Below, piece after piece: positions 1 to 60,745 of a stretch of 60,745 bases of DNA (the first letter of the stretch is position 1; each line of letters begins with the position of its first letter). The stretch covers positions 1 through 60,745 of the forward strand of contig JAADHV010000034.1 in the NCBI GenBank assembly GCA_013151635.1. The letters are read 5' to 3'. The position numbers and the translations under genes are program-made. The notes beneath the pieces were generated by a model. It did not search any database. It worked only from the letters and a program-made list of their open reading frames with translations, and was not told the origin of the DNA. The DNA is from Deltaproteobacteria bacterium (GTDB taxonomy: Bacteria > Desulfobacterota > Desulfobacteria > Desulfobacterales > Desulfobacteraceae).

Positions 1-175
1 GTCATGCCCATCTATGCTAATTGCCATATAATCTGGAACCAATAATAACACACCAGGGAAAAAATTCACGCATGCTTGCCGAAGGGACACCACTCGGACG
101 GCAAAAAGCGCCGCTCCTCGTTCCTCGTCGCTCTGCTTTTTACCGCCGGTGATTTGGGGGTTATCCCTATGCACT

Positions 176-686
176 ATGAAAACAACAAAATTACTATATC
201 CTGAATGGCAGGGTTTCGGCACAGACAATCATGCAAGCGATGGAGCTTTTACAATTCATAAGGCTTTCATGCAAGGTAGTAAGTTTGTCGAAATTGATGT
301 TCTCAGGAAAGAACATTTATTAATCGAAGATGGTATTCTTGGACGTTCATGTATTATAAAGAACTCAAAGTATGTATTTGATCGGCGGGACATGCGGATC
401 AGAGATTGTACCCGTTGCGTACTTAAATCAGCGCTATCATCGTGACCTGGCTGTTCTATGGTTCGATGCTCATGGAAACCTGAATACGCCCAAGACTTCC
501 CCATCAGGTCACTTTCATGGAATGGTTTTAAGAACATTACTCGGTGAAGGTGATCCTGAACTATTGGAATTAATGCCGTATCCATTAGTACCATCTCAGG
601 TTACCCTGGCTGGTATACGTGACTTGGATATGCCTGAAGCAAAGTATGCTTCTACAGAGGAAAGCTTCGAATCTCAGATTATTTAA
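176..686 (+). pseudogene. Arginase/agmatinase-family pseudogene (frameshifted, truncated)
   Basis: Two reading frames together look like one arginase-superfamily (ureohydrolase) protein. The first starts at 176 and carries an N-terminal part ending in ILGRS; the second, readable from about 372, begins YLIGGTCGSE and has the metal-binding WFDAHGNLNTP stretch followed by SGHFHGM and GIRDLD. Between them the frame changes and, from my memory of the family, about twenty codons are missing. The second frame stops at 686, well before the normal C-terminal metal-binding motifs of the family. The metal motif has Asn where the family usually has Asp (DAHGN for DAHGD). It is very probably non-functional. 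The substrate of the intact ancestor cannot be told. Confidence 0.7.
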
Positions 687-1204
687 CTATTTCAATATGA
701 TAGCTGCTGGCTATAAAATAGAGGTGTTTTGTATTTGTTTTGAAGAACATCATAATTTTTTTATGCAATATGTTAAGTTTTATGTCAATAATAATTTAAA
801 GCCAATAAGGCTTCTAGGCTTCTCTGCCGCGGAGCGGCTTACTTGAACAAAACGCTGGAGTGGATCGGTGAATCCGCTGCGCTTCTTCACATACATCTAT
901 TCTGTAGTAAAAAAGGCAAAAAGAGTATCCGGATATTTAGTTTCAAGCCAGTTTTTAACTGCCTTGGGCATTTTCCGGCAATGCATTGCAAACAAATTGT
1001 TTCCAGTCTTTGATAAGCATGTCATTGGTGCATTGAAAATTCCAGGCACTTTTTACGCGGATATATTTTCCCTACAGATTCACAAGGCGAAAGAAACGTA
1101 TGACCGGCATCAAAAAAAACTGCCATTTTTTTTCATAAATTACATATTTCATACTTTATTTTATGATAAAACCAACTATCATATATTGTAAGTGCATAAC
1201 CTTA
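687..1204. other. Gene-free stretch, no recognisable content
   Basis: About 520 bases between the arginase-like pseudogene and the end of the acoR-type gene. Short open frames occur on both strands but none has a ribosome binding site, a recognisable domain or convincing codon use. The GC-rich patch at about 826-890 differs from the AT-rich surroundings and may be debris of an older insertion. I see no clear terminator for the minus-strand operon that ends at 1205. Confidence 0.4.
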
Positions 1205-3271
1205 TCATCCAATGCCATACTTTTTCATTTTTTCATAAAGAGTGTTACGTCCGATACCTAAAACTTTGGCCGATCTGGTAATGTTGCCCTTATAAAATAG
1301 AAGCGCCTTTTTAATGTTATCTTTTTCCAGACTGCGCAAGGTCGGGATTCTATCTTCGCCAAATTGGGGCTTTTCAAACTGTTTTTTTCTAAAACAGGCG
1401 GGAAGATTTTTTACGGCAAGTGTGTCATCCGTCATAAAATTTACGGCACTCTCTAACGCATTGACCAATTCCCGCACGTTTCCGGGCCAATGGTAATTTT
1501 CAAGCCGAATTAACGCCTCAGGTTCTATCTGTTTGATTTTTTTGCCCATCTTTCGGGATATTCTATCAACCCAGTACCGTGTTAACAGCTCGATATCTCC
1601 TTGCCTGACTTTTAAGGACGGGAGTGTAATGCTGATGACATTCAGCCGGTAGTAAAGATCTTCTCTAAAGCGTCCTTTGGTTACCTCTTCGAAGAGGCTC
1701 TTATTGGTGGCGGCAATAATGCGGACATTAAGCGGGATTGCCTTTTTACCACCCACAGGCATGATTATTTTTTCTTCCAGCACCCGCAACAGGTTTATTT
1801 GCATTTCCAAAGGCATTTCACCGATCTCATCCAAAAACAGAGTCCCACCATTGGCCGATTCAAACTTGCCAGTACAACCGCCCCGCTTGGCACCGGTGAA
1901 GGCACCGTCAGCATAACCGAAAAGTTCGCTCTGGATCAATTCTTTGGGGATGGCACCGCAATTAACGGGTACAAACGGACCACAATGGCAGTCACTGGCA
2001 CCATGGATCGCCTGGGCAAAAAGCTCTTTACCCGTACCGCTTTCACCCAGGATAAGAACGGTGGACGGTCCCGGGGCAACGCTTTTAGCTTTTTCTATGG
2101 CGTGGCGGATAGCATCGCTTTCGCCGATAATATCCACAAATCGAAAGCGGACAATCACATCCTCTGGTTTATTACTTGAAAAATAGGATCGGTTTGTGGG
2201 TGACAGGGTTAAAACAAAACCCCGATTATCATTTTTCTCCGAAAAAACCGGATTAGCCGTTGCGACACATGATCTCTGCCCGCAAGGCATCTTGAGTCTT
2301 ACCTCTTCTTTGGTCATGCCGGCCGACCTGGTCTTGAAAAAATTCTGTAGCCGGCCATTATGATAAATAGATGCGGTTAAAGTTTGCCCCACCACTTCTT
2401 TGGGATGGAGGCGGAAAATTTTGGCCGCCACCTTATTGAGGCCTGTAATTATACCTTGAGCATTTACTGCAATAATTCCGTCGGAAACAGAATTCAGCAC
2501 GGCTTCCAGATATTTATTAGTATTGTAGAGCTGGTCGTATGATTCGTCCAAAACAATACGGTCTTCAATAGCATGGGCTGCTGCGACAACCAATCCCAGC
2601 TGATGGACAGTTGACAGTTCCCGTGGGCCTGATATGTCCAGAAACCCGACGATCTCTCCATTCTGTTTTCTGATAGGCGCGGCAGAGCAAGTCCATAAGT
2701 GGTGGGTTTCACAATAATGTTCCGGGCCCGTAATCTGGACGGGATGCCCTAAGGCAAGTGCTGTTCCGATGGCATTTGTGCCAACAAATTCTTCTCCCCA
2801 GTTGGCACCGGGTCCGAATCTTAACTTGTCCGCCTGCCTCAACTCTTTTAACGCCCCCACGGTTCTAAGGATATATCCTTCCTTATCTATTAAAACAATT
2901 ACAAATCTTGATCCTCGGACACAATGGTAGAGAGTATCCATGATCGGTTTTGCCAGAACAATGATTTTTTCAGACCTGCCTTTCATTTTCCGTGGGGAGA
3001 GAAATTTTTCACATACGCCTCGAAAAGGGTCAACTTCCGCTTGCTGGCTCCGGCGCCAGGATTGCTCGATTTTTTTATTGAAGCTGGGATCATTAACCTG
3101 CCCGGATTTCAAGAAATCAATCCATGTTTTCTTTTCCGTTCTGGAAAGCAATTGCCAGGTGCTGCCATACCACTTGGGGCTGAAAATGGACTTGATGATC
3201 GCATCCGAATCAGTTTTCAGGCCATTTTTCACGAAGCAGAACTGATTATGCTTGCGTATCAGACTATACAT
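1205..3271 (-). CDS. acoR: AcoR-type sigma-54-dependent transcriptional activator
   Basis: Enhancer-binding protein of 688 residues, likely the activator of the acetoin operon upstream. Order of domains: an N-terminal region and GAF-type sensor (about 90-230, with GPGANW and GTNAIGTAL as in AcoR proteins), a PAS domain (about 260-330), the AAA+ sigma-54 contact domain with Walker A GESGTGKE near residue 404, GAFTGA loop near 454 and Walker B GGTLFLDEIGE, and a Fis-type helix-turn-helix at the C-terminus (KVLGIGRNTLYEKMKKYG). The start at 3271 is preferred over 3304 because AAAGGAG lies six bases before it. It is the last gene of the minus-strand block, and a matching -24/-12 promoter lies at 25367-25382. 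The inducing ligand is inferred from the neighbours. Confidence 0.88.
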   Translation of the reverse strand: MYSLIRKHNQFCFVKNGLKTDSDAIIKSIFSPKWYGSTWQLLSRTEKKTWIDFLKSGQVNDPSFNKKIEQSWRRSQQAEVDPFRGVCEKFLSPRKMKGRSEKIIVLAKPIMDTLYHCVRGSRFVIVLIDKEGYILRTVGALKELRQADKLRFGPGANWGEEFVGTNAIGTALALGHPVQITGPEHYCETHHLWTCSAAPIRKQNGEIVGFLDISGPRELSTVHQLGLVVAAAHAIEDRIVLDESYDQLYNTNKYLEAVLNSVSDGIIAVNAQGIITGLNKVAAKIFRLHPKEVVGQTLTASIYHNGRLQNFFKTRSAGMTKEEVRLKMPCGQRSCVATANPVFSEKNDNRGFVLTLSPTNRSYFSSNKPEDVIVRFRFVDIIGESDAIRHAIEKAKSVAPGPSTVLILGESGTGKELFAQAIHGASDCHCGPFVPVNCGAIPKELIQSELFGYADGAFTGAKRGGCTGKFESANGGTLFLDEIGEMPLEMQINLLRVLEEKIIMPVGGKKAIPLNVRIIAATNKSLFEEVTKGRFREDLYYRLNVISITLPSLKVRQGDIELLTRYWVDRISRKMGKKIKQIEPEALIRLENYHWPGNVRELVNALESAVNFMTDDTLAVKNLPACFRKKQFEKPQFGEDRIPTLRSLEKDNIKKALLFYKGNITRSAKVLGIGRNTLYEKMKKYGIG

Positions 3272-3468
3272 CTTTTTCTCCTTTACTTTCCGGCCATCCT
3301 GCAATTTTTACCATTCATATCGCCCTGATTGCCATATTTTGAAGAAATTCTATATTCAGATACCAGCAGGCCTGTTTAATATATTTATCTTTGTTTAGAG
3401 TGCTTTACAAGTATTTTCAGCACCCTATTTCCATAAATGCACCTTTTCAGACATATTTCCCGGAATAC

Positions 3469-4527
3469 TCAAAACACTTCCGTGATGTTCAGTTGCTTTC
3501 GAATCAATAGTATATCTGCCCTGTTTGGTTCAAACGGGTAGTTGCGCATTCTTGGACCAGGCCTGGAATTGGCAAAGGGCCGGTTGCAGGCCACCTCACC
3601 GTTCTCCCCCTCACAGCCGCTGGTGCGGAAGGGCTGGCCCGAGTCGATCACCTGGTCCAGCTTCTGGCTGGTCAGGCCGAAATCAACAATCCGTTCATCC
3701 TGGTCATAGGCAAATCGTTCCGCACGGCTTAAGTTTTCATCCATGATATACCGGGCCAACTGGATGCGGCGGTAATGGTCCATGGCTGGCATGGGATGGT
3801 CACTCATACTGGAGCCCGGTTCCGGGTAAAAAGAAAACAGGTGGGTCCAGCCTCCCATGTCCTGAATCATTTGAATAATTTCCACCATCTGCTTTTCGGT
3901 CTCCCCCATTCCTGTAATCAAATGAGCACCTGCATTACGTTCCCCGAAGATGTCAACGGCCTGGGTCAGCCGCTTTAAATATGTCTCCCAGCAATGTGGT
4001 CCTCCCACCCCGCTGCCACGATATTGGTCGAAGAGAACCGGTGTGGCCAGATCAATGGCGACGCCGATCTTATCAGCCCCGGCAGTTTTAAATTCCTTTA
4101 AATCCTGCTGGGTGGCAATGGTGGGAGATATCAGCAAAGATACAGGGATATCAAAACTCGATCGCAGTTGCCGACAAATGGTTAGAGTATCACCGATGGA
4201 ACGTTTATTGGTAATCTGGGAGATGCAGATCCTTTTGACACGCTGCTTGTGTTCAGCAATCCGTTCAATGACCTTGGCCGTTTGGCAGGTGGGCCAGGTC
4301 ACCCGGATAAAGCTCTTCTTGTGGTACATTCCGGATCGCTTGCCGGACAGGCCACAGTAGGCGCAGCGCGCAGCACAGCCACTATTGTATGTCAGCAGCA
4401 GATTGATGCAGTAGAGCCTGGCATTTCTGTAAAAAAGGCCCTGTTTAAAGCCAAGGGCCATGGCTGCTGCAAGGCTCATGCGCAGGTATTCGGGGCTTTC
4501 TGATTTCCCTTCTTGATAATGTTCCAT
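3469..4527 (-). CDS. Radical SAM protein, LipS1/LipS2-type (lipoate assembly)
   Basis: Radical SAM enzyme of 352 residues. The [4Fe-4S] motif is CAARCAYC (Cys51, Cys55, Cys58), followed by a TIM-barrel-like region and a C-terminal extension containing a Cys (GCEGENGEVAC) that could bind a second cluster. It resembles BioB/LipA-like enzymes in layout but lacks the LipA N-terminal C-x4-C-x5-C motif. It sits beside a second radical SAM gene, a LipT-like flavoprotein and a lipoate ligase, the gene set of the recently described sLpl(AB)-LipS1/LipS2 lipoate pathway, where two radical SAM proteins together insert sulfur into octanoyl groups. I cannot say from sequence alone which of the two is LipS1. 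The assignment rests mainly on gene context. Confidence 0.7.
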   Translation of the reverse strand: MEHYQEGKSESPEYLRMSLAAAMALGFKQGLFYRNARLYCINLLLTYNSGCAARCAYCGLSGKRSGMYHKKSFIRVTWPTCQTAKVIERIAEHKQRVKRICISQITNKRSIGDTLTICRQLRSSFDIPVSLLISPTIATQQDLKEFKTAGADKIGVAIDLATPVLFDQYRGSGVGGPHCWETYLKRLTQAVDIFGERNAGAHLITGMGETEKQMVEIIQMIQDMGGWTHLFSFYPEPGSSMSDHPMPAMDHYRRIQLARYIMDENLSRAERFAYDQDERIVDFGLTSQKLDQVIDSGQPFRTSGCEGENGEVACNRPFANSRPGPRMRNYPFEPNRADILLIRKQLNITEVF

Positions 4528-4539
4528 GGTGACGGGTCC

Positions 4540-5502
4540 TTATAATGGGCTGGTCAGCCACCAGCCGGGTTCGGAAATATCCCGGGTAACCGAACAGCAG
4601 GTTTTCTGATAATGTATCTCAAGATCATAGCTCTTGGCCTGGGCAACAGCCTCATCCGACGGCAGGGCCATACAGTTGACACCGGCATCAATGGCCAGGG
4701 TTTCCAGGTGATGGTTGCCCCGCTGGCGAGCGCAGCCCAGACTGATAGGGGTGGCCGGCATTTTAGTCCGCGCTTCAGCAATGACATCGGCCACCGCTTC
4801 AGGTGTGGGGGAGGGGGTGCCCCAGACCGGTGTTCCGGGGATGGCCATGAGGGAGACAACCACCAGCTGCTCCACCTTGAAACCGGCTATCATCTCAACG
4901 GCCTGTTTTTCTCCTTTGATGTGCCCGTAATTCAGCCCACAGACAATATGGGGAATCATGGACAGCCCGGCCTCCTGAAGGGCAACCATGGCATCGTGGA
5001 TGCACTTTACCCCGAAAGGGACATGGTACATCTTTCTAAAGGTATCATCATCACCAACGACATCAATGAGGGCCTGGTCCACGCCGGCCTGTTTCAAATC
5101 AAAGGCTTCGTGTTCATTGATCAGTCCGCTATGAATGGAAATAAACAGATCAGTACGCCGCTTGATCTCTTCAATAGCGGGAATAAAACGGTCCCAGGGC
5201 AGACGTCCCGACAGATCACACCCTCCGCTGATAAGTACCCCGTGGTTGCCCGTGGCGGCCAGTTCCAGGCACTGCGCCACCAGCTTTTCGGGTGTAGTCG
5301 CCTGGAGCATGGAATCTAAAATTTTTCCCTGGCAGTGATCGCACTTAAGGGCACAGTCCTTTCCGGTTATGGAGGTTGCAGGGTACTTTCCGTTGACTCC
5401 GTTGAGCACAAACATCCCGGGCAGATAAAAAATAATCTTCTTGCCAAAATGGTGCCAGGAACTTTCCCTGGCCATCTTCAGGCGCTTTTCAAACTCAGAC
5501 AT
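4540..5502 (-). CDS. Radical SAM protein, LipS1/LipS2-type (lipoate assembly, second)
   Basis: Radical SAM enzyme of 320 residues with CALKCDHC (Cys50, Cys54, Cys57). A later GGCDLSG stretch near residue 93 and a Cys pair near the C-terminus (TCCSV, about 303-304) are further possible cluster or substrate ligands. Its start overlaps the end of the LipT-like gene by 8 bases, so the two are probably translationally coupled, and the other radical SAM gene follows after 12 bases. The pairing of two different radical SAM proteins with a lipoate ligase is the hallmark of the LipS1/LipS2 system; each is thought to add one sulfur to C6 or C8 of protein-bound octanoate. A generic radical SAM role remains possible. 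Confidence 0.7.
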   Translation of the reverse strand: MSEFEKRLKMARESSWHHFGKKIIFYLPGMFVLNGVNGKYPATSITGKDCALKCDHCQGKILDSMLQATTPEKLVAQCLELAATGNHGVLISGGCDLSGRLPWDRFIPAIEEIKRRTDLFISIHSGLINEHEAFDLKQAGVDQALIDVVGDDDTFRKMYHVPFGVKCIHDAMVALQEAGLSMIPHIVCGLNYGHIKGEKQAVEMIAGFKVEQLVVVSLMAIPGTPVWGTPSPTPEAVADVIAEARTKMPATPISLGCARQRGNHHLETLAIDAGVNCMALPSDEAVAQAKSYDLEIHYQKTCCSVTRDISEPGWWLTSPL

Positions 5503-6562
5503 AATACTCCCTGTAGGCTACCCAGCACTGTTTTATAATGGTGTCGAATACGTTCCAGCAGGCCTCCATCTGCTCTCGCCGACAATGCGCCCGCGTCTGG
5601 GTTTCGCCAAGCAAGTCCTGCCATTCGCGGTCATAGGCCTTTAAAATTGTCATGTCGCTGGCAGCCACCGCAGCGGCGGCATATTTACCGGCCAGCTTGC
5701 CACAGGTCACGGCCGCGAATATACCGGCACCCGTAATCGGATGGGTGTGGCCGGCGGCATCACCTGCCAGCATAATTTTACCATGCACGGCATTGCGCAC
5801 TGGTTCGGCCGGTATCCAGCCGGTGGTATGGGCCAAAGGCGCACCGCAGATCTTGCCGTCAGTTTTCAGCCGCCGGATGAATCCATCCAGCACTTTCCGA
5901 AGAGAAAGCTGACCGCCGGAGGGCCGCAGCATGCCAAGTCCCACATTAGCCACCTTTCCCTTGGGAAACAACCACCCATATCCGGCCACAATTTGGGGAT
6001 CAAAATAAATCTCAGTACATGCAAGAGGCGCGGCCAGAGGCAATGTCATTTGAACGCCAGGCAGCAGATGACGGTTCACAACGCCCGCCCAGCGACCAAT
6101 TGTAGATCTGGGGCCATCAGCACCGATGATCACCTTGGGGCGAACAGTATATGCCCGTCCATCCCTGGGGGACAGCGTCACATCACCCTCCGGACGCATG
6201 GCAATGGCCCGGGTGGCACACCTCACTCTGGCCCCGGCTTTTCGGGCAGCGGCAACCAGGGCCTGGTCAAATAACTCACGGCGGATGATATAGCCGGGAG
6301 CCACGGTTTCTTTGACTGCCTGTCCGGGCATATGGGTACGCATGCCCTCTATCTTCTGGACAACATAACCGCCTTTCAGCCCCAGTTGTCCTTTGAGCAT
6401 GGCTGGAATATATTCGGCACATTGCACGGGCAGGCCCACCTGCTGTCGGCGTTCCACAAGCAGGACATGTGCGCCTTGCCGGGCGGCAGCCAGGGCTGCA
6501 CTGGAACCCGCCGGCCCGGCGCCAACCACCAGGATATCCCAATCAGGAGTCGTCATGGTCAC
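5495..6562 (-). CDS. lipT: LipT-like FAD-dependent oxidoreductase (geranylgeranyl reductase family)
   Basis: Flavoprotein of 355 residues in the geranylgeranyl reductase/FixC superfamily. It has an N-terminal dinucleotide fold VGAGPAGSSAALAAARQG (about 13-30) with the VERR acidic end, a central IIGADGPRSTIG, and the second FAD contact MLAGDAAGHTHPITGAG. No membrane segment is seen. In the sLpl/LipS lipoate pathway a protein of this family, LipT, is encoded with the ligase and the radical SAM enzymes and is thought to provide reducing power. Here the start overlaps the stop of the ligase gene (ATGA-type overlap at 6559-6562) and the end overlaps the next radical SAM gene, so all four are one translational unit. 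A role in lipid reduction is the alternative; context argues against it. Confidence 0.72.
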   Translation of the reverse strand: MTMTTPDWDILVVGAGPAGSSAALAAARQGAHVLLVERRQQVGLPVQCAEYIPAMLKGQLGLKGGYVVQKIEGMRTHMPGQAVKETVAPGYIIRRELFDQALVAAARKAGARVRCATRAIAMRPEGDVTLSPRDGRAYTVRPKVIIGADGPRSTIGRWAGVVNRHLLPGVQMTLPLAAPLACTEIYFDPQIVAGYGWLFPKGKVANVGLGMLRPSGGQLSLRKVLDGFIRRLKTDGKICGAPLAHTTGWIPAEPVRNAVHGKIMLAGDAAGHTHPITGAGIFAAVTCGKLAGKYAAAAVAASDMTILKAYDREWQDLLGETQTRAHCRREQMEACWNVFDTIIKQCWVAYREYYV

Positions 6563-8148
6563 TTCTTTTCACCCGCATTCAACCCTGCAGCCGTATCCAG
6601 CACGGCCTGCAGCAGCTCCAGGTTCACTTCGGTCTGGCTTTCAAATTTTCCGGCATAGGCTTCTTTGGCCTGGTCAAGGTCGTAGCAGGTGGTATTGTCG
6701 ATATCCAGCAGGATTCCAGGAAGGCCGGATTTTTTAAAATCATCCACGTGCTTGACAAAAAAAGGCTGGCAGCAGCAACCGATATATGCACGAACCCCGT
6801 CCTTTTTCATCTGCATTAATTCATCCCAAAGATCCTCGAAGCTGACAATGCTGATAACTTTCATTTTTCTGTTCTGCCCCATGGCCCATGCCGGTCCGAT
6901 GGAACACCTTGCCTCTTTGCAGATCTTACACCCTTTTTCATATCTTAAATCACATTTGGTGAGTTTAGCGCAATAGGGCAGCAGCAGCACTGATGGCTGC
7001 TTTTCAATCACCTCTCCAAAAGAGCCGTTGGTAACGCAGATCAGGTTGCAATGCGCCAAGGGGATACCATAGTTTGTGATATCAACCTTCTCAAGACATA
7101 GATCCAGAGGCTTGACAAAATCCTCAAAGGACAATCCCGGAATGAGGATGCGCTCCTGATCAAAATAGTTTCGGATGATCCCATGCAGACAGTCCCGGTC
7201 AAGGGGTGCGCCCCTGAGTTCAGTCTCCATGTCATAGAGAGCCCGACCGGGAAAGGAGAGAAAATCACCGGTGATATAAATATCTTTCAGGCGCTTCTGG
7301 GGCAGGTTGACCACCAGGGTAAAGCGCACCATGCCCGCCGGCGCCTTGTAAGCTGCCTGCACTGCCTCACGCTTCTGGAAACACGGATTAACGCTCCCAA
7401 CCCATTGGGCGGACCGGAAATGCGGTAGCTTCTTCTGAAACCGCTTTTGTTCTTCATCGGTCAAGCCGCCCAACTCAAGTTTTATATCCAGACACTTTTC
7501 AAACCCTGACTTGATGGCCTGTTTAATTCCGGAAAGATCCGGGACATCGCCCAGTTCCCATTTCAGGCAGGTGACCCGGTCCTTGACCGAATCGATCTCC
7601 CTGGCCTTGAGCTTTTCCACCGGAATCCGCAGTGCCTTTAGCATAGTATCCACATCAAAATCCACCAGCATGGTACCCTGAAACATGAAAGCGTCGCCAG
7701 CCTCGGTACCACCGGTGCCTGAAATTTTGCGCCCATTGACCTCGATGTCGTTGCGCGGCCTGAACCCGGCGTTAATATTCAACAGCGCAAGGGCCATGAC
7801 CACCGGATCACACAGTGTTTTGAATAAATATGCGTTGGGAATGGTGGTATTAAAAAAAGACTTGTCACAAAAAACTTCCCAACCCAACTGGTTTTCATCA
7901 AAAAAAACCGCACCTCCACCGGTAATGCGCCGGTTCACATCAATTTTATTTGTCCGGCAATAGCCGGTTCGTATCTCCTCGGCAATGGCCTGGTGAAAAC
8001 CCACCAAAACCGCCCTTGGCGAGAACTGTAGGAAACGGACGGTATTCGGGCTTTTCCCTTTGCCCTTAAGTTCCAGCAGGGTTTCGTCCATGGTCATGTT
8101 TTCAGCCGCTGTCATGGGTGGTGTGTCTAATAGTCTCCAGGTTTGCAT
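6559..8148 (-). CDS. Lipoate-protein ligase fused to a DUF116 domain
   Basis: A 529-residue two-part protein. Residues about 1-350 form a biotin/lipoate ligase (BPL_LplA_LipB fold plus accessory domain): it opens with TWRLLDTPP, has RRITGGGAVFFDE (the RRxSGGG ATP/lipoate loop) and NGRKISG with the conserved catalytic-site Lys, then GTEAGDAFMFQGT. From about 361 the chain becomes a DUF116 domain rich in Cys: 393, 399, 407, 410, 415 and a CCC triplet at 458-460, suggesting an iron-sulfur cluster. Ligases of this group (sLpl) attach octanoate or lipoate to carrier proteins. The DUF116 fusion suggests that ligation and a cluster-bearing function are linked, perhaps to the radical SAM sulfur insertion downstream; this is inference. 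Confidence 0.82.
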   Translation of the reverse strand: MQTWRLLDTPPMTAAENMTMDETLLELKGKGKSPNTVRFLQFSPRAVLVGFHQAIAEEIRTGYCRTNKIDVNRRITGGGAVFFDENQLGWEVFCDKSFFNTTIPNAYLFKTLCDPVVMALALLNINAGFRPRNDIEVNGRKISGTGGTEAGDAFMFQGTMLVDFDVDTMLKALRIPVEKLKAREIDSVKDRVTCLKWELGDVPDLSGIKQAIKSGFEKCLDIKLELGGLTDEEQKRFQKKLPHFRSAQWVGSVNPCFQKREAVQAAYKAPAGMVRFTLVVNLPQKRLKDIYITGDFLSFPGRALYDMETELRGAPLDRDCLHGIIRNYFDQERILIPGLSFEDFVKPLDLCLEKVDITNYGIPLAHCNLICVTNGSFGEVIEKQPSVLLLPYCAKLTKCDLRYEKGCKICKEARCSIGPAWAMGQNRKMKVISIVSFEDLWDELMQMKKDGVRAYIGCCCQPFFVKHVDDFKKSGLPGILLDIDNTTCYDLDQAKEAYAGKFESQTEVNLELLQAVLDTAAGLNAGEKK

Positions 8149-8162
8149 AAAGTATTCTCCTG

Positions 8163-8213
8163 CTAGTCGGAACTTTCGGGGCCTTTATCAATCAATCTGT
8201 AATATTCACCCAT
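8163..8213 (-). CDS. Possible 16-residue mini-ORF before the lipoate ligase
   Basis: An ATG at 8213 is preceded by AAAAGGAGG with five-base spacing, one of the best ribosome binding sites in the operon, yet the frame stops after 16 codons. The product contains YYRLIDKGP, which looks like the N-terminus of lipoate ligases (compare TWRLLDTPP in the gene just downstream). It may be the remnant of an older ligase gene or a translated leader. Whether it is expressed is unknown. Confidence 0.3.
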   Translation of the reverse strand: MGEYYRLIDKGPESSD

Positions 8214-8261
8214 CGGTCCTCCTTTTAAAAACAATCTCAGCCGCTTTGATTTAGAATCTAC

Positions 8262-9470
8262 TTAGCCGCTATCAGAGCGATCTTTACCGGCAATTGCCTT
8301 TTGCACCAATTGGGTAATATCCATAACTTCAATGGACACCTTATTCCTTCTGGCATAAGTGGTCATGGTGCGCACACACTGCTGGCAGGCCGTGACAACA
8401 GCGTGGGCTCCGGTTTGCAGGATATCGTCAATTTTAGCCCTTGCAATATCCGCAGAGAGTTCAGCGTCGATCATCTCCAGATTACCGCCACCGCCACAAC
8501 ATAGACAGTTCTCACGGTTATGGGCCAGTTCCACAAGTTTAACTCCGGGTATGGAACGGATGACCTGTCGCGGGGCTTTGTATTCTCCGCTCCCGCGGCC
8601 CAAGTCACAGGGGTCATGATAGGTCACTGTCAGGGATAGATCATCGAGCAGAAGTTTCCCTGAGACCATCAATTCGTTTACAAATTGAGTAACGTGATAA
8701 ATCTCAAATTCCCGGGGGTAATGCTCTTGCCACATCTGATAACAGGAGGGGCAGGAAAAGATCACCTTTTGAGCTCCTCTTGCCTGCACCGCCTTAATAT
8801 TGTGATCAATCAGATCCTCCATCCGATCCCTGAGCCCGGCACCTAACATGGGAAACCCGCAACACCACTCATCTTCTCCCAGCAGGGTAAAATTCACCCC
8901 GGCTGCATCGAGAATCTCCACCAGCGCCATGGGAATGGTCTGGGCCATGGGGAAATAAGCTGAAACGCAGCCGGTAAAATAGACCACGTCTGCCTGATCT
9001 TTGATATAACCATGATCCGGGGCAGCAGGCATATCCTCCACCCATTCGGCACGCTCCTTGTTGTCCTCATCAAAAACATTGTGACTTTCAGCCAGGTTTT
9101 CAGCAATCATATCCACTTTCTTTGGATAGGCATGGCAGTGAACCATGTCCTGGCGCAGAGACAGCCACAAATTTTTCAGCAGGATACCCGATGGACATGC
9201 CTGCTGGCATCTGCCGCAAAGGGTGCAGCGAAATACCGTATCACTGAATAGTTTTAAATGCTCTTCTGTCAATGTCTGGCTACCAAAAAAAATTGCCAAA
9301 AATCCTGTACGGGACCGCATGATCCTGCGCAGTTCACTAAGGCGATACACGCCTGACAGCCGCCCATCCCCTGCTGCTAAAACCGCAGGGCACACATCAG
9401 CGCACAAGCCACAGCCAGTGCAGGCATCCATCTGCAAAATCTCCATGATGCTGTAATCTGTCTGGGCCAT
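8262..9470 (-). CDS. HdrD-like iron-sulfur protein (two 4Fe-4S, two CCG domains)
   Basis: Soluble protein of 402 residues with the architecture of heterodisulfide reductase HdrD, GlpC and DsrK. Two [4Fe-4S] motifs, CTGCGLCADVC (Cys17, 20, 23, 27) and CTLCGRCQQAC (Cys82, 85, 88, 92), are followed by two CCG domains: the first with CVSAYF and EWCCGFP, the second with CDLGRGSG and CLCCGGGG. CCG domains hold the cubane or non-cubane clusters that cleave disulfides in HdrB/HdrD. No membrane segment, so it would depend on a membrane partner; the six-haem cytochrome b-like protein two genes upstream is the obvious one. Only two bases separate it from the GcvH-like gene, suggesting that the carrier is its substrate or partner, as LbpA is for sHdr. 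Confidence 0.82.
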   Translation of the reverse strand: MAQTDYSIMEILQMDACTGCGLCADVCPAVLAAGDGRLSGVYRLSELRRIMRSRTGFLAIFFGSQTLTEEHLKLFSDTVFRCTLCGRCQQACPSGILLKNLWLSLRQDMVHCHAYPKKVDMIAENLAESHNVFDEDNKERAEWVEDMPAAPDHGYIKDQADVVYFTGCVSAYFPMAQTIPMALVEILDAAGVNFTLLGEDEWCCGFPMLGAGLRDRMEDLIDHNIKAVQARGAQKVIFSCPSCYQMWQEHYPREFEIYHVTQFVNELMVSGKLLLDDLSLTVTYHDPCDLGRGSGEYKAPRQVIRSIPGVKLVELAHNRENCLCCGGGGNLEMIDAELSADIARAKIDDILQTGAHAVVTACQQCVRTMTTYARRNKVSIEVMDITQLVQKAIAGKDRSDSG

Positions 9471-9472
9471 TT

Positions 9473-9895
9473 TCAGTCTTCTTTATATTTTTCGATATCG
9501 GTCAAGACCCATTTTTTAATTGCTTCGCCGCCATGGATCAAACTCTCCACCTCACCCATGTCAGCCGGTTTGATCTTATACATCCACCCCGCACCGTAAC
9601 AATCCTGGTTGATAAGCGCAGGATTGGTTTCAAGGACTTCATTACCCTCAATCAACTCACCGTTGACCGGCGCATAGACCTTGCCCAGCCATTTGCCTGA
9701 TTCCACCTGGGCAAATTTTTTACCGGCTTTGAGTTTTTTCCCTGCAAAGGGAATTTTCACGAAGACAATATCACCGGCCATCTTCTGGGCAAAATCATCC
9801 ATACCCATGACCAGTATGTCTCCTTCTATACGTACCCAGTAATGGTTTTTCTCGTAATACAAATCTTGGGGCATTTGATAGTCTTGAATTTCCAT
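9473..9895 (-). CDS. GcvH-like lipoyl carrier protein (LbpA-type)
   Basis: A 140-residue H-protein-like lipoyl domain. The attachment site is ESGKW with Lys68 as the predicted lipoylated residue, followed by YAPVNGELIEGNE and a GAGWMYKIKP turn as in GcvH. No gcvT or gcvP lies anywhere in the window, and the gene is sandwiched between an HdrD-like gene and a multihaem cytochrome gene, just upstream of the lipoate ligase/LipS/LipT genes. This arrangement matches the lipoate-binding proteins (LbpA) of sHdr-type systems better than a glycine cleavage H protein. A clear ribosome binding site (GGAGC) precedes the start. Its cargo is unknown: it could carry electrons, acyl groups or sulfur from the acetoin dehydrogenase or another donor. 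Confidence 0.82.
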   Translation of the reverse strand: MEIQDYQMPQDLYYEKNHYWVRIEGDILVMGMDDFAQKMAGDIVFVKIPFAGKKLKAGKKFAQVESGKWLGKVYAPVNGELIEGNEVLETNPALINQDCYGAGWMYKIKPADMGEVESLIHGGEAIKKWVLTDIEKYKED

Positions 9896-9932
9896 ATCCC
9901 TGCTCCTTTCATAATAGCAAGCGGTTTAAATT

Positions 9933-11252
9933 TCATTTCCGAAAACAGTCTTCTGTCCGGGATCGGGCACTAATGACCAGAACGATGGGGGCTGTGATAA
10001 TATGAGCCATGCGAGTAAAAGGGATCAGGGCCACAAAAACGCCAGTCAGGATTGCATGGGCATACCACACATAGCTGTATATATCTGTCAACCGAGGTAT
10101 GCCTTTAAACAGCAAACTTATGGCATAGCCCAAAAACGCCCATCCCGCCCTGTCAGACCATCCGGTCATGGCAATACGCAGCCCTTCCAGGATAAATCCC
10201 ACCAGAACGATCAGGACAATCATTACCGGCATACCCCGCCCCGGTTCGGGCAGTAAGGCAATTGTCCCGCCCGGATCATTGCTTTTACGCCCAATAACAG
10301 CTGCCAAACCTATAAGAATCATCATGCCGGTCACATCAAAAAGCAAAGCCCGCACGGCAAAGTCTTTATCCATCATAGCAAGGGTTACAGATCCATCCGG
10401 CAAAAATATCGAAAGTAAAAGTGCTGTCAGGCCAAAAGCGAGACGAAAAAAAAACGGAAATAAGATCAGGGCATGGATGATCCAACGGGTCCGTGACCGC
10501 TGAAAAAGCCGTTGCAGCAGAACCACCTCCATGAAGACCGTTTTCAGCAGCCGGAATGATTTACCGGGAAAAAAGGTACCAGGTTCGAGTCGTGTCTTAA
10601 AATCGGTTTTCTTTCCAGAGCGGAGCGCTCCCCTGTCGATTGATCCCGAGAACCAGACAATACCGCATCCGATCATGCCTATTATAAATATAAACAAGGA
10701 GACAAGGGTGGTTGTATCACCCACAGAGAAGGTCGCCACATGACAGGGCATGCACAAGATACTTTTCGAGGGTATCACCATGGCTGCTGCCCCTATGCTG
10801 TTGCCTGCAAAATGGCAGGTACTGCATCCTTCATCTGTTCCGGACTGAATCGATTGATGGGGCGGCAATGACATTCCGGGCCGGAACATACCGCTGAAAA
10901 TAATATTTTTCGATTCAGGATCTATCGCCGGAACACCACCTTTCACATGACAGGCCTTGCAGGCAACCCGGGTGTGGGCATCATGAAGTACCTTTTCATC
11001 GTGGGGCTTATGGCATTGACGACACCCGACCTGTGCGATCTGTTCATGGTCTTTCTCAGCCGCCTGGATATGACATTCCAGGCATGGAATGTCCCTGTGG
11101 ATGGATGCTGCATGATCAACCGCCATTTCCTCGTGGCATTCCATGCACTGGGCATTGGTATAACCGGCCATCCCCTCCCCACTACTTGCAAGCACAGATT
11201 CTTGCATAATTAAAATCACCAGAACCAATGTGAGAATAACTGATATTTTCAT
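9933..11252 (-). CDS. Multihaem c-type / NarI-like b-type membrane cytochrome
   Basis: A 439-residue membrane protein with an N-terminal signal/anchor, a periplasmic region carrying six CxxCH haem c sites (CMECH, CLECH, CRQCH, CKACH, CSTCH, CMPCH, between about residues 36 and 172), a transmembrane helix, and then a five-to-six helix domain resembling NarI/DsrM-type cytochrome b. Fusion of a multihaem domain to a quinone-reactive cytochrome b is reminiscent of membrane parts of Hme/Hmc and DsrMKJOP-like complexes. With the HdrD-like protein downstream it could form a menaquinone-linked complex. The ATG overlaps the stop of the upstream methyltransferase gene by four bases; that junction is inherited from the DUF6506 tail copy (see repeats). 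Confidence 0.8.
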   Translation of the reverse strand: MKISVILTLVLVILIMQESVLASSGEGMAGYTNAQCMECHEEMAVDHAASIHRDIPCLECHIQAAEKDHEQIAQVGCRQCHKPHDEKVLHDAHTRVACKACHVKGGVPAIDPESKNIIFSGMFRPGMSLPPHQSIQSGTDEGCSTCHFAGNSIGAAAMVIPSKSILCMPCHVATFSVGDTTTLVSLFIFIIGMIGCGIVWFSGSIDRGALRSGKKTDFKTRLEPGTFFPGKSFRLLKTVFMEVVLLQRLFQRSRTRWIIHALILFPFFFRLAFGLTALLLSIFLPDGSVTLAMMDKDFAVRALLFDVTGMMILIGLAAVIGRKSNDPGGTIALLPEPGRGMPVMIVLIVLVGFILEGLRIAMTGWSDRAGWAFLGYAISLLFKGIPRLTDIYSYVWYAHAILTGVFVALIPFTRMAHIITAPIVLVISARSRTEDCFRK

Positions 11253-12331
11253 TTGAACAGCCCGTCACCGCTTTTGCCGTTAAGGCCGGGATGACCGTCA
11301 AAACGAACCACACCCACAGCAGGTTTATTTCCAATAATCAAAGTGCGGTAAGCAGCGATACCAAGTATTTCGGGTTTGATAAAACCGACTTTTCTGAGTA
11401 TTTCAAGGATTTCCTTGGTGGAATAACACTTGCCTTCTGTGGAGTGCATCAAAAGGCAGGAATATTCTGCAACTGGAAGCGGACCATTTTTTTCTGCATT
11501 AAGGTGCGCATCAAATATAAGGATAGAACCGCCGGGACAAAGACTCTCAAAAGAATTTGCAACAAGTGTTTCCACAGAATCAATGTCCCAGTCATGAAAA
11601 ACGTTGGCAAAAAGATGCACATCATACCCTTTTGGGATCTGGTTGAACATGTCTCCGCCGATAATATGAACCTTGTCTGACATGCCTTTTGCTTCAACTG
11701 AACGTCTTGCTGCTCCATCAGCAGGAGGAATTTCCAGGACTGCGGCCGCCAGGTGTTTATGCCTTTTGTTTAATGCACAGGCGTAAACACCTGAACCCCC
11801 GGCTATGTCCAGAATCGATCTGTGGCAGCTTAAATCAATTTTCCGGGCAAGCATTTTGGCAAGAAAACTGCCCCGGCTGTCCATCGCTGATATAAATGAA
11901 TTTGCAAACCCAGTATCCTGCATGGCTTTTATCCAATCCGAACCATCGTTCCTGCTTGACCATCCGGCAGGCTTTCCTGACAGGAGGATATCCCGGAATT
12001 CAATACATTGCGGGCGGTTTTTGAGTGACGCATAATATGGAACCAAGCTTTCAGGGCTGCTGTCCACCAGGTATTCCATGGAAACGTCTGATAACAGGTA
12101 GGCGGTCTTTGTTTTGTTGATCAGTTTCATTGCAAGGAAAAGAGACAGCATCACATCTGCCGGGCGGGATACAATTTTAAAATGCTCACAAATTTCGGTA
12201 AATGTTCTGGGGGTATTTTTGAAAAAACTAAAAAAATCAAAGTAAGCCACTGAACAAATCAGCAGGTCGGAAGCATATATCGAATCCCTGTACCTCAGCA
12301 GTTTAACCGGATCTAACGCTTTATTTTTCAT
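11249..12331 (-). CDS. SAM-dependent O-methyltransferase family protein with an acquired tail
   Basis: A 360-residue protein with an N-terminal winged-helix dimerisation region and a C-terminal methyltransferase fold of the plant-type O-methyltransferase (Methyltransf_2) family: DIAGGSGVYACAL is the SAM loop and HLFANVFHDWD the usual post-motif region. The natural family end is near RTLIIGNKP. The last 22 or so residues (starting VGVVRFDGHP) do not belong to the family; they are nearly identical to the C-terminus of the DUF6506 protein at 15922-16230. The gene is therefore a fusion created where a segment was inserted. Substrate unknown. It is read in the same direction as the TRAP genes upstream and may be part of the same transferred unit. 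Confidence 0.75.
   Translation of the reverse strand: MKNKALDPVKLLRYRDSIYASDLLICSVAYFDFFSFFKNTPRTFTEICEHFKIVSRPADVMLSLFLAMKLINKTKTAYLLSDVSMEYLVDSSPESLVPYYASLKNRPQCIEFRDILLSGKPAGWSSRNDGSDWIKAMQDTGFANSFISAMDSRGSFLAKMLARKIDLSCHRSILDIAGGSGVYACALNKRHKHLAAAVLEIPPADGAARRSVEAKGMSDKVHIIGGDMFNQIPKGYDVHLFANVFHDWDIDSVETLVANSFESLCPGGSILIFDAHLNAEKNGPLPVAEYSCLLMHSTEGKCYSTKEILEILRKVGFIKPEILGIAAYRTLIIGNKPAVGVVRFDGHPGLNGKSGDGLFK
11265..11322. repeat. 58-bp direct repeat, copy A
   Basis: Identical over 58 bases to 15935-15992. It encodes the shared C-terminal tail of the methyltransferase here and of the DUF6506 protein at the other copy. Just outside, a few more bases match with two differences. The pair bounds about 4.6 kb holding the methyltransferase, the TRAP transporter and a broken small gene. 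Confidence 0.95.
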
Positions 12332-12334
12332 GAT

Positions 12335-12436
12335 TCATTTCTCACAGATATAAGCGGTCATGAATTCCTGACAGTCTTTCTGGATTATTTCCAGACCGCA
12401 ATGTTCGATTACCCAGTCCGCATACGCGTCACGGCG
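12335..12436 (-). pseudogene. C-terminal remnant of an unknown gene between dctM and the methyltransferase
   Basis: After the dctM stop the minus strand keeps a stop-free frame (33 codons, including AYADWVIEHCGLEIIQ) with no start codon of its own, ending just before the methyltransferase ATG. The composition looks like real protein, so it may be the tail of a gene lost when the segment was assembled. I do not recognise the family. Confidence 0.3.
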
Positions 12437-13718
12437 TATAGAGTCCGGCCTTTATCGGAAGATAAAGTGAAAGCTCCGGAAACAGACTGAGAATAACTAA
12501 AACAATTGCAGCCATCATAATGAACGGAATAGCCTGCTTAGAAATGGAATCCACTGATTCACCCGTAAGATTGGCTGCGGTGAAGAGGTTGACGCCCACT
12601 GGAGGTGTTGCCTGGCCGATGGCAAGGGCTGAAATAAAAATAATCCCATACCAGAGCGGGTCAATCTTGAAGGCGGCAAGAGCCGGAATCAGTATGGGCA
12701 TTACCAGATAGGAGATGGATATGGCGTCCAGAAACATTCCTAAAACTAATAACAACAAGTTAATCAGGATGATCATCACAAATGCGTTTGGCGAAATATG
12801 GATAAGAAATGCAGCCGCCTTATCCACAACACCAATGACATCCGCTGCCCAGGTGAATATCCCTGCAAAAACTACGATAAACATGATGACGGAGCTTGTT
12901 ACTGTTGCATCCACAAGCAGATGGATAAAATCACTGAACGACAGGGAACGATAGATGAAAGTGGCCACAAAAAGGCTGTAAAATACTGCTACAACTGCTG
13001 CTTCCGTAGGAGTGAAAATCCCTGAATAAATGCCACCCAGGATGATAACCGGAGCAAGGATTGCCCAGATCGAATCCTTGAACGCCTTGATGATCTCTCC
13101 TGCCGGAGCTCTCCTGGTATCACCCCGATATCCTCTTTTTCTTGAAATCAAGTAGGCAACGACAAGCATGCCAAAGCCGGCCAGAAGACCGGGAACAATC
13201 CCTGCAACAAACAGGGCACTCACTGAAACATTGGTTATGTTTCCATAGATGATAAGCGCAATGCTGGGAGGAATAATAATTGAAAGGTCTGATGCGTTTG
13301 CAATCAGAGCCCCTGCAAAACTCTTGTCATATCCCTGCTCTATCATGGGTGTGAACAGGATCAGGCCTACAGCAACCGTGGTTGCCGGTCCTGATCCTGA
13401 CAATGCCCCCCAGAACATGCAGGTACAGACTGCAACAATGGCAAGCCCGCCGGTCGCTCTTCCGACAATAAGCTCAAAAAAGCGGGCAATAGTCCGGGCA
13501 AGGCCTGCCTTGTTAAGGATGACACCGGCCAGGACAAAGAAGGGGATGGCCAGCAGGGGAAAGGATGCAATGCCCGAGGAGAAATTGACCCCCAGCATAC
13601 CCATGCCAAGATCAAATATATAGATGGTAAGCACGCTTGAAATGCCAAGGGCTGTTCCAATGGGGACCCCCATTACCATAAGGACAAGAAAACTTATCAT
13701 GATCAGAAAAATATCCAT
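12429..13718 (-). CDS. TRAP transporter large permease (DctM family)
   Basis: A 429-residue integral membrane protein with about 12 predicted helices, matching the usual DctM length. The family features PLLAIPFFVLAG near residue 50, GPATTVAVG and the TPTEAAVVAVFY stretch are visible. It is the ion-coupled channel subunit of a tripartite ATP-independent periplasmic transporter for an organic acid or similar solute. It shares a base with the dctQ gene upstream, so translation is coupled. The substrate cannot be read from sequence; location inside the acetoin operon suggests a carbon source but this segment looks inserted. Confidence 0.92.
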   Translation of the reverse strand: MDIFLIMISFLVLMVMGVPIGTALGISSVLTIYIFDLGMGMLGVNFSSGIASFPLLAIPFFVLAGVILNKAGLARTIARFFELIVGRATGGLAIVAVCTCMFWGALSGSGPATTVAVGLILFTPMIEQGYDKSFAGALIANASDLSIIIPPSIALIIYGNITNVSVSALFVAGIVPGLLAGFGMLVVAYLISRKRGYRGDTRRAPAGEIIKAFKDSIWAILAPVIILGGIYSGIFTPTEAAVVAVFYSLFVATFIYRSLSFSDFIHLLVDATVTSSVIMFIVVFAGIFTWAADVIGVVDKAAAFLIHISPNAFVMIILINLLLLVLGMFLDAISISYLVMPILIPALAAFKIDPLWYGIIFISALAIGQATPPVGVNLFTAANLTGESVDSISKQAIPFIMMAAIVLVILSLFPELSLYLPIKAGLYTP

Positions 13719-14203
13719 CAGTCCTGCTCCCTTTTATGTTCTGAAAGCCTTTTGGAAGCATCCCGGTAGATACCCCGGAAAACATAGATGGATAACAGCG
13801 GCACCCCGGCATAATAGATCCAGACCGGTACATCCAAAGATGCAGACCTTGCATGGAAAACAGTCATCTCGTCATGGATAGCCTGGATCATAAAAATATC
13901 CACCATAAGAAAAAGAACTGAACTTAAAATTGCGCTCAGAAGAATACTCCCCTTTTTCAAGGCCCGGGGGAACATGTTAAAAAATGTTACCATTCCAAGC
14001 TGGCCACCTCTTTCAAAGGCAATGCCACTGCCCACAACAGTCATCCACACAAAAATATTAATGGTAATCTCCTCTGTGGAAGCAAAGGAAAAATGGAAAA
14101 CATAGCGGCTTACTACATTGGCAAAAGCAATTGCTGCCATTGAAAAGAGCAGAACAGCCGCTATCAGATAATCTGTTCTTATTTCTTTCTTTTTTTCTGT
14201 CAT
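13718..14203 (-). CDS. TRAP transporter small permease (DctQ family)
   Basis: A 161-residue protein with four predicted membrane helices, the normal size and topology for DctQ, which forms the membrane complex with DctM. A family-typical stretch EEITINIFVWMT is present around residue 40. The gene is placed between the solute-binding protein and DctM genes, the common P-Q-M order, all on the minus strand. Confidence 0.88.
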   Translation of the reverse strand: MTEKKKEIRTDYLIAAVLLFSMAAIAFANVVSRYVFHFSFASTEEITINIFVWMTVVGSGIAFERGGQLGMVTFFNMFPRALKKGSILLSAILSSVLFLMVDIFMIQAIHDEMTVFHARSASLDVPVWIYYAGVPLLSIYVFRGIYRDASKRLSEHKREQD

Positions 14204-14290
14204 TTAATCCTCCCCACCCCTGTCAGAGGAATTTTGCCTTGCCCCTGAAAATGACGCAGTCCAAAGAGCAAGGCGATTGATCCGTGATGA

Positions 14291-15364
14291 CTATTTTGCC
14301 ATATCATTTTTGGCCGATTCATATAGATCTTTTCCAACTTTGGGTATCCATTTGTCATAGACTCCTGCTGTGGCGTTGATAAAGGCCTGAACACCTTCAG
14401 GAGAAAGCCGGCTTACAGTTACCCCTTTGTTTTCAAGATATTTTACAGGGTCTGGAATTTTTATTTCATAGTTGAACTCATTCTTGAGGATTTTCAGGGA
14501 TGTATCCTGGTCAAGCCCGGCGCGGCACAAGGCTTTTTCAAATCGTGCAGCTTCTTTTGCAGCTTCTTTAATGGCGGTCTTGATTTCATCCGGGAACTTG
14601 TTCCATGCCCCTGTGCCCCAGTAGATGATGCAGGGATCGACAAGATAATTCCAGAAAGTTACGAATTTATGGTACTGCCAGATCTGAACTGGAAGAAGAA
14701 CACCCACAGGATTTTCCTGGCCATCCACAATACCCTGCTGAAATGCAGTCTGTGCATCGCCCCAGTTCATATTTACGGGATCCGCACCAAGCGCCCTGAA
14801 GGTATCAATGAAGATCGGGCTGCCCACGACGCGCAGCCTCATCCCTTTAATATCATCAGGCATGAGAATGGGTTTTTTGCTGTTTGTCACCTGTCTGAAT
14901 CCGTTTTCTGCCCATGCAAGGGGAGTCAGGCCGACCTTTTCCATTTTACTGAAAATTATCCTGCCGGTTTCACCATATTCAAGCTTGTCAAGGTTTTCAA
15001 AATTGTTGATGAAAAAGGGAAGCGAAAATATATTCATCTCAGGAATTACAGGAGAGGTATTTATGGTTGATTCAAAGGCACAGTCGATTACGCCCATTGA
15101 TACCATCTGGGGTGATTTAAGCTGGGCCCCTTTAAGAAGGGAACTTCCGAAATAGGGTTTGATGTTGATTTTTCCGCCTGTTTTTTCCTTGACAAGCTCA
15201 CTGAATTTGATGGCCCCCATGCCCCAATAAAAGCTAGGGCCCACATTGACTGTCATTCTGTATTCTTTTTTAAACTTTCCTGCATTGGCAGGCATTGCAA
15301 GCATCAGCACCAGAAGAGATGATACCGTCATGATCACACCTCTTTTAAAGCAATTTCGTGTCAT
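14291..15364 (-). CDS. TRAP transporter solute-binding protein (DctP family)
   Basis: A 357-residue periplasmic binding protein with an N-terminal signal peptide (hydrophobic stretch ending near ANA, about residue 28). The DctP signature region AFQQGIVDGQENPVG and the conserved Arg in GMRLRVVG, which contacts the carboxylate of the ligand in this family, are present, so an organic acid substrate is likely. It leads the TRAP genes; the upstream region holds a broken small gene and a strong palindrome at 15834-15860. Confidence 0.92.
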   Translation of the reverse strand: MTRNCFKRGVIMTVSSLLVLMLAMPANAGKFKKEYRMTVNVGPSFYWGMGAIKFSELVKEKTGGKINIKPYFGSSLLKGAQLKSPQMVSMGVIDCAFESTINTSPVIPEMNIFSLPFFINNFENLDKLEYGETGRIIFSKMEKVGLTPLAWAENGFRQVTNSKKPILMPDDIKGMRLRVVGSPIFIDTFRALGADPVNMNWGDAQTAFQQGIVDGQENPVGVLLPVQIWQYHKFVTFWNYLVDPCIIYWGTGAWNKFPDEIKTAIKEAAKEAARFEKALCRAGLDQDTSLKILKNEFNYEIKIPDPVKYLENKGVTVSRLSPEGVQAFINATAGVYDKWIPKVGKDLYESAKNDMAK

Positions 15365-15486
15365 AATTTTGTACCCCCTTTTTAAAGAATAAAGCAGTTT
15401 TAACCATTCGGCTCCTTGGTGTTGTACTGCCGTTGATCCTGATTCGGACAGGAGACCGGAACCAGGATATAAATATGAAGGGACAA

Positions 15487-15700
15487 TTAAAATGCCGAGT
15501 GATTGTACAGCCCCTCCAGAATAAATTCCACTAAAACGGCGCCGCAGACAGGATTACTCATCTTCGGACCGAGCAACCTAATGGACATGACTTTGTCCGT
15601 CTGCCCGGCGAAAACCCTACTCTAACGTGAAGTACTGGAGTTCTAAATCAACCTCAAGATGGACCGGACGGAACTCCTTGGGCATCTTTATAACCTCCAT
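15487..15700 (-). pseudogene. Small unknown gene broken by a frameshift
   Basis: An ATG at 15700 has a strong ribosome binding site (AAAGGAGG) and opens a frame containing PKEFRPVHLEVDLELQYF that stops at 15617 after 27 codons. A second frame continues at about 15615 with VFAGQTDKVMSIRLLGPKM and later VEFILEGLYNHSAF, ending at 15487. The change of frame falls in a GGG-TTTT run, so a one-base indel (or a sequencing error) splits a protein of about 70 residues. I do not recognise the family. The rest of the 15365-15921 interval holds only this and the palindrome at 15834-15860. Confidence 0.45.
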
Positions 15701-15833
15701 CGATTCCTCCTTTCTTCTAATTGCAGCTTCAATGACAGGGTGTTAAAATAATTCTGGCTCAGGACATCCTTTTCGGAATTCATGAATTTAACCTGTATGT
15801 TAATGAACCATATTGGGCATTGCGTCAAATGAA

Positions 15834-15860
15834 TTATCTGCAATATAATATTGCGGATAA
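15834..15860. promoter_or_regulatory. 27-bp near-perfect palindrome, candidate operator
   Basis: Two 13-base arms (TTATCTGCAATAT and its partner) meet at a single A with only one mismatched pair. It lies about 130 bases upstream of the broken small gene and 470 upstream of the TRAP binding-protein gene. No T-run follows, so it is more likely a regulator site than a terminator. The GCAATA/TATTGC half-sites also occur, spaced wider, at 25569-25599 upstream of the aco promoter. Confidence 0.5.
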
Positions 15861-15921
15861 TGGAATATTGTATTAAGTATTGATTCATGGATATCCGATG
15901 TTCAGTGGTGACGTCTTTTTC

Positions 15922-16230
15922 TTAAAACAGCTCATCACCGCTTTTGCCGTTAAGGCCGGGATGACCGTCAAAACGAACCACACCCACAGCAGCTTTCCCG
16001 GCCACAGCCTCTGCAATACGTGCGGTACCCTTGTTGCCAAACCCGCCACACAATTCAATAGCCTCTATTCCTTCTTCAACCAATTTTACAGCAAGTGCTT
16101 CAGCCTCCTTGTAGTTGCCGGCCGCAACCGCAGTTAATTCTACCTGCGGTGTTACCACTGTCTGTCGATCTTTATCAGGATTAACTCCTGGTGCCAAAAA
16201 TATAAACGCTGCTTTTAAAGTCATTTCCAT
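15922..16230 (-). CDS. DUF6506 family protein
   Basis: A 102-residue soluble protein beginning with a hydrophobic strand (KAAFIFLAPG), with GYKEAEA-like helical middle and GIEAIELCGGFGNKGTARI, ending in AVGVVRFDGHPGLNGKSGD. The pattern matches the small DUF6506 family as I remember it; function is not known. It lies 11 bases after acoX, so it is part of the acetoin operon. Its last 20 or so residues are duplicated as the tail of the methyltransferase at 11249-12331, showing that an insertion was resolved in or next to this gene. Confidence 0.6.
   Translation of the reverse strand: MEMTLKAAFIFLAPGVNPDKDRQTVVTPQVELTAVAAGNYKEAEALAVKLVEEGIEAIELCGGFGNKGTARIAEAVAGKAAVGVVRFDGHPGLNGKSGDELF
15935..15992. 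repeat. 58-bp direct repeat, copy B
   Basis: Identical to 11265-11322 and in the same orientation. Here it is the natural end of the DUF6506 coding sequence, so this copy (or its ancestor) is the source of the tail on the methyltransferase. Confidence 0.95.
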
Positions 16231-16241
16231 ACCCTTTCTCT

Positions 16242-17258
16242 CTAGTTTGTTTTTAGCCTACTGCGCTTATTTATACTGCTGCTGAAAAAATTTTCTTTAT
16301 TCACTGCAAATGCCATTGTCCGGCTGACATCCACGACAAAGGGCCCGTCCGCTGAAAGTCGTATTGTCGCCTTTTGCCCCTTTTTGATTTCTACCTCCCG
16401 TTCCCCATCCAACGCCACCACACAAGGACTAAAGGTAATATCCATTTCTTCACCAGCCGCCATCAATTGCATGTTTTCAATTAACACATCTTCAATAATC
16501 CCGGGTGCTATGGGCGCCGTGACCGACAGTCCATTTTTGCCTAATTCCAGAGCCATGCTGAAAGGCTCGTCCGGAGCGATGGAACGGAGCATCCCGCCGA
16601 TGGAGGAAAAACCGATGTTTGCCGGACTGGAACGATTCAAAAAAATTTGCCTGATTTTATCCGTTTTCCATATGGCACGGGACCCGATAAACACATCCGC
16701 ACTGACCACTGCATCTACCAGCGCGATATCAGCAACCTTGTTTTCAATGACAACCTCCAGGCGGGTAGATTGGAATGTTCCCTCTTCCCTGGAGACTTTC
16801 CCGGTGCCGATCAGGCCGGCCGCAAGCCCTGCCACCGTTCCTTCGACCATGTAGGGGAACACGTTGTTTGTGCCGGTTGACAATGGCAGAATCGGGACCT
16901 GGCCCGCTCCCTTGGCCACCACCCGATTGGTACCGTCACCGCCTAGGGTGACAATGCAGCCTGCCCCTTGCTGGGCCAACAGCTGCGCCGCTTTGATGGA
17001 ATCGCGCTGGTCCGCCTTGACCTCAAATTGCAGCCTTTCAGCCGATAAATCGGCATGCAACCCGTCCAGGGCCCGTTCCACAATCCCGTGGTAATCCGGC
17101 ATATAAGCAATGTGATGGATGCTGGCGGCTTGCAGCCCCATAAGGACGCGGCGCACAACGCGAATTTTTTCCTGGTTGTCGACCACACTGCTGTAAGCGA
17201 CAAGCCGGCGAATATCTTTTCCAGAGGCCGGATTAGCGATGATACCGATCAATGACAT
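16242..17258 (-). CDS. acoX: AcoX-like ATP-NAD kinase family protein
   Basis: A 338-residue protein of the NAD kinase/diacylglycerol kinase fold: it starts IGIIANPASGKD and has the nucleotide-binding LGGDGTNR (about residue 98-105) and a later LSTGTNNVFP. Proteins like this are encoded in many aco operons as AcoX, where the biochemical role is unproven. It sits between the membrane protein and DUF6506 genes of the operon. It might also act as a real NAD kinase; the operon position favours AcoX. Confidence 0.85.
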   Translation of the reverse strand: MSLIGIIANPASGKDIRRLVAYSSVVDNQEKIRVVRRVLMGLQAASIHHIAYMPDYHGIVERALDGLHADLSAERLQFEVKADQRDSIKAAQLLAQQGAGCIVTLGGDGTNRVVAKGAGQVPILPLSTGTNNVFPYMVEGTVAGLAAGLIGTGKVSREEGTFQSTRLEVVIENKVADIALVDAVVSADVFIGSRAIWKTDKIRQIFLNRSSPANIGFSSIGGMLRSIAPDEPFSMALELGKNGLSVTAPIAPGIIEDVLIENMQLMAAGEEMDITFSPCVVALDGEREVEIKKGQKATIRLSADGPFVVDVSRTMAFAVNKENFFSSSINKRSRLKTN

Positions 17259-17295
17259 ACTTAAACCTTTTTATTTAATCCATTGGGGTTTTATT

Positions 17296-17315
17296 CCCCG
17301 CTGTTTGCGGCGGGG
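17296..17315. other. GC-rich hairpin between acoX and the membrane protein gene
   Basis: Six-base arms CCCCGC and GCGGGG separated by eight bases in the 75-base gap between two minus-strand genes. A T-rich stretch follows on the plus side only, so it is not an obvious terminator of the operon. It may be an RNA processing or stability element, or chance. Confidence 0.3.
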
Positions 17316-17333
17316 CAGTTTATTTTTGAAAAA

Positions 17334-18401
17334 TTATCCGTCAACATCTTCCCAAGTGCCGGGTGTTTTTTGTCCTGTCCACAGATAGGGCTTTTCCAAG
17401 CCGATACCGAAAACCAGTGGGATGACAAAGGACCAGTTCACACCCATATATCCGAATGTCAGCGCCTCATTCATGTCTGTAAAAACAGGCCCTATAAGTG
17501 ATTTCAAAAACCCGGTCACAATAAAAATAAGTACAATAGAAAACCCGCAAGCAGCGATTCCGCCCCAGGGCATAGGTATTTTAGTAAAGGGCCAGTTATG
17601 CAGAGGAATGAGCACGCCATACACCACCGAACATCCCACCATAAACCAGAGCAGCCAGGTATTGTCCGGTGTCGTGTATCCGAGATTCCAGAATGTAGAG
17701 ACGCCATCGAGTTTCAGATCCCAGACACCCATCAGTTTAGAAATCCACAGAAAAATGCATATGCTGAGAAACAGGATCAGCATCTGGGTTACCGACTTGG
17801 CCGGCTGAGGCATTTTGCGGGTCAGATAGGCCAGCAGCCCTGTAGCCGCCCCCATCTGGAGAAACGGAAACCACCATGCCGGTATCCAGCGCATGTTGGT
17901 ATTGGTGGTCATATAGGTCAATCCCCATATCAGCAGGAGAAGCACAAAAAACTGGCGTGCAGGGTTGAGATTAGCCACCAGCCAGTTTTCTCCGGTAAAA
18001 GAAAAAAAAGCAATATAAAAAAAAGTGCAGCCGACGATGGGAAAGACCCATCCGGCTCCCAAGCCGGTCCAATAAATCCCTTTTGCGGTGAACCAGCCCA
18101 AAATCCAGGATGTTGCTGTTATGGCAATGCCTCTCACCAGGCTGTTTTCAATCGAATTAAACGGCCAATTGCCTACGACCACAAACATCAGCGCCCACCA
18201 AAGGGCCATAAGTTGAAATGTAACATTGTCAAACCAGTACCACTTTAATATGTCATCTCCGGTCCACGGCCCAATAGGAGCTGCCTTCATCCATATGTTC
18301 AGAATGATACACGAAACAATAGTTAAACCGTAAATTAACGTCAAGCCTTTAATTGCAGTCCCTATTCGTAAAGGTGCCACTTCAATTTTATTATTATCCA
18401 T
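17334..18401 (-). CDS. Multi-pass membrane protein of unknown function in the aco operon
   Basis: A 355-residue protein with about ten predicted membrane helices and many Trp residues (for example ILKWYWFDN, MALWWALMF and WIPAWWFPF). I do not recognise the family. Its position between E1 beta and acoX suggests a permease for acetoin or a related substrate, or a membrane partner of the pathway; it is not a TRAP, MFS or sodium-symporter protein by any motif I can see. The start at 18401 is the only good one. Confidence 0.65.
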   Translation of the reverse strand: MDNNKIEVAPLRIGTAIKGLTLIYGLTIVSCIILNIWMKAAPIGPWTGDDILKWYWFDNVTFQLMALWWALMFVVVGNWPFNSIENSLVRGIAITATSWILGWFTAKGIYWTGLGAGWVFPIVGCTFFYIAFFSFTGENWLVANLNPARQFFVLLLLIWGLTYMTTNTNMRWIPAWWFPFLQMGAATGLLAYLTRKMPQPAKSVTQMLILFLSICIFLWISKLMGVWDLKLDGVSTFWNLGYTTPDNTWLLWFMVGCSVVYGVLIPLHNWPFTKIPMPWGGIAACGFSIVLIFIVTGFLKSLIGPVFTDMNEALTFGYMGVNWSFVIPLVFGIGLEKPYLWTGQKTPGTWEDVDG

Positions 18402-18480
18402 CTTTCAGCTCCATTTTTAAAGTCAGTATCGAGTGTCTTGCCCAAGATACTATCCGGTCAAGACACTCCTATATTACAGT

Positions 18481-19455
18481 TTAAGCCATCACTTTTTTGA
18501 CAGCATCAATAAGTTGCTGTTCGCTCGGTATATAGGCTTTCTCTAACGGCGGAGAAAAAGGGACCGGACAAAAAGGTGCAGCCACCCGTAAAATCGGTGC
18601 ATCCAGATAATCAAAGGCTTCTTCAGCCACCTGGGCGGCTATTTCAGCCCCTGATCCGGCAAATTTTACTTCTTCATGCAGAATCACCAGCCTGTGGGTT
18701 CTTTTAACAGATTCAAAAATTGTCTCCCCATCCAGAGGATAGAGTGTACGCGGATCGACTACCTCCAGGCTGATCCCGTCGGCGGCAAGCTTCTCAGCTG
18801 CCCCCAAAGCAGTATGGACCATATTGGCCGTGGCCACAATTGTGACGTCTTTGCCTTGGCGCTTGATATCGGCCTGGCCAAAGGGGATGGTGTAAGCACC
18901 GGAAGGAACCTCCCCTTCCATGGCATAAAGCATTTTGTGTTCCAGAAAAACCACCGGGTTGTCATCACGAATCGCTTCGATCAAAAGCCCCTTGGCATCA
19001 TAAGGTGTACTGGGCATGACCACCTTTAGTCCCGGAAGATGCATGAACAAAGCTTCCAGGCATTGGGAGTGCTGAGCTGCGGCCCCGATCCCGGCACCGC
19101 ATGCTGTGCGCATGACCATTGGAATTTTAGCTTTGCCGCCAAACATATATTTCATTTTTCCCGCCTGGTTATAAAGCTGATCCAGGGCCACACCGATAAA
19201 ATCGACAAACATCAGCTCAATAACAGGCCTGAGACCGGCGCTTGCTGCTCCTACTGCTGTCCCGACGATGGCACTTTCAGTAATAGTGGTATCTTTCACC
19301 CGCTTTTCACCAAACTGGTCGAGAAGGCCGGCCGTTACACCAAAACATCCTCCAAAAACCCCTACATCCTCACCAGCTATATAAATATTGGGATCACGCT
19401 CCATTTCAACAACATGAGCATCTTTTATTGCTTCTGCAAAAGTCATATCAGGCAT
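18481..19455 (-). CDS. acoB: Acetoin dehydrogenase E1 component, beta subunit
   Basis: A 324-residue transketolase-like beta subunit. The family stretches EDVGVFGGCFGVT (near residue 28), DTTITESAIVGTAVGAA, and EHKMLYAMEGEVP followed by GKDVTIVATANMVHTAL and DPRTLYPLD are present. With the alpha subunit it forms the thiamine diphosphate E1 that cleaves the 2-hydroxyketone (or decarboxylates a 2-oxoacid) and hands the acyl group to E2. AcoX and AcoR in the same cluster favour acetoin as substrate over pyruvate. It is preceded by AGGAGG before the start. Confidence 0.9.
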   Translation of the reverse strand: MPDMTFAEAIKDAHVVEMERDPNIYIAGEDVGVFGGCFGVTAGLLDQFGEKRVKDTTITESAIVGTAVGAASAGLRPVIELMFVDFIGVALDQLYNQAGKMKYMFGGKAKIPMVMRTACGAGIGAAAQHSQCLEALFMHLPGLKVVMPSTPYDAKGLLIEAIRDDNPVVFLEHKMLYAMEGEVPSGAYTIPFGQADIKRQGKDVTIVATANMVHTALGAAEKLAADGISLEVVDPRTLYPLDGETIFESVKRTHRLVILHEEVKFAGSGAEIAAQVAEEAFDYLDAPILRVAAPFCPVPFSPPLEKAYIPSEQQLIDAVKKVMA

Positions 19456-19552
19456 TTTTAATCCTCCTTTTGGATTTCTATCTTTGGCTGAAACTTAAAA
19501 CTTGATACTATAAATGGCATTTTCCATAAAAAAATCAGATCCTGGAAGCTTT

Positions 19553-20512
19553 TTACGTATACACATCTTCCAACAGCCCGGATATATCGGGATACGGGCT
19601 TTCTTCGGCAAATTGTTCGGCTGCGGTCAGATCCTTTTGAAGTTCCTGTTTGATTTTTTCAATTTTACTTTGTGTCAGCAATTCCATTTCCAGCAGTTTC
19701 TGTTCCAGTCGCGGGATCGGGTCTTTTTCTTTCCACTCCTCGAGTTCCGCATCATCGCGATAGGTGCAGGGATCGCCTTCAAAGTGCCCTCTGTGACGAT
19801 ATGTCTTGCATTCAATCAGGGACGGACCCTTGCCCTGGCGGGCCCGGTTGATCCCTTCGGCGGCCGCTTCCCAGACGGCAACAGCATCATTTCCGTCCAC
19901 AACCACACCGGGTATATCGTATCCCGCGGCACGGTCGGCAATGTTTGGAACGCACATGGATTTAGTCGTACAGCAAGAGATACCGTACATATTGTTTTCA
20001 TTGATAAACACCACCGGCAGCTTCCAGCATGCGGCCATATTCATGGCCTCATGGGTGGTTCCCTGGTTTGAGGCGCCGTCACCGAAAAAACAGACCGCCA
20101 CATTGTCATTGCCCATATACTGGCAGGCCAGTGCTGCTCCGGAAGCCAACGGCGGACCTCCGCCCACAATACCATTGGCCCCCATAATGCCAAGATCAAG
20201 GTCGGCAATATGCATTGAGCCGCCCTTTCCCTTGCAGTAACCGGTTTCTTTGCCGAACAACTCGGCCATCATCTTTTTGATATCCCCGCCCTTGGCAATG
20301 AGATGGCCGTGACCGCGATGGGTACTGGTGATATAATCCTTGTCGGTCAGGTTCTCGCAAACCCCTGTGGCAACGGCCTCCTCACCCACATACAGGTGAA
20401 CAAAACCGGGGATTTTACCGTCGGCAAAAAGCTCGGCAACACGATTTTCAAAGGTTCGAATCTTGACCATGGTGGTATACATTTGAATTAATTGTTCATT
20501 GGTCAGGTCCAT
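19553..20512 (-). CDS. acoA: Acetoin dehydrogenase E1 component, alpha subunit
   Basis: A 319-residue E1 alpha subunit. The start at 20512 is chosen over 20557 because AGGAGG lies six bases upstream of it. The phosphate-loop region THRGHGHLIAKG, then GKGGSMHIADLDLGIMG, and the thiamine diphosphate motif from GDGASNQG to NENN (about 163-192) are intact. It accepts the substrate in the active site shared with the beta subunit. The length and GKETGYCKGKGGSMH pattern fit AcoA/PdhA of Gram-positive-type complexes, in keeping with the alpha-beta-E2-E3 set found here. Confidence 0.9.
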   Translation of the reverse strand: MDLTNEQLIQMYTTMVKIRTFENRVAELFADGKIPGFVHLYVGEEAVATGVCENLTDKDYITSTHRGHGHLIAKGGDIKKMMAELFGKETGYCKGKGGSMHIADLDLGIMGANGIVGGGPPLASGAALACQYMGNDNVAVCFFGDGASNQGTTHEAMNMAACWKLPVVFINENNMYGISCCTTKSMCVPNIADRAAGYDIPGVVVDGNDAVAVWEAAAEGINRARQGKGPSLIECKTYRHRGHFEGDPCTYRDDAELEEWKEKDPIPRLEQKLLEMELLTQSKIEKIKQELQKDLTAAEQFAEESPYPDISGLLEDVYT

Positions 20513-20540
20513 TGGCTTCCTCCTTGATTTTTTTTTAAAA

Positions 20541-20588
20541 TTAATAAACAGCTTCATAAAATACCGTTAAATTTATTGTGTTGGCCAT
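20541..20588 (-). CDS. Possible 15-residue mini-ORF before acoA
   Basis: An ATG at 20588 preceded by AAAGGAGGG at a short distance opens a 15-codon frame (MANTINLTVFYEAVY) ending 29 bases before the acoA start. It may be a coupled leader that loads ribosomes for acoA, or a remnant. Expression is unproven. Confidence 0.3.
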   Translation of the reverse strand: MANTINLTVFYEAVY

Positions 20589-20636
20589 ATCCCTCCTTTC
20601 AATGGAGCAGTGATAAATTCCATCCAAGAGCCAGGA

Positions 20637-20996
20637 TCATGGAATGGAAACCGTCACGGCTGCATTGACCACAACGATTTGATCACAATTGGGTGCAAAA
20701 TCGGGTACGCACAACCCTTCCACAACCATGCCGCCAGCCACCGAACGGGCAGTTTTCTGTCCGATGGGTGCAATGGCCTTGACCTGCTCCAAATCCACTT
20801 CCCCCGGCCTTGGAGAGGCCACAATAATATCCACCTGTACAGCCTGAAGATCATCCATGCCACAAATTTCTACCAATCCGCACAGACAACTTCTTGAGAT
20901 GGCGTCCTTCACAGCCCGGCATGCGGCCTTGGTGACGTCTTCTCCGTGCAGATCAGCCCCTGTTCCGATTTCAACAATAAAACGTTTTGATTTCAT
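20637..20996 (-). CDS. Lin0512 family protein
   Basis: A 119-residue protein opening KRFIVEIGTGADLHGEDVTK, the pattern of the small Lin0512 family (TIGR02058), which is broadly spread and has no known function. It is Cys-containing (SCLCGLVEICGM) but has no obvious cofactor motif. Its start overlaps the stop of the lipBA fusion gene, so it belongs to the operon between lipoate synthesis and E1 alpha. A link to lipoate or acetoin metabolism is inference from position only. Confidence 0.65.
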   Translation of the reverse strand: MKSKRFIVEIGTGADLHGEDVTKAACRAVKDAISRSCLCGLVEICGMDDLQAVQVDIIVASPRPGEVDLEQVKAIAPIGQKTARSVAGGMVVEGLCVPDFAPNCDQIVVVNAAVTVSIP

Positions 20997-22552
20997 CAGC
21001 CTGCCTTTCTATATGAATTGTTATGGAATAGACTTTTGCCTGCACCCATCATTTGGGCGGCACGATAGGAACTTCTTACCAGCGGCCCTGCGGCCACGGA
21101 TGCAAACTTCATGGCTCTTGCAGTTACAGCCCACATCTCAAATTCTTCCGGCAAAACATACCGCGCCACCGCCACATGGTCTTTGGAGGGTGCCAAATAT
21201 TGGCCCAGGGTTAGCAACATGCAACCAGCATATTTTAAATCCATAAGGGTTTTTTTGATCTCATCTTCGGTTTCACCAAGGCCCAGCATAAGGCCTGATT
21301 TAACAAAAAGCCCCCGGGAGGAAGCATATGATAAAACCCCAAGTGAACGCCGGTATTCAGCTTTGGGCCGAACCCCGGCATACAGCCGGGGCACGGTTTC
21401 AATATTATGGTTGAACACATCAGGCCGTGCTGCACATACCGCATCCATGGACGGGATATTTCCGTTAAAATCCGGCACCAGCACTTCCACAGATACACCG
21501 GGGCAATACTGCCGGATCAAGCGGATGGTTCCGGCAAACTGCCCGGCCCCGCCGTCGGGTAAATCATCCCGGGTCACAGAGGTGACCACGACATGGGTTA
21601 ACCCCAATTCCCGCACAGCCATGGCGACCCGTTTAGGTTCCTCGTCATCTAAAGAATGGGGTGCGCCCTTATCCACGGCACAAAATCGGCATCTGCGGGT
21701 GCAGCTTGTTCCCAGGATCATGAAAGCAGCAGTGCCCTGGTAAAAGCATTCCATCTGGTTAGGACAATGGGCACTCTGACAGACAGTGGCCAGGTGCAAC
21801 CGCTTCAGCTGCTTTTCCATACGATCTACAGTTTCAAGGCCGGTTGTTGATTTAACCAGCCATGACGGTCGCCTGCCAGGCTCGGCATTTGCTTTTTCAC
21901 TGGGGGTATACCCCAGTTGACTGCAAAAATGATCAACAAATCTCTTTTTTACATTTGATATGTCCACAGGACCGTCTATTTCATGATCCATGGAAGTTAT
22001 TTTTTCTTCTTTCTGACCGCAGGGAACAATCAGATCAAACCATCCGGGATCTGTACAAACATTTAAGGCAATCCCATGGTAGGTGACGTGCTTGCGCACA
22101 GACAGACCGACACTGGCGATCTTGGCTGTGTTTACCCAAAGACCGGGTTTCCCCTTTTTAAATTCAGGAACAAGCCCAAAATCCCCTAGCACTCCGGCCA
22201 CAGTATCGAGCAGTCGCTTCAAAAAACTGTGAATATCTTTGCCTCTGACCTTGACAATAGGGTAAACCACCAATTGCCCAGGCCCATGAAATGTTGCCCT
22301 GCCACCCCTGTCCACCTGATGCAGGGAAACGCCCTTTTGATCCAGAACCTCTTTTGCGACACGAAGGTCCTTCAAGCTTCCGCTGCGGCCGATGGTCACT
22401 ACCGGCGGGTGCTCAACCAGGATCAGACGATCCAAAGCCCGGCCTTTTAACCGCTCGGCAACCAATTGGCGCTGGCGGATAAGGGCCTGGGCATAGTTAA
22501 GCACTCCCCAATCGATAATTTGAATCTTTTTTAATCCGGGATTTTCCATCAC
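20996..22552 (-). CDS. LipB-LipA fusion: octanoyltransferase and lipoyl synthase in one chain
   Basis: A 518-residue fusion. Residues about 1-225 are LipB: DRGGRATFHGPGQLVVYP, KIASVG with the active-site Lys and a PCG with the catalytic Cys. Residues about 230-518 are LipA, complete with the auxiliary cluster motif C-x4-C-x5-C (CQSAHCPNQMEC), the radical SAM motif CTRRCRFC and the terminal RSSYRA with the Ser ligand. It would make lipoyl groups on the E2 protein from octanoyl-ACP in two steps without release. Start is GTG at 22552 or ATG at 22549, four bases after the E3 gene. Such fusions are uncommon; this is one of two lipoate systems in the same operon. Confidence 0.93.
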   Translation of the reverse strand: MMENPGLKKIQIIDWGVLNYAQALIRQRQLVAERLKGRALDRLILVEHPPVVTIGRSGSLKDLRVAKEVLDQKGVSLHQVDRGGRATFHGPGQLVVYPIVKVRGKDIHSFLKRLLDTVAGVLGDFGLVPEFKKGKPGLWVNTAKIASVGLSVRKHVTYHGIALNVCTDPGWFDLIVPCGQKEEKITSMDHEIDGPVDISNVKKRFVDHFCSQLGYTPSEKANAEPGRRPSWLVKSTTGLETVDRMEKQLKRLHLATVCQSAHCPNQMECFYQGTAAFMILGTSCTRRCRFCAVDKGAPHSLDDEEPKRVAMAVRELGLTHVVVTSVTRDDLPDGGAGQFAGTIRLIRQYCPGVSVEVLVPDFNGNIPSMDAVCAARPDVFNHNIETVPRLYAGVRPKAEYRRSLGVLSYASSRGLFVKSGLMLGLGETEDEIKKTLMDLKYAGCMLLTLGQYLAPSKDHVAVARYVLPEEFEMWAVTARAMKFASVAAGPLVRSSYRAAQMMGAGKSLFHNNSYRKAG

Positions 22553-22555
22553 GCA

Positions 22556-23926
22556 TCAGTCCCTGGGCAGATATAATGCCCAATCTCCGGCATCCCGGGC
22601 CGCATCGACCACTGCTTCTGAAAAAGTGGGATGGACCCTGATACTGCGAGCCAGTTCCTGAACCGTGACTTCCATCTGCATGGCGGTTACCGCCTCACCA
22701 ATAACTTCGGTGGCATTGGAGCCGACGATATGCACCCCTAAAATTTCACCATAACGGGCATCGAAAACAATTTTCACAGCACCGTCCACCTGGTTGCGAA
22801 CCATAGCCATCCCATTGATGGCATAGGGGAAAACACCGGTTTCCACATCATACCCTTTTTTTTCCGCCTCTTCTTCCGAAAGTCCTACAGTGCCCATCTC
22901 AGGTTGTGTCCACAAGCATCTGGGAATCAGATGAAAGGGATAAGCATTATTTTCCCCCATTGCATTTTCAGCTGCAAAAACAGCCATGGACGACGCCCCG
23001 TGACTGAGCATCCAGCCGCCGGTTACATCACCAATGGCAAAAATTCCTTTAACCGAGGTCTCAAGCCTGTCATTTACCCGGATGCCATTGTCTTTATTCA
23101 ACTTGACGTCAAGCTTTTCCAAACCCAGGCCTTTGGTGTTGGGTATTCTTTTGGAAATCAGGACTTTTTCCACGGTGACACTATCCTCTTTCGTACCGGA
23201 AAGCTTGCAGACAGTACCAGCCTTGGTTGTTTCAACAGATTCAACAAATGCCTGCGGAATGATTTGAATGCCATTTTCCCTTAATGCCTGTGCAACTCTC
23301 TGGCTTGTGTCCAAGTCTTCTTTGGGTAAAATCCTTGCCGGTTCAGCCGCCATGATGACTTTACACCCGAATGTATTAAGCAAAAAGGCCATCTCAACTT
23401 CAATGTAACCAAAGCCGCACACCAATATGGATTCAGGCACCGCAGTCATTTCCAGCACATCGTCGGTGGTCATGGCGGCTGTGTCCAGCCCTGGTATCTT
23501 CTGTGCGCCAAGGGAACTGCCCGTGGCCACAATAATTTTTTTGGTTTTAATGGTACGGCCACCCACATCCACTTCCTGCGGGCTCTTTATAGCAGCGCGT
23601 CCTTTAATGAGCTTAACACAGTTATTTTGTAAAAGTGCTTCCATACCCATGCGAATCTCCGCGGAAACACCGGCTTTTCTTTCCCCAAGCATCTTAAAAT
23701 CAATCTCTTTGATATCAGCATTGATACCGAACGTCTTCCCGGTCTCAAGTTGATCAAGAAAATTTCCGGCTTTCAGCCATACTTTGCTGGGAATGCATCC
23801 CCGGTTCACGCAGGTGCCACCGGTTTCGGCACATTCAGCCAATACAACACCGGCTCCTAACTGGGCTGCGCGGATTGCTGCTGCATAACCGCCGGATCCG
23901 CCGCCGATAATCATTACATCGTACAT
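22556..23926 (-). CDS. lpd: Dihydrolipoamide dehydrogenase (E3)
   Basis: A 456-residue pyridine nucleotide-disulfide oxidoreductase. It has the FAD fold IGGGSGGYAAAIRAAQLG, redox-active GGTCVNRGCIPSK (Cys pair near 40 and 45), an FAD-binding GIFAIGDVTGG and the C-terminal active base HPTFSEAV. It reoxidises dihydrolipoyl-E2 and passes electrons to NAD+. The gene follows E2 after about 40 bases with an AGGAG site. In this operon a second possible oxidant of dihydrolipoyl groups, the HdrD-like protein, is also present. Confidence 0.94.
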   Translation of the reverse strand: MYDVMIIGGGSGGYAAAIRAAQLGAGVVLAECAETGGTCVNRGCIPSKVWLKAGNFLDQLETGKTFGINADIKEIDFKMLGERKAGVSAEIRMGMEALLQNNCVKLIKGRAAIKSPQEVDVGGRTIKTKKIIVATGSSLGAQKIPGLDTAAMTTDDVLEMTAVPESILVCGFGYIEVEMAFLLNTFGCKVIMAAEPARILPKEDLDTSQRVAQALRENGIQIIPQAFVESVETTKAGTVCKLSGTKEDSVTVEKVLISKRIPNTKGLGLEKLDVKLNKDNGIRVNDRLETSVKGIFAIGDVTGGWMLSHGASSMAVFAAENAMGENNAYPFHLIPRCLWTQPEMGTVGLSEEEAEKKGYDVETGVFPYAINGMAMVRNQVDGAVKIVFDARYGEILGVHIVGSNATEVIGEAVTAMQMEVTVQELARSIRVHPTFSEAVVDAARDAGDWALYLPRD

Positions 23927-23967
23927 TGGTTGCTCCTTGTTGGAATTAATGGGTTTAATAGTGGCTT

Positions 23968-25299
23968 TCAGGCCATGATCAGCATAGGCTGCTCAAGATA
24001 GCGGGCCAGGTCATTTAAAAACATCATGGCGGGTGCACCATCGACAATTCTGTGATCAAAGGTCAGGCTCAGTGTCATCATGTGCCGGATGGTAATCTCG
24101 CCGTTAAACACACTGGGTTTTTCCTTCACGCGGCCAACACCTAAAATTCCGGTCTCCGGCGGATTGAGTACCGGTGTAAATCCGTCCATGCCCAGCATAC
24201 TGACATTGCTGATGGTAAAGGTGCCGCCGGTGACCTCCTCCACACCCAAAGCGCCTTCCCGTGCTTTTTTGGCCAGTTGCCTGACCTCCCTGGCGATTTG
24301 CAATAAATTTTTCTTTTCAGCGTTACGCAGTTTAGGAACAATGAGCCCCTCTGAAAGTGCAACAGCAATACCTAAGTGAACGCTGTCATGGATCAGGATC
24401 TCTTCACCGACCAGGGTGGAATTCATTATGGGGTGGCGCATCAATGCACGGGCTGTTGCCATAAGAATGATGTCATTGTAAGAAATTTTTATGGAATCAT
24501 CTTTTTTATATTCCGCCTTCACAATATCCTTGAACCGTACCATTTCAGTGACATCCACCTCGGTGAAGGTGGTGAGCTGGGCCGTATTTTGCAGACTTCC
24601 ATGCATATTGTCTGCAATGGCCTTACGCATTCCTTCAAAAGGAATCACCCGGACTTTGGGGGGCGCATCCTGGTTGGCATCCCCTGCTGTTGCAAGAAAC
24701 CCCTCTATATCCTGCCGGGTAATTTTACCATTCTCACCAGTCCCGGTAATTATAGAAATGTCTAAACCTTCCTGTCGGGCAATTTCAGCGGCCAAAGGAC
24801 TAATTTTGGGTGCGGGCGGTCCTTTTTCATGAAATTTGAGGACATCGGCCTCTTTTATTTTTTCATCAGGGCCTGTTCCCGGTACCAATGCCAAATCAAC
24901 GCCCAATTCTTTTGCCAACCGACGGGCTGAAGGAGTCGACAATATACGTTTTTTTTTCTTTGAGCCGGTTTCAGCTTCAGTGGATTGAGATTTTGTCGAC
25001 TCACTATCCATCTCAACCACTTCACCGGCCTGAATGCCTTCAATGCGCTCCGGCTGTTCTTCTTTTTCAGCTATAACCGCCAGGATTGTCCCAATAGGCA
25101 CGATCGTACCGGCAGGTACTACAATCTGAAACAAAATTCCGCTTCCCGGTGATTCAATCTTATTCGTAATCTTTTCGGTTTCAACTTCAAATAGATCTTC
25201 TCCTTTCTCAACAGAGTCTCCTTCATTTTTATACCATTTGGAAATTTTACCCACTTTCATCGTCATGCCCAATTTCGGCATGGTTGCATTAACAGTCAA
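23968..25299 (-). CDS. acoC: Acetoin dehydrogenase E2 (dihydrolipoamide acetyltransferase) with two E3-binding domains
   Basis: A 443-residue E2. One lipoyl domain (about 1-80) with the lipoyl Lys in ETEKITNKIES, then a charged Lys-rich linker, then two consecutive peripheral subunit-binding domains: STPSARRLAKELGVDLALV (about 120) and SPLAAEIARQEGLDISII (about 165). The catalytic domain ends with DHRIVDGAPAMMFL holding the active His. It takes the acetyl group from E1 to coenzyme A. The start is TTG at 25299 with GGAGGG seven bases before it. It is the first gene after the sigma-54 promoter. Two E3-binding domains in one E2 are unusual. Confidence 0.92.
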   Translation of the reverse strand: MTVNATMPKLGMTMKVGKISKWYKNEGDSVEKGEDLFEVETEKITNKIESPGSGILFQIVVPAGTIVPIGTILAVIAEKEEQPERIEGIQAGEVVEMDSESTKSQSTEAETGSKKKKRILSTPSARRLAKELGVDLALVPGTGPDEKIKEADVLKFHEKGPPAPKISPLAAEIARQEGLDISIITGTGENGKITRQDIEGFLATAGDANQDAPPKVRVIPFEGMRKAIADNMHGSLQNTAQLTTFTEVDVTEMVRFKDIVKAEYKKDDSIKISYNDIILMATARALMRHPIMNSTLVGEEILIHDSVHLGIAVALSEGLIVPKLRNAEKKNLLQIAREVRQLAKKAREGALGVEEVTGGTFTISNVSMLGMDGFTPVLNPPETGILGVGRVKEKPSVFNGEITIRHMMTLSLTFDHRIVDGAPAMMFLNDLARYLEQPMLIMA

Positions 25300-25366
25300 T
25301 TTGCAGCCCTCCTTTCAATTGCATCAGATAAAAAAATTGCAGACAACGAATATGCCCATCAAATAT

Positions 25367-25382
25367 AGCAAGCTGTATGCCA
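25367..25382 (-). promoter_or_regulatory. Sigma-54 (-24/-12) promoter of the acetoin operon
   Basis: Read on the minus strand the sequence is TGGCATACAGCTTGCT, matching the consensus TGGCAYR-N4-TTGCW at every fixed position with the correct spacing. Transcription would start near 25356, leaving about 57 bases of leader before the acoC TTG. An AcoR-type sigma-54 activator is encoded at the far end of the same block. Confidence 0.8.
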
Positions 25383-25568
25383 CCTTGAAAAAACAAAGTG
25401 GTTCCGGCAGGCGTATTTCATGTAATATTTCTTTGATTTCAGATTGTTACAATAAAATTTCCCATGTAATATTCAATTGCAGAGATAAAGAAAATAAAAA
25501 GAATCAGGACTAAAAGAAAACCTTAAGTGTTCGGACTTCGAGCATTATTCATAACCAATGAAATTTAA

Positions 25569-25599
25569 TGGCAATACTGGCAAGTTTCCAATATTGCCA
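25569..25599. promoter_or_regulatory. Inverted repeat upstream of the aco promoter, candidate activator site
   Basis: Eight-base arms TGGCAATA (25569-25576) and TATTGCCA (25592-25599) separated by 15 bases. It lies about 190-230 bases upstream of the sigma-54 promoter, a normal distance for an enhancer-binding protein. The 25300-25809 interval otherwise holds no gene. Confidence 0.4.
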
Positions 25600-25605
25600 T
25601 GTTTT

Positions 25606-25631
25606 CGAACAGTGTTAGCTTAACGAACAGT
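25606..25631. repeat. Direct octamer repeat upstream of the aco promoter
   Basis: CGAACAGT occurs at 25606-25613 and again at 25624-25631, 18 bases apart start to start. It is next to the inverted repeat and could be part of the same activator site. Confidence 0.35.
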
Positions 25632-25809
25632 TCAACTGATAAAAATTTTATACAGATAAAGAGTGAGAACAATGTGAAATTGCGTTTTCCCCTGCCGGCA
25701 CATCTGGAATTTTTCAATCTGCTTGCGGTCACCCTGAGCCTTTTAAAAGCCTGTATTATTACAAATATTTCTTGACCCCGGAAAAAAGATCTGTTCTATT
25801 TCTTAGAGA

Positions 25810-26835
25810 ATGAAAAACAATAAGCTTTCCCAATATCTCTTAAAAGATTTAACCATAAAAGACAAAACCATTCATAACACTATTGTGCTGGCACCCATGG
25901 CGGGTCTTGGGCATGTTGCCTTAAGGCAGCTCATCTCGGAATTCGGCGGGTTTGGCCTGCTTTTCACAGGGATGTGCAGTGCAAAAGCCGTTCCAAACGA
26001 AAACCCGGATATATCCCAGGTATTCAAATGGCAGGAAAAAGAGCTTAAATACCTTGTCTGCCAGATCTTTGGACCTGATCCTGAAAGTATGGCAAAAGCT
26101 GCCATGCGAATAGAAAAAGAAGGGTTTTTCGGGGTTGATCTTAATTTCGGGTGTTCTGTTGCAGCAATATGCAAAAAAGGATGCGGGGCTGCTCTTTTGA
26201 AAAGCCCTGATCTTTCTTCAAAAATTGTAACTGCGGTAAGAGAATCCGTATCCATTCCTGTATTTGTAAAATTCAGAACCGGGTGGGATAACAACCCCTG
26301 GTTTGCGGTTGATATGGCCAAACGGTTTGAAGATGCAGGCGCTGATGCCCTCACCTTCCATCCGAGGGTAGCCCCGGACAGGAGAAACAGGCCTCCCCAA
26401 TGGGATATCATAAAACTTGTAAGGCAGGCGGTTAATATCCCGGTTTTCGGCAACGGGAACCTTTTTGAGGCAGAAGACGGTGTTAAAATGATTGAACAAA
26501 CATCCTGCCAGGGCCTTTCCGTTGGCAGGATGGCAGTTGCAAGGCCCTGGCTTTTTGCCCAGTGGACAAAAGAATTTTCTCCGGGGAAAGACATTTTTTT
26601 TACTTCTGCCATGAGAATGACCAAGATTCTTTTAGATCATTATAACGATCGTTTTGCAGTCAAACTTTTTAAAAAATTTTCACCGTATTTTTGTGCCAAT
26701 TTCAAGTTCGGACATCAAATTTTAAAAAAATTGATCCGGGCACAGACCATGGATGATATCAGGAACAACCTGGATTCGATTTTTGAATCAAATCCAAAAA
26801 CCCTTTTAAGGCCAAACCAGAATTTATTCCTGTAA
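25810..26835 (+). CDS. Dus-family tRNA-dihydrouridine synthase-like protein
   Basis: A 341-residue FMN TIM-barrel protein. It begins with the FMN loop APMAGLGHVALRQL, continues with CQIFGPDPESM and the catalytic region DLNFGCSVAAICKKGCGAAL, where the Cys is kept but the usual Pro after it is Ser. VKFRTGWDNNP, FHPRVA and GNGNLFEAED match FMN/RNA-contact regions. It would reduce uridines in tRNA. The gene is divergent from the aco operon, with about 510 bases between them. Which Dus subgroup is uncertain. Confidence 0.85.
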   Translation: MKNNKLSQYLLKDLTIKDKTIHNTIVLAPMAGLGHVALRQLISEFGGFGLLFTGMCSAKAVPNENPDISQVFKWQEKELKYLVCQIFGPDPESMAKAAMRIEKEGFFGVDLNFGCSVAAICKKGCGAALLKSPDLSSKIVTAVRESVSIPVFVKFRTGWDNNPWFAVDMAKRFEDAGADALTFHPRVAPDRRNRPPQWDIIKLVRQAVNIPVFGNGNLFEAEDGVKMIEQTSCQGLSVGRMAVARPWLFAQWTKEFSPGKDIFFTSAMRMTKILLDHYNDRFAVKLFKKFSPYFCANFKFGHQILKKLIRAQTMDDIRNNLDSIFESNPKTLLRPNQNLFL

Positions 26836-26844
26836 TATCCGGGA

Positions 26845-27141
26845 TTATAAGCCCAGTATTGACAGCCCTTCTTCAAGTTCAAAAAAAGGCTTAAGATCAT
26901 ATTTATAACCCGGCACGCCAAAATAAACAGCCATGCTTTCGCCAAGAACCCTTAAACCCTCTGCAAGCCTGTCATTATCCAGTTCATAAAAGGTTATGGA
27001 ATTCATGCCTGATGATTTGCTGGCTGAAACAAACGGGCCTTTTTTGTTCAAAAACTCCGGGAGGACAGGAGCCTTAAGATATCTTCTAGTGACCTCCTTT
27101 GTACTTTCAGGGGGATACGTAACATTTGAAATAATAACCAT
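26845..27141 (-). CDS. Hypothetical protein
   Basis: A 98-residue protein whose start at 27141 is set by AAAGGAG nine bases upstream; the longer frame from 27219 has no such site. It begins MVIISNVTYPPESTKEV and ends with FFELEEGLSILGL. It has no membrane segment and I do not recognise it. It is convergent with the Dus gene, only 9 bases away, with no clear terminator between. Confidence 0.55.
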   Translation of the reverse strand: MVIISNVTYPPESTKEVTRRYLKAPVLPEFLNKKGPFVSASKSSGMNSITFYELDNDRLAEGLRVLGESMAVYFGVPGYKYDLKPFFELEEGLSILGL

Positions 27142-27365
27142 GATTTTTCTCCTTTTTTTAAAATTGCAGCCAGTCTGAATTTTCATAAAAGTATGGTCAT
27201 ATAAGGCCATTGCTGTCAAACATTTTTAATATCTGTCCAAAATTGACAGGCTGTATCCATATTTTCAATAATAATTCAAACCAATATCAGGTATTGCTAT
27301 TTGACTTGGGAGCAAAGTCTTCTTAAATTCAAACCTTAAATAAAAAAAGGAAAGATCTTAAAATT

Positions 27366-27980
27366 ATGAAAAAAAAAATTGATTGCAGAAATCTCCAATG
27401 CCCGGCACCGGTTTTGAAAACAAAAGAATACCTTGAAAAAGAAGCAGCCACCAGTATCGATATAATTGTGGACAATGATGCGGCAGTGGAAAATGTAAGC
27501 AGGTTCTTAGACTTCCAGGGGTTTGAAGTATCTGTTGATTCTGACGGCAGCATTTCGACGGTATCAGGCCTGCGGGATCCTGAAAAAGCTAAGAAACTTG
27601 AAACGGTTTCCAAGCCTGCGGGAATAAAATCACGATCAGACAACCAGAAAATCCTGTTAATGATTTCTTCCGAACAAATAGGCAAAGGGGATGATGAGCT
27701 GGGCCGGAAGCTCATGGTCAACTTTGTCAGGACATTGAAAGAAATGGGCAAAGATCTGTGGCGAATTGTTTTTGTCAACCATGGCGTTAAATTGTCTGCA
27801 AAAAACTCGGCTATCCTTGAAGAGCTGAAAGATCTCAAGCAATCCGGCATTGACATCCTTGTGTGCGGAGCCTGCCTTACCCACCTTGGACTGATGGAAG
27901 AAAAAAAAGTCGGGGAAACAACTAATATGCTTGATATTGTGACATCAATGCAGCTTGCAGACAAAGTAATTAATATCTGA
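27366..27980 (+). CDS. yedF: YedF-like TusA/DsrE-domain sulfurtransferase-like protein
   Basis: A 204-residue protein with an N-terminal TusA/SirA domain (DCRNLQCPAPVLKTK, the CPxP region with Cys near 12) and a C-terminal DsrE/DsrF-like domain ending with VCGACLTHLGL. This two-domain layout is that of YedF proteins connected with selenium or sulfur transfer. In a sulfate reducer it may pass sulfane sulfur or take part in selenophosphate supply. It stands alone between minus-strand genes. Confidence 0.85.
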   Translation: MKKKIDCRNLQCPAPVLKTKEYLEKEAATSIDIIVDNDAAVENVSRFLDFQGFEVSVDSDGSISTVSGLRDPEKAKKLETVSKPAGIKSRSDNQKILLMISSEQIGKGDDELGRKLMVNFVRTLKEMGKDLWRIVFVNHGVKLSAKNSAILEELKDLKQSGIDILVCGACLTHLGLMEEKKVGETTNMLDIVTSMQLADKVINI

Positions 27981-27987
27981 TTGTAAT

Positions 27988-29250
27988 TTATTTATTGTTG
28001 ACAAAGAAGTCATCAATAATCTTTTGCCGCTTTAATTTCCGGCCGTAATCTGTCGCGCTTTTTTTATCGGCAAATTGGGAAACCCGGACCACAAACCAGG
28101 TTTTCCCCCCGCCGGCTACTTTTTTTACTATTGCATCAATTCCCTTTTTCTTTAAAATATCAACATACCTGTCAGCATATGTTTTTTTCAGGTATGCCGC
28201 CACCTGGATTGTAAACCGTTTGGATATCTGTATTTCTATTTTTGCTTTTTCTTTTTCAATTGCCGTGGGTTGAAAAAGATGAGACATGGTATTTATCACA
28301 AAAAATCCAAGCCATACCGAAATAATACAAAGCAAGCCCGCCTTTAAATAAAGTTGCGCTTTTTCATGTTCTTTTATATATGTATAAATTTTGCCGGCAG
28401 ATAAAAAAATAAAGCTTAAAAAACGGCCAAGATACAACCATGAACTTTTCAGGTAATATAAACATTTAAATAAAATGTCCTGAATATTTTTACCAATCTT
28501 GATTTTTCTCCTTGGTTTTCTTTCAGGCTGGAAAAAAAAGACTTCCTGTTGAATGGTTTTTTCAGGTTTACCAATGATGCTTTCAATTTTTTCTGAATAT
28601 GCTTTTTCCAGTTGAGGCAATTTTTGTACATGGTGATAGAGCTTTTTAGCTGTAAAATCCTTTCTTTCCAGCCCGAGAAAAATATCCGCCATTAAAATTA
28701 ATAATGATTCATCAGCATAGTACCTTTCTGCAAGAAGGGATAATACTTCCTGCTCAATAGGAGTCACCATGGTTGACTGCCGTATTTGTTTGAGCCAAAG
28801 CCCTGCAATATCAACATCTTCCGGATTCATTTTCAGGTAAACGGCTGTGGCAAGTTTGAAATTTTGATTCTCCACGCCTGTGTTTAATTTGAACTCTGCA
28901 ATGGCCCCGGATAACTTTTTTGCTGTTTTTCCTGCTGAAAAAGGCCAGAGAAGAAAGGTATCATAAATCCTTAAGGCTTTTATATAATTTTTTTGAGCTT
29001 TATTAAAGATCCCTGACCTCTCCCATGCCTGTCCTTCTTTGATAAGGCCTGTTACAATTTTCTTTGCCGTTATATCCATTAAAAAGCCAATGGTCACTAA
29101 AATACCCGGGAAGGTTAAAGCCCCCGTGATTATCGGGTTAATCCCGGGGAAAAATTTTGCAAGGGATGTTAAAAGAAAAAAACAAAACGGTACGGCAAAC
29201 AGAGTTGTGATCCAGATGTGAATGCTGATATTTCTTAAAATCCAGATCAT
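27988..29250 (-). CDS. Membrane protein with C-terminal SPOR domain
   Basis: A 420-residue protein: two membrane helices near the N-terminus, a helical cytoplasmic region with TPR-like spacing (about 75-260), a further membrane helix near 310 and a C-terminal SPOR domain (from RFTIQVAAYL, about 340-415) that would lie in the periplasm and bind denuded peptidoglycan at the division site. It overlaps the end of the penicillin-binding protein gene by four bases, so the two are coupled and probably act on the same wall. Confidence 0.75.
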   Translation of the reverse strand: MIWILRNISIHIWITTLFAVPFCFFLLTSLAKFFPGINPIITGALTFPGILVTIGFLMDITAKKIVTGLIKEGQAWERSGIFNKAQKNYIKALRIYDTFLLWPFSAGKTAKKLSGAIAEFKLNTGVENQNFKLATAVYLKMNPEDVDIAGLWLKQIRQSTMVTPIEQEVLSLLAERYYADESLLILMADIFLGLERKDFTAKKLYHHVQKLPQLEKAYSEKIESIIGKPEKTIQQEVFFFQPERKPRRKIKIGKNIQDILFKCLYYLKSSWLYLGRFLSFIFLSAGKIYTYIKEHEKAQLYLKAGLLCIISVWLGFFVINTMSHLFQPTAIEKEKAKIEIQISKRFTIQVAAYLKKTYADRYVDILKKKGIDAIVKKVAGGGKTWFVVRVSQFADKKSATDYGRKLKRQKIIDDFFVNNK

Positions 29251-31247
29251 TGTTCATTCTTTTCGCACAAATGTTGTCCTGGTTTTAACGGCACTCTCAA
29301 AACTTCGGCAACCTTATTTTCTTTTTCAGGTTTGCACCCTGTTTTGGTATCCACCATTTCAAACCGGATATTATCAGGAATAGCAAAATCCCTCTCAGGC
29401 TCTGATTTCAGTGCATTCATCATAAAATCCGCCCAGATCGGAGCCGCACTTTTACCGCCTGTTATGCCTATCCTGTTGATACCAATAAGCTTCTTTTTCC
29501 TGTCAAAACCGGTCCATACCGATGTACACAAACTTGGCGTAAACCCGGTAAACCATGCATCGTTATAACTGTCTGTCGTACCTGTTTTCCCGGCAGCCGC
29601 CCTTTTAAATCCCAGTTGCCGTATGGACCGCCCTGACCCCCTTTCAATAACAGCTTTCATCATATCCACAACCTGGTAAGCAATGGAAGGGTCAAGCACT
29701 CTTTTTTCCTGGACAATGTGCTCAAAAACCACCCTGCCAAAGGCATCTTCAACCCTCCAGAAAAGGAAAGGTTCATGCCTGACACCAAGGGTTGCAAAAA
29801 CTGCATACGCTGATGCCATTTCAAATGGTGTTACATTTGATGTGCCAAGGGCCACGGAAAAAACATCTTTTAAAGGGCTTTTAATTCCGCATGCTTTAGC
29901 AACGGCTGTAACTGCACCAGGCCCCACTTTTTCCACAATTTGGGCTGCAATGCTGTTAACCGAACGGGTCAGCGCTTTTTTTAAGATCATGTTGCCTGAA
30001 AATGTCCTGGAAAAATTTTCCGGTTCCCAGTTTGCTGCCCCTTTTACAGGTATACTGACAGGCTTATCCGTCATGACGGTTGCAGGGTTAAATCCCAGAT
30101 CCTTGAAAGCAGCATAATAAAGGAATGGTTTAAAACTGCTTCCCGGCTGCCTGAGGCTTTTGGTGGCCCTGTTGAATTCACTTTTATAATAATCCCTTCC
30201 CCCGACCATGGCTTTTACGGCACCAGACCCTGTATCAATGGCCACAAGTGCCCCCTGGGGGCGATCCACATCCTGCCCCCCTATCCCCATCATGGTATCA
30301 AGCCTCTCAAGGCCTTTTTTTATGGATTCTTTGGCATAAGACTGGAGTCTTGTATCAATTGTGGAAAACACCTTGATCCCGCCGTGGTAAACAACATCTT
30401 CTCCATACTTTAAAACCAGCTTGTTGATCAGCGCATCCAAAAAATAGCTTCCTGTTCTTGAATCTGACTGCCCATGATAAAGTTCAAGCTTGCTCAGCAT
30501 GGCCTGCCTGGCCTCAAGGCCGGATATAAATCCTGCCTGCACCATTCTTTTTAAAACAATATCCCGGCGCTTTAACGCAAGTGCCAGGTGCCTGTACGGA
30601 TTATAATTTGTAGGAGATTTGGGAAGCCCTGCAAGAAGCGCTGCCTCGGGCAGGTTTAAATCAAGGGCTGATTTGCCAAAAAACACTCTTGCTGCTTTTT
30701 CAATTCCCTGGGCACCTGCACCAAAATAAATCTGGTTGATATAAGCATGTAAAATCTCTTCTTTTGTATTGGAAGCCTCGATCTGCAAAGCCACAAGCAG
30801 TTCTTTGATTTTACGCTTATATGTTTTGTCAAAACTGAAAAAAAGATTTTTAGCAAGCTGCTGGGTTATGGTGGACGCCCCTTGAATTTTCCCTGATTTA
30901 AAAAGCGTAATATACAGCGCTTTTAAGGTTCTTAATTTATTTATCCCGTGATGCTCAAAAAACCTGTGATCTTCTGTTGCAAGAATCGCATTTATAAAAT
31001 CCGGGGATACCATATTCAACGGAATTGTTTTCCTTTCGCCAAGAGTGGTCAGCACCTGTCCGTTTGAGGCAAAAATCCTTGTTTGAGGCCTTTCAATGAT
31101 CCGGCTTAAAGGTGAAGGCAATTTTGGAAGATCCTTTGCAATATAAAATACCAGAAACATCCCGGAAACAAGGGAAAGCGAAACTAAAATAAGACCTGAA
31201 AACAGGCAGAACCGGAACAGTTTTAACAGCCTTAAAAAAAGATTCAA
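29247..31247 (-). CDS. Class A penicillin-binding protein (PBP1A-type)
   Basis: A 666-residue bifunctional peptidoglycan synthase. After an N-terminal membrane anchor comes the GT51 glycosyltransferase domain with ATEDHRFFEHHGI (catalytic Glu near 92) and GASTITQQLAKNLFF, then the transpeptidase domain with the active Ser in GSSFKPF (about 369), SVN and KTGTTDSYNDAWFTGF (about 552). All catalytic motifs are intact. The gene is the middle of a minus-strand group from the unknown anchored protein to the SPOR protein. Confidence 0.93.
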   Translation of the reverse strand: MNLFLRLLKLFRFCLFSGLILVSLSLVSGMFLVFYIAKDLPKLPSPLSRIIERPQTRIFASNGQVLTTLGERKTIPLNMVSPDFINAILATEDHRFFEHHGINKLRTLKALYITLFKSGKIQGASTITQQLAKNLFFSFDKTYKRKIKELLVALQIEASNTKEEILHAYINQIYFGAGAQGIEKAARVFFGKSALDLNLPEAALLAGLPKSPTNYNPYRHLALALKRRDIVLKRMVQAGFISGLEARQAMLSKLELYHGQSDSRTGSYFLDALINKLVLKYGEDVVYHGGIKVFSTIDTRLQSYAKESIKKGLERLDTMMGIGGQDVDRPQGALVAIDTGSGAVKAMVGGRDYYKSEFNRATKSLRQPGSSFKPFLYYAAFKDLGFNPATVMTDKPVSIPVKGAANWEPENFSRTFSGNMILKKALTRSVNSIAAQIVEKVGPGAVTAVAKACGIKSPLKDVFSVALGTSNVTPFEMASAYAVFATLGVRHEPFLFWRVEDAFGRVVFEHIVQEKRVLDPSIAYQVVDMMKAVIERGSGRSIRQLGFKRAAAGKTGTTDSYNDAWFTGFTPSLCTSVWTGFDRKKKLIGINRIGITGGKSAAPIWADFMMNALKSEPERDFAIPDNIRFEMVDTKTGCKPEKENKVAEVLRVPLKPGQHLCEKNEQ

Positions 31248-32119
31248 TTTTCATCTCCTTTAAGGTTCAGGCTCAATTGCCAGACCGCCCATTCGCGGCC
31301 TTTTATAAAAACAACCTGTTTAACGCCCTTTTCTTCAAATTCAAACCCAAGCTTGATATAACCGTTTTCAGCTTCGTTCCAGATCCCGATATTAATAATC
31401 CTTCCGCCCTGTTTCAATAAGCTTTCAGGGTTTACGATAAGGTCGGGAATGATATCGGCAGGCAGTTTGAAAAAAGCTTTGAAAAAGACTTTTGCAGGAT
31501 ATATACGCCCCAAAAACCCCTCCATATCCGCAAGCTGCCCTGCAACAGGTTTTTTACTGTTTTCAATCTCAAGAATATGTTCTTTTTTAAGGTCAATCTG
31601 TTTTATCACCCTGTTTTCAGAATCAATAAAATATATTTTGACCCCCCCGGGGATGCCTTCACAGAATATCCTGTCAAGGGAGCTTGCTTTCAACAGCCAT
31701 AACAATCTGGCAGGTTCGATAATTTTTAAAGCCGTCGATTTTTCAAGGGAAAGATACAGTATTTTAAACTGCTGTTTCTCCAAAGTTACCCATTCGCCCG
31801 GTAAAACACTTGAAGCAAGGTCTAAAAAAGAAGAGGCCTGATGTACATTCAGCCTTACGTCTTCTTTTTTATCGATAATCTTATTTAAGTATTCATGTGC
31901 GCTAGAGGTTTGTTTTCCTGTTTCCCAGACAGCCCCTGTTTCAGGACGGAACTCATTTGTAGTGACAAGATAGGTGCCGACAAGACTTTCAAACCAGTCA
32001 AACCTGAATTCAGAAAAGACAAATATTGCCGTAACAATAAAAACAGCAATATTCAAAAAAGAAAAGGCTCTTTTCAGCCACTCATGAAAATCTAAAGGTT
32101 CATGCCATTGACGGATCAT
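31244..32119 (-). CDS. Hypothetical protein with one membrane anchor
   Basis: A 291-residue protein with a membrane helix near residues 20-40 and a long, probably periplasmic, C-terminal part. I do not recognise a domain. Its stop overlaps the start of the penicillin-binding protein gene (ATGA type), so a role with that enzyme in wall synthesis is plausible. Confidence 0.6.
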   Translation of the reverse strand: MIRQWHEPLDFHEWLKRAFSFLNIAVFIVTAIFVFSEFRFDWFESLVGTYLVTTNEFRPETGAVWETGKQTSSAHEYLNKIIDKKEDVRLNVHQASSFLDLASSVLPGEWVTLEKQQFKILYLSLEKSTALKIIEPARLLWLLKASSLDRIFCEGIPGGVKIYFIDSENRVIKQIDLKKEHILEIENSKKPVAGQLADMEGFLGRIYPAKVFFKAFFKLPADIIPDLIVNPESLLKQGGRIINIGIWNEAENGYIKLGFEFEEKGVKQVVFIKGREWAVWQLSLNLKGDEN

Positions 32120-32146
32120 AAAAATAACCTTACGCGCTAATTTAGT

Positions 32147-32755
32147 TTAGGCTTTTCCAGCCTGTTTCAAAGACTCGCGATAGACCGTGTAAAAATTTTT
32201 ATGTTCCATTAAAGCCTTGGATAAAAATGCTTCCAGGTGAACTATGTCATCCTGAAGAATGATATTGTTCACACTGGAATGCAAGGCTGCCATGTTATCA
32301 TTTGTATTAAATTTACTGCTGATTAAAACAAGGCAGATCCTGCGCCTCAAAGACATGTCAATGGCGTTCATTCGTTCAATGACGTCCGATACCCCTTTTT
32401 TATTATCAAAAGTTTCATCAATAATCATAAGGTGGTAAATATGGTATTCCATCTTATTCAAGGCAGCTTTGGTATTTACAGCAATCTCTGTACTGAACCC
32501 CATTAGTTTAACAACTGAATATACCTTTTTTTTCAAATCATTACTATCAATTAAGACAAGGGCACTGAGCCTGTTTTCAAATAGAGGGGAAACAACTTGT
32601 CTTTTCCTTTCCCCAGGCGTTTTCTGCGGCTTAACAGCAGGAACCAGAACCTTTTCTTTGCATTTGGGACATTTAAATGTTGAGTCTCTGTTTCTGGAAA
32701 TTTTGTGATCCGGAATATTGAGTTTTGTTTTGCAATTCTGACATGTCACGTTCAT
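32147..32755 (-). CDS. Zinc-ribbon plus receiver-like protein
   Basis: A 202-residue protein: an MJ0042-type zinc ribbon at the N-terminus (CQNCKTKLNIP and CPKCKEKVLVP, four Cys) followed by a flexible linker and a response-regulator-like receiver domain (about 65-195, LMIIDETFDN holding the candidate phospho-Asp). There is no output domain. It directly follows the two PilT-type ATPase genes, with a 3-base gap to the nearer, and could regulate twitching motility. Confidence 0.7.
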   Translation of the reverse strand: MNVTCQNCKTKLNIPDHKISRNRDSTFKCPKCKEKVLVPAVKPQKTPGERKRQVVSPLFENRLSALVLIDSNDLKKKVYSVVKLMGFSTEIAVNTKAALNKMEYHIYHLMIIDETFDNKKGVSDVIERMNAIDMSLRRRICLVLISSKFNTNDNMAALHSSVNNIILQDDIVHLEAFLSKALMEHKNFYTVYRESLKQAGKA

Positions 32756-32758
32756 AGC

Positions 32759-33925
32759 TTACTCTCTTCCTTGATATCCATGATCAATTTCCAATGAATC
32801 GATCTTGGTTGTAGTCTCGCCACGGGAACTTTTTATGGAATCAAGTCCTCTTCCTACAATATCTTTTCTTGATGCATAAGACGATGCAGTGTCCTCACTT
32901 ATATTTCCCTCTTCATAAAGGGAAATGATATACTCGTCAAAGGATTCCATATCCTGGGCTTTCCCTGCGGTTATAATATCATTGAACGTCTTTCCTTCTG
33001 ATTCTCCATTAAGAATAGAGTCTTTCACCCGTAAATTTGAACCCATAATTTCAAAAGCAGCCACCCTGCCGCCACCGATTTTAGGCAACAATCTTTGTGA
33101 AACAACCCATCTTATTGTATCTGCCAGGCGGATTCTGATCTGCTTTTCTTCTTCAGTGGAAAACATGCCCAAAACACGGTTAATGGTCTGGCCTGCATCG
33201 ACGGTATGTAAAGTTGACAATACAAGATGGCCTGTTTCAGCAGCAGAAAGACCGATTTCAACAGTTTCCCTGTCTCGCATTTCACCCACCAGGATTACTT
33301 TCGGGGCCTGCCGCAATGCCGCTCTCAACCCGTTTGCAAAAGTATCAAAATCAGATCCCAGCTCACGCTGGTTAAAAGTGGCTTTTTTCTGGGAATGCTG
33401 GTATTCAATCGGATCTTCAAGAGTAATCACATGAACAGACTTTGTTTCATTAATTTTATCCAGTAAAGCTGCAAGAGATGTTGATTTTCCAGAACCTGTG
33501 GCCCCGGTGACAAAGATAATACCGTTTCTCTCCTCTGCCATGGTGTAAAATGCGGGGGGCAGGTTCAGGTCTTCAATGGTGGGAATTTTAGTTTCAAGTT
33601 TTCTTAAAACTATAGAATACTTGCCGGATCTTGAAAAAATATTCACCCTGAAACGTGCTTTGTCCCCCAGCTGATAAGAAAGGTCGCAAGATCCTTCCCT
33701 GATAAGAGTTTCAGTTAATTTTCTATTATTATTAATTAAATTCAGTGCAAATATTTCAGTTTGAAATGGTGTCAGCAGCTTAAAATCAGGCTCTATTTTC
33801 ACTGCAACCAGCTCACCTGAACTTTCAACCTGAAGCGGCTTGCCAGGTGTGAAGTTCAGGTCTGAAACATCTTTGTGGGAGTCCAGCATCTTGGAAAGGA
33901 TATGATCAATCTGTTGTTTTTTCAT
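32759..33925 (-). CDS. PilT/PilU-type twitching motility ATPase (second copy)
   Basis: A 388-residue GspE/PilT family ATPase. The Walker A is GATGSGKST (about residue 143), the Asp box ITLEDPIEYQH and the Walker B-like ILVGEMRDRET and the His-box HLVLSTLHTVDA are present. It probably powers pilus retraction with the PilT-type partner upstream; its longer C-terminus favours a PilU-like role. A 37-base gap separates the two genes. Confidence 0.85.
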   Translation of the reverse strand: MKKQQIDHILSKMLDSHKDVSDLNFTPGKPLQVESSGELVAVKIEPDFKLLTPFQTEIFALNLINNNRKLTETLIREGSCDLSYQLGDKARFRVNIFSRSGKYSIVLRKLETKIPTIEDLNLPPAFYTMAEERNGIIFVTGATGSGKSTSLAALLDKINETKSVHVITLEDPIEYQHSQKKATFNQRELGSDFDTFANGLRAALRQAPKVILVGEMRDRETVEIGLSAAETGHLVLSTLHTVDAGQTINRVLGMFSTEEEKQIRIRLADTIRWVVSQRLLPKIGGGRVAAFEIMGSNLRVKDSILNGESEGKTFNDIITAGKAQDMESFDEYIISLYEEGNISEDTASSYASRKDIVGRGLDSIKSSRGETTTKIDSLEIDHGYQGRE

Positions 33926-33962
33926 GCCGTCTTCCTTTTATTTTTAATAATCAAAGCATGCT

Positions 33963-35045
33963 TCAGGCCTCTGTAAAATCAGCAGGCGGATTTTTTATGA
34001 ACGGCCGGAACAAGGATTTGTTATTGGCCTTGCCATATGCATCGTCAGCGCTGATCCATCCTTTTTTATATAATTGCATAATGGCATCATCCAGTAATTG
34101 CATGCCATATTGCTTTCCTGTCTGGATCATGGACGGGACCTGGTGGGTTTTAGCTTCCCGGATAAGATTTCTAACCGCCGGCGTTGCCACAAGAATTTCC
34201 AATGCCGCGCATCTGCCTTTTTTGTCCACCCTTTTAAATAATGTCTGGGCTATAATGGCCCTGAGACCGTCTGATAATGTAGACCGTATCTGTGCCTGTT
34301 CAGTGGATGGAAATACTTCAATAATCCTGTCAACGGTTTTGGCTGCACTGGATGTGTGCAGGGTGCCAAAAACAAGATGACCCGTGGATGCGGCTTCAAT
34401 GGCAAGAGAAATGGTTTCAAGATCCCTTAACTCGCCCACAAGAATAATATCAGGGTCTTCGCGCAAAGCCCCTCTTAGTGCCGATGAAAAGGTCCTGGTA
34501 TGCAATCCGACTTCCCTGTGGCTCACAATGGAATTCTGACTTCTGTGTACAAACTCTATGGGGTCTTCTACTGTAATAATATGGTCCTTCCTTGTTCTGT
34601 TGGCCTGGTCAACAATGGCAGCTAAAGTCGTTGATTTCCCAGAGCCGGTCGGTCCTGTTACAAGGACAAGCCCTCTTGGAAGATCGGCCAGTTTTGAAAT
34701 AACAGGGGGAAGCCCGAGCTGTTCGGCTGTAAGTATTTCAGACGGAATCTCACGGAAGACTGCCGAGATACCGTTTTTCTGCATAAAATAATTTGCCCTG
34801 TACCTTGCAAGCCCGGGGATCTCATAACCAAAATCAACATCCCCGGTCTCTTCAAAAACCTTGATCTTTTCCTGGGAGGTTATTTCATATAAAAGTCCCC
34901 TTAGTTTATCGCTTGTCAGGGTCTCGTATTTTATACGTTCAATATCACCATGAAGCCTTAATGCAGGTTGCTGGCCAGAAGCCAGGTGAAGGTCGGAAGC
35001 ACCCTGCTCATGCATGAGCTTAAAAAAAGCATCAATCTCAGCCAT
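33963..35045 (-). CDS. pilT: PilT-type pilus retraction ATPase
   Basis: A 360-residue hexameric ATPase of normal PilT length. It opens with FFKLMHEQGASDLHLASGQQ and has Walker A GPTGSGKSTT (about 133), VEDPIEFVH, ILVGELRDLET and GHLVFGTLHTSSA, matching PilT closely. It drives disassembly of type IV pili at the cytoplasmic membrane. No pilin or pilus assembly genes are in the window. Confidence 0.9.
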   Translation of the reverse strand: MAEIDAFFKLMHEQGASDLHLASGQQPALRLHGDIERIKYETLTSDKLRGLLYEITSQEKIKVFEETGDVDFGYEIPGLARYRANYFMQKNGISAVFREIPSEILTAEQLGLPPVISKLADLPRGLVLVTGPTGSGKSTTLAAIVDQANRTRKDHIITVEDPIEFVHRSQNSIVSHREVGLHTRTFSSALRGALREDPDIILVGELRDLETISLAIEAASTGHLVFGTLHTSSAAKTVDRIIEVFPSTEQAQIRSTLSDGLRAIIAQTLFKRVDKKGRCAALEILVATPAVRNLIREAKTHQVPSMIQTGKQYGMQLLDDAIMQLYKKGWISADDAYGKANNKSLFRPFIKNPPADFTEA

Positions 35046-35120
35046 TTTCCATGCCCTTTTCTTAAATTAACGGTTCTCTTGCTCCCAGGTTGAAGCACAG
35101 GGGGACAAGGTATTGATAAA

Positions 35121-35621
35121 TTATGCCTGCCTGATAAATTTTAAGGTGGAATCGGTTTCGTCAGCAGCCTTATTTTCTTCCTTTGTCATCTCAAGCATTT
35201 TGGAGTGTGATTCAAGTACGGCACTGATCTGCATTTCAAGCTGAATCCGTTGACGCTTCAGCTCTATTATATCACTATGAAGCTGTGAAAGCCTTTTATG
35301 AGCCCTGCTCAACATTTTTTCAGCTTCAACTTCAGCATTGGCAATTATCACCTGTGAAGATTTCTTGGCATTTTCTTTCATCTGGTCCAGAACTTTCTGG
35401 GACTGAATCATGGCGTTCTTCATAGAATTTTCTCTCTTTCTATAGCCCTGATTCTCCAGGTTAAGCCGGTGGTTTTCTTCATGAAGGTTTTGAATTGTTT
35501 GATTCAGGTTATCAAGTTCTTTTGATACATCTTCAAGAAAATAATCCACTTCCTGAACATCAAACCCCCTGAACCTGGTTGTGAACTCCTTTTGTTTAAC
35601 AACCAATGGCGTTATACCCAT
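35121..35621 (-). CDS. DivIVA-domain protein
   Basis: A 166-residue coiled-coil protein. The N-terminal region KQKEFTTRFRGFDVQEVDYFL is the DivIVA membrane-binding pattern; the rest (about 30-150) is predicted coiled coil. DivIVA-like proteins mark curved membrane, poles or septa. It lies between the pilT-type gene and yggT, 19 bases from the latter; DivIVA and YggT genes often travel together. Confidence 0.8.
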   Translation of the reverse strand: MGITPLVVKQKEFTTRFRGFDVQEVDYFLEDVSKELDNLNQTIQNLHEENHRLNLENQGYRKRENSMKNAMIQSQKVLDQMKENAKKSSQVIIANAEVEAEKMLSRAHKRLSQLHSDIIELKRQRIQLEMQISAVLESHSKMLEMTKEENKAADETDSTLKFIRQA

Positions 35622-35640
35622 AATAATACCCCTCTTTTCA

Positions 35641-35940
35641 TTATGATATTGTGCGAGCCAGCCCGCGCAGGCTGTTCACAACAAATGTCTGAAGGAAAAT
35701 AATAGCTAAAATCACTATTATAGGAGATATGTCAAGACCCCCGAAATTCACGGGAAGCCTCTTTCTGATCTGATAAAAAACCGGCTCGGTTACATTATTG
35801 ATAAATCTTACAATAGGGTTGTAAGGGTCAGGGCTCACCCAGGACAGGACAGCCCCGGCAACAACAATCCACATGTAAAATGTAAGCGCGTAATCCAGAA
35901 CCACGGCTATTGCTTCAAAAAAATTTGCTAATATGAGCAT
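35641..35940 (-). CDS. YggT family membrane protein
   Basis: A 99-residue protein with two hydrophobic segments (about 8-32 and 70-95) and the YggT patterns SWVSPDPYNPIVRFINNVTEP and PVNFGGLDISPI. The family is a small membrane protein near division and cell-wall genes and its role is not established. It is the first gene of its group; the 287 bases upstream face the divergent AOR gene. Confidence 0.8.
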   Translation of the reverse strand: MLILANFFEAIAVVLDYALTFYMWIVVAGAVLSWVSPDPYNPIVRFINNVTEPVFYQIRKRLPVNFGGLDISPIIVILAIIFLQTFVVNSLRGLARTIS

Positions 35941-36031
35941 TTATATTACCTTTTTTCATTAATTTGCTATCTTTCAATTTCCTGGTTAACTATGAATAAT
36001 ACGAAAAGTCAAGTTTTTTTGACTATTTAGC

Positions 36032-36046
36032 CAGGATTAAATCCTG
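36032..36046. promoter_or_regulatory. 15-bp palindrome upstream of the AOR gene
   Basis: CAGGATTAAATCCTG is a perfect palindrome with seven-base arms round a central A, in the 287-base divergent region between yggT and the AOR gene. It could be an operator, but no known site is matched. Confidence 0.3.
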
Positions 36047-36227
36047 ACTTGCCACGGTTGACATCCGGAAGCAAATATAATATTAATGGTTTAACCATTT
36101 TAATTCTAAATTTATTATGTGTGAGTTCTATATACTTAAATCATAAAATGTGGTATGAAACAACGTAAAAAAAACAATCGGAATAAATTAATTTCAAAAA
36201 GGATATTTTAGCTGAAGGAGTTATAAA

Positions 36228-38366
36228 ATGGAGCAAATCCATCTTAAAGAAATCAAATCCGTCTCTTATGAAAAAGCAGAAATAAAAAAAGGTTATACAG
36301 ATCAATCCCTTCGTGTCAATCTTGATTCAAATGATATCATCATCAACCCTATTCAGGAAAAGATAAAAAACAAATTTATCGGAGGGAAAGGGTATGATCT
36401 CTGGTTGATGTGGAATGCTGTTTCAGGTGATACCAAATGGAATGATCCTGAAAACGCAATTTGTATTTCTTCAGGACCGCTTGGCGGAACCCCGGGGTAT
36501 CCCGGTGGCGGGAAAAGCATCGTGACTTCCATTTCCCCTTTAACGGGCGCACCCATTGATTCAAATGTGGGCGGCTATTTCGGGCCATATAAAAAATTTT
36601 CAGGCTTTGATGTAATACAGGTTGACGGGAAAGCAAAAGAAAATACCATTGTTCTGATTGACGGTATTGAAAATAAAATCAAAATATTTGAAGCAAAAGA
36701 TCTACCAACAGATTCCTATGAACTCTCAAAGGTCTTAACCCGGCATTTTGACGAAACCAAACCTGTCAATGTTTCTGTTGTAACAGCAGGTCCCGGTGCA
36801 GCACACACTTTTTTTGGATGCCTGAATTTTTCCTGGTGGGATGCCGGCCGTAAAATGGTCAGGTATAAACAAGCCGGCCGCGGTGGAATCGGAACGGTTT
36901 TTGCCGATAAAAAACTCAAGGCCATTGTGGCAAGATTCGGTGCTGTTTCCATGAAATCCAATAATCCTGCTGATCTGGACGCGCTTAAACTTGTGACCAA
37001 AACCCATGCCAAAGAAATCCACGAGCTTGACCCAAAGCAGAACAGAATGGCCCTTGTCGGGACAATACACCTTGTACCTATCATGAATGATCATGACTGC
37101 CTGCCGGTTCATAACTTCAAGTTTGGTTCGCACCCTGAAAGCCGTGTCATAGGAGAAGAAGTCTATGAACATATATTTGACAAAGGGTTTGACGGTTGCT
37201 GGAAAGGCTGTGCCGTAGCCTGTGCCCACGGGGTCAAAGATTTTTCACCCTTTACAGGCCCGTATAGAGGGAAAAAAGTATTTGTTGACGGGCCTGAATA
37301 TGAAACCGTTGCCGGCTGTGGTTCCAACCTTGGCATTTTCGATGCCCAGACCATTCTTGAAATTAATTTTTATTGCGATGCTTATGGACTGGACACCATT
37401 TCCGTTGGAACTTCACTTGGATTTGTCATGGAATGTTTTGAGAACAACCAGATCACAAAAGAGCATACCGGCGGGATGGATTTAAGCTTTGGCAGCAGGT
37501 TTAACGCGCTTGAAATCATTCACCAGATGGCAAGAGGAGAAGGGTTTGGTGCCATTGTCGGCAAAGGAATCAGAAAAATGAAAGAAATCTTTGCAAAAGA
37601 CTTTGGTGCTGACATGGCCTTTATGCAGGACATTGGCATGGAATCAAAAGGGCTTGAATTTTCCGAATACATCACCAAGGAATCCCTTGCACAGCAGGGT
37701 GGATACGGGCTTGCTCTGAAAGGCCCGCAGCATGATGAAGCATGGCTGATCTTCCTTGATATGGTTCACAATTTCATGCCGACCTTTGAAAACAAGGCAG
37801 AGGCCCTGCACTGGTTCCCCATGTTCAGGACATGGTTCGCTCTTTGCGGTCTTTGCAAACTGCCCTGGAATGATATTGTTCCCGAAGACAATAAAAACAA
37901 TCCCGAACCTGCCAAAGTAGTTAAACATATAGGCTGGTATGCTGATTTCTTTTCCGCTGTTACCGGCAGGAAAACAAGTTCTGATGATCTTATTTCCATG
38001 AGTGAGGCTGTTTATAACTTCCAGAGGATCTTCAACCTGAAAATGGGCTATGGCACAAGACAGCATGATGCCTTACCATACAGGGCCGTAGGCCCCGTGA
38101 CCGTAGAGGAATATGAATCACGGCAAAAACGGTATGACGGCCAGCTCAAAGAAAAATACGGTCTGGATATCACCGGCATGGATTCCACGGATAAAGTTGC
38201 GGCTTTAAGAAAAAAAAGAGAAGAGCAATACGAATTGCTCAAAGATGCCGTTTACGAGAGACGCGGATGGAACAAGAATGGAATTCCAACGGTTAAAACC
38301 GTGAAACGCCTTGGCATTGATTTTCCTGAAGTCATGGAAGTCCTTAAAAAAAACGGTGTGGTCTGA
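36228..38366 (+). CDS. AOR-family tungsten/molybdopterin aldehyde:ferredoxin oxidoreductase
   Basis: A 712-residue protein of the aldehyde ferredoxin oxidoreductase family, longer than the roughly 600 residues of archaeal AOR. The N-terminal GGKGYDLWLMW and ISSGPLGGTPGYPGGGKS lie in the pterin-binding half; CWKGCAVAC (about 324-332) and CGLCKLPW (about 543) supply the cluster Cys. It would oxidise an aldehyde to an acid with ferredoxin, or act in reverse, at a tungsten bis-pterin site. The start is set by AAGGAG upstream. A MoaD-like gene follows at once. BamB-like activity on aromatic CoA esters is a less likely alternative because no bam genes are near. Confidence 0.88.
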   Translation: MEQIHLKEIKSVSYEKAEIKKGYTDQSLRVNLDSNDIIINPIQEKIKNKFIGGKGYDLWLMWNAVSGDTKWNDPENAICISSGPLGGTPGYPGGGKSIVTSISPLTGAPIDSNVGGYFGPYKKFSGFDVIQVDGKAKENTIVLIDGIENKIKIFEAKDLPTDSYELSKVLTRHFDETKPVNVSVVTAGPGAAHTFFGCLNFSWWDAGRKMVRYKQAGRGGIGTVFADKKLKAIVARFGAVSMKSNNPADLDALKLVTKTHAKEIHELDPKQNRMALVGTIHLVPIMNDHDCLPVHNFKFGSHPESRVIGEEVYEHIFDKGFDGCWKGCAVACAHGVKDFSPFTGPYRGKKVFVDGPEYETVAGCGSNLGIFDAQTILEINFYCDAYGLDTISVGTSLGFVMECFENNQITKEHTGGMDLSFGSRFNALEIIHQMARGEGFGAIVGKGIRKMKEIFAKDFGADMAFMQDIGMESKGLEFSEYITKESLAQQGGYGLALKGPQHDEAWLIFLDMVHNFMPTFENKAEALHWFPMFRTWFALCGLCKLPWNDIVPEDNKNNPEPAKVVKHIGWYADFFSAVTGRKTSSDDLISMSEAVYNFQRIFNLKMGYGTRQHDALPYRAVGPVTVEEYESRQKRYDGQLKEKYGLDITGMDSTDKVAALRKKREEQYELLKDAVYERRGWNKNGIPTVKTVKRLGIDFPEVMEVLKKNGVV

Positions 38367-38369
38367 TAC

Positions 38370-38567
38370 ATGATAGAAGTTGATGATAAAAAAATTACCT
38401 GGTCTGAGCATATGACTGTTTCCTCTCTTTTAAAAAACCTTGAGGATGTTGAATCCTGTGCTGTTGTCCGTTTAAACGGCCGGCTTGTTTCAAGCCCGGA
38501 TTTTTCTGAAACAAAGATTCCTGACAACTCCAGAATTCAATTACTGCCCTTGGTTGCAGGAGGATAA
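38370..38567 (+). CDS. MoaD/ThiS-family small protein
   Basis: A 65-residue ubiquitin-like protein ending in VAGG, the diglycine tail that is thiocarboxylated for sulfur transfer. It begins only three bases after the AOR stop, so the two are one transcript. It is probably a MoaD-type sulfur carrier supplying the dithiolene sulfur for that enzyme's pterin cofactor, though ThiS is possible. Confidence 0.85.
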   Translation: MIEVDDKKITWSEHMTVSSLLKNLEDVESCAVVRLNGRLVSSPDFSETKIPDNSRIQLLPLVAGG

Positions 38568-38598
38568 AAAAAGTTTTTATCAATTTTAACTTCACAAA

Positions 38599-38643
38599 TA
38601 ACTGCCTGTCTGCTAAAAGCCTATGGTAACAGACAGGCAGTTA
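38599..38643 (+). terminator. Hairpin terminator after AOR-MoaD
   Basis: Perfect 14-base arms (TAACTGCCTGTCTG and its complement) with a 17-base loop, followed by a short T-rich tract. It closes the AOR-MoaD transcript before the helicase gene. Confidence 0.7.
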
Positions 38644-38672
38644 GTATTTTAACCCATAAAAGAAAGCAACGA

Positions 38673-40100
38673 TTGAAACATTTTTTTTTATTTTTAAAAA
38701 CTCTTTTCAGCAAAAAACAAGAGACAAAACCAGCACCGCCCCCCCCGCCTTCCAGGCCCAAGTCAGAAACACCAATAAAAAGACGGGCAAAACCCAAAAA
38801 GAAAAAATGGTCTGTCAATAATTTTAAAGTAGAACCAAAGCAAGGGGAAACAAGATTTCATGATTTTGACCTGCCGTTAAGCGTCATGCACGCCATTTCC
38901 GATTTAAAATTTGAATTCTGCACACCTGTCCAGGCAAAACTTTTGCCCCATACCCTGGAAGGAAAAGACGCCACTGCCAAGGCCCAGACAGGGACAGGCA
39001 AAAGCGCAAGCTTTATTATCACAATTTTAACAGCCTTTATAAAAAAATCTTTTAAGAACAAAAATGGAATGCCAAGGGCGTTAATTCTTGCACCCACAAG
39101 GGAACTTGTTTACCAGATTGAAAAAGATTTCAAGGCCCTTTCCAGATATGCCAATCTAAGGATAATCTCCATTTTTGGAGGTACCGGATACAATAAACAA
39201 CAAACCATGCTGAAAGAAAAGGCCGTTGACATAATTGTTGCAACCCCGGGCCGGCTCATAGATTTCATGAATAAAAAATTGATTGATCCTTCCAGGGTTG
39301 AAATTATTGTTATTGATGAAGCAGACCGCATGCTGGATATGGGGTTTATTCCGGATGTCCGCAGAATCATTTTTAAAACACCCCATAAAAGCAAGCGGCA
39401 GACTCTTTTCTTTTCCGCAACTTTAACAGCCGATGTTTTAAGGCTTGCAGAAAGCTGGACAACCCCTGACGCGGTCCAAATAGAAATAGACCCGGAACAG
39501 GCTGCTGCCGACAGCATTCACCAGATTATTTATATTTCAACGGAAACAGATAAATTCAAGCATGTTTACAACCTGATCAACAATGAAAAATTAAAACGCG
39601 TAATCCTGTTTGTAAACCGTAAAGACACCGCAAGAACCCTGTCGGAAAAATTTGAGAGACATGGATTAAAATGCAGTGTGCTTTCCGGCGATATCCCCCA
39701 GGACAAACGGTTCAAGGTTTTAAATAATTTTAGAAACGGCCGTATCAATCTTTTAGTTGCAACAGATGTGGCAGCACGGGGACTCCATGTTGAAGACATA
39801 AGCCATGTCATAAACTATGATCTTCCCCATGAGCCTGAACACTATATCCACAGGATCGGCAGAACAGGACGAGCCGGGGCAAAAGGGACCTCCATCAGTT
39901 TTGCTGATGAAATGAGTTCATTTTTCATACCGAAAATTGAAGAAGTGCTGGGAAATAAAATCAAATGTGAGTACCCGTCAGAAGAATTGGAAAAACCCCT
40001 TCCCAGACCCAGGAAAAAATATTATTCAAAAAAACCAGGATATCAAAAAAGAAAACCACTTAAAAGCACCCGCAGGCCCTCCAAGTACAGGCAAAAATAA
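38673..40100 (+). CDS. DEAD-box RNA helicase
   Basis: A 475-residue helicase with a basic N-terminal extension (Pro- and Lys-rich, about 15-50), then Q motif CTPVQ, Walker A AQTGTGKSA, DEAD variant DEADRMLDMGF, SAT and the final HRIGRTGRAG, and a Lys/Arg-rich tail. It belongs to the RhlE-like group and would remodel RNA in ribosome assembly or at low temperature. The start is TTG at 38673; no better start is seen, and the ribosome binding site is weak. Confidence 0.88.
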   Translation: MKHFFLFLKTLFSKKQETKPAPPPPPSRPKSETPIKRRAKPKKKKWSVNNFKVEPKQGETRFHDFDLPLSVMHAISDLKFEFCTPVQAKLLPHTLEGKDATAKAQTGTGKSASFIITILTAFIKKSFKNKNGMPRALILAPTRELVYQIEKDFKALSRYANLRIISIFGGTGYNKQQTMLKEKAVDIIVATPGRLIDFMNKKLIDPSRVEIIVIDEADRMLDMGFIPDVRRIIFKTPHKSKRQTLFFSATLTADVLRLAESWTTPDAVQIEIDPEQAAADSIHQIIYISTETDKFKHVYNLINNEKLKRVILFVNRKDTARTLSEKFERHGLKCSVLSGDIPQDKRFKVLNNFRNGRINLLVATDVAARGLHVEDISHVINYDLPHEPEHYIHRIGRTGRAGAKGTSISFADEMSSFFIPKIEEVLGNKIKCEYPSEELEKPLPRPRKKYYSKKPGYQKRKPLKSTRRPSKYRQK

Positions 40101-40136
40101 TTTTGTTTCACTGGAACAATGTATCCGTTTGGCGAA

Positions 40137-40175
40137 GAATGACATAAAACCATATTTTGTTTCTAAATGTCATTC
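40137..40175. other. Inverted repeat between the helicase and tatA genes
   Basis: Nine-base arms GAATGACAT (40137-40145) and ATGTCATTC (40167-40175) lie in a 180-base gap. A second copy of CATTCAGTG, which starts at 40171, occurs at 40222. No T-run follows, so a regulator site or unknown RNA element is as likely as a terminator. Confidence 0.3.
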
Positions 40176-40284
40176 AGTGAGGATTGCTGGGGACATTTAT
40201 CCTGTCTTGACACTTTGTAAGCATTCAGTGTAAAACTACTATCTTAGTAATCGGCAATTTTCATTAAAGGAGTTAAAATAAAAA

Positions 40285-40665
40285 ATGTTTGGTCTTGGAA
40301 TGCCTGAAATTTTATTGATTCTGGCAATAGCACTCATTGTCATAGGGCCTAAAAAGCTGCCGGATCTTGCCAAAACATTAGGTAGGGCCATGGGCGAATT
40401 CAAACGATCTGCCCAGGATTTTAAACGCAGTATTGATGTGGAAACAACTATTAAAGATATTAAGGATATTGAAGATCCTGAAACAGATCTTAAAGGAATT
40501 ATTAAAGACTCTGATATTAAAGAAGAAACTCCTCCAGATCCTGTGGAAGATTCCGGAATAGAGAACCCTGACAAAGAAGCTTTGGATAATGCCTCAGAAG
40601 ACACGTCAGCAGGCAAAGGACAGGAAAAAGCAGATAACCATAAAGTTAATAATACAAACGATTAG
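40285..40665 (+). CDS. tatA: TatA/TatB-type twin-arginine translocase subunit
   Basis: A 126-residue protein with one N-terminal membrane helix (PEILLILAIALIVIGP) and the LPDLAKTLGRAMGEFK amphipathic helix of the family, followed by an acidic tail. TatA and TatB cannot be separated with certainty. It forms the export channel with TatC, three bases downstream. The tail is long for TatA, which may suggest a TatB-like function. Confidence 0.88.
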   Translation: MFGLGMPEILLILAIALIVIGPKKLPDLAKTLGRAMGEFKRSAQDFKRSIDVETTIKDIKDIEDPETDLKGIIKDSDIKEETPPDPVEDSGIENPDKEALDNASEDTSAGKGQEKADNHKVNNTND

Positions 40666-40668
40666 CAT

Positions 40669-41478
40669 ATGAGTGAAGAAGAAAAGAGCCCTTTTACAGA
40701 GCATTTGGGTGAATTGCGGGACAGGCTGGTTCGTTCCTTTATTGCTGTTGCCGTTGGTTTTGTAGTAGCATATTTTTTTAAAGAAAAATTATTTGAAATC
40801 CTGATAGCCCCTCTTGTCAGTGCAATGGGTGAAAGCCACAACGCCAGGATGATCTTTACAGGGCTTCCCGAGGCATTTTTTACTTACCTTAAAGTAGCCT
40901 TTCTTGCCGGGATTATCCTTGCCACTCCTGTTCTGTTTTATGAATTCTGGATGTTTGTATCTCCAGGCCTTTACAGAACCGAGAAAAAATACTTTTTGCC
41001 CATAGTATTTCTCTCTGTTTTCTTTTTTGTCATTGGTGCATCTTTTGGATATTTCATTGTTTTCCCTTACGGATTCAAATTCTTTTTAGGGTTTGCCACT
41101 GAAACCATTTATGCCATGCCTTCCATGAAGGAATACCTTTCTTTTTCTTCAAAAATGCTCTTAGCCTTTGGCCTTGTTTTTGAATTGCCGCTGGTCTTAA
41201 CTTTTATGGCCAGGATGGGACTTGTCACTGTATCATTTTTAAAAAAGAACAGGAAATACGCCATATTGATCTTTTTTGTGGCGGCTGCAATAATTACGCC
41301 GCCGGATGTTATAACACAAATTATGATGGCATTGCCATTGATGATTCTTTATGAAATCAGCATCATCGGTGCCAAAATTTTTGGGAAAAAACCAACCAAA
41401 GAAAACGATGATGATGACACCCGGGAGAAGGAACAGAACACAGAACCACAGCCCGGTTCAGAGAGCCAGGATCAATAG
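40669..41478 (+). CDS. tatC: TatC, twin-arginine translocase
   Basis: A 269-residue protein with six predicted membrane helices. It opens with the substrate-binding region FTEHLGELRDRLVRS, and FYEFWMFVSPGLYRTEKKY matches the next conserved loop. A highly charged C-terminal tail follows. It would export folded cofactor proteins such as periplasmic dehydrogenases. Its stop is followed by a cytochrome c3 gene on the same strand. Confidence 0.93.
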   Translation: MSEEEKSPFTEHLGELRDRLVRSFIAVAVGFVVAYFFKEKLFEILIAPLVSAMGESHNARMIFTGLPEAFFTYLKVAFLAGIILATPVLFYEFWMFVSPGLYRTEKKYFLPIVFLSVFFFVIGASFGYFIVFPYGFKFFLGFATETIYAMPSMKEYLSFSSKMLLAFGLVFELPLVLTFMARMGLVTVSFLKKNRKYAILIFFVAAAIITPPDVITQIMMALPLMILYEISIIGAKIFGKKPTKENDDDDTREKEQNTEPQPGSESQDQ

Positions 41479-41629
41479 GCAAGGCCATGACAAGTTTTTA
41501 GTATTGACTTTTCAACAGGCTTAGGTGTAAAAAACTTAAAGAACCTATTTTAAAACAATCGGCGGTATGGAAATACCACCGGTACAAAGGCAAAACGAAT
41601 CGTTAATTATTAAAGGAGCAAAACAGATT

Positions 41630-42085
41630 ATGAACAAAAAATTACTGACCTTGCTTTTGGTTGCTGGTATTGCTGTGATTTTTGTTGCGACAGGTCTCTA
41701 TGCCGGAACAGATGTACCTGAAACAATAACAATGAACTTCAATAAATACAAAAAACGCAGGAAAGCACCCCCAAAATACAAATTTATTGAATTCAGCCAT
41801 AAAAAACATAATGTAGAATACAAGGTCAATTGTGGTGAATGTCACCATGACAAAGATCATAAACCCTTAGAGCTTAAAGCAGGGGATCATGTGCAAAAAT
41901 GTGTGGAATGTCACACAAAACTTACAAAAAATAAAAAGAAGAAAAAAGATATCAAGGTTCTTGAAAATGCAATGCATACAAACTGCGTTGGCTGTCACAA
42001 AGAAGTTAATAAAAAAGCCGGTGATCCTAAAGGCAGGAAAGGCCCTGCGCCCACTTCCTGTGCAAAATGCCATAAAAAAGCCTGA
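41630..42085 (+). CDS. Tetrahaem cytochrome c3-type protein
   Basis: A 151-residue periplasmic protein. Start at 41630 follows AAAGGAG and gives a normal signal peptide (about residues 1-25). Four haem c sites are visible: CGECH, CVECH, CVGCH and CAKCH, with extra His for axial ligation (FSHKKH). This is the pattern of class III cytochromes c3, which carry electrons between periplasmic hydrogenases or formate dehydrogenases and membrane complexes in sulfate reducers. The long N-terminal part and Lys-rich middle make a type I or a variant c3 equally possible. Confidence 0.88.
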   Translation: MNKKLLTLLLVAGIAVIFVATGLYAGTDVPETITMNFNKYKKRRKAPPKYKFIEFSHKKHNVEYKVNCGECHHDKDHKPLELKAGDHVQKCVECHTKLTKNKKKKKDIKVLENAMHTNCVGCHKEVNKKAGDPKGRKGPAPTSCAKCHKKA

Positions 42086-42095
42086 TTATCGTTTT

Positions 42096-42138
42096 AAAAG
42101 AGGTCTTTTTGATTTATCTGAAAGACCTCTTTTTTTAT
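42096..42138. terminator. Bidirectional terminator between cytochrome c3 and dsrN
   Basis: Thirteen-base arms AAAAGAGGTCTTT and AAAGACCTCTTTT round a 12-base loop, followed by a T-run on the plus strand and an A-run giving T-run on the minus strand. It lies between convergent genes. Confidence 0.8.
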
Positions 42139-42148
42139 TGGAACCGGG

Positions 42149-43564
42149 TCAGGTGTGCTCCATCTTGAACGTTATTGCCCTTTTAACCAGGGCAGGTGCC
42201 CATGAAGGCGTGCCAAGAGCGTGGATATGAGTGTAGGTTCCAAATGTATTATTTTTAAAAAACCCATCCTTTTTATCAAGAATACCTTTTCCCCGGTCCA
42301 TTTTAAAGGCCATTTCCCGGTCCTGGCAATCAATCTCCAGAATACTTGAATACCTGAACTCGTGGCCCTTTAAAGTTTCGCCAACTTTAAAAAACGGGTT
42401 TTCATTGACCACTTCAACCTTTGTGTACCCATGACCCTGGGGTCGTTTTGAAAGTCCGAATTTAACAGGAAGAATGCCGGACATTGGGTATTCCCGACCG
42501 TTCAACCTGATACTTTGACCAAGAAATATCAACCCGCCGCATTCAGCATAAATCGGGAGCCCGTCCTGAGACAACCTTCTCAAGCCATCCCTGAAGGTTT
42601 TATTATGAGCAAGCTGCGGGGCATGTGTTTCAGGAAAACCCCCGCCCATGTAAATGGCGTGAACATCAGGTATAAAAGTTTCATGCAAAGGGCTTAGAAA
42701 AACAATATTTGCCCCGAGATTTCTTAATGCGTCAATGTTATCCGGATAATAAAACTGGAAAGCCGAATCTCTTATAATGCCGATTGTAACTGCCCTGGAT
42801 TCAGTCAATTTTGTTTTAGGGCAGTTAATTTGTGTGATTTCTTCCGGGTCAGTACAAAAAAGGTCAGTGGTAACAGCTTTATATAGTTCATCCAGGTCAA
42901 TGTGATCATCAGCCACCTTGACAGCTCTTTTGATTGCCTGACCGGAAAAATCATGTTCCTCAGACGTAACAAGGCCCATGTAACGTTCAGGGAAATCCTG
43001 GGCTCTTAATTTGGGGACAGCACCCAAAACCGGGATATTACAAAATTTTTCTATATTTGCCCTGACCTTTCCTTCATGCCTTTTTCCTGCAACCCGGTTT
43101 AGGATAACACCGCAAATTTTTATATCAGGATCAAATTTCATGCAGCCCATAAGCAGTGCTGCCATCGTACGTGTGCTCTTGGTGCAGTCCAGAACCAGCA
43201 AAATGGGCAGGTTTAAAAGCTTTGCAAGTTCTGATGTTGAGGTGGACCCTTCAGTATCAATACCGTCAAAAAGGCCTCGATTGCCTTCAATGACAGAGAC
43301 ATCACAATTTTTAGAATTCCGGATATAAGAATGCCTGACAACCTGAGGAGCGCATAGAAATGTGTCCAGATTATAACAAGGACGTCCGGCTGCTTTTGAA
43401 AGCCAGCCGGCGTCGATATAATCCGGGCCTTTTTTAAAAGGCGATACCTTAAAGCCTTTTTCTTTCCATGCAGCCGCAATCCCAAGAGAGACAATCGTCT
43501 TGCCTGATCCGCCCCGAAGGCCGGCAATAACTATTCCCGGAACTTTTTTACCAGCCTGTTGCAT
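42149..43564 (-). CDS. dsrN: DsrN / CbiA-type siroheme amidase (cobyrinate a,c-diamide synthase family)
   Basis: A 471-residue amidotransferase. The N-terminal P-loop domain has GLRGGSGKTIVSLGIAAAW (about 16-34); the C-terminal glutamine amidotransferase domain has YAECGGLIFLG with the nucleophilic Cys. In dsr operons this protein is DsrN, which amidates siroheme to siro(haem)amide for the sulfite reductase. It directly follows dsrD in the same order as in other sulfate reducers. A cobalamin role is the alternative, but context decides. Confidence 0.92.
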   Translation of the reverse strand: MQQAGKKVPGIVIAGLRGGSGKTIVSLGIAAAWKEKGFKVSPFKKGPDYIDAGWLSKAAGRPCYNLDTFLCAPQVVRHSYIRNSKNCDVSVIEGNRGLFDGIDTEGSTSTSELAKLLNLPILLVLDCTKSTRTMAALLMGCMKFDPDIKICGVILNRVAGKRHEGKVRANIEKFCNIPVLGAVPKLRAQDFPERYMGLVTSEEHDFSGQAIKRAVKVADDHIDLDELYKAVTTDLFCTDPEEITQINCPKTKLTESRAVTIGIIRDSAFQFYYPDNIDALRNLGANIVFLSPLHETFIPDVHAIYMGGGFPETHAPQLAHNKTFRDGLRRLSQDGLPIYAECGGLIFLGQSIRLNGREYPMSGILPVKFGLSKRPQGHGYTKVEVVNENPFFKVGETLKGHEFRYSSILEIDCQDREMAFKMDRGKGILDKKDGFFKNNTFGTYTHIHALGTPSWAPALVKRAITFKMEHT

Positions 43565-43592
43565 GGAAACCTAAAAAAAAGCAGCCAATCTT

Positions 43593-43856
43593 TTATTTTT
43601 CGCCTTCGGAAGAATGCTGGATACCAGCACCTTTAAGGCCGTACATGGTGGTGCTTCCGGAAGACCAGTATTCAAGCACTTCTTCTTCAACCATTTTATT
43701 GATAACTTTTTTAATCAGTCTTGGTTTGTCATCCGGAAAAACCTTATAGAAATCCTTGAAGTAAAACTTGGTTTTGGTTTTGGATTTTTTTGCCATCCAA
43801 TCCACTACAGCTTTTGTTGCAGCTTCTTTATTATCAAGAAGTTCACTCATTGCCAT
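43593..43856 (-). CDS. dsrD: DsrD
   Basis: An 87-residue winged-helix protein, with the pattern AVVDWMAKKSKTKTKFYFKD and EVLEYWSSGSTTMYGLKG. DsrD is found with dsrAB in sulfate reducers and raises sulfite reductase activity. It lies after dsrB (89-base gap) and before dsrN. Its length is a little above the usual 78 residues. Confidence 0.95.
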   Translation of the reverse strand: MAMSELLDNKEAATKAVVDWMAKKSKTKTKFYFKDFYKVFPDDKPRLIKKVINKMVEEEVLEYWSSGSTTMYGLKGAGIQHSSEGEK

Positions 43857-43944
43857 ACTCCTTTGTGATGAAAAGTATCAGCCGGGATGCACAATACATT
43901 CCGGCTGATACAACTTTATAAAAAATAACGTTCAAAGGCTCTTT

Positions 43945-45093
43945 TTAAAATTTGAACTGAGTTGACTGACGCCAGCTCATGTATGCCTGCTGGCGGAAAT
44001 CATCAATAAGATGATGGGTAAACTCAATTTCACATGCTTCAAAGAATTTTTCCCATCCGATTCTCTCTGCCCAGTCACCCAGACGTTCATACTTATTAGC
44101 GCCATTTGAATATGCGTTAACAATATTTCTGATCGTCTTTGTCATGGAAGGCCATCTTGGCATCTCATTGGGAATGAAACCCACAACAACTTTAGAAAAT
44201 TTCGGATCGGAAATCCTGTTGGATACCTTACCACCTGCCATGAGAACAATACCATCCCCTTCTGTATCAGCAAGCGGCATGGAAGGACACATGGTGTAGC
44301 AGTTACCACAATACATACATCTTTCCTGCTTAACAGCAACAGATTTTACTTCAGTGCCGTCGGCAAGTTTTTGTTTAGACGGTTTGATTGCTGCTGTCGG
44401 ACAGGCTGCAACCGCCAGTGGAATTTCACAAATTTTATCAAGATATTCGTGATCCAGCATTGGCGGCTTTCTGTGATAACCAAGGATTGCAATGTCAGAG
44501 CAGTGAACCGCCCCGCACATGTTCAGGCAGCATGCCATGGAAACCCTGAGCTGTGCCGGGAGTTTCATATGCTGAAAGTCATCAAACAATTCGTCCATTG
44601 TGGCTTTTACCGTACCAGATGCATCGGTTGCCGGGGTATGGCAATGAATCCAGCCCTGTGTATGAACGATATTGGTTACGCCCGCGCCTGTTCCACCAAT
44701 GGGGAACTTAAAGGAGCCGCCATCAAATTTTCTGGAAGCCAGATCATTTTTCAGGGGTTCTACCTTGTCTTTTGAATCAACCATGAATTCAATATTATTA
44801 CGGGTGGTAAAACGGACATACCCGTCACAATGTTTATCAGCGATTTCACAGATTTCGTTAATATGAGAGGTACTCATCAGGCGGCAGCCGCCAACCCTGA
44901 CAGTATATACTTCATCTCCTGAATCTGCCACATGTACCAGGACACCCGGTTCAAGGATTTCATGGTGAGACCATTTTCCCTTGTTGTTTTTGATAACAGG
45001 AGGATAAAATTCGTTATAGTCTCTGGGGCCGATGTCAGTAATTCTGTTTTCCATCGGTTTTTCTGGATTATAACCAGTAGAAATAAATGCCAT
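43945..45093 (-). CDS. dsrB: Dissimilatory sulfite reductase beta subunit
   Basis: A 382-residue subunit of DsrAB. The siroheme/[4Fe-4S] Cys region [13 protein letters not shown] (about 187) is intact, and the inserted ferredoxin domain has CPTAAIKP and [12 protein letters not shown]. Together with DsrA it reduces sulfite using the DsrC protein as partner, which is not in this window. The gene begins 15 bases after dsrA ends. Confidence 0.97.
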
Positions 45094-45108
45094 TATAATT
45101 CTCCCTTT

Positions 45109-46434
45109 CTATCTAAGATGGTGTTTTCTGAATTCTTCAACGTCACGCTCCCAGCCGCCGGTTACTTCATCCTCTTTCCAGAAGATATACGGGTTGGTTC
45201 TCGGGTATGCAACATGCTGGGGCTGAGCTTCAATGCCAGTAACTTCAAGAAGTTTCTGGAATCCCTGACGCATGATCAGTTCACCAAGTCTTTCACGGTT
45301 TTTGCCTTCTTCCATCCACCAGTCCCAAACATTTTCAATAATTTCTGTAATTTCTTCATAATCATTATCAGGATTGGCTTTAACAAACGGAACAAGCAAA
45401 GAACCCATCTGGGCACCGTCAAGGATCGGGGCTTTTGCACCGCAAAGAATGGAAAGGCCTGTATCTTCACCGATCTTAAGAGCTCTTGGCATTACATTGA
45501 TGCAATGCATGCAGCGGGTACAATTGGCATCATCAATGGAAAGTTTTTTATTATCAAACTTCATGCACTTTGTAGGACAAAGGGAAAGCACTTCTTTTTC
45601 CAGGTCAAACAGACCCCAGTCTCTATCTTTATGTGCACCGGCATTGGCAGGGTATGCAGCATCATTTTCAACATATTTGTTGACTGCATCCTGATCAATA
45701 CGGATATTATCTCTCCATGTACCGATAAAAGACATGTCAGAACGTGCAATAGACGCTACACAGCAGTTCGGGCATGCATCAAATTTAAATTTAAACTTGT
45801 ATGGAAAGGCAGGTCTGTGAAGCTCATCCTGGTATTCATTAGTCAAAAAGTGACACAATGCCTGTGTATCATAACAGGCATATTCACACCTGGACTGGCC
45901 AAGGCAATCAGCAGGAGTCCTCAGGTTAGAGCCTGATCCGCCAAGATCCTGATTATAATCATGTGTCAATGTCCAGAATATTTCTTCAAGCTGGGGAGTA
46001 GTTGTTCCAAGAAGAACGATGTCACCGGTTGCGCCATGCATATTGGTAACGCCAGAGCCCCTGAAATCCCAAAGCTCGGTCAATTTTTTAAGATAATCTG
46101 TTGTATAGTATTTACCTGCCGGCTGATTTACACGCATTGTATGGAAATGCTCAACACCGGGAAACAATCCTGGCTGGTCACAGTATCTGCCGATAACACC
46201 GCCGCCATAACCGAATACGCCTACGATGCCGCCATGTTTCCAGTGAGTTCTGCCATGCTTGTAAGAAAGTTCCAGAACTCCAAGAAGATCATCTACGCAA
46301 TCCTGGGGGATCTGGAATTCAACGCCTTTTTCATTTTTAGCTCTGACTTCAGCCTGCTGTTTCAGGTCAGAGACAAAGCTTGGCCATGGGCCGGATTCCA
46401 GCTGGTCCAGTAAAGGAGTTTCATGCTTAGCCAT
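45109..46434 (-). CDS. dsrA: Dissimilatory sulfite reductase alpha subunit
   Basis: A 441-residue subunit. The cluster/siroheme ligands CLGQSRCEYAC (about 177) and CPNCC (about 221) and the ferredoxin insert CTRCMHC are all present, so the enzyme should be active. It is the first gene of dsrABD-N. A strong ribosome binding site (GGAGGT) lies seven bases before the ATG. The type (reductive, bacterial) follows from the dsrD partner. Confidence 0.97.
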   Translation of the reverse strand: MAKHETPLLDQLESGPWPSFVSDLKQQAEVRAKNEKGVEFQIPQDCVDDLLGVLELSYKHGRTHWKHGGIVGVFGYGGGVIGRYCDQPGLFPGVEHFHTMRVNQPAGKYYTTDYLKKLTELWDFRGSGVTNMHGATGDIVLLGTTTPQLEEIFWTLTHDYNQDLGGSGSNLRTPADCLGQSRCEYACYDTQALCHFLTNEYQDELHRPAFPYKFKFKFDACPNCCVASIARSDMSFIGTWRDNIRIDQDAVNKYVENDAAYPANAGAHKDRDWGLFDLEKEVLSLCPTKCMKFDNKKLSIDDANCTRCMHCINVMPRALKIGEDTGLSILCGAKAPILDGAQMGSLLVPFVKANPDNDYEEITEIIENVWDWWMEEGKNRERLGELIMRQGFQKLLEVTGIEAQPQHVAYPRTNPYIFWKEDEVTGGWERDVEEFRKHHLR

Positions 46435-46469
46435 TTACTTACCTCCGTTAAAAGTTAATTTACATTCAT

Positions 46470-46497
46470 AATGAAAAGATTTTCCAAACCTTTCATT
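46470..46497. promoter_or_regulatory. Inverted repeat in the dsrA leader
   Basis: AATGAAA at 46470-46476 and TTTCATT at 46491-46497 are mirror arms 14 bases apart, about 36 to 63 bases upstream of the dsrA start. It may be an operator or leader structure; no known motif is matched. Confidence 0.25.
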
Positions 46498-46625
46498 CAA
46501 TAGTCTAATTTGTTGTTATTCCAAAAAGTTATAAAACCACCCTCTTTTTTCTGAGAACAACTTGAGCAAAATAACACTGCAGATATAAAATTTATGTTCC
46601 AACATGTCAATAAAAAAGGTTTTTT

Positions 46626-47801
46626 TTACAGGTTTTTAAAGATTGAATACAAAAGCGTACAGTGGGATTCAAGATTTTCTTCTATCACTGCAAATTCCAA
46701 GGGGTCAGGGTGCCAGGATTCTAACATATTTTCCATAATTGCCATGACCTGCTGCAGATTGAATTGGCAGAAAAATTCAATAAAGGCTGCTCTAAAATCC
46801 CCAAAATTATAAGCCCTTGATTTTCTGTCCAGGCCAGACAAAAAACCTTTAACAGATATCTTTAACACTTTCTTTCCAAGCATCACTGTCCTGCCTGTGC
46901 CATTTAAGCGGTCGAGGCGGATTCTTAAACTAAGATTAAGAAAAAAAAATAAAAGGGCGGGTAAAATAAGCTCTTTTTTATCTTTGCCCCGGACATTAAA
47001 TTCGGTTAATGGGGAATATCCTCTAACTGTAATCAGCCTGACACGGGGTCTTTGCTCATCCATTCTGACAACAAAATCTCCGGCGGCATGATGCCAGGGA
47101 AAAATCTGCTCAAAGGTTTCAATATCATAAAAACAAGTCAGAATCCTGGAAATCTCCCGGTAAACCGGAAGAACCTCTACCATAGAAATATAGTGACTGC
47201 TGCCATCCGAATTCCATATTACGACTTGCCTTTTATTATTATCTTCAGTTACATGGAATTCTTTATAACCGTCAAACCATTCCCCCAGGAAAAAACCGAT
47301 TCTGCCTTCCCCCGTATTTATAAAATCACTCCCAAAGACCCGGGGCAGATAATGTCTTGAGAAAGTTTTATTCAAGCCTGATATAAGTTGGTACTCTTTT
47401 TCGACCAAAGTCAGGCCCGGCCTTGACACTGCACCGTTCAAGACAAAGGAAACAATGCGGTTCCTGCTTAAAACAACCAGGATTTTTAATGGATGATAAA
47501 AGGGGCCGTGCTTTTCAAGAAAGATAACGATATTGTCTATCTGATCAGTCGAAACAGGCGTATCCAAATGAGACAGGAGACCTGTTTTCAATGTTAAAAA
47601 ATCATTTTGTGATAAAAACCGGCAGGCGGCGGCAAAGTAATCACCGATTTTTATAAACGAATCAAAGTTTGTGTTCTCTAATGGGATCTTACAGTTAATT
47701 CCCGGGTTTTCCCCTGACAAGGGCAAGTTCCACAACCCAAAGCCGGGAGAGAGCTCTTTTTCTTCACCAGATATAAAAAAGCTGAACAAAGTTGATTCCA
47801 T
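46626..47801 (-). CDS. Hypothetical protein, weakly kinase-like, upstream of dsr
   Basis: A 391-residue soluble protein. PWHHAAGDFVVR recalls the HGD active-site loop of aminoglycoside/choline kinases but with changes, so any kinase fold is degenerate. No other domain is seen. Its start overlaps the TPR gene by one base and it reads toward dsrA, 192 bases on. Position suggests a link with dsr or with the TPR protein, but function is unknown. Confidence 0.55.
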   Translation of the reverse strand: MESTLFSFFISGEEKELSPGFGLWNLPLSGENPGINCKIPLENTNFDSFIKIGDYFAAACRFLSQNDFLTLKTGLLSHLDTPVSTDQIDNIVIFLEKHGPFYHPLKILVVLSRNRIVSFVLNGAVSRPGLTLVEKEYQLISGLNKTFSRHYLPRVFGSDFINTGEGRIGFFLGEWFDGYKEFHVTEDNNKRQVVIWNSDGSSHYISMVEVLPVYREISRILTCFYDIETFEQIFPWHHAAGDFVVRMDEQRPRVRLITVRGYSPLTEFNVRGKDKKELILPALLFFFLNLSLRIRLDRLNGTGRTVMLGKKVLKISVKGFLSGLDRKSRAYNFGDFRAAFIEFFCQFNLQQVMAIMENMLESWHPDPLEFAVIEENLESHCTLLYSIFKNL

Positions 47802-48478
47802 CAGGCCTTTCTATGGGGTGCAAGCTCGTCTTTCAGCTCTTGAGCCACCTCAAAGCCTAAATCCTCAGCCTTATCACAATGGTGAATGGCCTTATCAAAT
47901 TCACCAACTTCAAGATAGGCAACAGAAAGATTGTTATGGGCAACAGGAAATCCGGGCTGTATGTTAATTGCTTCAAGATTTGCCTTGATACCCTCCGGTA
48001 CAAGGCCTTTCATGAAATAGGCAGTCCCGAGGGTTGTATAGGCCTGAACAAAATTCTTATTATGAATAATGGCTTTTTTAAGGTTCTTAATGGCTCTATC
48101 CACTTTTTCTTCATCTTCTTTGGGATCTTTGCCGTCAACAAGCTGAAGAAGGACAAATGCCATGTTCCCATAGCCTTCGGCAAAACCTGCCCGTGCTTTT
48201 GTGGCACGCTGGTTAAACCTGTAGCAACCTTCAAGATCCTTTTGCCGAAGGCATATACCGCCCAGAAGGACATAAGCCTCGGCAAGCGTCGGGCTGCAAT
48301 CGATGGCTTCGTGGAGTTCTTTTTCAGCCTCCACGTACTCCTGCTTTCCCAAAAGGGCAACTGCAAGATTATAATGGGTTGTACCACATTCACTATTGTT
48401 TGCAAGCTGGCCCTTTAATATCGCAATCTGCTCATCCGCGTCTTTTGGCAGGTTTTTCCCCTGATCACCATTGGTCAT
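47801..48478 (-). CDS. TPR-repeat protein
   Basis: A 225-residue protein made almost wholly of tetratricopeptide repeats (about five, with patterns such as AEAYVLLGGICLRQKDLEGC and FPVAHNNLSVAYLEVGEFDKA). No signal peptide, so probably a cytosolic scaffold. It is the first gene of the minus-strand group that ends in dsr. Confidence 0.85.
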   Translation of the reverse strand: MTNGDQGKNLPKDADEQIAILKGQLANNSECGTTHYNLAVALLGKQEYVEAEKELHEAIDCSPTLAEAYVLLGGICLRQKDLEGCYRFNQRATKARAGFAEGYGNMAFVLLQLVDGKDPKEDEEKVDRAIKNLKKAIIHNKNFVQAYTTLGTAYFMKGLVPEGIKANLEAINIQPGFPVAHNNLSVAYLEVGEFDKAIHHCDKAEDLGFEVAQELKDELAPHRKA

Positions 48479-48676
48479 TATTATTATCCTCTATATTATT
48501 TATTTAAGTAAGTTTCAAATTCTTAATTTAAAATCTCTTATACTATTTCCGGTACAACTTTGTGTCAAGACCCGCGGAAAATAATAATAAATCTTGAACC
48601 CGGCCAAGACTTATGATAGCACGTGAACATAGAGGGAATCCATTGGAAAATAATTTATTTACGGCAGGAGTATAAT

Positions 48677-49711
48677 ATGGAACCGGGATGTTATACAGCA
48701 TTAATTACACCTTTTAATCAGGAAGGAGAACTTGATCAGGACGGACTTGAACAGCTTATCAACTTTCAGATTGAAAATAATATCACAGGAATACTTGCAA
48801 CAGGAACTACCGGGGAAAGCCCGACCTTTAAATGGAAAGAACACGACAATGTAATTGCCAGGGTTGCAGGACTTGCAAAAGGCAAATGCCTCAGGATTGC
48901 AGGAACAGGAAGCAATAATACCGATGAGGCCATAGAAGCCGTGGGCCATGCAGCAAGAGAAGATGTTGATGCTGTCCTTATGGTGGACCCGTATTACAAT
49001 GGCCCAAGCTCACTTGAAATCAGGAAGGAATATTATGAAGTCATTGCACGAAAATACCCTGGCGTGGATATTATTCCTTATATTATCCCCGGCAGGACCG
49101 GTGCCCAGATGCTGCCCCAGGATCTGGCCATCCTGTCAAAGAATTTTAAAAATGTATCCTGTGTAAAAGAAGCCACAGGCAATCTTGAAAATATGAAACT
49201 TACCCGTAAATACTGCGGGGATGAGTTTAAAATATTTTCAGGGGACGATGCCCTGATTTATGATATCATGACAAATCCTGAAATCAAGGCATGCGGCGGC
49301 ATCTCGGTTATGTCCAATATTGCCCCGAAATTCTTAACTAAAATGGTTTCCAAACTTAATAAGGGAGACCTGGATGGGGCCATGAAGATTAAGCAGGCCT
49401 TAAAACCCCTGCTTGATCTTGTTGTCGTTACCACAAAGGAAATTTCTGAATTCGGCCCAGTCAATTGCCGGGCAAGGAATCCGCTTCCGTTAAAAACCTT
49501 GATGCAGTTATTGGGAATGCCTTCGGGCCCTTGTCGCAGGCCTTTAGGGAAAATGACCCAAAAAGGCTTTCATATCCTCCTGGATGCGGCAAAAAAAGTC
49601 CATGCTGATTCCCCGCAGATTTTTGAACCTATTGCTTTGTTTTTCAATGTGGATATTGAAGAAAGACTGAACAATCCAGAATTTCAGGAAGCTCTCTTTT
49701 ATGATTACTAA
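48677..49711 (+). CDS. DapA-family (dihydrodipicolinate synthase-like) lyase or aldolase
   Basis: A 344-residue class I aldolase-type TIM barrel. Start at 48677 follows AGGAG; the longer frame from 48623 has none. The active-site residues are visible: GTTGESPTF, the Tyr in PYIIPGRTG and the Schiff-base Lys in CVKEATGN. It is longer than the usual 290-300 residues because of a C-terminal extension. It probably makes hydroxytetrahydrodipicolinate for lysine and wall synthesis, but family relatives have other substrates. Confidence 0.85.
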   Translation: MEPGCYTALITPFNQEGELDQDGLEQLINFQIENNITGILATGTTGESPTFKWKEHDNVIARVAGLAKGKCLRIAGTGSNNTDEAIEAVGHAAREDVDAVLMVDPYYNGPSSLEIRKEYYEVIARKYPGVDIIPYIIPGRTGAQMLPQDLAILSKNFKNVSCVKEATGNLENMKLTRKYCGDEFKIFSGDDALIYDIMTNPEIKACGGISVMSNIAPKFLTKMVSKLNKGDLDGAMKIKQALKPLLDLVVVTTKEISEFGPVNCRARNPLPLKTLMQLLGMPSGPCRRPLGKMTQKGFHILLDAAKKVHADSPQIFEPIALFFNVDIEERLNNPEFQEALFYDY

Positions 49712-49723
49712 ATAAACTCATAA

Positions 49724-49752
49724 AGGCCATGTTCATCAACCGAACATGGCCT
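49724..49752 (+). terminator. Hairpin after the DapA-family gene
   Basis: Eleven-base arms AGGCCATGTTC and GAACATGGCCT with a seven-base loop, just after the stop at 49711. A good T-run is lacking on the plus side, so it may be factor-assisted or shared by the convergent minus gene. Confidence 0.55.
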
Positions 49753-49779
49753 CCAGTACAAAAATAATCCGGATATGGT

Positions 49780-50571
49780 TTAGTTTTTTTCTTTTACTTT
49801 AAATTTTTCCTGCCCTGCCTGAAAGAAGCCTGCTTTAAGCCATTCAAATCCAAATTGAAGCAATTTTATATCATCATTTTTTATTTCTTTAATCTTTTCC
49901 CCGGGAAAGTCATACCTTTCAAGGAATGTGCTGTTAAAAATAAATTCCTTAAACTTATCAATATTATAGCAAACCATGAAAAACATCTTTTTGCTCTCTT
50001 TAGAAAGTTTCATGCTGGGTGGCAATGATTTTTTTCTGACAATCAATTCCATCCATCCGTCATTGACTTCATCACGCAGGTCAACTCCCTGGTCCTCCCG
50101 CCATTCAGCAACAGACCAGTCCTTTTTTTCATCAAAGCCCAGGCAATGGTCTTCTTTCACTGTAAAGAAAAACTCTTCTTTTTCCCCTTTCTCACCTGAG
50201 TAGCTTAAAGAGCCTACCCCCAAAGGATAATACCTGCAGGTCGTGGGACGGTCTTCATATATGGCACAGCCATCTTTGTCTTCCACAAACGGGCACGATT
50301 TTCTTTCATCATCCAGAAGTTTTAGTGTTACCACCGGGATATCCGCCTTCTCAAGGATTTGCGGTGTGGTAAAAACGGCAAGAAATTCCTCGGAAGTCAA
50401 ATCGAGTTTTTTGCGCATGGTTATAATATCGTACGGGGTAAGCATAATATCAATCCCCCGGCAGCAGTCGGTAAAACATTTAACACCTTTATGGCATTCA
50501 AACCTGAATTTGCTCCTTAAACTGAGCTGTTCCGGCGGTATTTCAGATGTTTTCTTTGTTGTATCAGTCAT
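49780..50571 (-). CDS. YkgJ-family cysteine cluster protein
   Basis: A 263-residue protein with the CxxCC-type cluster (CHKGVKCFTDCC near residue 27) and a second region CAIYEDRPTTCRYYP that completes the zinc or iron-sulfur site of the YkgJ/UPF0153 family. The function of the family is not established. It is convergent with the DapA-family gene and is alone on its transcript. Confidence 0.8.
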   Translation of the reverse strand: MTDTTKKTSEIPPEQLSLRSKFRFECHKGVKCFTDCCRGIDIMLTPYDIITMRKKLDLTSEEFLAVFTTPQILEKADIPVVTLKLLDDERKSCPFVEDKDGCAIYEDRPTTCRYYPLGVGSLSYSGEKGEKEEFFFTVKEDHCLGFDEKKDWSVAEWREDQGVDLRDEVNDGWMELIVRKKSLPPSMKLSKESKKMFFMVCYNIDKFKEFIFNSTFLERYDFPGEKIKEIKNDDIKLLQFGFEWLKAGFFQAGQEKFKVKEKN

Positions 50572-50710
50572 TAAAGCTTCCTTATCTAATCTTATTATGG
50601 CCTCTTAAAGTAAAGGAATATACAAAAAAAATATAATAATGTCAACAAATTACAGCTACACCTGGCACGGCTTTGGTGCAATCGCTGTTCAAGAGGGGAT
50701 CAAAATATAT

Positions 50711-50739
50711 TTGACATATGATTTTTTTCCAAATACATA
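50711..50739 (+). promoter_or_regulatory. Candidate sigma-70 promoter of galU
   Basis: TTGACA at 50711-50716 and TACATA at 50734-50739 are 17 bases apart, 75 bases upstream of the galU start. The -10 is imperfect. Confidence 0.4.
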
Positions 50740-50813
50740 TCAAAACAATAATGATTTTTACCATCGTACTTAAACTGACTACTTAGGTTGACAGATCATC
50801 CAAAGGAGTGTTC

Positions 50814-51686
50814 ATGAAGATTAAAAAGGCGGTTTTCCCTGTAGCAGGACTTGGCACAAGATTTATCCCCGCCACCAAGGCCATGGCAAAAGAAATGCTC
50901 CCGGTTGTTGACAAGCCAATCATCCAATATGCGGTTGAAGAAGCCTTTGCAGCCGGCATCGAACAGATTGTTTTTGTAACTGGCCGCGGGAAAAAAGCAT
51001 TGGAAGATCACTTTGACAGATCCTTTGAAATAGAGCATACCCTGAAAGATAAAGGGAAAGACGACCTCTTGAGACAGATCCAGGAGCTGGTTCCAAAAAC
51101 AGGGACTATTATTTATACAAGACAGCATCAGCCTTTAGGGCTGGGCCATGCCATATGGTGTGCCAAGGACATTGTCGGGGATGAGCCTTTTGCCGTTCTC
51201 CTGGCAGATGACCTTATCCAGACAGACAAACCTGTCCTTTCAGAAATGGTAAAAAAATTTGACCGATTGAGAGCGTCCATTGCCGCTGTGATGGAAGTTG
51301 ATAAGGACCAGACAGATAAGTACGGTATCCTTGATGCACAAAAAGTGGAAGAGGATATCGTCAGGATCGACGATATGGTTGAGAAACCAAAACCTGGCGA
51401 TGCACCGTCCAACCTTGCCATTATCGGCCGTTATATTTTAACCCCCAAGATTTTTGACTACCTGGGCAAAAAAAAGAAAGGGGCTGGCGGGGAAATCCAG
51501 CTTACTGATGCCATGAAAACCCTTTTAAAAGAGCAGCCGATCTATGGATATAAGTTCCATGGGAAGCGCTTTGACTGTGGCGACAAAGCAGGGTTCCAGA
51601 TGGCCAACCTTGCCTTTGCCCTTGAAAGACCCAACATACGTGAAAAACTGATAAAATTCATACAAGAGATCCAGAAAGATTTTTAG
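50814..51686 (+). CDS. galU: UTP-glucose-1-phosphate uridylyltransferase
   Basis: A 290-residue nucleotidyltransferase. It has the nucleotide-binding PVAGLGTRFIPATKAMAKEMLP at residues about 10-30, KPIIQYAVEEA, LLADDLI and GRYIL. It makes UDP-glucose for polysaccharide and lipid synthesis. The ATG at 50814 is preferred over a GTG at 50808 because AAAGGAG lies immediately upstream. Confidence 0.93.
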   Translation: MKIKKAVFPVAGLGTRFIPATKAMAKEMLPVVDKPIIQYAVEEAFAAGIEQIVFVTGRGKKALEDHFDRSFEIEHTLKDKGKDDLLRQIQELVPKTGTIIYTRQHQPLGLGHAIWCAKDIVGDEPFAVLLADDLIQTDKPVLSEMVKKFDRLRASIAAVMEVDKDQTDKYGILDAQKVEEDIVRIDDMVEKPKPGDAPSNLAIIGRYILTPKIFDYLGKKKKGAGGEIQLTDAMKTLLKEQPIYGYKFHGKRFDCGDKAGFQMANLAFALERPNIREKLIKFIQEIQKDF

Positions 51687-51693
51687 CCGTAAT

Positions 51694-52275
51694 TTAAGAA
51701 TTTTTATACCGGCTGTAAATTTTCATCACTTTTCTGACATAGTTTTGCGTTTCTTTGTATGGCGGGACCCGCCTGTATCTGTCAACTGCATCAGGCCCTG
51801 CGTTATAGGCTGCAAGCGCCAGAGGCAGCTTATATTTATAGCGTCTTAAAAGCCGCTGGAGGTGAAGTGTACCCCCCATGATATTCTGTGAGGGATTAAA
51901 AGGGTCTTTTACAAAAAGGGCTTTAAAATTGTCCGGCATGATCTGCATCAGGCCTTTTGCGCCTCTTTTTGAGACAGCATTCGGGTTAAAACCTGATTCG
52001 ACTTTTATTACGGCCTTAATCAAGGAAAACTCAACACCATACCTTTTTTGTGCTTTTATGATGATGTTATCATATTTTTTTGTACCGGCCTTGTGCGGCT
52101 GTTTTCCAGGCCGTTCCCTTATGTATAATTTATAGTCGGATGATGTTGGTACATTTGTAAAATGGACAATGCCTTTGCTGTCAATAAAGGTGTAGATATC
52201 GGATAATGCATTGCTCAGGCAAAATAGAACTAATGCCAAGGCAATAAATAGGATAATTGCTTTTTTTTTTAACAT
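51694..52275 (-). CDS. Lytic transglycosylase (SLT family) with DUF4124-like N-terminus
   Basis: A 193-residue exported protein. A signal peptide (about 1-26) is followed by DIYTFIDSKGIVHFTNVP, the DUF4124 pattern, and the SLT domain with the catalytic Glu in VIKVESGFNPNAVS and GLMQIMPDNF, then ALAAYNAGPDAV. It cuts peptidoglycan. It ends 7 bases from the galU stop and is convergent with it. Confidence 0.9.
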   Translation of the reverse strand: MLKKKAIILFIALALVLFCLSNALSDIYTFIDSKGIVHFTNVPTSSDYKLYIRERPGKQPHKAGTKKYDNIIIKAQKRYGVEFSLIKAVIKVESGFNPNAVSKRGAKGLMQIMPDNFKALFVKDPFNPSQNIMGGTLHLQRLLRRYKYKLPLALAAYNAGPDAVDRYRRVPPYKETQNYVRKVMKIYSRYKNS

Positions 52276-52284
52276 CTTCCCTGA

Positions 52285-52656
52285 TTATTTTATTTTGTCT
52301 TTGTATTCCCTGAGGACAAATTTACCAGGGAACTTCGGGGTTGCCAAATATTTAACAAGGTTATCTAAAAAAAATTTAACAAGGGCCTCAAATACATCAT
52401 CCTTTTCTTTGTCCATGATAAAATTTCGCTGGGTCTTGTATTCGTAGGTAACTTTATCGCCCAGAACAGCCAGGATATCCTGGAATTTAAAATCAGGCAG
52501 GGATTCATCTGAAAAAAGCTCTTTTTCGATGCTGATCTCAATATTTGCCTTCATGATCACAACCCAGGCATCTTCACCGATCTTTCTGGACAAATCCGAA
52601 ATAACAAGTGTCTTATTATTTTCAAGTTCAATTTTTTTATAAATCGTATTCTCCAT
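52285..52656 (-). CDS. Hypothetical protein
   Basis: A 123-residue soluble protein without a recognised domain, rich in charged residues. It lies between the PHP-UvrD gene and the lytic transglycosylase gene, both on the same strand, and is likely cotranscribed with them. Confidence 0.6.
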   Translation of the reverse strand: MENTIYKKIELENNKTLVISDLSRKIGEDAWVVIMKANIEISIEKELFSDESLPDFKFQDILAVLGDKVTYEYKTQRNFIMDKEKDDVFEALVKFFLDNLVKYLATPKFPGKFVLREYKDKIK

Positions 52657-52699
52657 TATGATATTCCTGCCGTTCCCCGGCTTGATTTATTTTAAATGA

Positions 52700-55600
52700 T
52701 TAAAACAATTCTAATTGTTTTTCTTTATTTTTTACCGGCATTTTAAATAAAGTTTTTTCCACCAGTGTCAGTTTTTTTTCAATATCCTCAATAAAAAAAG
52801 ATCGTTGCCTATTTTTCATGGTGCCATATATGCTTCTTTTTTTTGCATAAGTCAAACAAAGAATATCCATGGCCCTTGTCATTGCAACATAAAACAGCCG
52901 GCGTTCTTCTTCAATATCGTCTATGGTTTTACCATCCCTTGCAAAAGGGACAAGCCCTTGTTCACATCCGGCAATAAATACAACAGGAAATTCAAGCCCC
53001 TTGGCCGCATGCATGGTCATTAAAGATACTTTCTGGGTATCAAATTCCAGCGTATCCGCGTCCTGGTTCAAGGCAACAGCATCTAAAAAGCCCTTTAAAT
53101 CATTGTGGAGCCGGGCAATGGATAGAAGTTTTTCAAAAGCCTGTTTTGTTTTATCATTATTTTCAAGGATATTGTTTAACTCTGCTTTTTTACAGACCAG
53201 CTTTATACAGGTCTCATTATCACAAGCTTTGACCTCATCTAAAAGAAGCTTGAGCCTCTTAGCAATGGCGGTTACTGTATTCTGCCCTGCTGTCCCCTTG
53301 ATACTGCCGGTATCTTTCTTAATAAATGAATCAAGATTGTCCTTGCCCCTGCGGCGCGATTCTTTATAAACCTTGAAATACTCGGATTTGCCTTTCTTAC
53401 CAAGTCTTGCGCCAAAGTGGTTAAAAATAATTTCAAAATCTAAAAAATTCTCACTTTTGGCAATAATCCTGCAAAGGGAAACCACCTGCCTGATACCGTC
53501 AATATCAAGCATATTTTTTTTATCGGCGGCCTGAAACGGGATGCCCTCTTTTTCAAACATCCGAATAAAGGTCTCACACTGCTTTGAAGTCCTATAAAGG
53601 ATGGCAAAATCTGCAAAAGAATACTCTTTTTGATCATAAGAATTTACTTTCCCTGTATCCATTGAAAAAAAAGAGACCCCGCCCACAAGTTTTTCAATCA
53701 TCTTGCCAATGGCCACGGCTTCAGCCTTTTCCGTGACAGTCTCCTTGATAACCAGTTTTTTTGTATTTTCAACACCTGAAAAAACCTTTAATTTTTCTTT
53801 ATCTTCAAGGGATTTGCTGATCATCTGGAAAGAAGCATCAAGAATAGTCTGGGTAGACCTGTAATTTTTTGTCAAAATAATCTTTTCACATCCTGAAAAA
53901 TCATGGGAAAATAATTTAAAATACTTATTATCCGATCCCCTGAATCCGTATATGGACTGATCCGGGTCCCCGATGGCAACTATATTATTACCTTTGCAGA
54001 TAAGCTTGACAAGCTCGTACTGGCCAAGGTTCAAATCCTGGTATTCATCAATAAAAACATACCTGTACTTTTCCCGGACACTTGACAGGATATTTTCTTG
54101 CTGGTTCAGCATTTTCACTGTCATGAAAATAAGATCCTCAAAATCCACCACATTCTGCTCTTTTAAAAGATCCTGGTAATTTTTATAAATCTTTTCAAAA
54201 CCATCTGGTCCGTCACTGGTTATGAATTTTTTAAGATCGTCATCAGGATCAAGCAGGTTCTGTTTGCAAAGTGAAATCAGGTGGTCTGCTTTATTTACCA
54301 TCCTTTTTTTAACATCCTCCACCATGGCCTGCCTGATCATTAAAAGCCTCAGGGCATCATCTGCAATGGATGCACAAAACCCTTTATAATCCCTTAAAAG
54401 TTTGAGGCAGAATGAATGAAAGGTTGCTGCCAGCACCGGTCCCTTTTTTTCAGGCATATATTTATCTATTCGCTGTTCAAGCTGTTTTGCCGCCTTATTA
54501 GTGAACGTCAGGGCAAGGATATGTGAAGGATCAACACCTTTTTTTGATACAAGACAGGCAATCTTTGCGGTTAATGTCCTGGTCTTGCCAGTACCCGGCC
54601 CGGCCTGGATCACCATGGCACAGGCATTTGAATCAACAGCTTTTTGCTGGGCGGAATTAAGGCCGGTTAGAATATCCCGGGACTTAATAACCTGTTTTTT
54701 TTCCTGGTCCTTTTTTGTCTTCCTTTTTTTAAGGGCCTTTTTGGGGATGAGTTTTTTTGTTCTTTTTTTTGCTTTTTTACAAGGAAGATCAAACAGGAGA
54801 TACTTCTCACCTTTGAGCCGTTCTTTTTCCTGCCTTGAAAACAGGTTTACCTTACCGAATTCACCGTCAAATCCGGGATCAATATTGATATCCCCTGCCC
54901 GCATCTTCATTATGGCTTCTGCCAGCAACGGCACATTGGCAGTTTCTATTTCTTTTTTCGTTTTATTCAAAAGAATGGGAAGCTCCGGCCCTAAAGCTTT
55001 AATAGCCTTATTATAGTAAGTTGATACCTTTTTAGTCCTGGGCCCGACTTCAAAAATTTCCGAGAGGATATCGGCAAGTGGGATAATGCTTTTAAATCCG
55101 TGCCGGTTCTCCGGCATATAGCCTTCCTTTCTATTGGCAAGCTGTTGCACCCTGTTTAAAACCCCGTATGTCACCTTTCTCCCACACTCAGGGCAGATGC
55201 CGTCAATTTCTGCTGTAGTGGCAGGGTTCAGGCAGATATTACATTTCCTGTGACCGTCATAATGATATTTGCCCTGGTGGGGATACATATCTATGGTACC
55301 CCGGTATTTTTCAAGATCATTATTCTCAAGGGCCTGGCGAATATGCAAAAAGCTTAAATCAGTATTAAATAAAGAGGCATTGCGGCCCAGATATCCCGGC
55401 GAATGGGCATCTGAATTAGATATCAGCCTGATACCATCAAGATCCTTAACCCTCCAGTTCATGGGGGGATCGGAAGACAATCCTGTTTCAACGGCAAATA
55501 TATGCTCCTTTAATGATCCAAAGCACTGTTCAATGGAATCAAACCCTGATTTTGATCCGAACATGGAAAACCATGGTGTCCAGATGTGGGCCGGTACAAA

Positions 55601-56077
55601 AAAACCTTTATCATTGGTATCCAGCATAATTCGAAGCAGGTCTGCCGCATCAAGTCCAAGTATGGGGCGGCCGTCGGATTTAATGTTGCCTATGGCATCA
55701 AGCCTGGCATTAAACTTTTTTACACTTTTAATATCAGGAAAATAAACCAGGTTGTGATTTTTCCTCACCCGGTCTTCTTTTTTATAAATATTGCTTATTT
55801 CCGTTTGCAGGATAAACCTGACAGGGTTCCTGCAATTTTCAGGAATAGTTTTGTCTATATCTTTTGCGATTTCATTTTTCAGGGAAAATAATCCGGGTTC
55901 GGCTTCTTCAAGCTTGGACTCAATTTCGCTTATCCAGGCAGGATAGGTGAAATCCCCTGTTCCCACAACCCGGATTCCCTTAATCTGGGCGGCATAATAA
56001 AGATTTTCAAAATCAAGGTTCCTGGCAGTAGCCCTTGAATATTTGGAGTGGATATGAAGATCTGCAATAAATTTCAT
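52700..56077 (-). CDS. PHP domain-UvrD helicase fusion
   Basis: A 1125-residue protein. The first 270 residues are a PHP phosphoesterase-type domain (DLHIHSKYSRAT metal ligands at the start, later SNSDAHSPG), then a zinc-ribbon CNICLNPATTAEIDGICPECG, a Lys-rich linker (about 425-460), and a full UvrD/Rep helicase with QAGPGTGKT (about 490), DEYQDLN, GDPDQSIYGFRGSD, NYRST and TMHAAKGLEFPVVF and VAMTRA. It would unwind DNA in repair, with the PHP domain possibly a nuclease. Such fusions are known in several anaerobes. All helicase motifs are intact. Confidence 0.92.
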   Translation of the reverse strand: MKFIADLHIHSKYSRATARNLDFENLYYAAQIKGIRVVGTGDFTYPAWISEIESKLEEAEPGLFSLKNEIAKDIDKTIPENCRNPVRFILQTEISNIYKKEDRVRKNHNLVYFPDIKSVKKFNARLDAIGNIKSDGRPILGLDAADLLRIMLDTNDKGFFVPAHIWTPWFSMFGSKSGFDSIEQCFGSLKEHIFAVETGLSSDPPMNWRVKDLDGIRLISNSDAHSPGYLGRNASLFNTDLSFLHIRQALENNDLEKYRGTIDMYPHQGKYHYDGHRKCNICLNPATTAEIDGICPECGRKVTYGVLNRVQQLANRKEGYMPENRHGFKSIIPLADILSEIFEVGPRTKKVSTYYNKAIKALGPELPILLNKTKKEIETANVPLLAEAIMKMRAGDINIDPGFDGEFGKVNLFSRQEKERLKGEKYLLFDLPCKKAKKRTKKLIPKKALKKRKTKKDQEKKQVIKSRDILTGLNSAQQKAVDSNACAMVIQAGPGTGKTRTLTAKIACLVSKKGVDPSHILALTFTNKAAKQLEQRIDKYMPEKKGPVLAATFHSFCLKLLRDYKGFCASIADDALRLLMIRQAMVEDVKKRMVNKADHLISLCKQNLLDPDDDLKKFITSDGPDGFEKIYKNYQDLLKEQNVVDFEDLIFMTVKMLNQQENILSSVREKYRYVFIDEYQDLNLGQYELVKLICKGNNIVAIGDPDQSIYGFRGSDNKYFKLFSHDFSGCEKIILTKNYRSTQTILDASFQMISKSLEDKEKLKVFSGVENTKKLVIKETVTEKAEAVAIGKMIEKLVGGVSFFSMDTGKVNSYDQKEYSFADFAILYRTSKQCETFIRMFEKEGIPFQAADKKNMLDIDGIRQVVSLCRIIAKSENFLDFEIIFNHFGARLGKKGKSEYFKVYKESRRRGKDNLDSFIKKDTGSIKGTAGQNTVTAIAKRLKLLLDEVKACDNETCIKLVCKKAELNNILENNDKTKQAFEKLLSIARLHNDLKGFLDAVALNQDADTLEFDTQKVSLMTMHAAKGLEFPVVFIAGCEQGLVPFARDGKTIDDIEEERRLFYVAMTRAMDILCLTYAKKRSIYGTMKNRQRSFFIEDIEKKLTLVEKTLFKMPVKNKEKQLELF

Positions 56078-56209
56078 TTTGATTTTACCCCGTCAGGTTT
56101 AAAATTTCCATACAGATTAAATTATTTACATGATTTCCTCTTAATTTAAAAGCAGGATTCTGCTAAAGAATACTAATTGACCCCAATTTTAAAAATGAAA
56201 GGGCTTTAA

Positions 56210-57844
56210 ATGAACATTATCCCGGAAAAAATCCTTGTGATGGCAGGACCAGGATCCAAATCAATTATTTCCAACTGCCTGAAAAATATTTCAGGACTTG
56301 AAATCCTTGAGGCTGAATCTGAAAACAAGGCATTCGAATTGATTTACACTCATTTTTTCGTCCTTGTCATAATTGATGAAACCCTTCCTGGCATTGACAT
56401 TTATGAAATCGGGACCATGCTACTAAGCCACAGAGACACCCACAACGCCCCTTTGCTCATCATAACCCAGGCCATTAAGCCTGGAAAATTTTTAACCGAC
56501 TTTAAAGCTTTGCAGATTGACTATATTACAAAGCCTTTTAATGAACAACTAATCCTGGCAAAAATAAAAATATTCTATGAACTTTTTAAACAAAAAAATG
56601 CCGTTGACCAGAGTATTGATGAACTGGATAAAGTTTATAAAAAAATTGTTGCCCAGCACGAACTGGTCATAAAAGAAGAATTTTCAAGAAAAGAGATGGA
56701 AAACCGTTCATCAATTGCAGCCAGCCAGATGGTACAACCCCTTAGAAGTCTCCAGGGGAATATTTATCAATTGCTCCGGCAAAGTGACATCACCCCGAAA
56801 ATCAAATCAAACCTCACAGGCATAAAAACGGCTGTGGAAAGAATATCCCAGATAACCAAAAAACTCTCGGGTCTTCCTGAAAAACCAAAAATAATTTTCC
56901 CTGAAAATGCGGCCGGGCCAAATACCGATCCGGCCTATCAAATCCTTTATGTTGAAAATTCAGATGAGGATTTCAATATTTTCAACCATTTTATGAAAGG
57001 GGTTATAAAATGTAATTTGACCCAGGCTAAAACACTTGAACAAGGAATGGAACAAATTGCAGGGAACAGGTTTGATTTAATTTTCATTGATCTTCTTTTA
57101 CCTGACGGAACCGGATTTGACCTGCTTTCAAGGTTAAACCGGATGAGATCGGATATCCCCGTGATTTTCACCCTGGATAAATCCAATATCAGTAAAGGGC
57201 CGGAAACGGTTTCAAAGGGTGCTTATACATATTTTATAAAAGAAGAGATATCAGGCTCGAACATGCTTTCCATTATTTACGGCACCCTTCAGAAAGCAAA
57301 GATCAGCCAGGAGGTTGAGGATGCCCAGAACAGGATCGTCATGATCTCAAGGAAAGATTACCTTACAAAGCTTTATAACCGGCGGTGCTTTGAGCAGGAA
57401 CTGACATCTGAAACTTCCAAAGCAAAACGGTATAATATCCCCTTATCAATCCTTATTGTGGATTTTGACAATTTTAAAGCCGTAAATGAAACCCATGGAT
57501 ACGATACCGGAGATGCCATCCTCACCACCAGCGCCACATTAATCCAGAGCATGGTCAGGAACAATGATGTGGTCTGCAGATACGGCGGCGAGGAATTCGG
57601 GATTGTCCTTTCAAACACAGCCTTGAACGGTGCCAGGATACTGGCGGAAAGAATCAGGAAAAAAATTGCCAATCATAAGTTTGAAAAGGGTTCAAAAGTA
57701 TTGAAGCTGACTGTCAGCATCGGCATTGCTTCTTATGTCGAAAAAACTGATACAGACAATTTCATCCTGGTAAAAAAAGCCCTGGATGCACTGACATCTG
57801 CCACGGATCACGGGGGCAACAAAATTAAAACATTCATAAGTTAA
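56210..57844 (+). CDS. Two-receiver diguanylate cyclase (REC-helical-REC-GGDEF)
   Basis: A 544-residue signalling protein. First receiver about 1-125 with IIDETLPGIDI, a helical region about 140-215 that resembles a histidine-kinase dimerisation helix but has no obvious His box, a second receiver about 242-360 with IFIDLLLPDGTG, and a GGDEF domain about 385-540 with RYGGEEFG, the active form of the motif. It would make cyclic di-GMP on phosphorylation of one or both receivers. It overlaps no neighbour and its downstream neighbour is 20 bases away. Confidence 0.9.
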   Translation: MNIIPEKILVMAGPGSKSIISNCLKNISGLEILEAESENKAFELIYTHFFVLVIIDETLPGIDIYEIGTMLLSHRDTHNAPLLIITQAIKPGKFLTDFKALQIDYITKPFNEQLILAKIKIFYELFKQKNAVDQSIDELDKVYKKIVAQHELVIKEEFSRKEMENRSSIAASQMVQPLRSLQGNIYQLLRQSDITPKIKSNLTGIKTAVERISQITKKLSGLPEKPKIIFPENAAGPNTDPAYQILYVENSDEDFNIFNHFMKGVIKCNLTQAKTLEQGMEQIAGNRFDLIFIDLLLPDGTGFDLLSRLNRMRSDIPVIFTLDKSNISKGPETVSKGAYTYFIKEEISGSNMLSIIYGTLQKAKISQEVEDAQNRIVMISRKDYLTKLYNRRCFEQELTSETSKAKRYNIPLSILIVDFDNFKAVNETHGYDTGDAILTTSATLIQSMVRNNDVVCRYGGEEFGIVLSNTALNGARILAERIRKKIANHKFEKGSKVLKLTVSIGIASYVEKTDTDNFILVKKALDALTSATDHGGNKIKTFIS

Positions 57845-57864
57845 ACATAATAAGAGAACGATCA

Positions 57865-58833
57865 ATGCCAATATTTAAACCAGAGTTTGAAACTTTGATC
57901 CAAAACCAGGATAAAACCATTAAAAAAAAGATAAAATTAATCACAACAGGTCATTTGGAAGATAAAAAATTTATAAAGTTTGCCCGCAACCTTTCAAACA
58001 CAATGTCATGTCTGGTAATTGAATCTGAAAAAGCTGAAGAAAAACTGCCCGGATTCCTTTTACAGGAGAACATCACTTATTCGGTACTCCCCCTTGAAAA
58101 AGAACTTGAGCCGTTTCTTGAAGCCCTGTCACAAATAAACGGTAATCACCCGGTGCTTTCCAGAGATATCAGGCAAACCCTTAATAAAATAGACGTGCCT
58201 GTCCGGCTGAAACTCTATATTGCACTTTCATGCCCCTTTTGCCCTGATGTGGTCAGGACGGTCATTCCCTTAGCCATTCATTGCAGCAATATAAGCCTTC
58301 ACATCATAGACGGAAGCCTTTTTCCCGGAACCGCCCGAAAAGACACTGTCATGTCAGCGCCCTGCCTGATCCTTGATGACGATTTCAGATGGACCGGCAG
58401 TGTCACCGCCAAAGAAATCATAAAAATAATCATCGACCGAAATCCCTCGCATCTGAGTGCAGAAACCTTAAAGACAATCCTTGAACAGGGGGACGCTGCG
58501 TGGATAGCCGGAAACATGATAAAAGAAAAAACCATCTTTAATAATTTTATAAAACTTTTGACACATGAAACATGGTCTGTAAGATTAGGGGCAATGGTTG
58601 TTGTTGAAGAACTTGCCAAAGCCGACCCTGAACTTGCAGCAGGGCTTTGCCCCACCCTGATAAAACTATTCGATGAAAAGGATATCCCGATACAGGGTGA
58701 TATTTTCTATGCCCTGGGAGAGACAGGCAACCTGGAAACAAAAGAATGGATCAAAAAAAAACTTACCGCCCTTAAACACAAAGACCTCATTGATGCGGCA
58801 GAAGAAGCTCTGGATGCCCTGGATTGCCTGTGA
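57865..58833 (+). CDS. Thioredoxin-like/HEAT-repeat protein
   Basis: A 322-residue protein. An N-terminal thioredoxin-like region (about 1-100) without a Cys pair is followed by a second thioredoxin-like domain carrying SCPFCPDVVR (Cys near 129 and 132) in the style of the AhpF/protein-disulfide-oxidoreductase N-terminus, then a C-terminal HEAT-like repeat region (about 230-320, with VRLGAMVVVEELAKADPELA). A redox role with an unknown partner is likely. It is cotranscribed with the diguanylate cyclase. Confidence 0.7.
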   Translation: MPIFKPEFETLIQNQDKTIKKKIKLITTGHLEDKKFIKFARNLSNTMSCLVIESEKAEEKLPGFLLQENITYSVLPLEKELEPFLEALSQINGNHPVLSRDIRQTLNKIDVPVRLKLYIALSCPFCPDVVRTVIPLAIHCSNISLHIIDGSLFPGTARKDTVMSAPCLILDDDFRWTGSVTAKEIIKIIIDRNPSHLSAETLKTILEQGDAAWIAGNMIKEKTIFNNFIKLLTHETWSVRLGAMVVVEELAKADPELAAGLCPTLIKLFDEKDIPIQGDIFYALGETGNLETKEWIKKKLTALKHKDLIDAAEEALDALDCL

Positions 58834-58854
58834 AATTTAAGACAAAGGACTTGC

Positions 58855-60745
58855 ATGAGCAGAAAAAAAAATATGTCTTTAACAAACCCTGAGTTGCAGC
58901 TTGCCCAAGACTTTGTCCGGCATACAAACTGTAATATTTTTTTGACTGGTAAAGCCGGCACCGGCAAAACGACCTTTCTTCGCAACCTTAATAAGAACAT
59001 GGCAAAAAGGTTGATCATTACCGCTCCAACCGGTGTTGCCGCGATCAATGCAGGAGGTGTCACGCTTCATTCTTTTTTTCAGCTTCCTTTTGGGCCGTTT
59101 GTGCCGGGGAGTGATGCATATGAAAGAGGCCGGCACCGGCAATTCAGGTTCAGCAAAGAAAAAAGGATGATCATAAAAAGCCTTGACCTGCTTGTAATTG
59201 ATGAAATAAGCATGGTGCGGGCTGATTTGCTTGATGCCGTGGACGCGGTCCTCCGGCGGCATCGCCGGAATAATCTCCCCTTTGGCGGGGTGCAGCTGCT
59301 TATGATCGGCGACCTTTATCAGCTCCCACCTGTGGTAAAGAATGATGAATGGCAGATTTTACGCCAATATTATGAATCGGTTTATTTTTTTTCCAGTAAT
59401 GCGCTTGATAATAGTCAATTGGTTACAATTGAACTCAGACATATTTATCGCCAGTCAGACGTTAATTTTATCAATCTTCTTAACCGGGTACGGGACAACC
59501 AGCTTGACAAAGCCACCCTGACAGAACTAAACCTGCGCTGCCTTAAAAATTTCATACCTGGAAAAGACCAAGGTTATATTACCCTGACCACCCACAACAA
59601 CAGCGCCGAATCCATGAACCAGGCCCGGCTTCAGGCTCTGCCCGGAAAGGGGCATTGTTTTAAAGCCGAGGTTTCCGGGGATTTTCCAGACCATATATAT
59701 CCGACCCCCGCCAGCCTCCAGCTCAAAGAAGGGGCACAGGTGATGTTCCTTCGCAATGACTCTTCTGATGAAAAACTTTATTATAATGGCAAGATCGGTA
59801 AAATCAGCAAGGTTTCAGACAAGACCATCCGGGTTATATGTCCCGGAGACCCACAGGAAATCGTGGTTGAGCCTGTTAAATGGGAAAATATCAAATATTC
59901 AGTTAACAAAGAAGATAAAGAAATCCAGGAAGAAATCATTGGTCAATTCAAACAATATCCATTGAAGCTTGCCTGGGCCATCACTATCCACAAAAGCCAG
60001 GGCCTGACCTTTGACAGAGCAATTATCGATGCAAAGAAAGCTTTTGCCCACGGCCAGGTTTACGTGGCCTTAAGCCGTTGTAAAACACTGGAGGGCATCG
60101 TACTGAGTTCACCTGTCTCTCCTTGTGGTGTGCAAACCGACAAAGAAATTTTACGCTTTAACAAAAATGCCGGTCAAAACCCGCCCTCAAAAGAGCGGCT
60201 TCATGCTGCCAGAATCACCTTTCAGCAGCAGATGCTGCTGGAGTGTTTTGATTTTAAAACCCTGCGCAGCCACCTTAACTATCTTGCCCGGCTTTTGCTT
60301 TGGAATGCCGGGGTAGTGAAAGTTTCAGGTATCAGTGATATCAAAAAACTTGAAAAAGCAGCCTTGGAAAATATTTTCACTATCAGTGAAAAATTCAAAC
60401 TCCAGTTAGACGCAATTTTTCAAAAAAGGTGCCTGCCCGAGTCAGATGCACTTGTTCTGGAACGGATTACCAAAGCATCCGCGTGGTTCCAGGAAAAATT
60501 TACAGCAATTTTTGGAGAATCCTTTCAAACACTGCACATTGAAACAGACAATGCTGAGCTTAGAAAAAAAATAGGCCGGGCTCTGGATAACCTTAAAAAA
60601 GAAATTGCCGTAAAAGTGTCTGGAGTGCAGAGCTGTGAAAAAGGGTTCTCTCCGTCAAAGTATCTGCGTGCTGTTTCAGCAGCCCAAATTGATCTTATCC
60701 CGGAAAAAAGAAAAAAGCACCGGACTCCGGACTGTAATGAATCAG
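58855..60745 (+). CDS. Pif1-type helicase, open at window end
   Basis: Partial gene, 630 residues visible and still open at 60745. Walker A KAGTGKTTFLR, Walker B VIDEISMVRAD, GDLYQLPPVV and KSQGLTFDRAII are the Pif1/RecD superfamily motifs, and ALSRCKTLEG is the terminal motif. It would unwind DNA 5' to 3'. AAGGA lies seven bases before the ATG. After the helicase core there is a Lys-rich C-terminal stretch that continues beyond the window and may be an additional domain. Confidence 0.88.
   Translation, partial: MSRKKNMSLTNPELQLAQDFVRHTNCNIFLTGKAGTGKTTFLRNLNKNMAKRLIITAPTGVAAINAGGVTLHSFFQLPFGPFVPGSDAYERGRHRQFRFSKEKRMIIKSLDLLVIDEISMVRADLLDAVDAVLRRHRRNNLPFGGVQLLMIGDLYQLPPVVKNDEWQILRQYYESVYFFSSNALDNSQLVTIELRHIYRQSDVNFINLLNRVRDNQLDKATLTELNLRCLKNFIPGKDQGYITLTTHNNSAESMNQARLQALPGKGHCFKAEVSGDFPDHIYPTPASLQLKEGAQVMFLRNDSSDEKLYYNGKIGKISKVSDKTIRVICPGDPQEIVVEPVKWENIKYSVNKEDKEIQEEIIGQFKQYPLKLAWAITIHKSQGLTFDRAIIDAKKAFAHGQVYVALSRCKTLEGIVLSSPVSPCGVQTDKEILRFNKNAGQNPPSKERLHAARITFQQQMLLECFDFKTLRSHLNYLARLLLWNAGVVKVSGISDIKKLEKAALENIFTISEKFKLQLDAIFQKRCLPESDALVLERITKASAWFQEKFTAIFGESFQTLHIETDNAELRKKIGRALDNLKKEIAVKVSGVQSCEKGFSPSKYLRAVSAAQIDLIPEKRKKHRTPDCNES

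Follow-up and report, generated by a model that had tools for sequence, protein, structure and literature searches.

HdrDE of methanogens pairs HdrD, a protein with two CCG domains, with a membrane partner and acts on a disulfide, and in the DsrC-DsrMK(JOP) system a thiol-disulfide protein carrier is coupled to a DsrK/HdrD-like protein and a NarI-like membrane protein. The standard E3 enzyme passes dihydrolipoyl electrons to NAD+. The published work on EtfD, the mycobacterial ETF:menaquinone oxidoreductase, describes two 4Fe-4S clusters, two CCG domains and five membrane helices that form an electron wire to menaquinone, a first CCG site holding a linear 3Fe-4S cluster, and an overlay of EtfD on HdrDE (PMC13083937). 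Lipoylation in the sHdr-LbpA system is assigned to the set sLpl(AB)-LipS1-LipT-LipS2 in PMC10332631, and LbpA proteins are distinguished from GcvH by a strictly conserved pair of cysteines, one near each terminus, with exceptions among archaeal LbpA (PMC6067878). For Pelobacter carbinolicus, PMC3543383 proposes that LarG, encoded close to the Act complex and to a gene for E3, carries lipoyl groups, and describes acoX and AcoR as typical of acetoin dehydrogenase systems.

The window analysed here comprises 60,745 nucleotides (positions 1–60,745 of contig JAADHV010000034.1, assembly GCA_013151635.1) from a sulfate-reducing Deltaproteobacteria bacterium of the Desulfobacteraceae. On its minus strand lie the genes for a membrane cytochrome of 439 residues (9933..11252), a GcvH-like lipoyl carrier of 140 residues that we call GcvHx (9473..9895) and an HdrD-like protein of 402 residues (8262..9470), separated by 37 nt and 2 nt, respectively; a methyltransferase gene overlaps the cytochrome gene by 4 nt. 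This trio, picked out in a preliminary description of the same DNA, is genuine: the open reading frames lie at these positions and have Pfam matches, the cytochrome carries six CxxCH motifs, and Lys68 of the carrier (9692–9694) sits in ESGKW. From sequence comparison, we propose that the trio serves as a lipoyl-dependent outlet of electrons into the membrane, running from E2-bound dihydrolipoyl through E3, the lipoyl carrier and HdrD to the cytochrome and bypassing NAD, and assign this reading a probability of roughly 0.58.

The genome-contig scan kept 80 of 278, and 80 loci from named genomes were searched for neighbours, with genes assigned by hit-first picking and tblastn. The conserved gene order that the preliminary description asked for is present: where 600 bp or more of upstream sequence could be searched, HdrD and the carrier are neighbours in 69 of 73 loci; the cytochrome is near in 48/52 loci with at least 4 kb upstream, and a lipoate ligase in 48/63 loci with at least 2.5 kb downstream, none being seen near the trio in the remaining 15. 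In two loci (L056 and L057) the cytochrome adjoins HdrD and no carrier was found between them, while no cytochrome was seen near HdrD in L061, L065, L087 and L121, the last of which is also without the carrier. Exceptions of these kinds count against the proposed route. Glycine-cleavage genes had been described as lying away from the trio, and gcvT/PA/PB were indeed found near it in 0/80 loci; the genome's own cluster (Pfam GCV_T, GCV_H, GDC-P) is on another contig.

Curated models do not separate the carrier from GcvH. It matches Pfam GCV_H (8.2e-40) and passes the GcvH equivalog TIGR00527 (117.8 bits, cut-off 115.85), a point against an NAD-free route. In the tree it groups separately from the GcvH proteins of glycine cleavage, and its lipoyl-site motif reads ESGKW, where GcvH has ESVKAV. 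A glycine-cleavage role is not favoured, given this separate clade and the missing gcvT/PA/PB neighbours. Residue 68 is Lys in 91/91 aligned rows; in this alignment, as in those of HdrD and the cytochrome below, some genomes are represented more than once through overlapping fetches. Lys68 is presumably lipoylated: it is invariant, and a lipoate ligase is encoded beside the carrier in 48 of the 63 testable loci.

The carrier cannot be classed as an LbpA by the cysteine rule, as set out in PMC6067878, since the N-terminal cysteine is missing: the first 40 residues hold no Cys in 82/91 rows. Cys99 is present in 87/91 rows, but the GcvH of the same genome has it as well. Both observations weigh against an sHdr-like sulfur transfer, in which the carrier would bind sulfane sulfur as LbpA does, and so does the lack of sHdr genes among the scanned ORFs. 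We regard that explanation as highly improbable, even with a GcvH-like carrier, an Hdr-type protein and LipS1-, LipS2-, LipT- and ligase-like genes together as in sHdr clusters (PMC10332631). The earlier statement that sHdr subunits do not accompany the HdrD-like gene agrees with the scan of 40 window ORFs, part of all those in the window, among which no HdrA-, HdrB- or HdrC-like gene was found; the scanned neighbour ORFs of the trio likewise contained no member of the ETF family.

The HdrD-like protein matches Pfam Fer4 and, in two stretches, Pfam CCG, and has two 4Fe-4S sites and two complete CCG motifs (C168, C203C204, C240xxC243 and C288, C324C325, C362xxC365). All ten cysteines of these motifs are conserved, each in at least 97 of 98–99 rows. 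The protein has the twofold C-CC-CxxC pattern of HdrD/HdrB-type thiol-disulfide reductases, with noncubane clusters and disulfide chemistry as predicted features. Its best PDB match by sequence is EtfD (9ojn), which is also the best fold match of the membrane part of the cytochrome. The latter protein matches Pfam Nitrate_red_gam (3e-5) and, weakly, haem-motif models. Its CxxCH motifs are at residues 36, 57, 77, 98, 143 and 167, and H260, H399 and H417 are invariant within the C-terminal NarI/EtfD-like helices. At least six CxxCH motifs are carried by 60 of 61 rows, the remaining row being cut short, and relatives reach up to 11. As a pair, HdrD and the cytochrome are reminiscent of a split EtfD, or of HdrDE.

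The preliminary gene list was right about the trio and overlooked the genes on either side of it on the same strand. Downstream lie a lipoate-protein ligase with a C-terminal DUF116 domain (6559..8148; Pfam LplA-B_cat 3.1e-46, DUF116 3.8e-8), an FAD oxidoreductase of the geranylgeranyl reductase family (5495..6562) named LipT-like from its gene neighbourhood, following PMC10332631, and two radical SAM proteins, LipS1-like (4540..5502) and LipS2-like (3469..4527). LipS1 and LipS2 are the best NCBIfam matches for this pair, yet both fall below the equivalog cut-offs (212 bits against 230 and 228 bits against 270). A sigma-54 activator (1205..3304), whose best matches, PrdR and DhaR, are below cut-off, is a possible regulator. 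The upstream set, also on the minus strand, consists of an E2 acyltransferase with a lipoyl domain (23968..25299; Lys43), an E3 of the dihydrolipoyl dehydrogenase family with a degenerate NAD site (22556..23926), an LplA-LipA fusion (20996..22552) whose lipoate ligase and radical SAM lipoyl synthase parts are named by resemblance, E1 alpha (19553..20557), E1 beta (18481..19455) and an NAD-kinase-like protein (16242..17258) without an NCBIfam match, which we take to be AcoX-like from its neighbourhood. Curated models name the E1 genes pyruvate dehydrogenase. The E1-E2-E3 set appears to be a dehydrogenase of acetoin or 2-oxoacid type and is the likely donor to the trio.

With a lipoate ligase, LipS1/LipS2-like proteins and LplA-LipA in the same gene run, the carrier could instead be a relay in lipoyl assembly, being lipoylated first and handing lipoyl or octanoyl groups to E2, with HdrD and the cytochrome merely co-regulated; such a part for GcvH with LipL is established in Bacillus subtilis (PMC10332631 and PMC6067878). 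This is unlikely in our view: 32/80 loci have GlcD/GlcF-like genes and no E1, E2 or E3 within the search distance, and a relay leaves unaccounted for both the change in E3 and a CCG protein encoded 2 nt away.

The change in E3 concerns two NAD fingerprints, GxGxxG/A and an acidic residue at the end of the second NAD strand. The window E3 has GFGYIE at residues 171–176, and the acidic residue is replaced by Ala194, with Glu195 next. FAD motifs, the redox CxxxxC (C39/C44) and the His-Glu pair (H432/E437) are kept, and the protein exceeds the cut-off of the curated lipoamide dehydrogenase model TIGR01350 (439.5 bits against 408.8), which counts against a loss of NAD use. None of the 22 E3s at trio loci has both fingerprints (18 lack both and four have one); the His-Glu pair is present in all 22 and the redox cysteines in 20, the other two being cut by the fetch edge. 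All 25 control E3s of relatives, in contrast, keep everything scored. Among E3s encoded beside E1 and/or E2 on fetched stretches that contain none of the trio genes, the acidic residue is found in 10/10 and both fingerprints in 6/10. Across the phylum sample, E3s of at least 46% identity to the window E3 have either fingerprint in 0/12 cases, and 14 of the next 17 fetched E3s have both. The HdrD family occurs in 10 of 13 genomes with an NAD-less window-type E3 versus 30 of 382 others (Fisher p 8.6e-9, relatedness ignored). A change due to the genome alone does not fit, as G137 and G365, two of the genomes behind the ten E3s without the trio, have the HdrD family elsewhere and have a canonical E3 in their E1-E2-E3 operon. 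G139 has an NAD-less E3, yet no HdrD of the trio family. In L169, L180 and L181, without the HdrD family, the third glycine is gone and the acid is kept, so the glycine change does not need the trio.

These comparisons support the preliminary idea that dihydrolipoyl is oxidized towards the membrane, and suggest that the trio-linked E3s have lost NAD use. The four E3s with one fingerprint (L095, L097, L101 and L117) make up an entire second trio-linked clade, and their retention of one fingerprint each lowers our confidence in the NAD bypass. In the L095 protein it is the acidic residue that remains; the other three retain GxGxxA and have Arg after the acid position, which could be an NADP-type site. 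In 7 of 21 acid-less rows, the window included, the next residue is Asp or Glu, so a shifted contact is possible. An E3 whose altered site still accepts NAD(P) or some other nucleotide, with the trio as a second outlet for excess dihydrolipoyl, would accord with these residues and with the predicted fold (pLDDT 88). Such an enzyme nevertheless seems improbable to us, because both fingerprints are missing from 18/22 trio E3s, as against 0/25 controls and 0/10 E1/E2-linked E3s without the trio.

Donor genes differ among loci. Any E1, E2 or E3 gene occurs in 21/80 and GlcD/GlcF-like genes in 32/80, with both in 0/80; neither type was found in 27/80, many of them short contigs. A single donor type is therefore rejected, there being two sets that were not found together. 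Their common feature is redox rather than acyl chemistry. A GlcD-HdrD fusion was confirmed in L302, L305, L324 and L325 but not in G277, where the ORF in question has no GlcD match. Zinc and short-chain dehydrogenase genes precede the cytochrome in L099. Lactate lies at about −190 mV, so that in GlcDF loci transfer from lactate to lipoyl (−290 mV) would be uphill unless drained, a point against our proposal.

Electrons could also run the other way, with quinol or periplasmic cytochromes reducing the lipoyl disulfide via the cytochrome and HdrD, in the manner proposed for DsrMK with DsrC, and the dithiol serving a reductive reaction. HdrD shares the architecture of DsrK, its 106.6 bits against the NCBIfam DsrK equivalog being far under the cut-off of 400, and flow towards the lipoyl carrier has been proposed for LarG (PMC3543383). 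We consider reverse flow improbable, in that the reduction of lipoyl by menaquinol is strongly uphill, an E3 lacking an NAD site would be unable to pass electrons to NAD, and the partner genes of the trio seem to be catabolic (E1/E2/E3, zinc and short-chain dehydrogenases, the lactate racemase family and GlcDF).

The outward route to the membrane builds on the observed genes, their order, the conserved residues and the loss of E3 motifs; each electron transfer, its direction and the terminal acceptor are what we infer from them. E1-E2 of acetoin or 2-oxoacid type would reduce the lipoyl group of E2, and E3 would take these electrons and give them to the Lys68 lipoyl of the carrier rather than to NAD+. 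The dihydrolipoyl carrier would then dock on HdrD, where the CCG clusters would re-form the lipoyl disulfide, and electrons would pass via the 4Fe-4S clusters of HdrD to the NarI-like cytochrome and from there to menaquinone, periplasmic cytochromes or both. Other species have this module beside genes for a GlcD/GlcF-type hydroxyacid dehydrogenase. More tentatively, and at somewhat less than even odds, protein-bound lipoate may be a mobile electron carrier, like ferredoxin or ETF, in many Desulfobacterota, linking an NAD-less E3, GlcD/GlcF or a GlcD-HdrD fusion to HdrD and a multihaem cytochrome in NADH-free respiratory oxidation.

If true, this would be an undescribed way to respire without forming NADH, an NAD-free branch in which lipoate shuttles electrons between proteins and to the membrane. 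The coupling of acetoin, keto-acid or lactate oxidation to respiration in some sulfate reducers would then be explained, a protein family that passes for GcvH in curated models would gain a function, and lipoate would have a third role besides those in carbon metabolism and sulfur oxidation. Among the titles and abstract openings listed by searches of the open-licence PMC literature there was neither a GcvH-like carrier with HdrD and cytochrome nor an E3 without an NAD site; LarG of P. carbinolicus is the nearest prior proposal there. Its proposed partner is the Act complex with flow towards NAD, no HdrD is mentioned in the passages on it, and the two carriers are set apart here by description.

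The sHdr-LbpA system, named in the preliminary description as the known relative, is so in part. A GcvH-like carrier beside an Hdr-type protein and the grouped LipS1-, LipS2-, LipT- and ligase-like genes are shared with it, whereas the carrier lacks the LbpA cysteine pair, the scanned ORFs include no sHdr subunits, the ligase bears DUF116, the partners are carbon dehydrogenases, and EtfD is the nearest solved relative of the membrane pair. With acoXABCL, the locus has E1 alpha, E1 beta, E2, E3, an AcoX-like protein, lipoate genes and a sigma-54 regulator in common, and differs by an E3 without NAD fingerprints and by the additional trio. Compared with DsrC-DsrMK, the carrier has a GcvH fold with a lipoyl-type Lys and the direction is likely opposite. 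HdrDE, compared by description only, differs in that the proposed substrate here is protein-bound lipoyl and the system is bacterial with c haems. EtfD, finally, is a single fused chain with ETF as donor, while the pair in the window is split into two proteins, has extra c-type haem motifs, would receive its electrons from a lipoyl carrier and has a complete first CCG motif (CC) where EtfD aligns with C-T.

The trio agrees with the preliminary description: a cytochrome with six CxxCH motifs and a NarI-like end (9933-11252), a GcvH-like carrier with Lys68 (9473-9895) and an HdrD-like protein that has two 4Fe-4S motifs and two CCG motifs (8262-9470) are encoded on the minus strand with intergenic gaps of 37 and 2 nt. 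Absent from that description were the genes flanking the trio on the same strand. Downstream lie a lipoate ligase that ends in a cysteine-rich DUF116 domain (6559-8148), a LipT-like FAD protein, and LipS1-like and LipS2-like radical SAM proteins whose matches score under the curated cut-offs; the paper on LipS1/LipS2 (PMC10332631) does not use the term DUF116 in its main text. Upstream are the E2 and E3 of an acetoin/2-oxoacid-type dehydrogenase, an LplA-LipA fusion, E1 alpha and E1 beta, followed by an ORF with no match in Pfam, an AcoX-like relative of NAD kinases, a DUF6506 gene, three TRAP transporter genes (two named by resemblance) and a methyltransferase. The unmatched ORF (17334-18401), inside the dehydrogenase operon, encodes a hydrophobic protein of 355 residues and has no NCBIfam match either. 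Perfect direct repeats of 58 bp (11265-11322 and 15935-15992, 4670 bp apart) bracket the TRAP and methyltransferase genes, the methyltransferase gene ending in a copy of the DUF6506 gene's 3' end. The bracketed segment is either an insertion or an assembly effect; as its four genes were not seen between DUF6506 and the cytochrome in a relative (locus L048), the dehydrogenase operon and the trio were probably neighbours until an insertion separated them.

The window corresponds to contig C63 of a draft genome of 4.2 Mb. Two nitrite/sulfite-reductase-family genes in a dsrAB-like arrangement, named by resemblance (43945-46434), stand with a CbiA-family gene (42149-43564), and we infer that the source organism is a sulfate reducer of the Desulfobacteraceae. 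An aldehyde ferredoxin oxidoreductase family gene is located at 36228-38366.

A single scan of a named-genome collection with eight HdrD orthologues as queries gave 278 relatives, from which 80 loci were kept (L060 and L062 being one isolate). All but six are named as delta-proteobacterial groups, the six being labelled just bacterium or Proteobacteria; hosts include NaphS2, Dethiosulfatarculus sandiegensis, Desulfocicer vacuolatum, Desulfocarbo indianensis and Desulfovibrio sp. An276. Conservation of the trio elsewhere, on which the original proposal depended, was borne out by tblastn: the carrier was found near HdrD in 69 of the 73 loci that extend 600 bp or more upstream (exceptions L056, L057, L121 and L090, where it lies 3.6 kb away), and the cytochrome in 48/52 testable loci (misses L061, L065, L087, L121). 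The lipoate ligase was near in 48/63 testable loci, and LipS1 and LipS2 occurred together in 14 of the 44 loci with at least 6 kb downstream. The reported lack of glycine-cleavage neighbours likewise held, gcvT/PA/PB being found by tblastn in 0/80 loci. The carrier passes the curated GcvH model; over 91 rows, K68 is present in 91, W69 in 90 and C99 in 87, and a tree built on few columns and with some long branches separates 84 of 85 trio-carrier-like rows from 30 glycine-cleavage GcvH; a paralogue of 33% identity in genome G335 is the one exception. At L045 (9821-13556, genome G039) the trio genes are seemingly split over several frames, by decay or poor sequence.

Within the distances used, at least one E1/E2/E3 gene was found in 21/80 loci and a GlcD-like FAD protein and/or GlcF-like CCG protein in 32, with both donor sets together in none and neither in 27. 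Lactate racemase family genes are near in eight of the 80 (Lar_N/LarA_C by Pfam in L105), and the cytochrome of L099 is preceded by one zinc and one short-chain dehydrogenase, which would fit butanediol/acetoin use. An acyl-transferring complex in some loci and a flavin dehydrogenase in others share one set of carrier, HdrD and cytochrome; the simplest function for that set in both settings is electron transfer.

The E3 passes the curated lipoamide dehydrogenase model and keeps C39/C44, H432/E437 and the FAD motifs. Aligned to PDB E3s 2eq6, 6uzi, 1dxl and 1ebd, it has GFGYIE (171-176) in place of GxGxxG, and Ala194, followed by Glu195, at the position of the acidic residue that binds the ribose of NAD. 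We compared 22 trio-linked E3s: the window's, 19 from the 80 loci, that of genome G050 (L041) and that of G022, which is on a different contig from its HdrD; a fragment (L047) and broken pieces (L045) were left out. Neither NAD fingerprint is present in 18, GxGxxG/A only in three, the acid only in one and both in none, while the His-Glu pair is kept in all 22 and the redox cysteines in 20, the remaining two sequences being truncated where the fetched stretch ends. One residue beyond the acid position, 7 of 21 acid-less rows carry Asp/Glu and three carry Arg. All features are retained in 25/25 controls (24 fetched homology matches and the genome's own glycine-cleavage-linked E3; other matches, including forms of about 700 residues, were left out). 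Among 29 of the matches in a phylum sample, either fingerprint occurs in 0/12 E3s of at least 46% identity to the window's, some from genomes shared with the 22, and the next 17 have both (14) or the acid alone (3). E3s beside E1 and/or E2 whose fetched stretches lack trio genes (two of the stretches are under 5 kb, and the E3s are partly the same as in other sets) have the acid in 10/10 and both fingerprints in 6/10, the remaining four having Ser or Glu as third residue. In the E3 tree the canonical rows form one clade (100/100), as do the window-type NAD-less rows; a smaller trio-linked clade (L095, L097, L101, L117), with one fingerprint per row, is sister to three acid-only rows. Judged from sequence, the case for loss of the NAD site is strong in the window-type clade and weaker in the smaller one, whose members may have an NADP-type site.

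The HdrD family (E <=1e-120) is present in 40/395 genomes of the phylum sample: in 10 of the 13, window included, with a window-type NAD-less E3 versus 30/382 others (Fisher p 8.6e-9, relatedness not corrected), with E3 and HdrD on separate contigs in G058 and G440. In two of the exceptions (G338, G277) the E1/E2/E3 gene run holds a carrier of 45-47% identity, adjoined by GlcD-like and HdrD-like (38-41%) stretches, and a second carrier; in the third (G139) a carrier on another contig is next to an 860-residue GlcD-HdrD fusion, with CCG and methylene-THF-reductase family genes close by. Of the three acid-only genomes, G077 and G115 have a carrier adjoined by lactate racemase family genes and GlcD-HdrD fusions (Pfam for L324 only), and G150 (80% complete) yielded just an ESVKAV-type GcvH plus one weak match. 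At L324 (9585-13928) and L325 (9967-14341) an ETGKW-type carrier and a lactate racemase family gene precede an 829-839-residue GlcD-HdrD fusion with no cytochrome match near; this may be a soluble variant. Carrier-like GcvH proteins (42-45% identity) at L302 (7718-17282) and L304 (3532-9260) have CCG proteins and genes of the methylene-THF-reductase family as neighbours, and Hdr-type methylene-THF reductase clusters may be a further setting for lipoyl carriers. At L303 (5150-8074, with uvrC and secA close by) and L306 (2273-5072) a carrier-like gene adjoins LipS2-like and lipoate-ligase-like genes, with no HdrD match in these stretches. The window's own genome has, at L037 (1969-9668, contig C71), two proteins of about 300 residues with a C-terminal GCV_H near a CCG protein, unlike the trio carrier.

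The AlphaFold model of the cytochrome (44 alignment rows, pLDDT 79) has EtfD 9ojn as its top Foldseek match (E 3e-4), followed by NarI chains (E 0.03-0.2). H260, H399 and H417 are invariant and are likely haem b ligands, the H399/H417 spacing being that of NarI H187/H205. The best PDB sequence match of HdrD is the same EtfD, described as a wire to menaquinone with two CCG domains, two cubanes and haem b (PMC13083937). Both CCG domains of HdrD have a complete C-CC-CxxC; in EtfD the first CC is replaced by C-T.

In the route we propose, E2-dihydrolipoyl would reduce E3 (FAD, disulfide), which would pass electrons to the lipoyl-Lys68 carrier, and this in turn through HdrD to the cytochrome and on to menaquinone or periplasmic cytochromes, bypassing NAD; E3 would act as a relay, or HdrD might also take E2 directly. 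Menaquinone has a potential of about -75 mV. With lipoyl at -290 mV (PMC6067878), the route would thus be downhill with E1/E2 donors. With lactate as donor the first step runs uphill if it is not drained. Electron transport by a lipoyl protein has already been proposed for LarG of P. carbinolicus, with other partners (PMC3543383), and we found no description of a lipoyl carrier, HdrD and cytochrome route in the open-access PMC literature. We rate the system as belonging with arrangements of a thiol-disulfide carrier and an HdrD-type membrane complex, as a variant not previously described.
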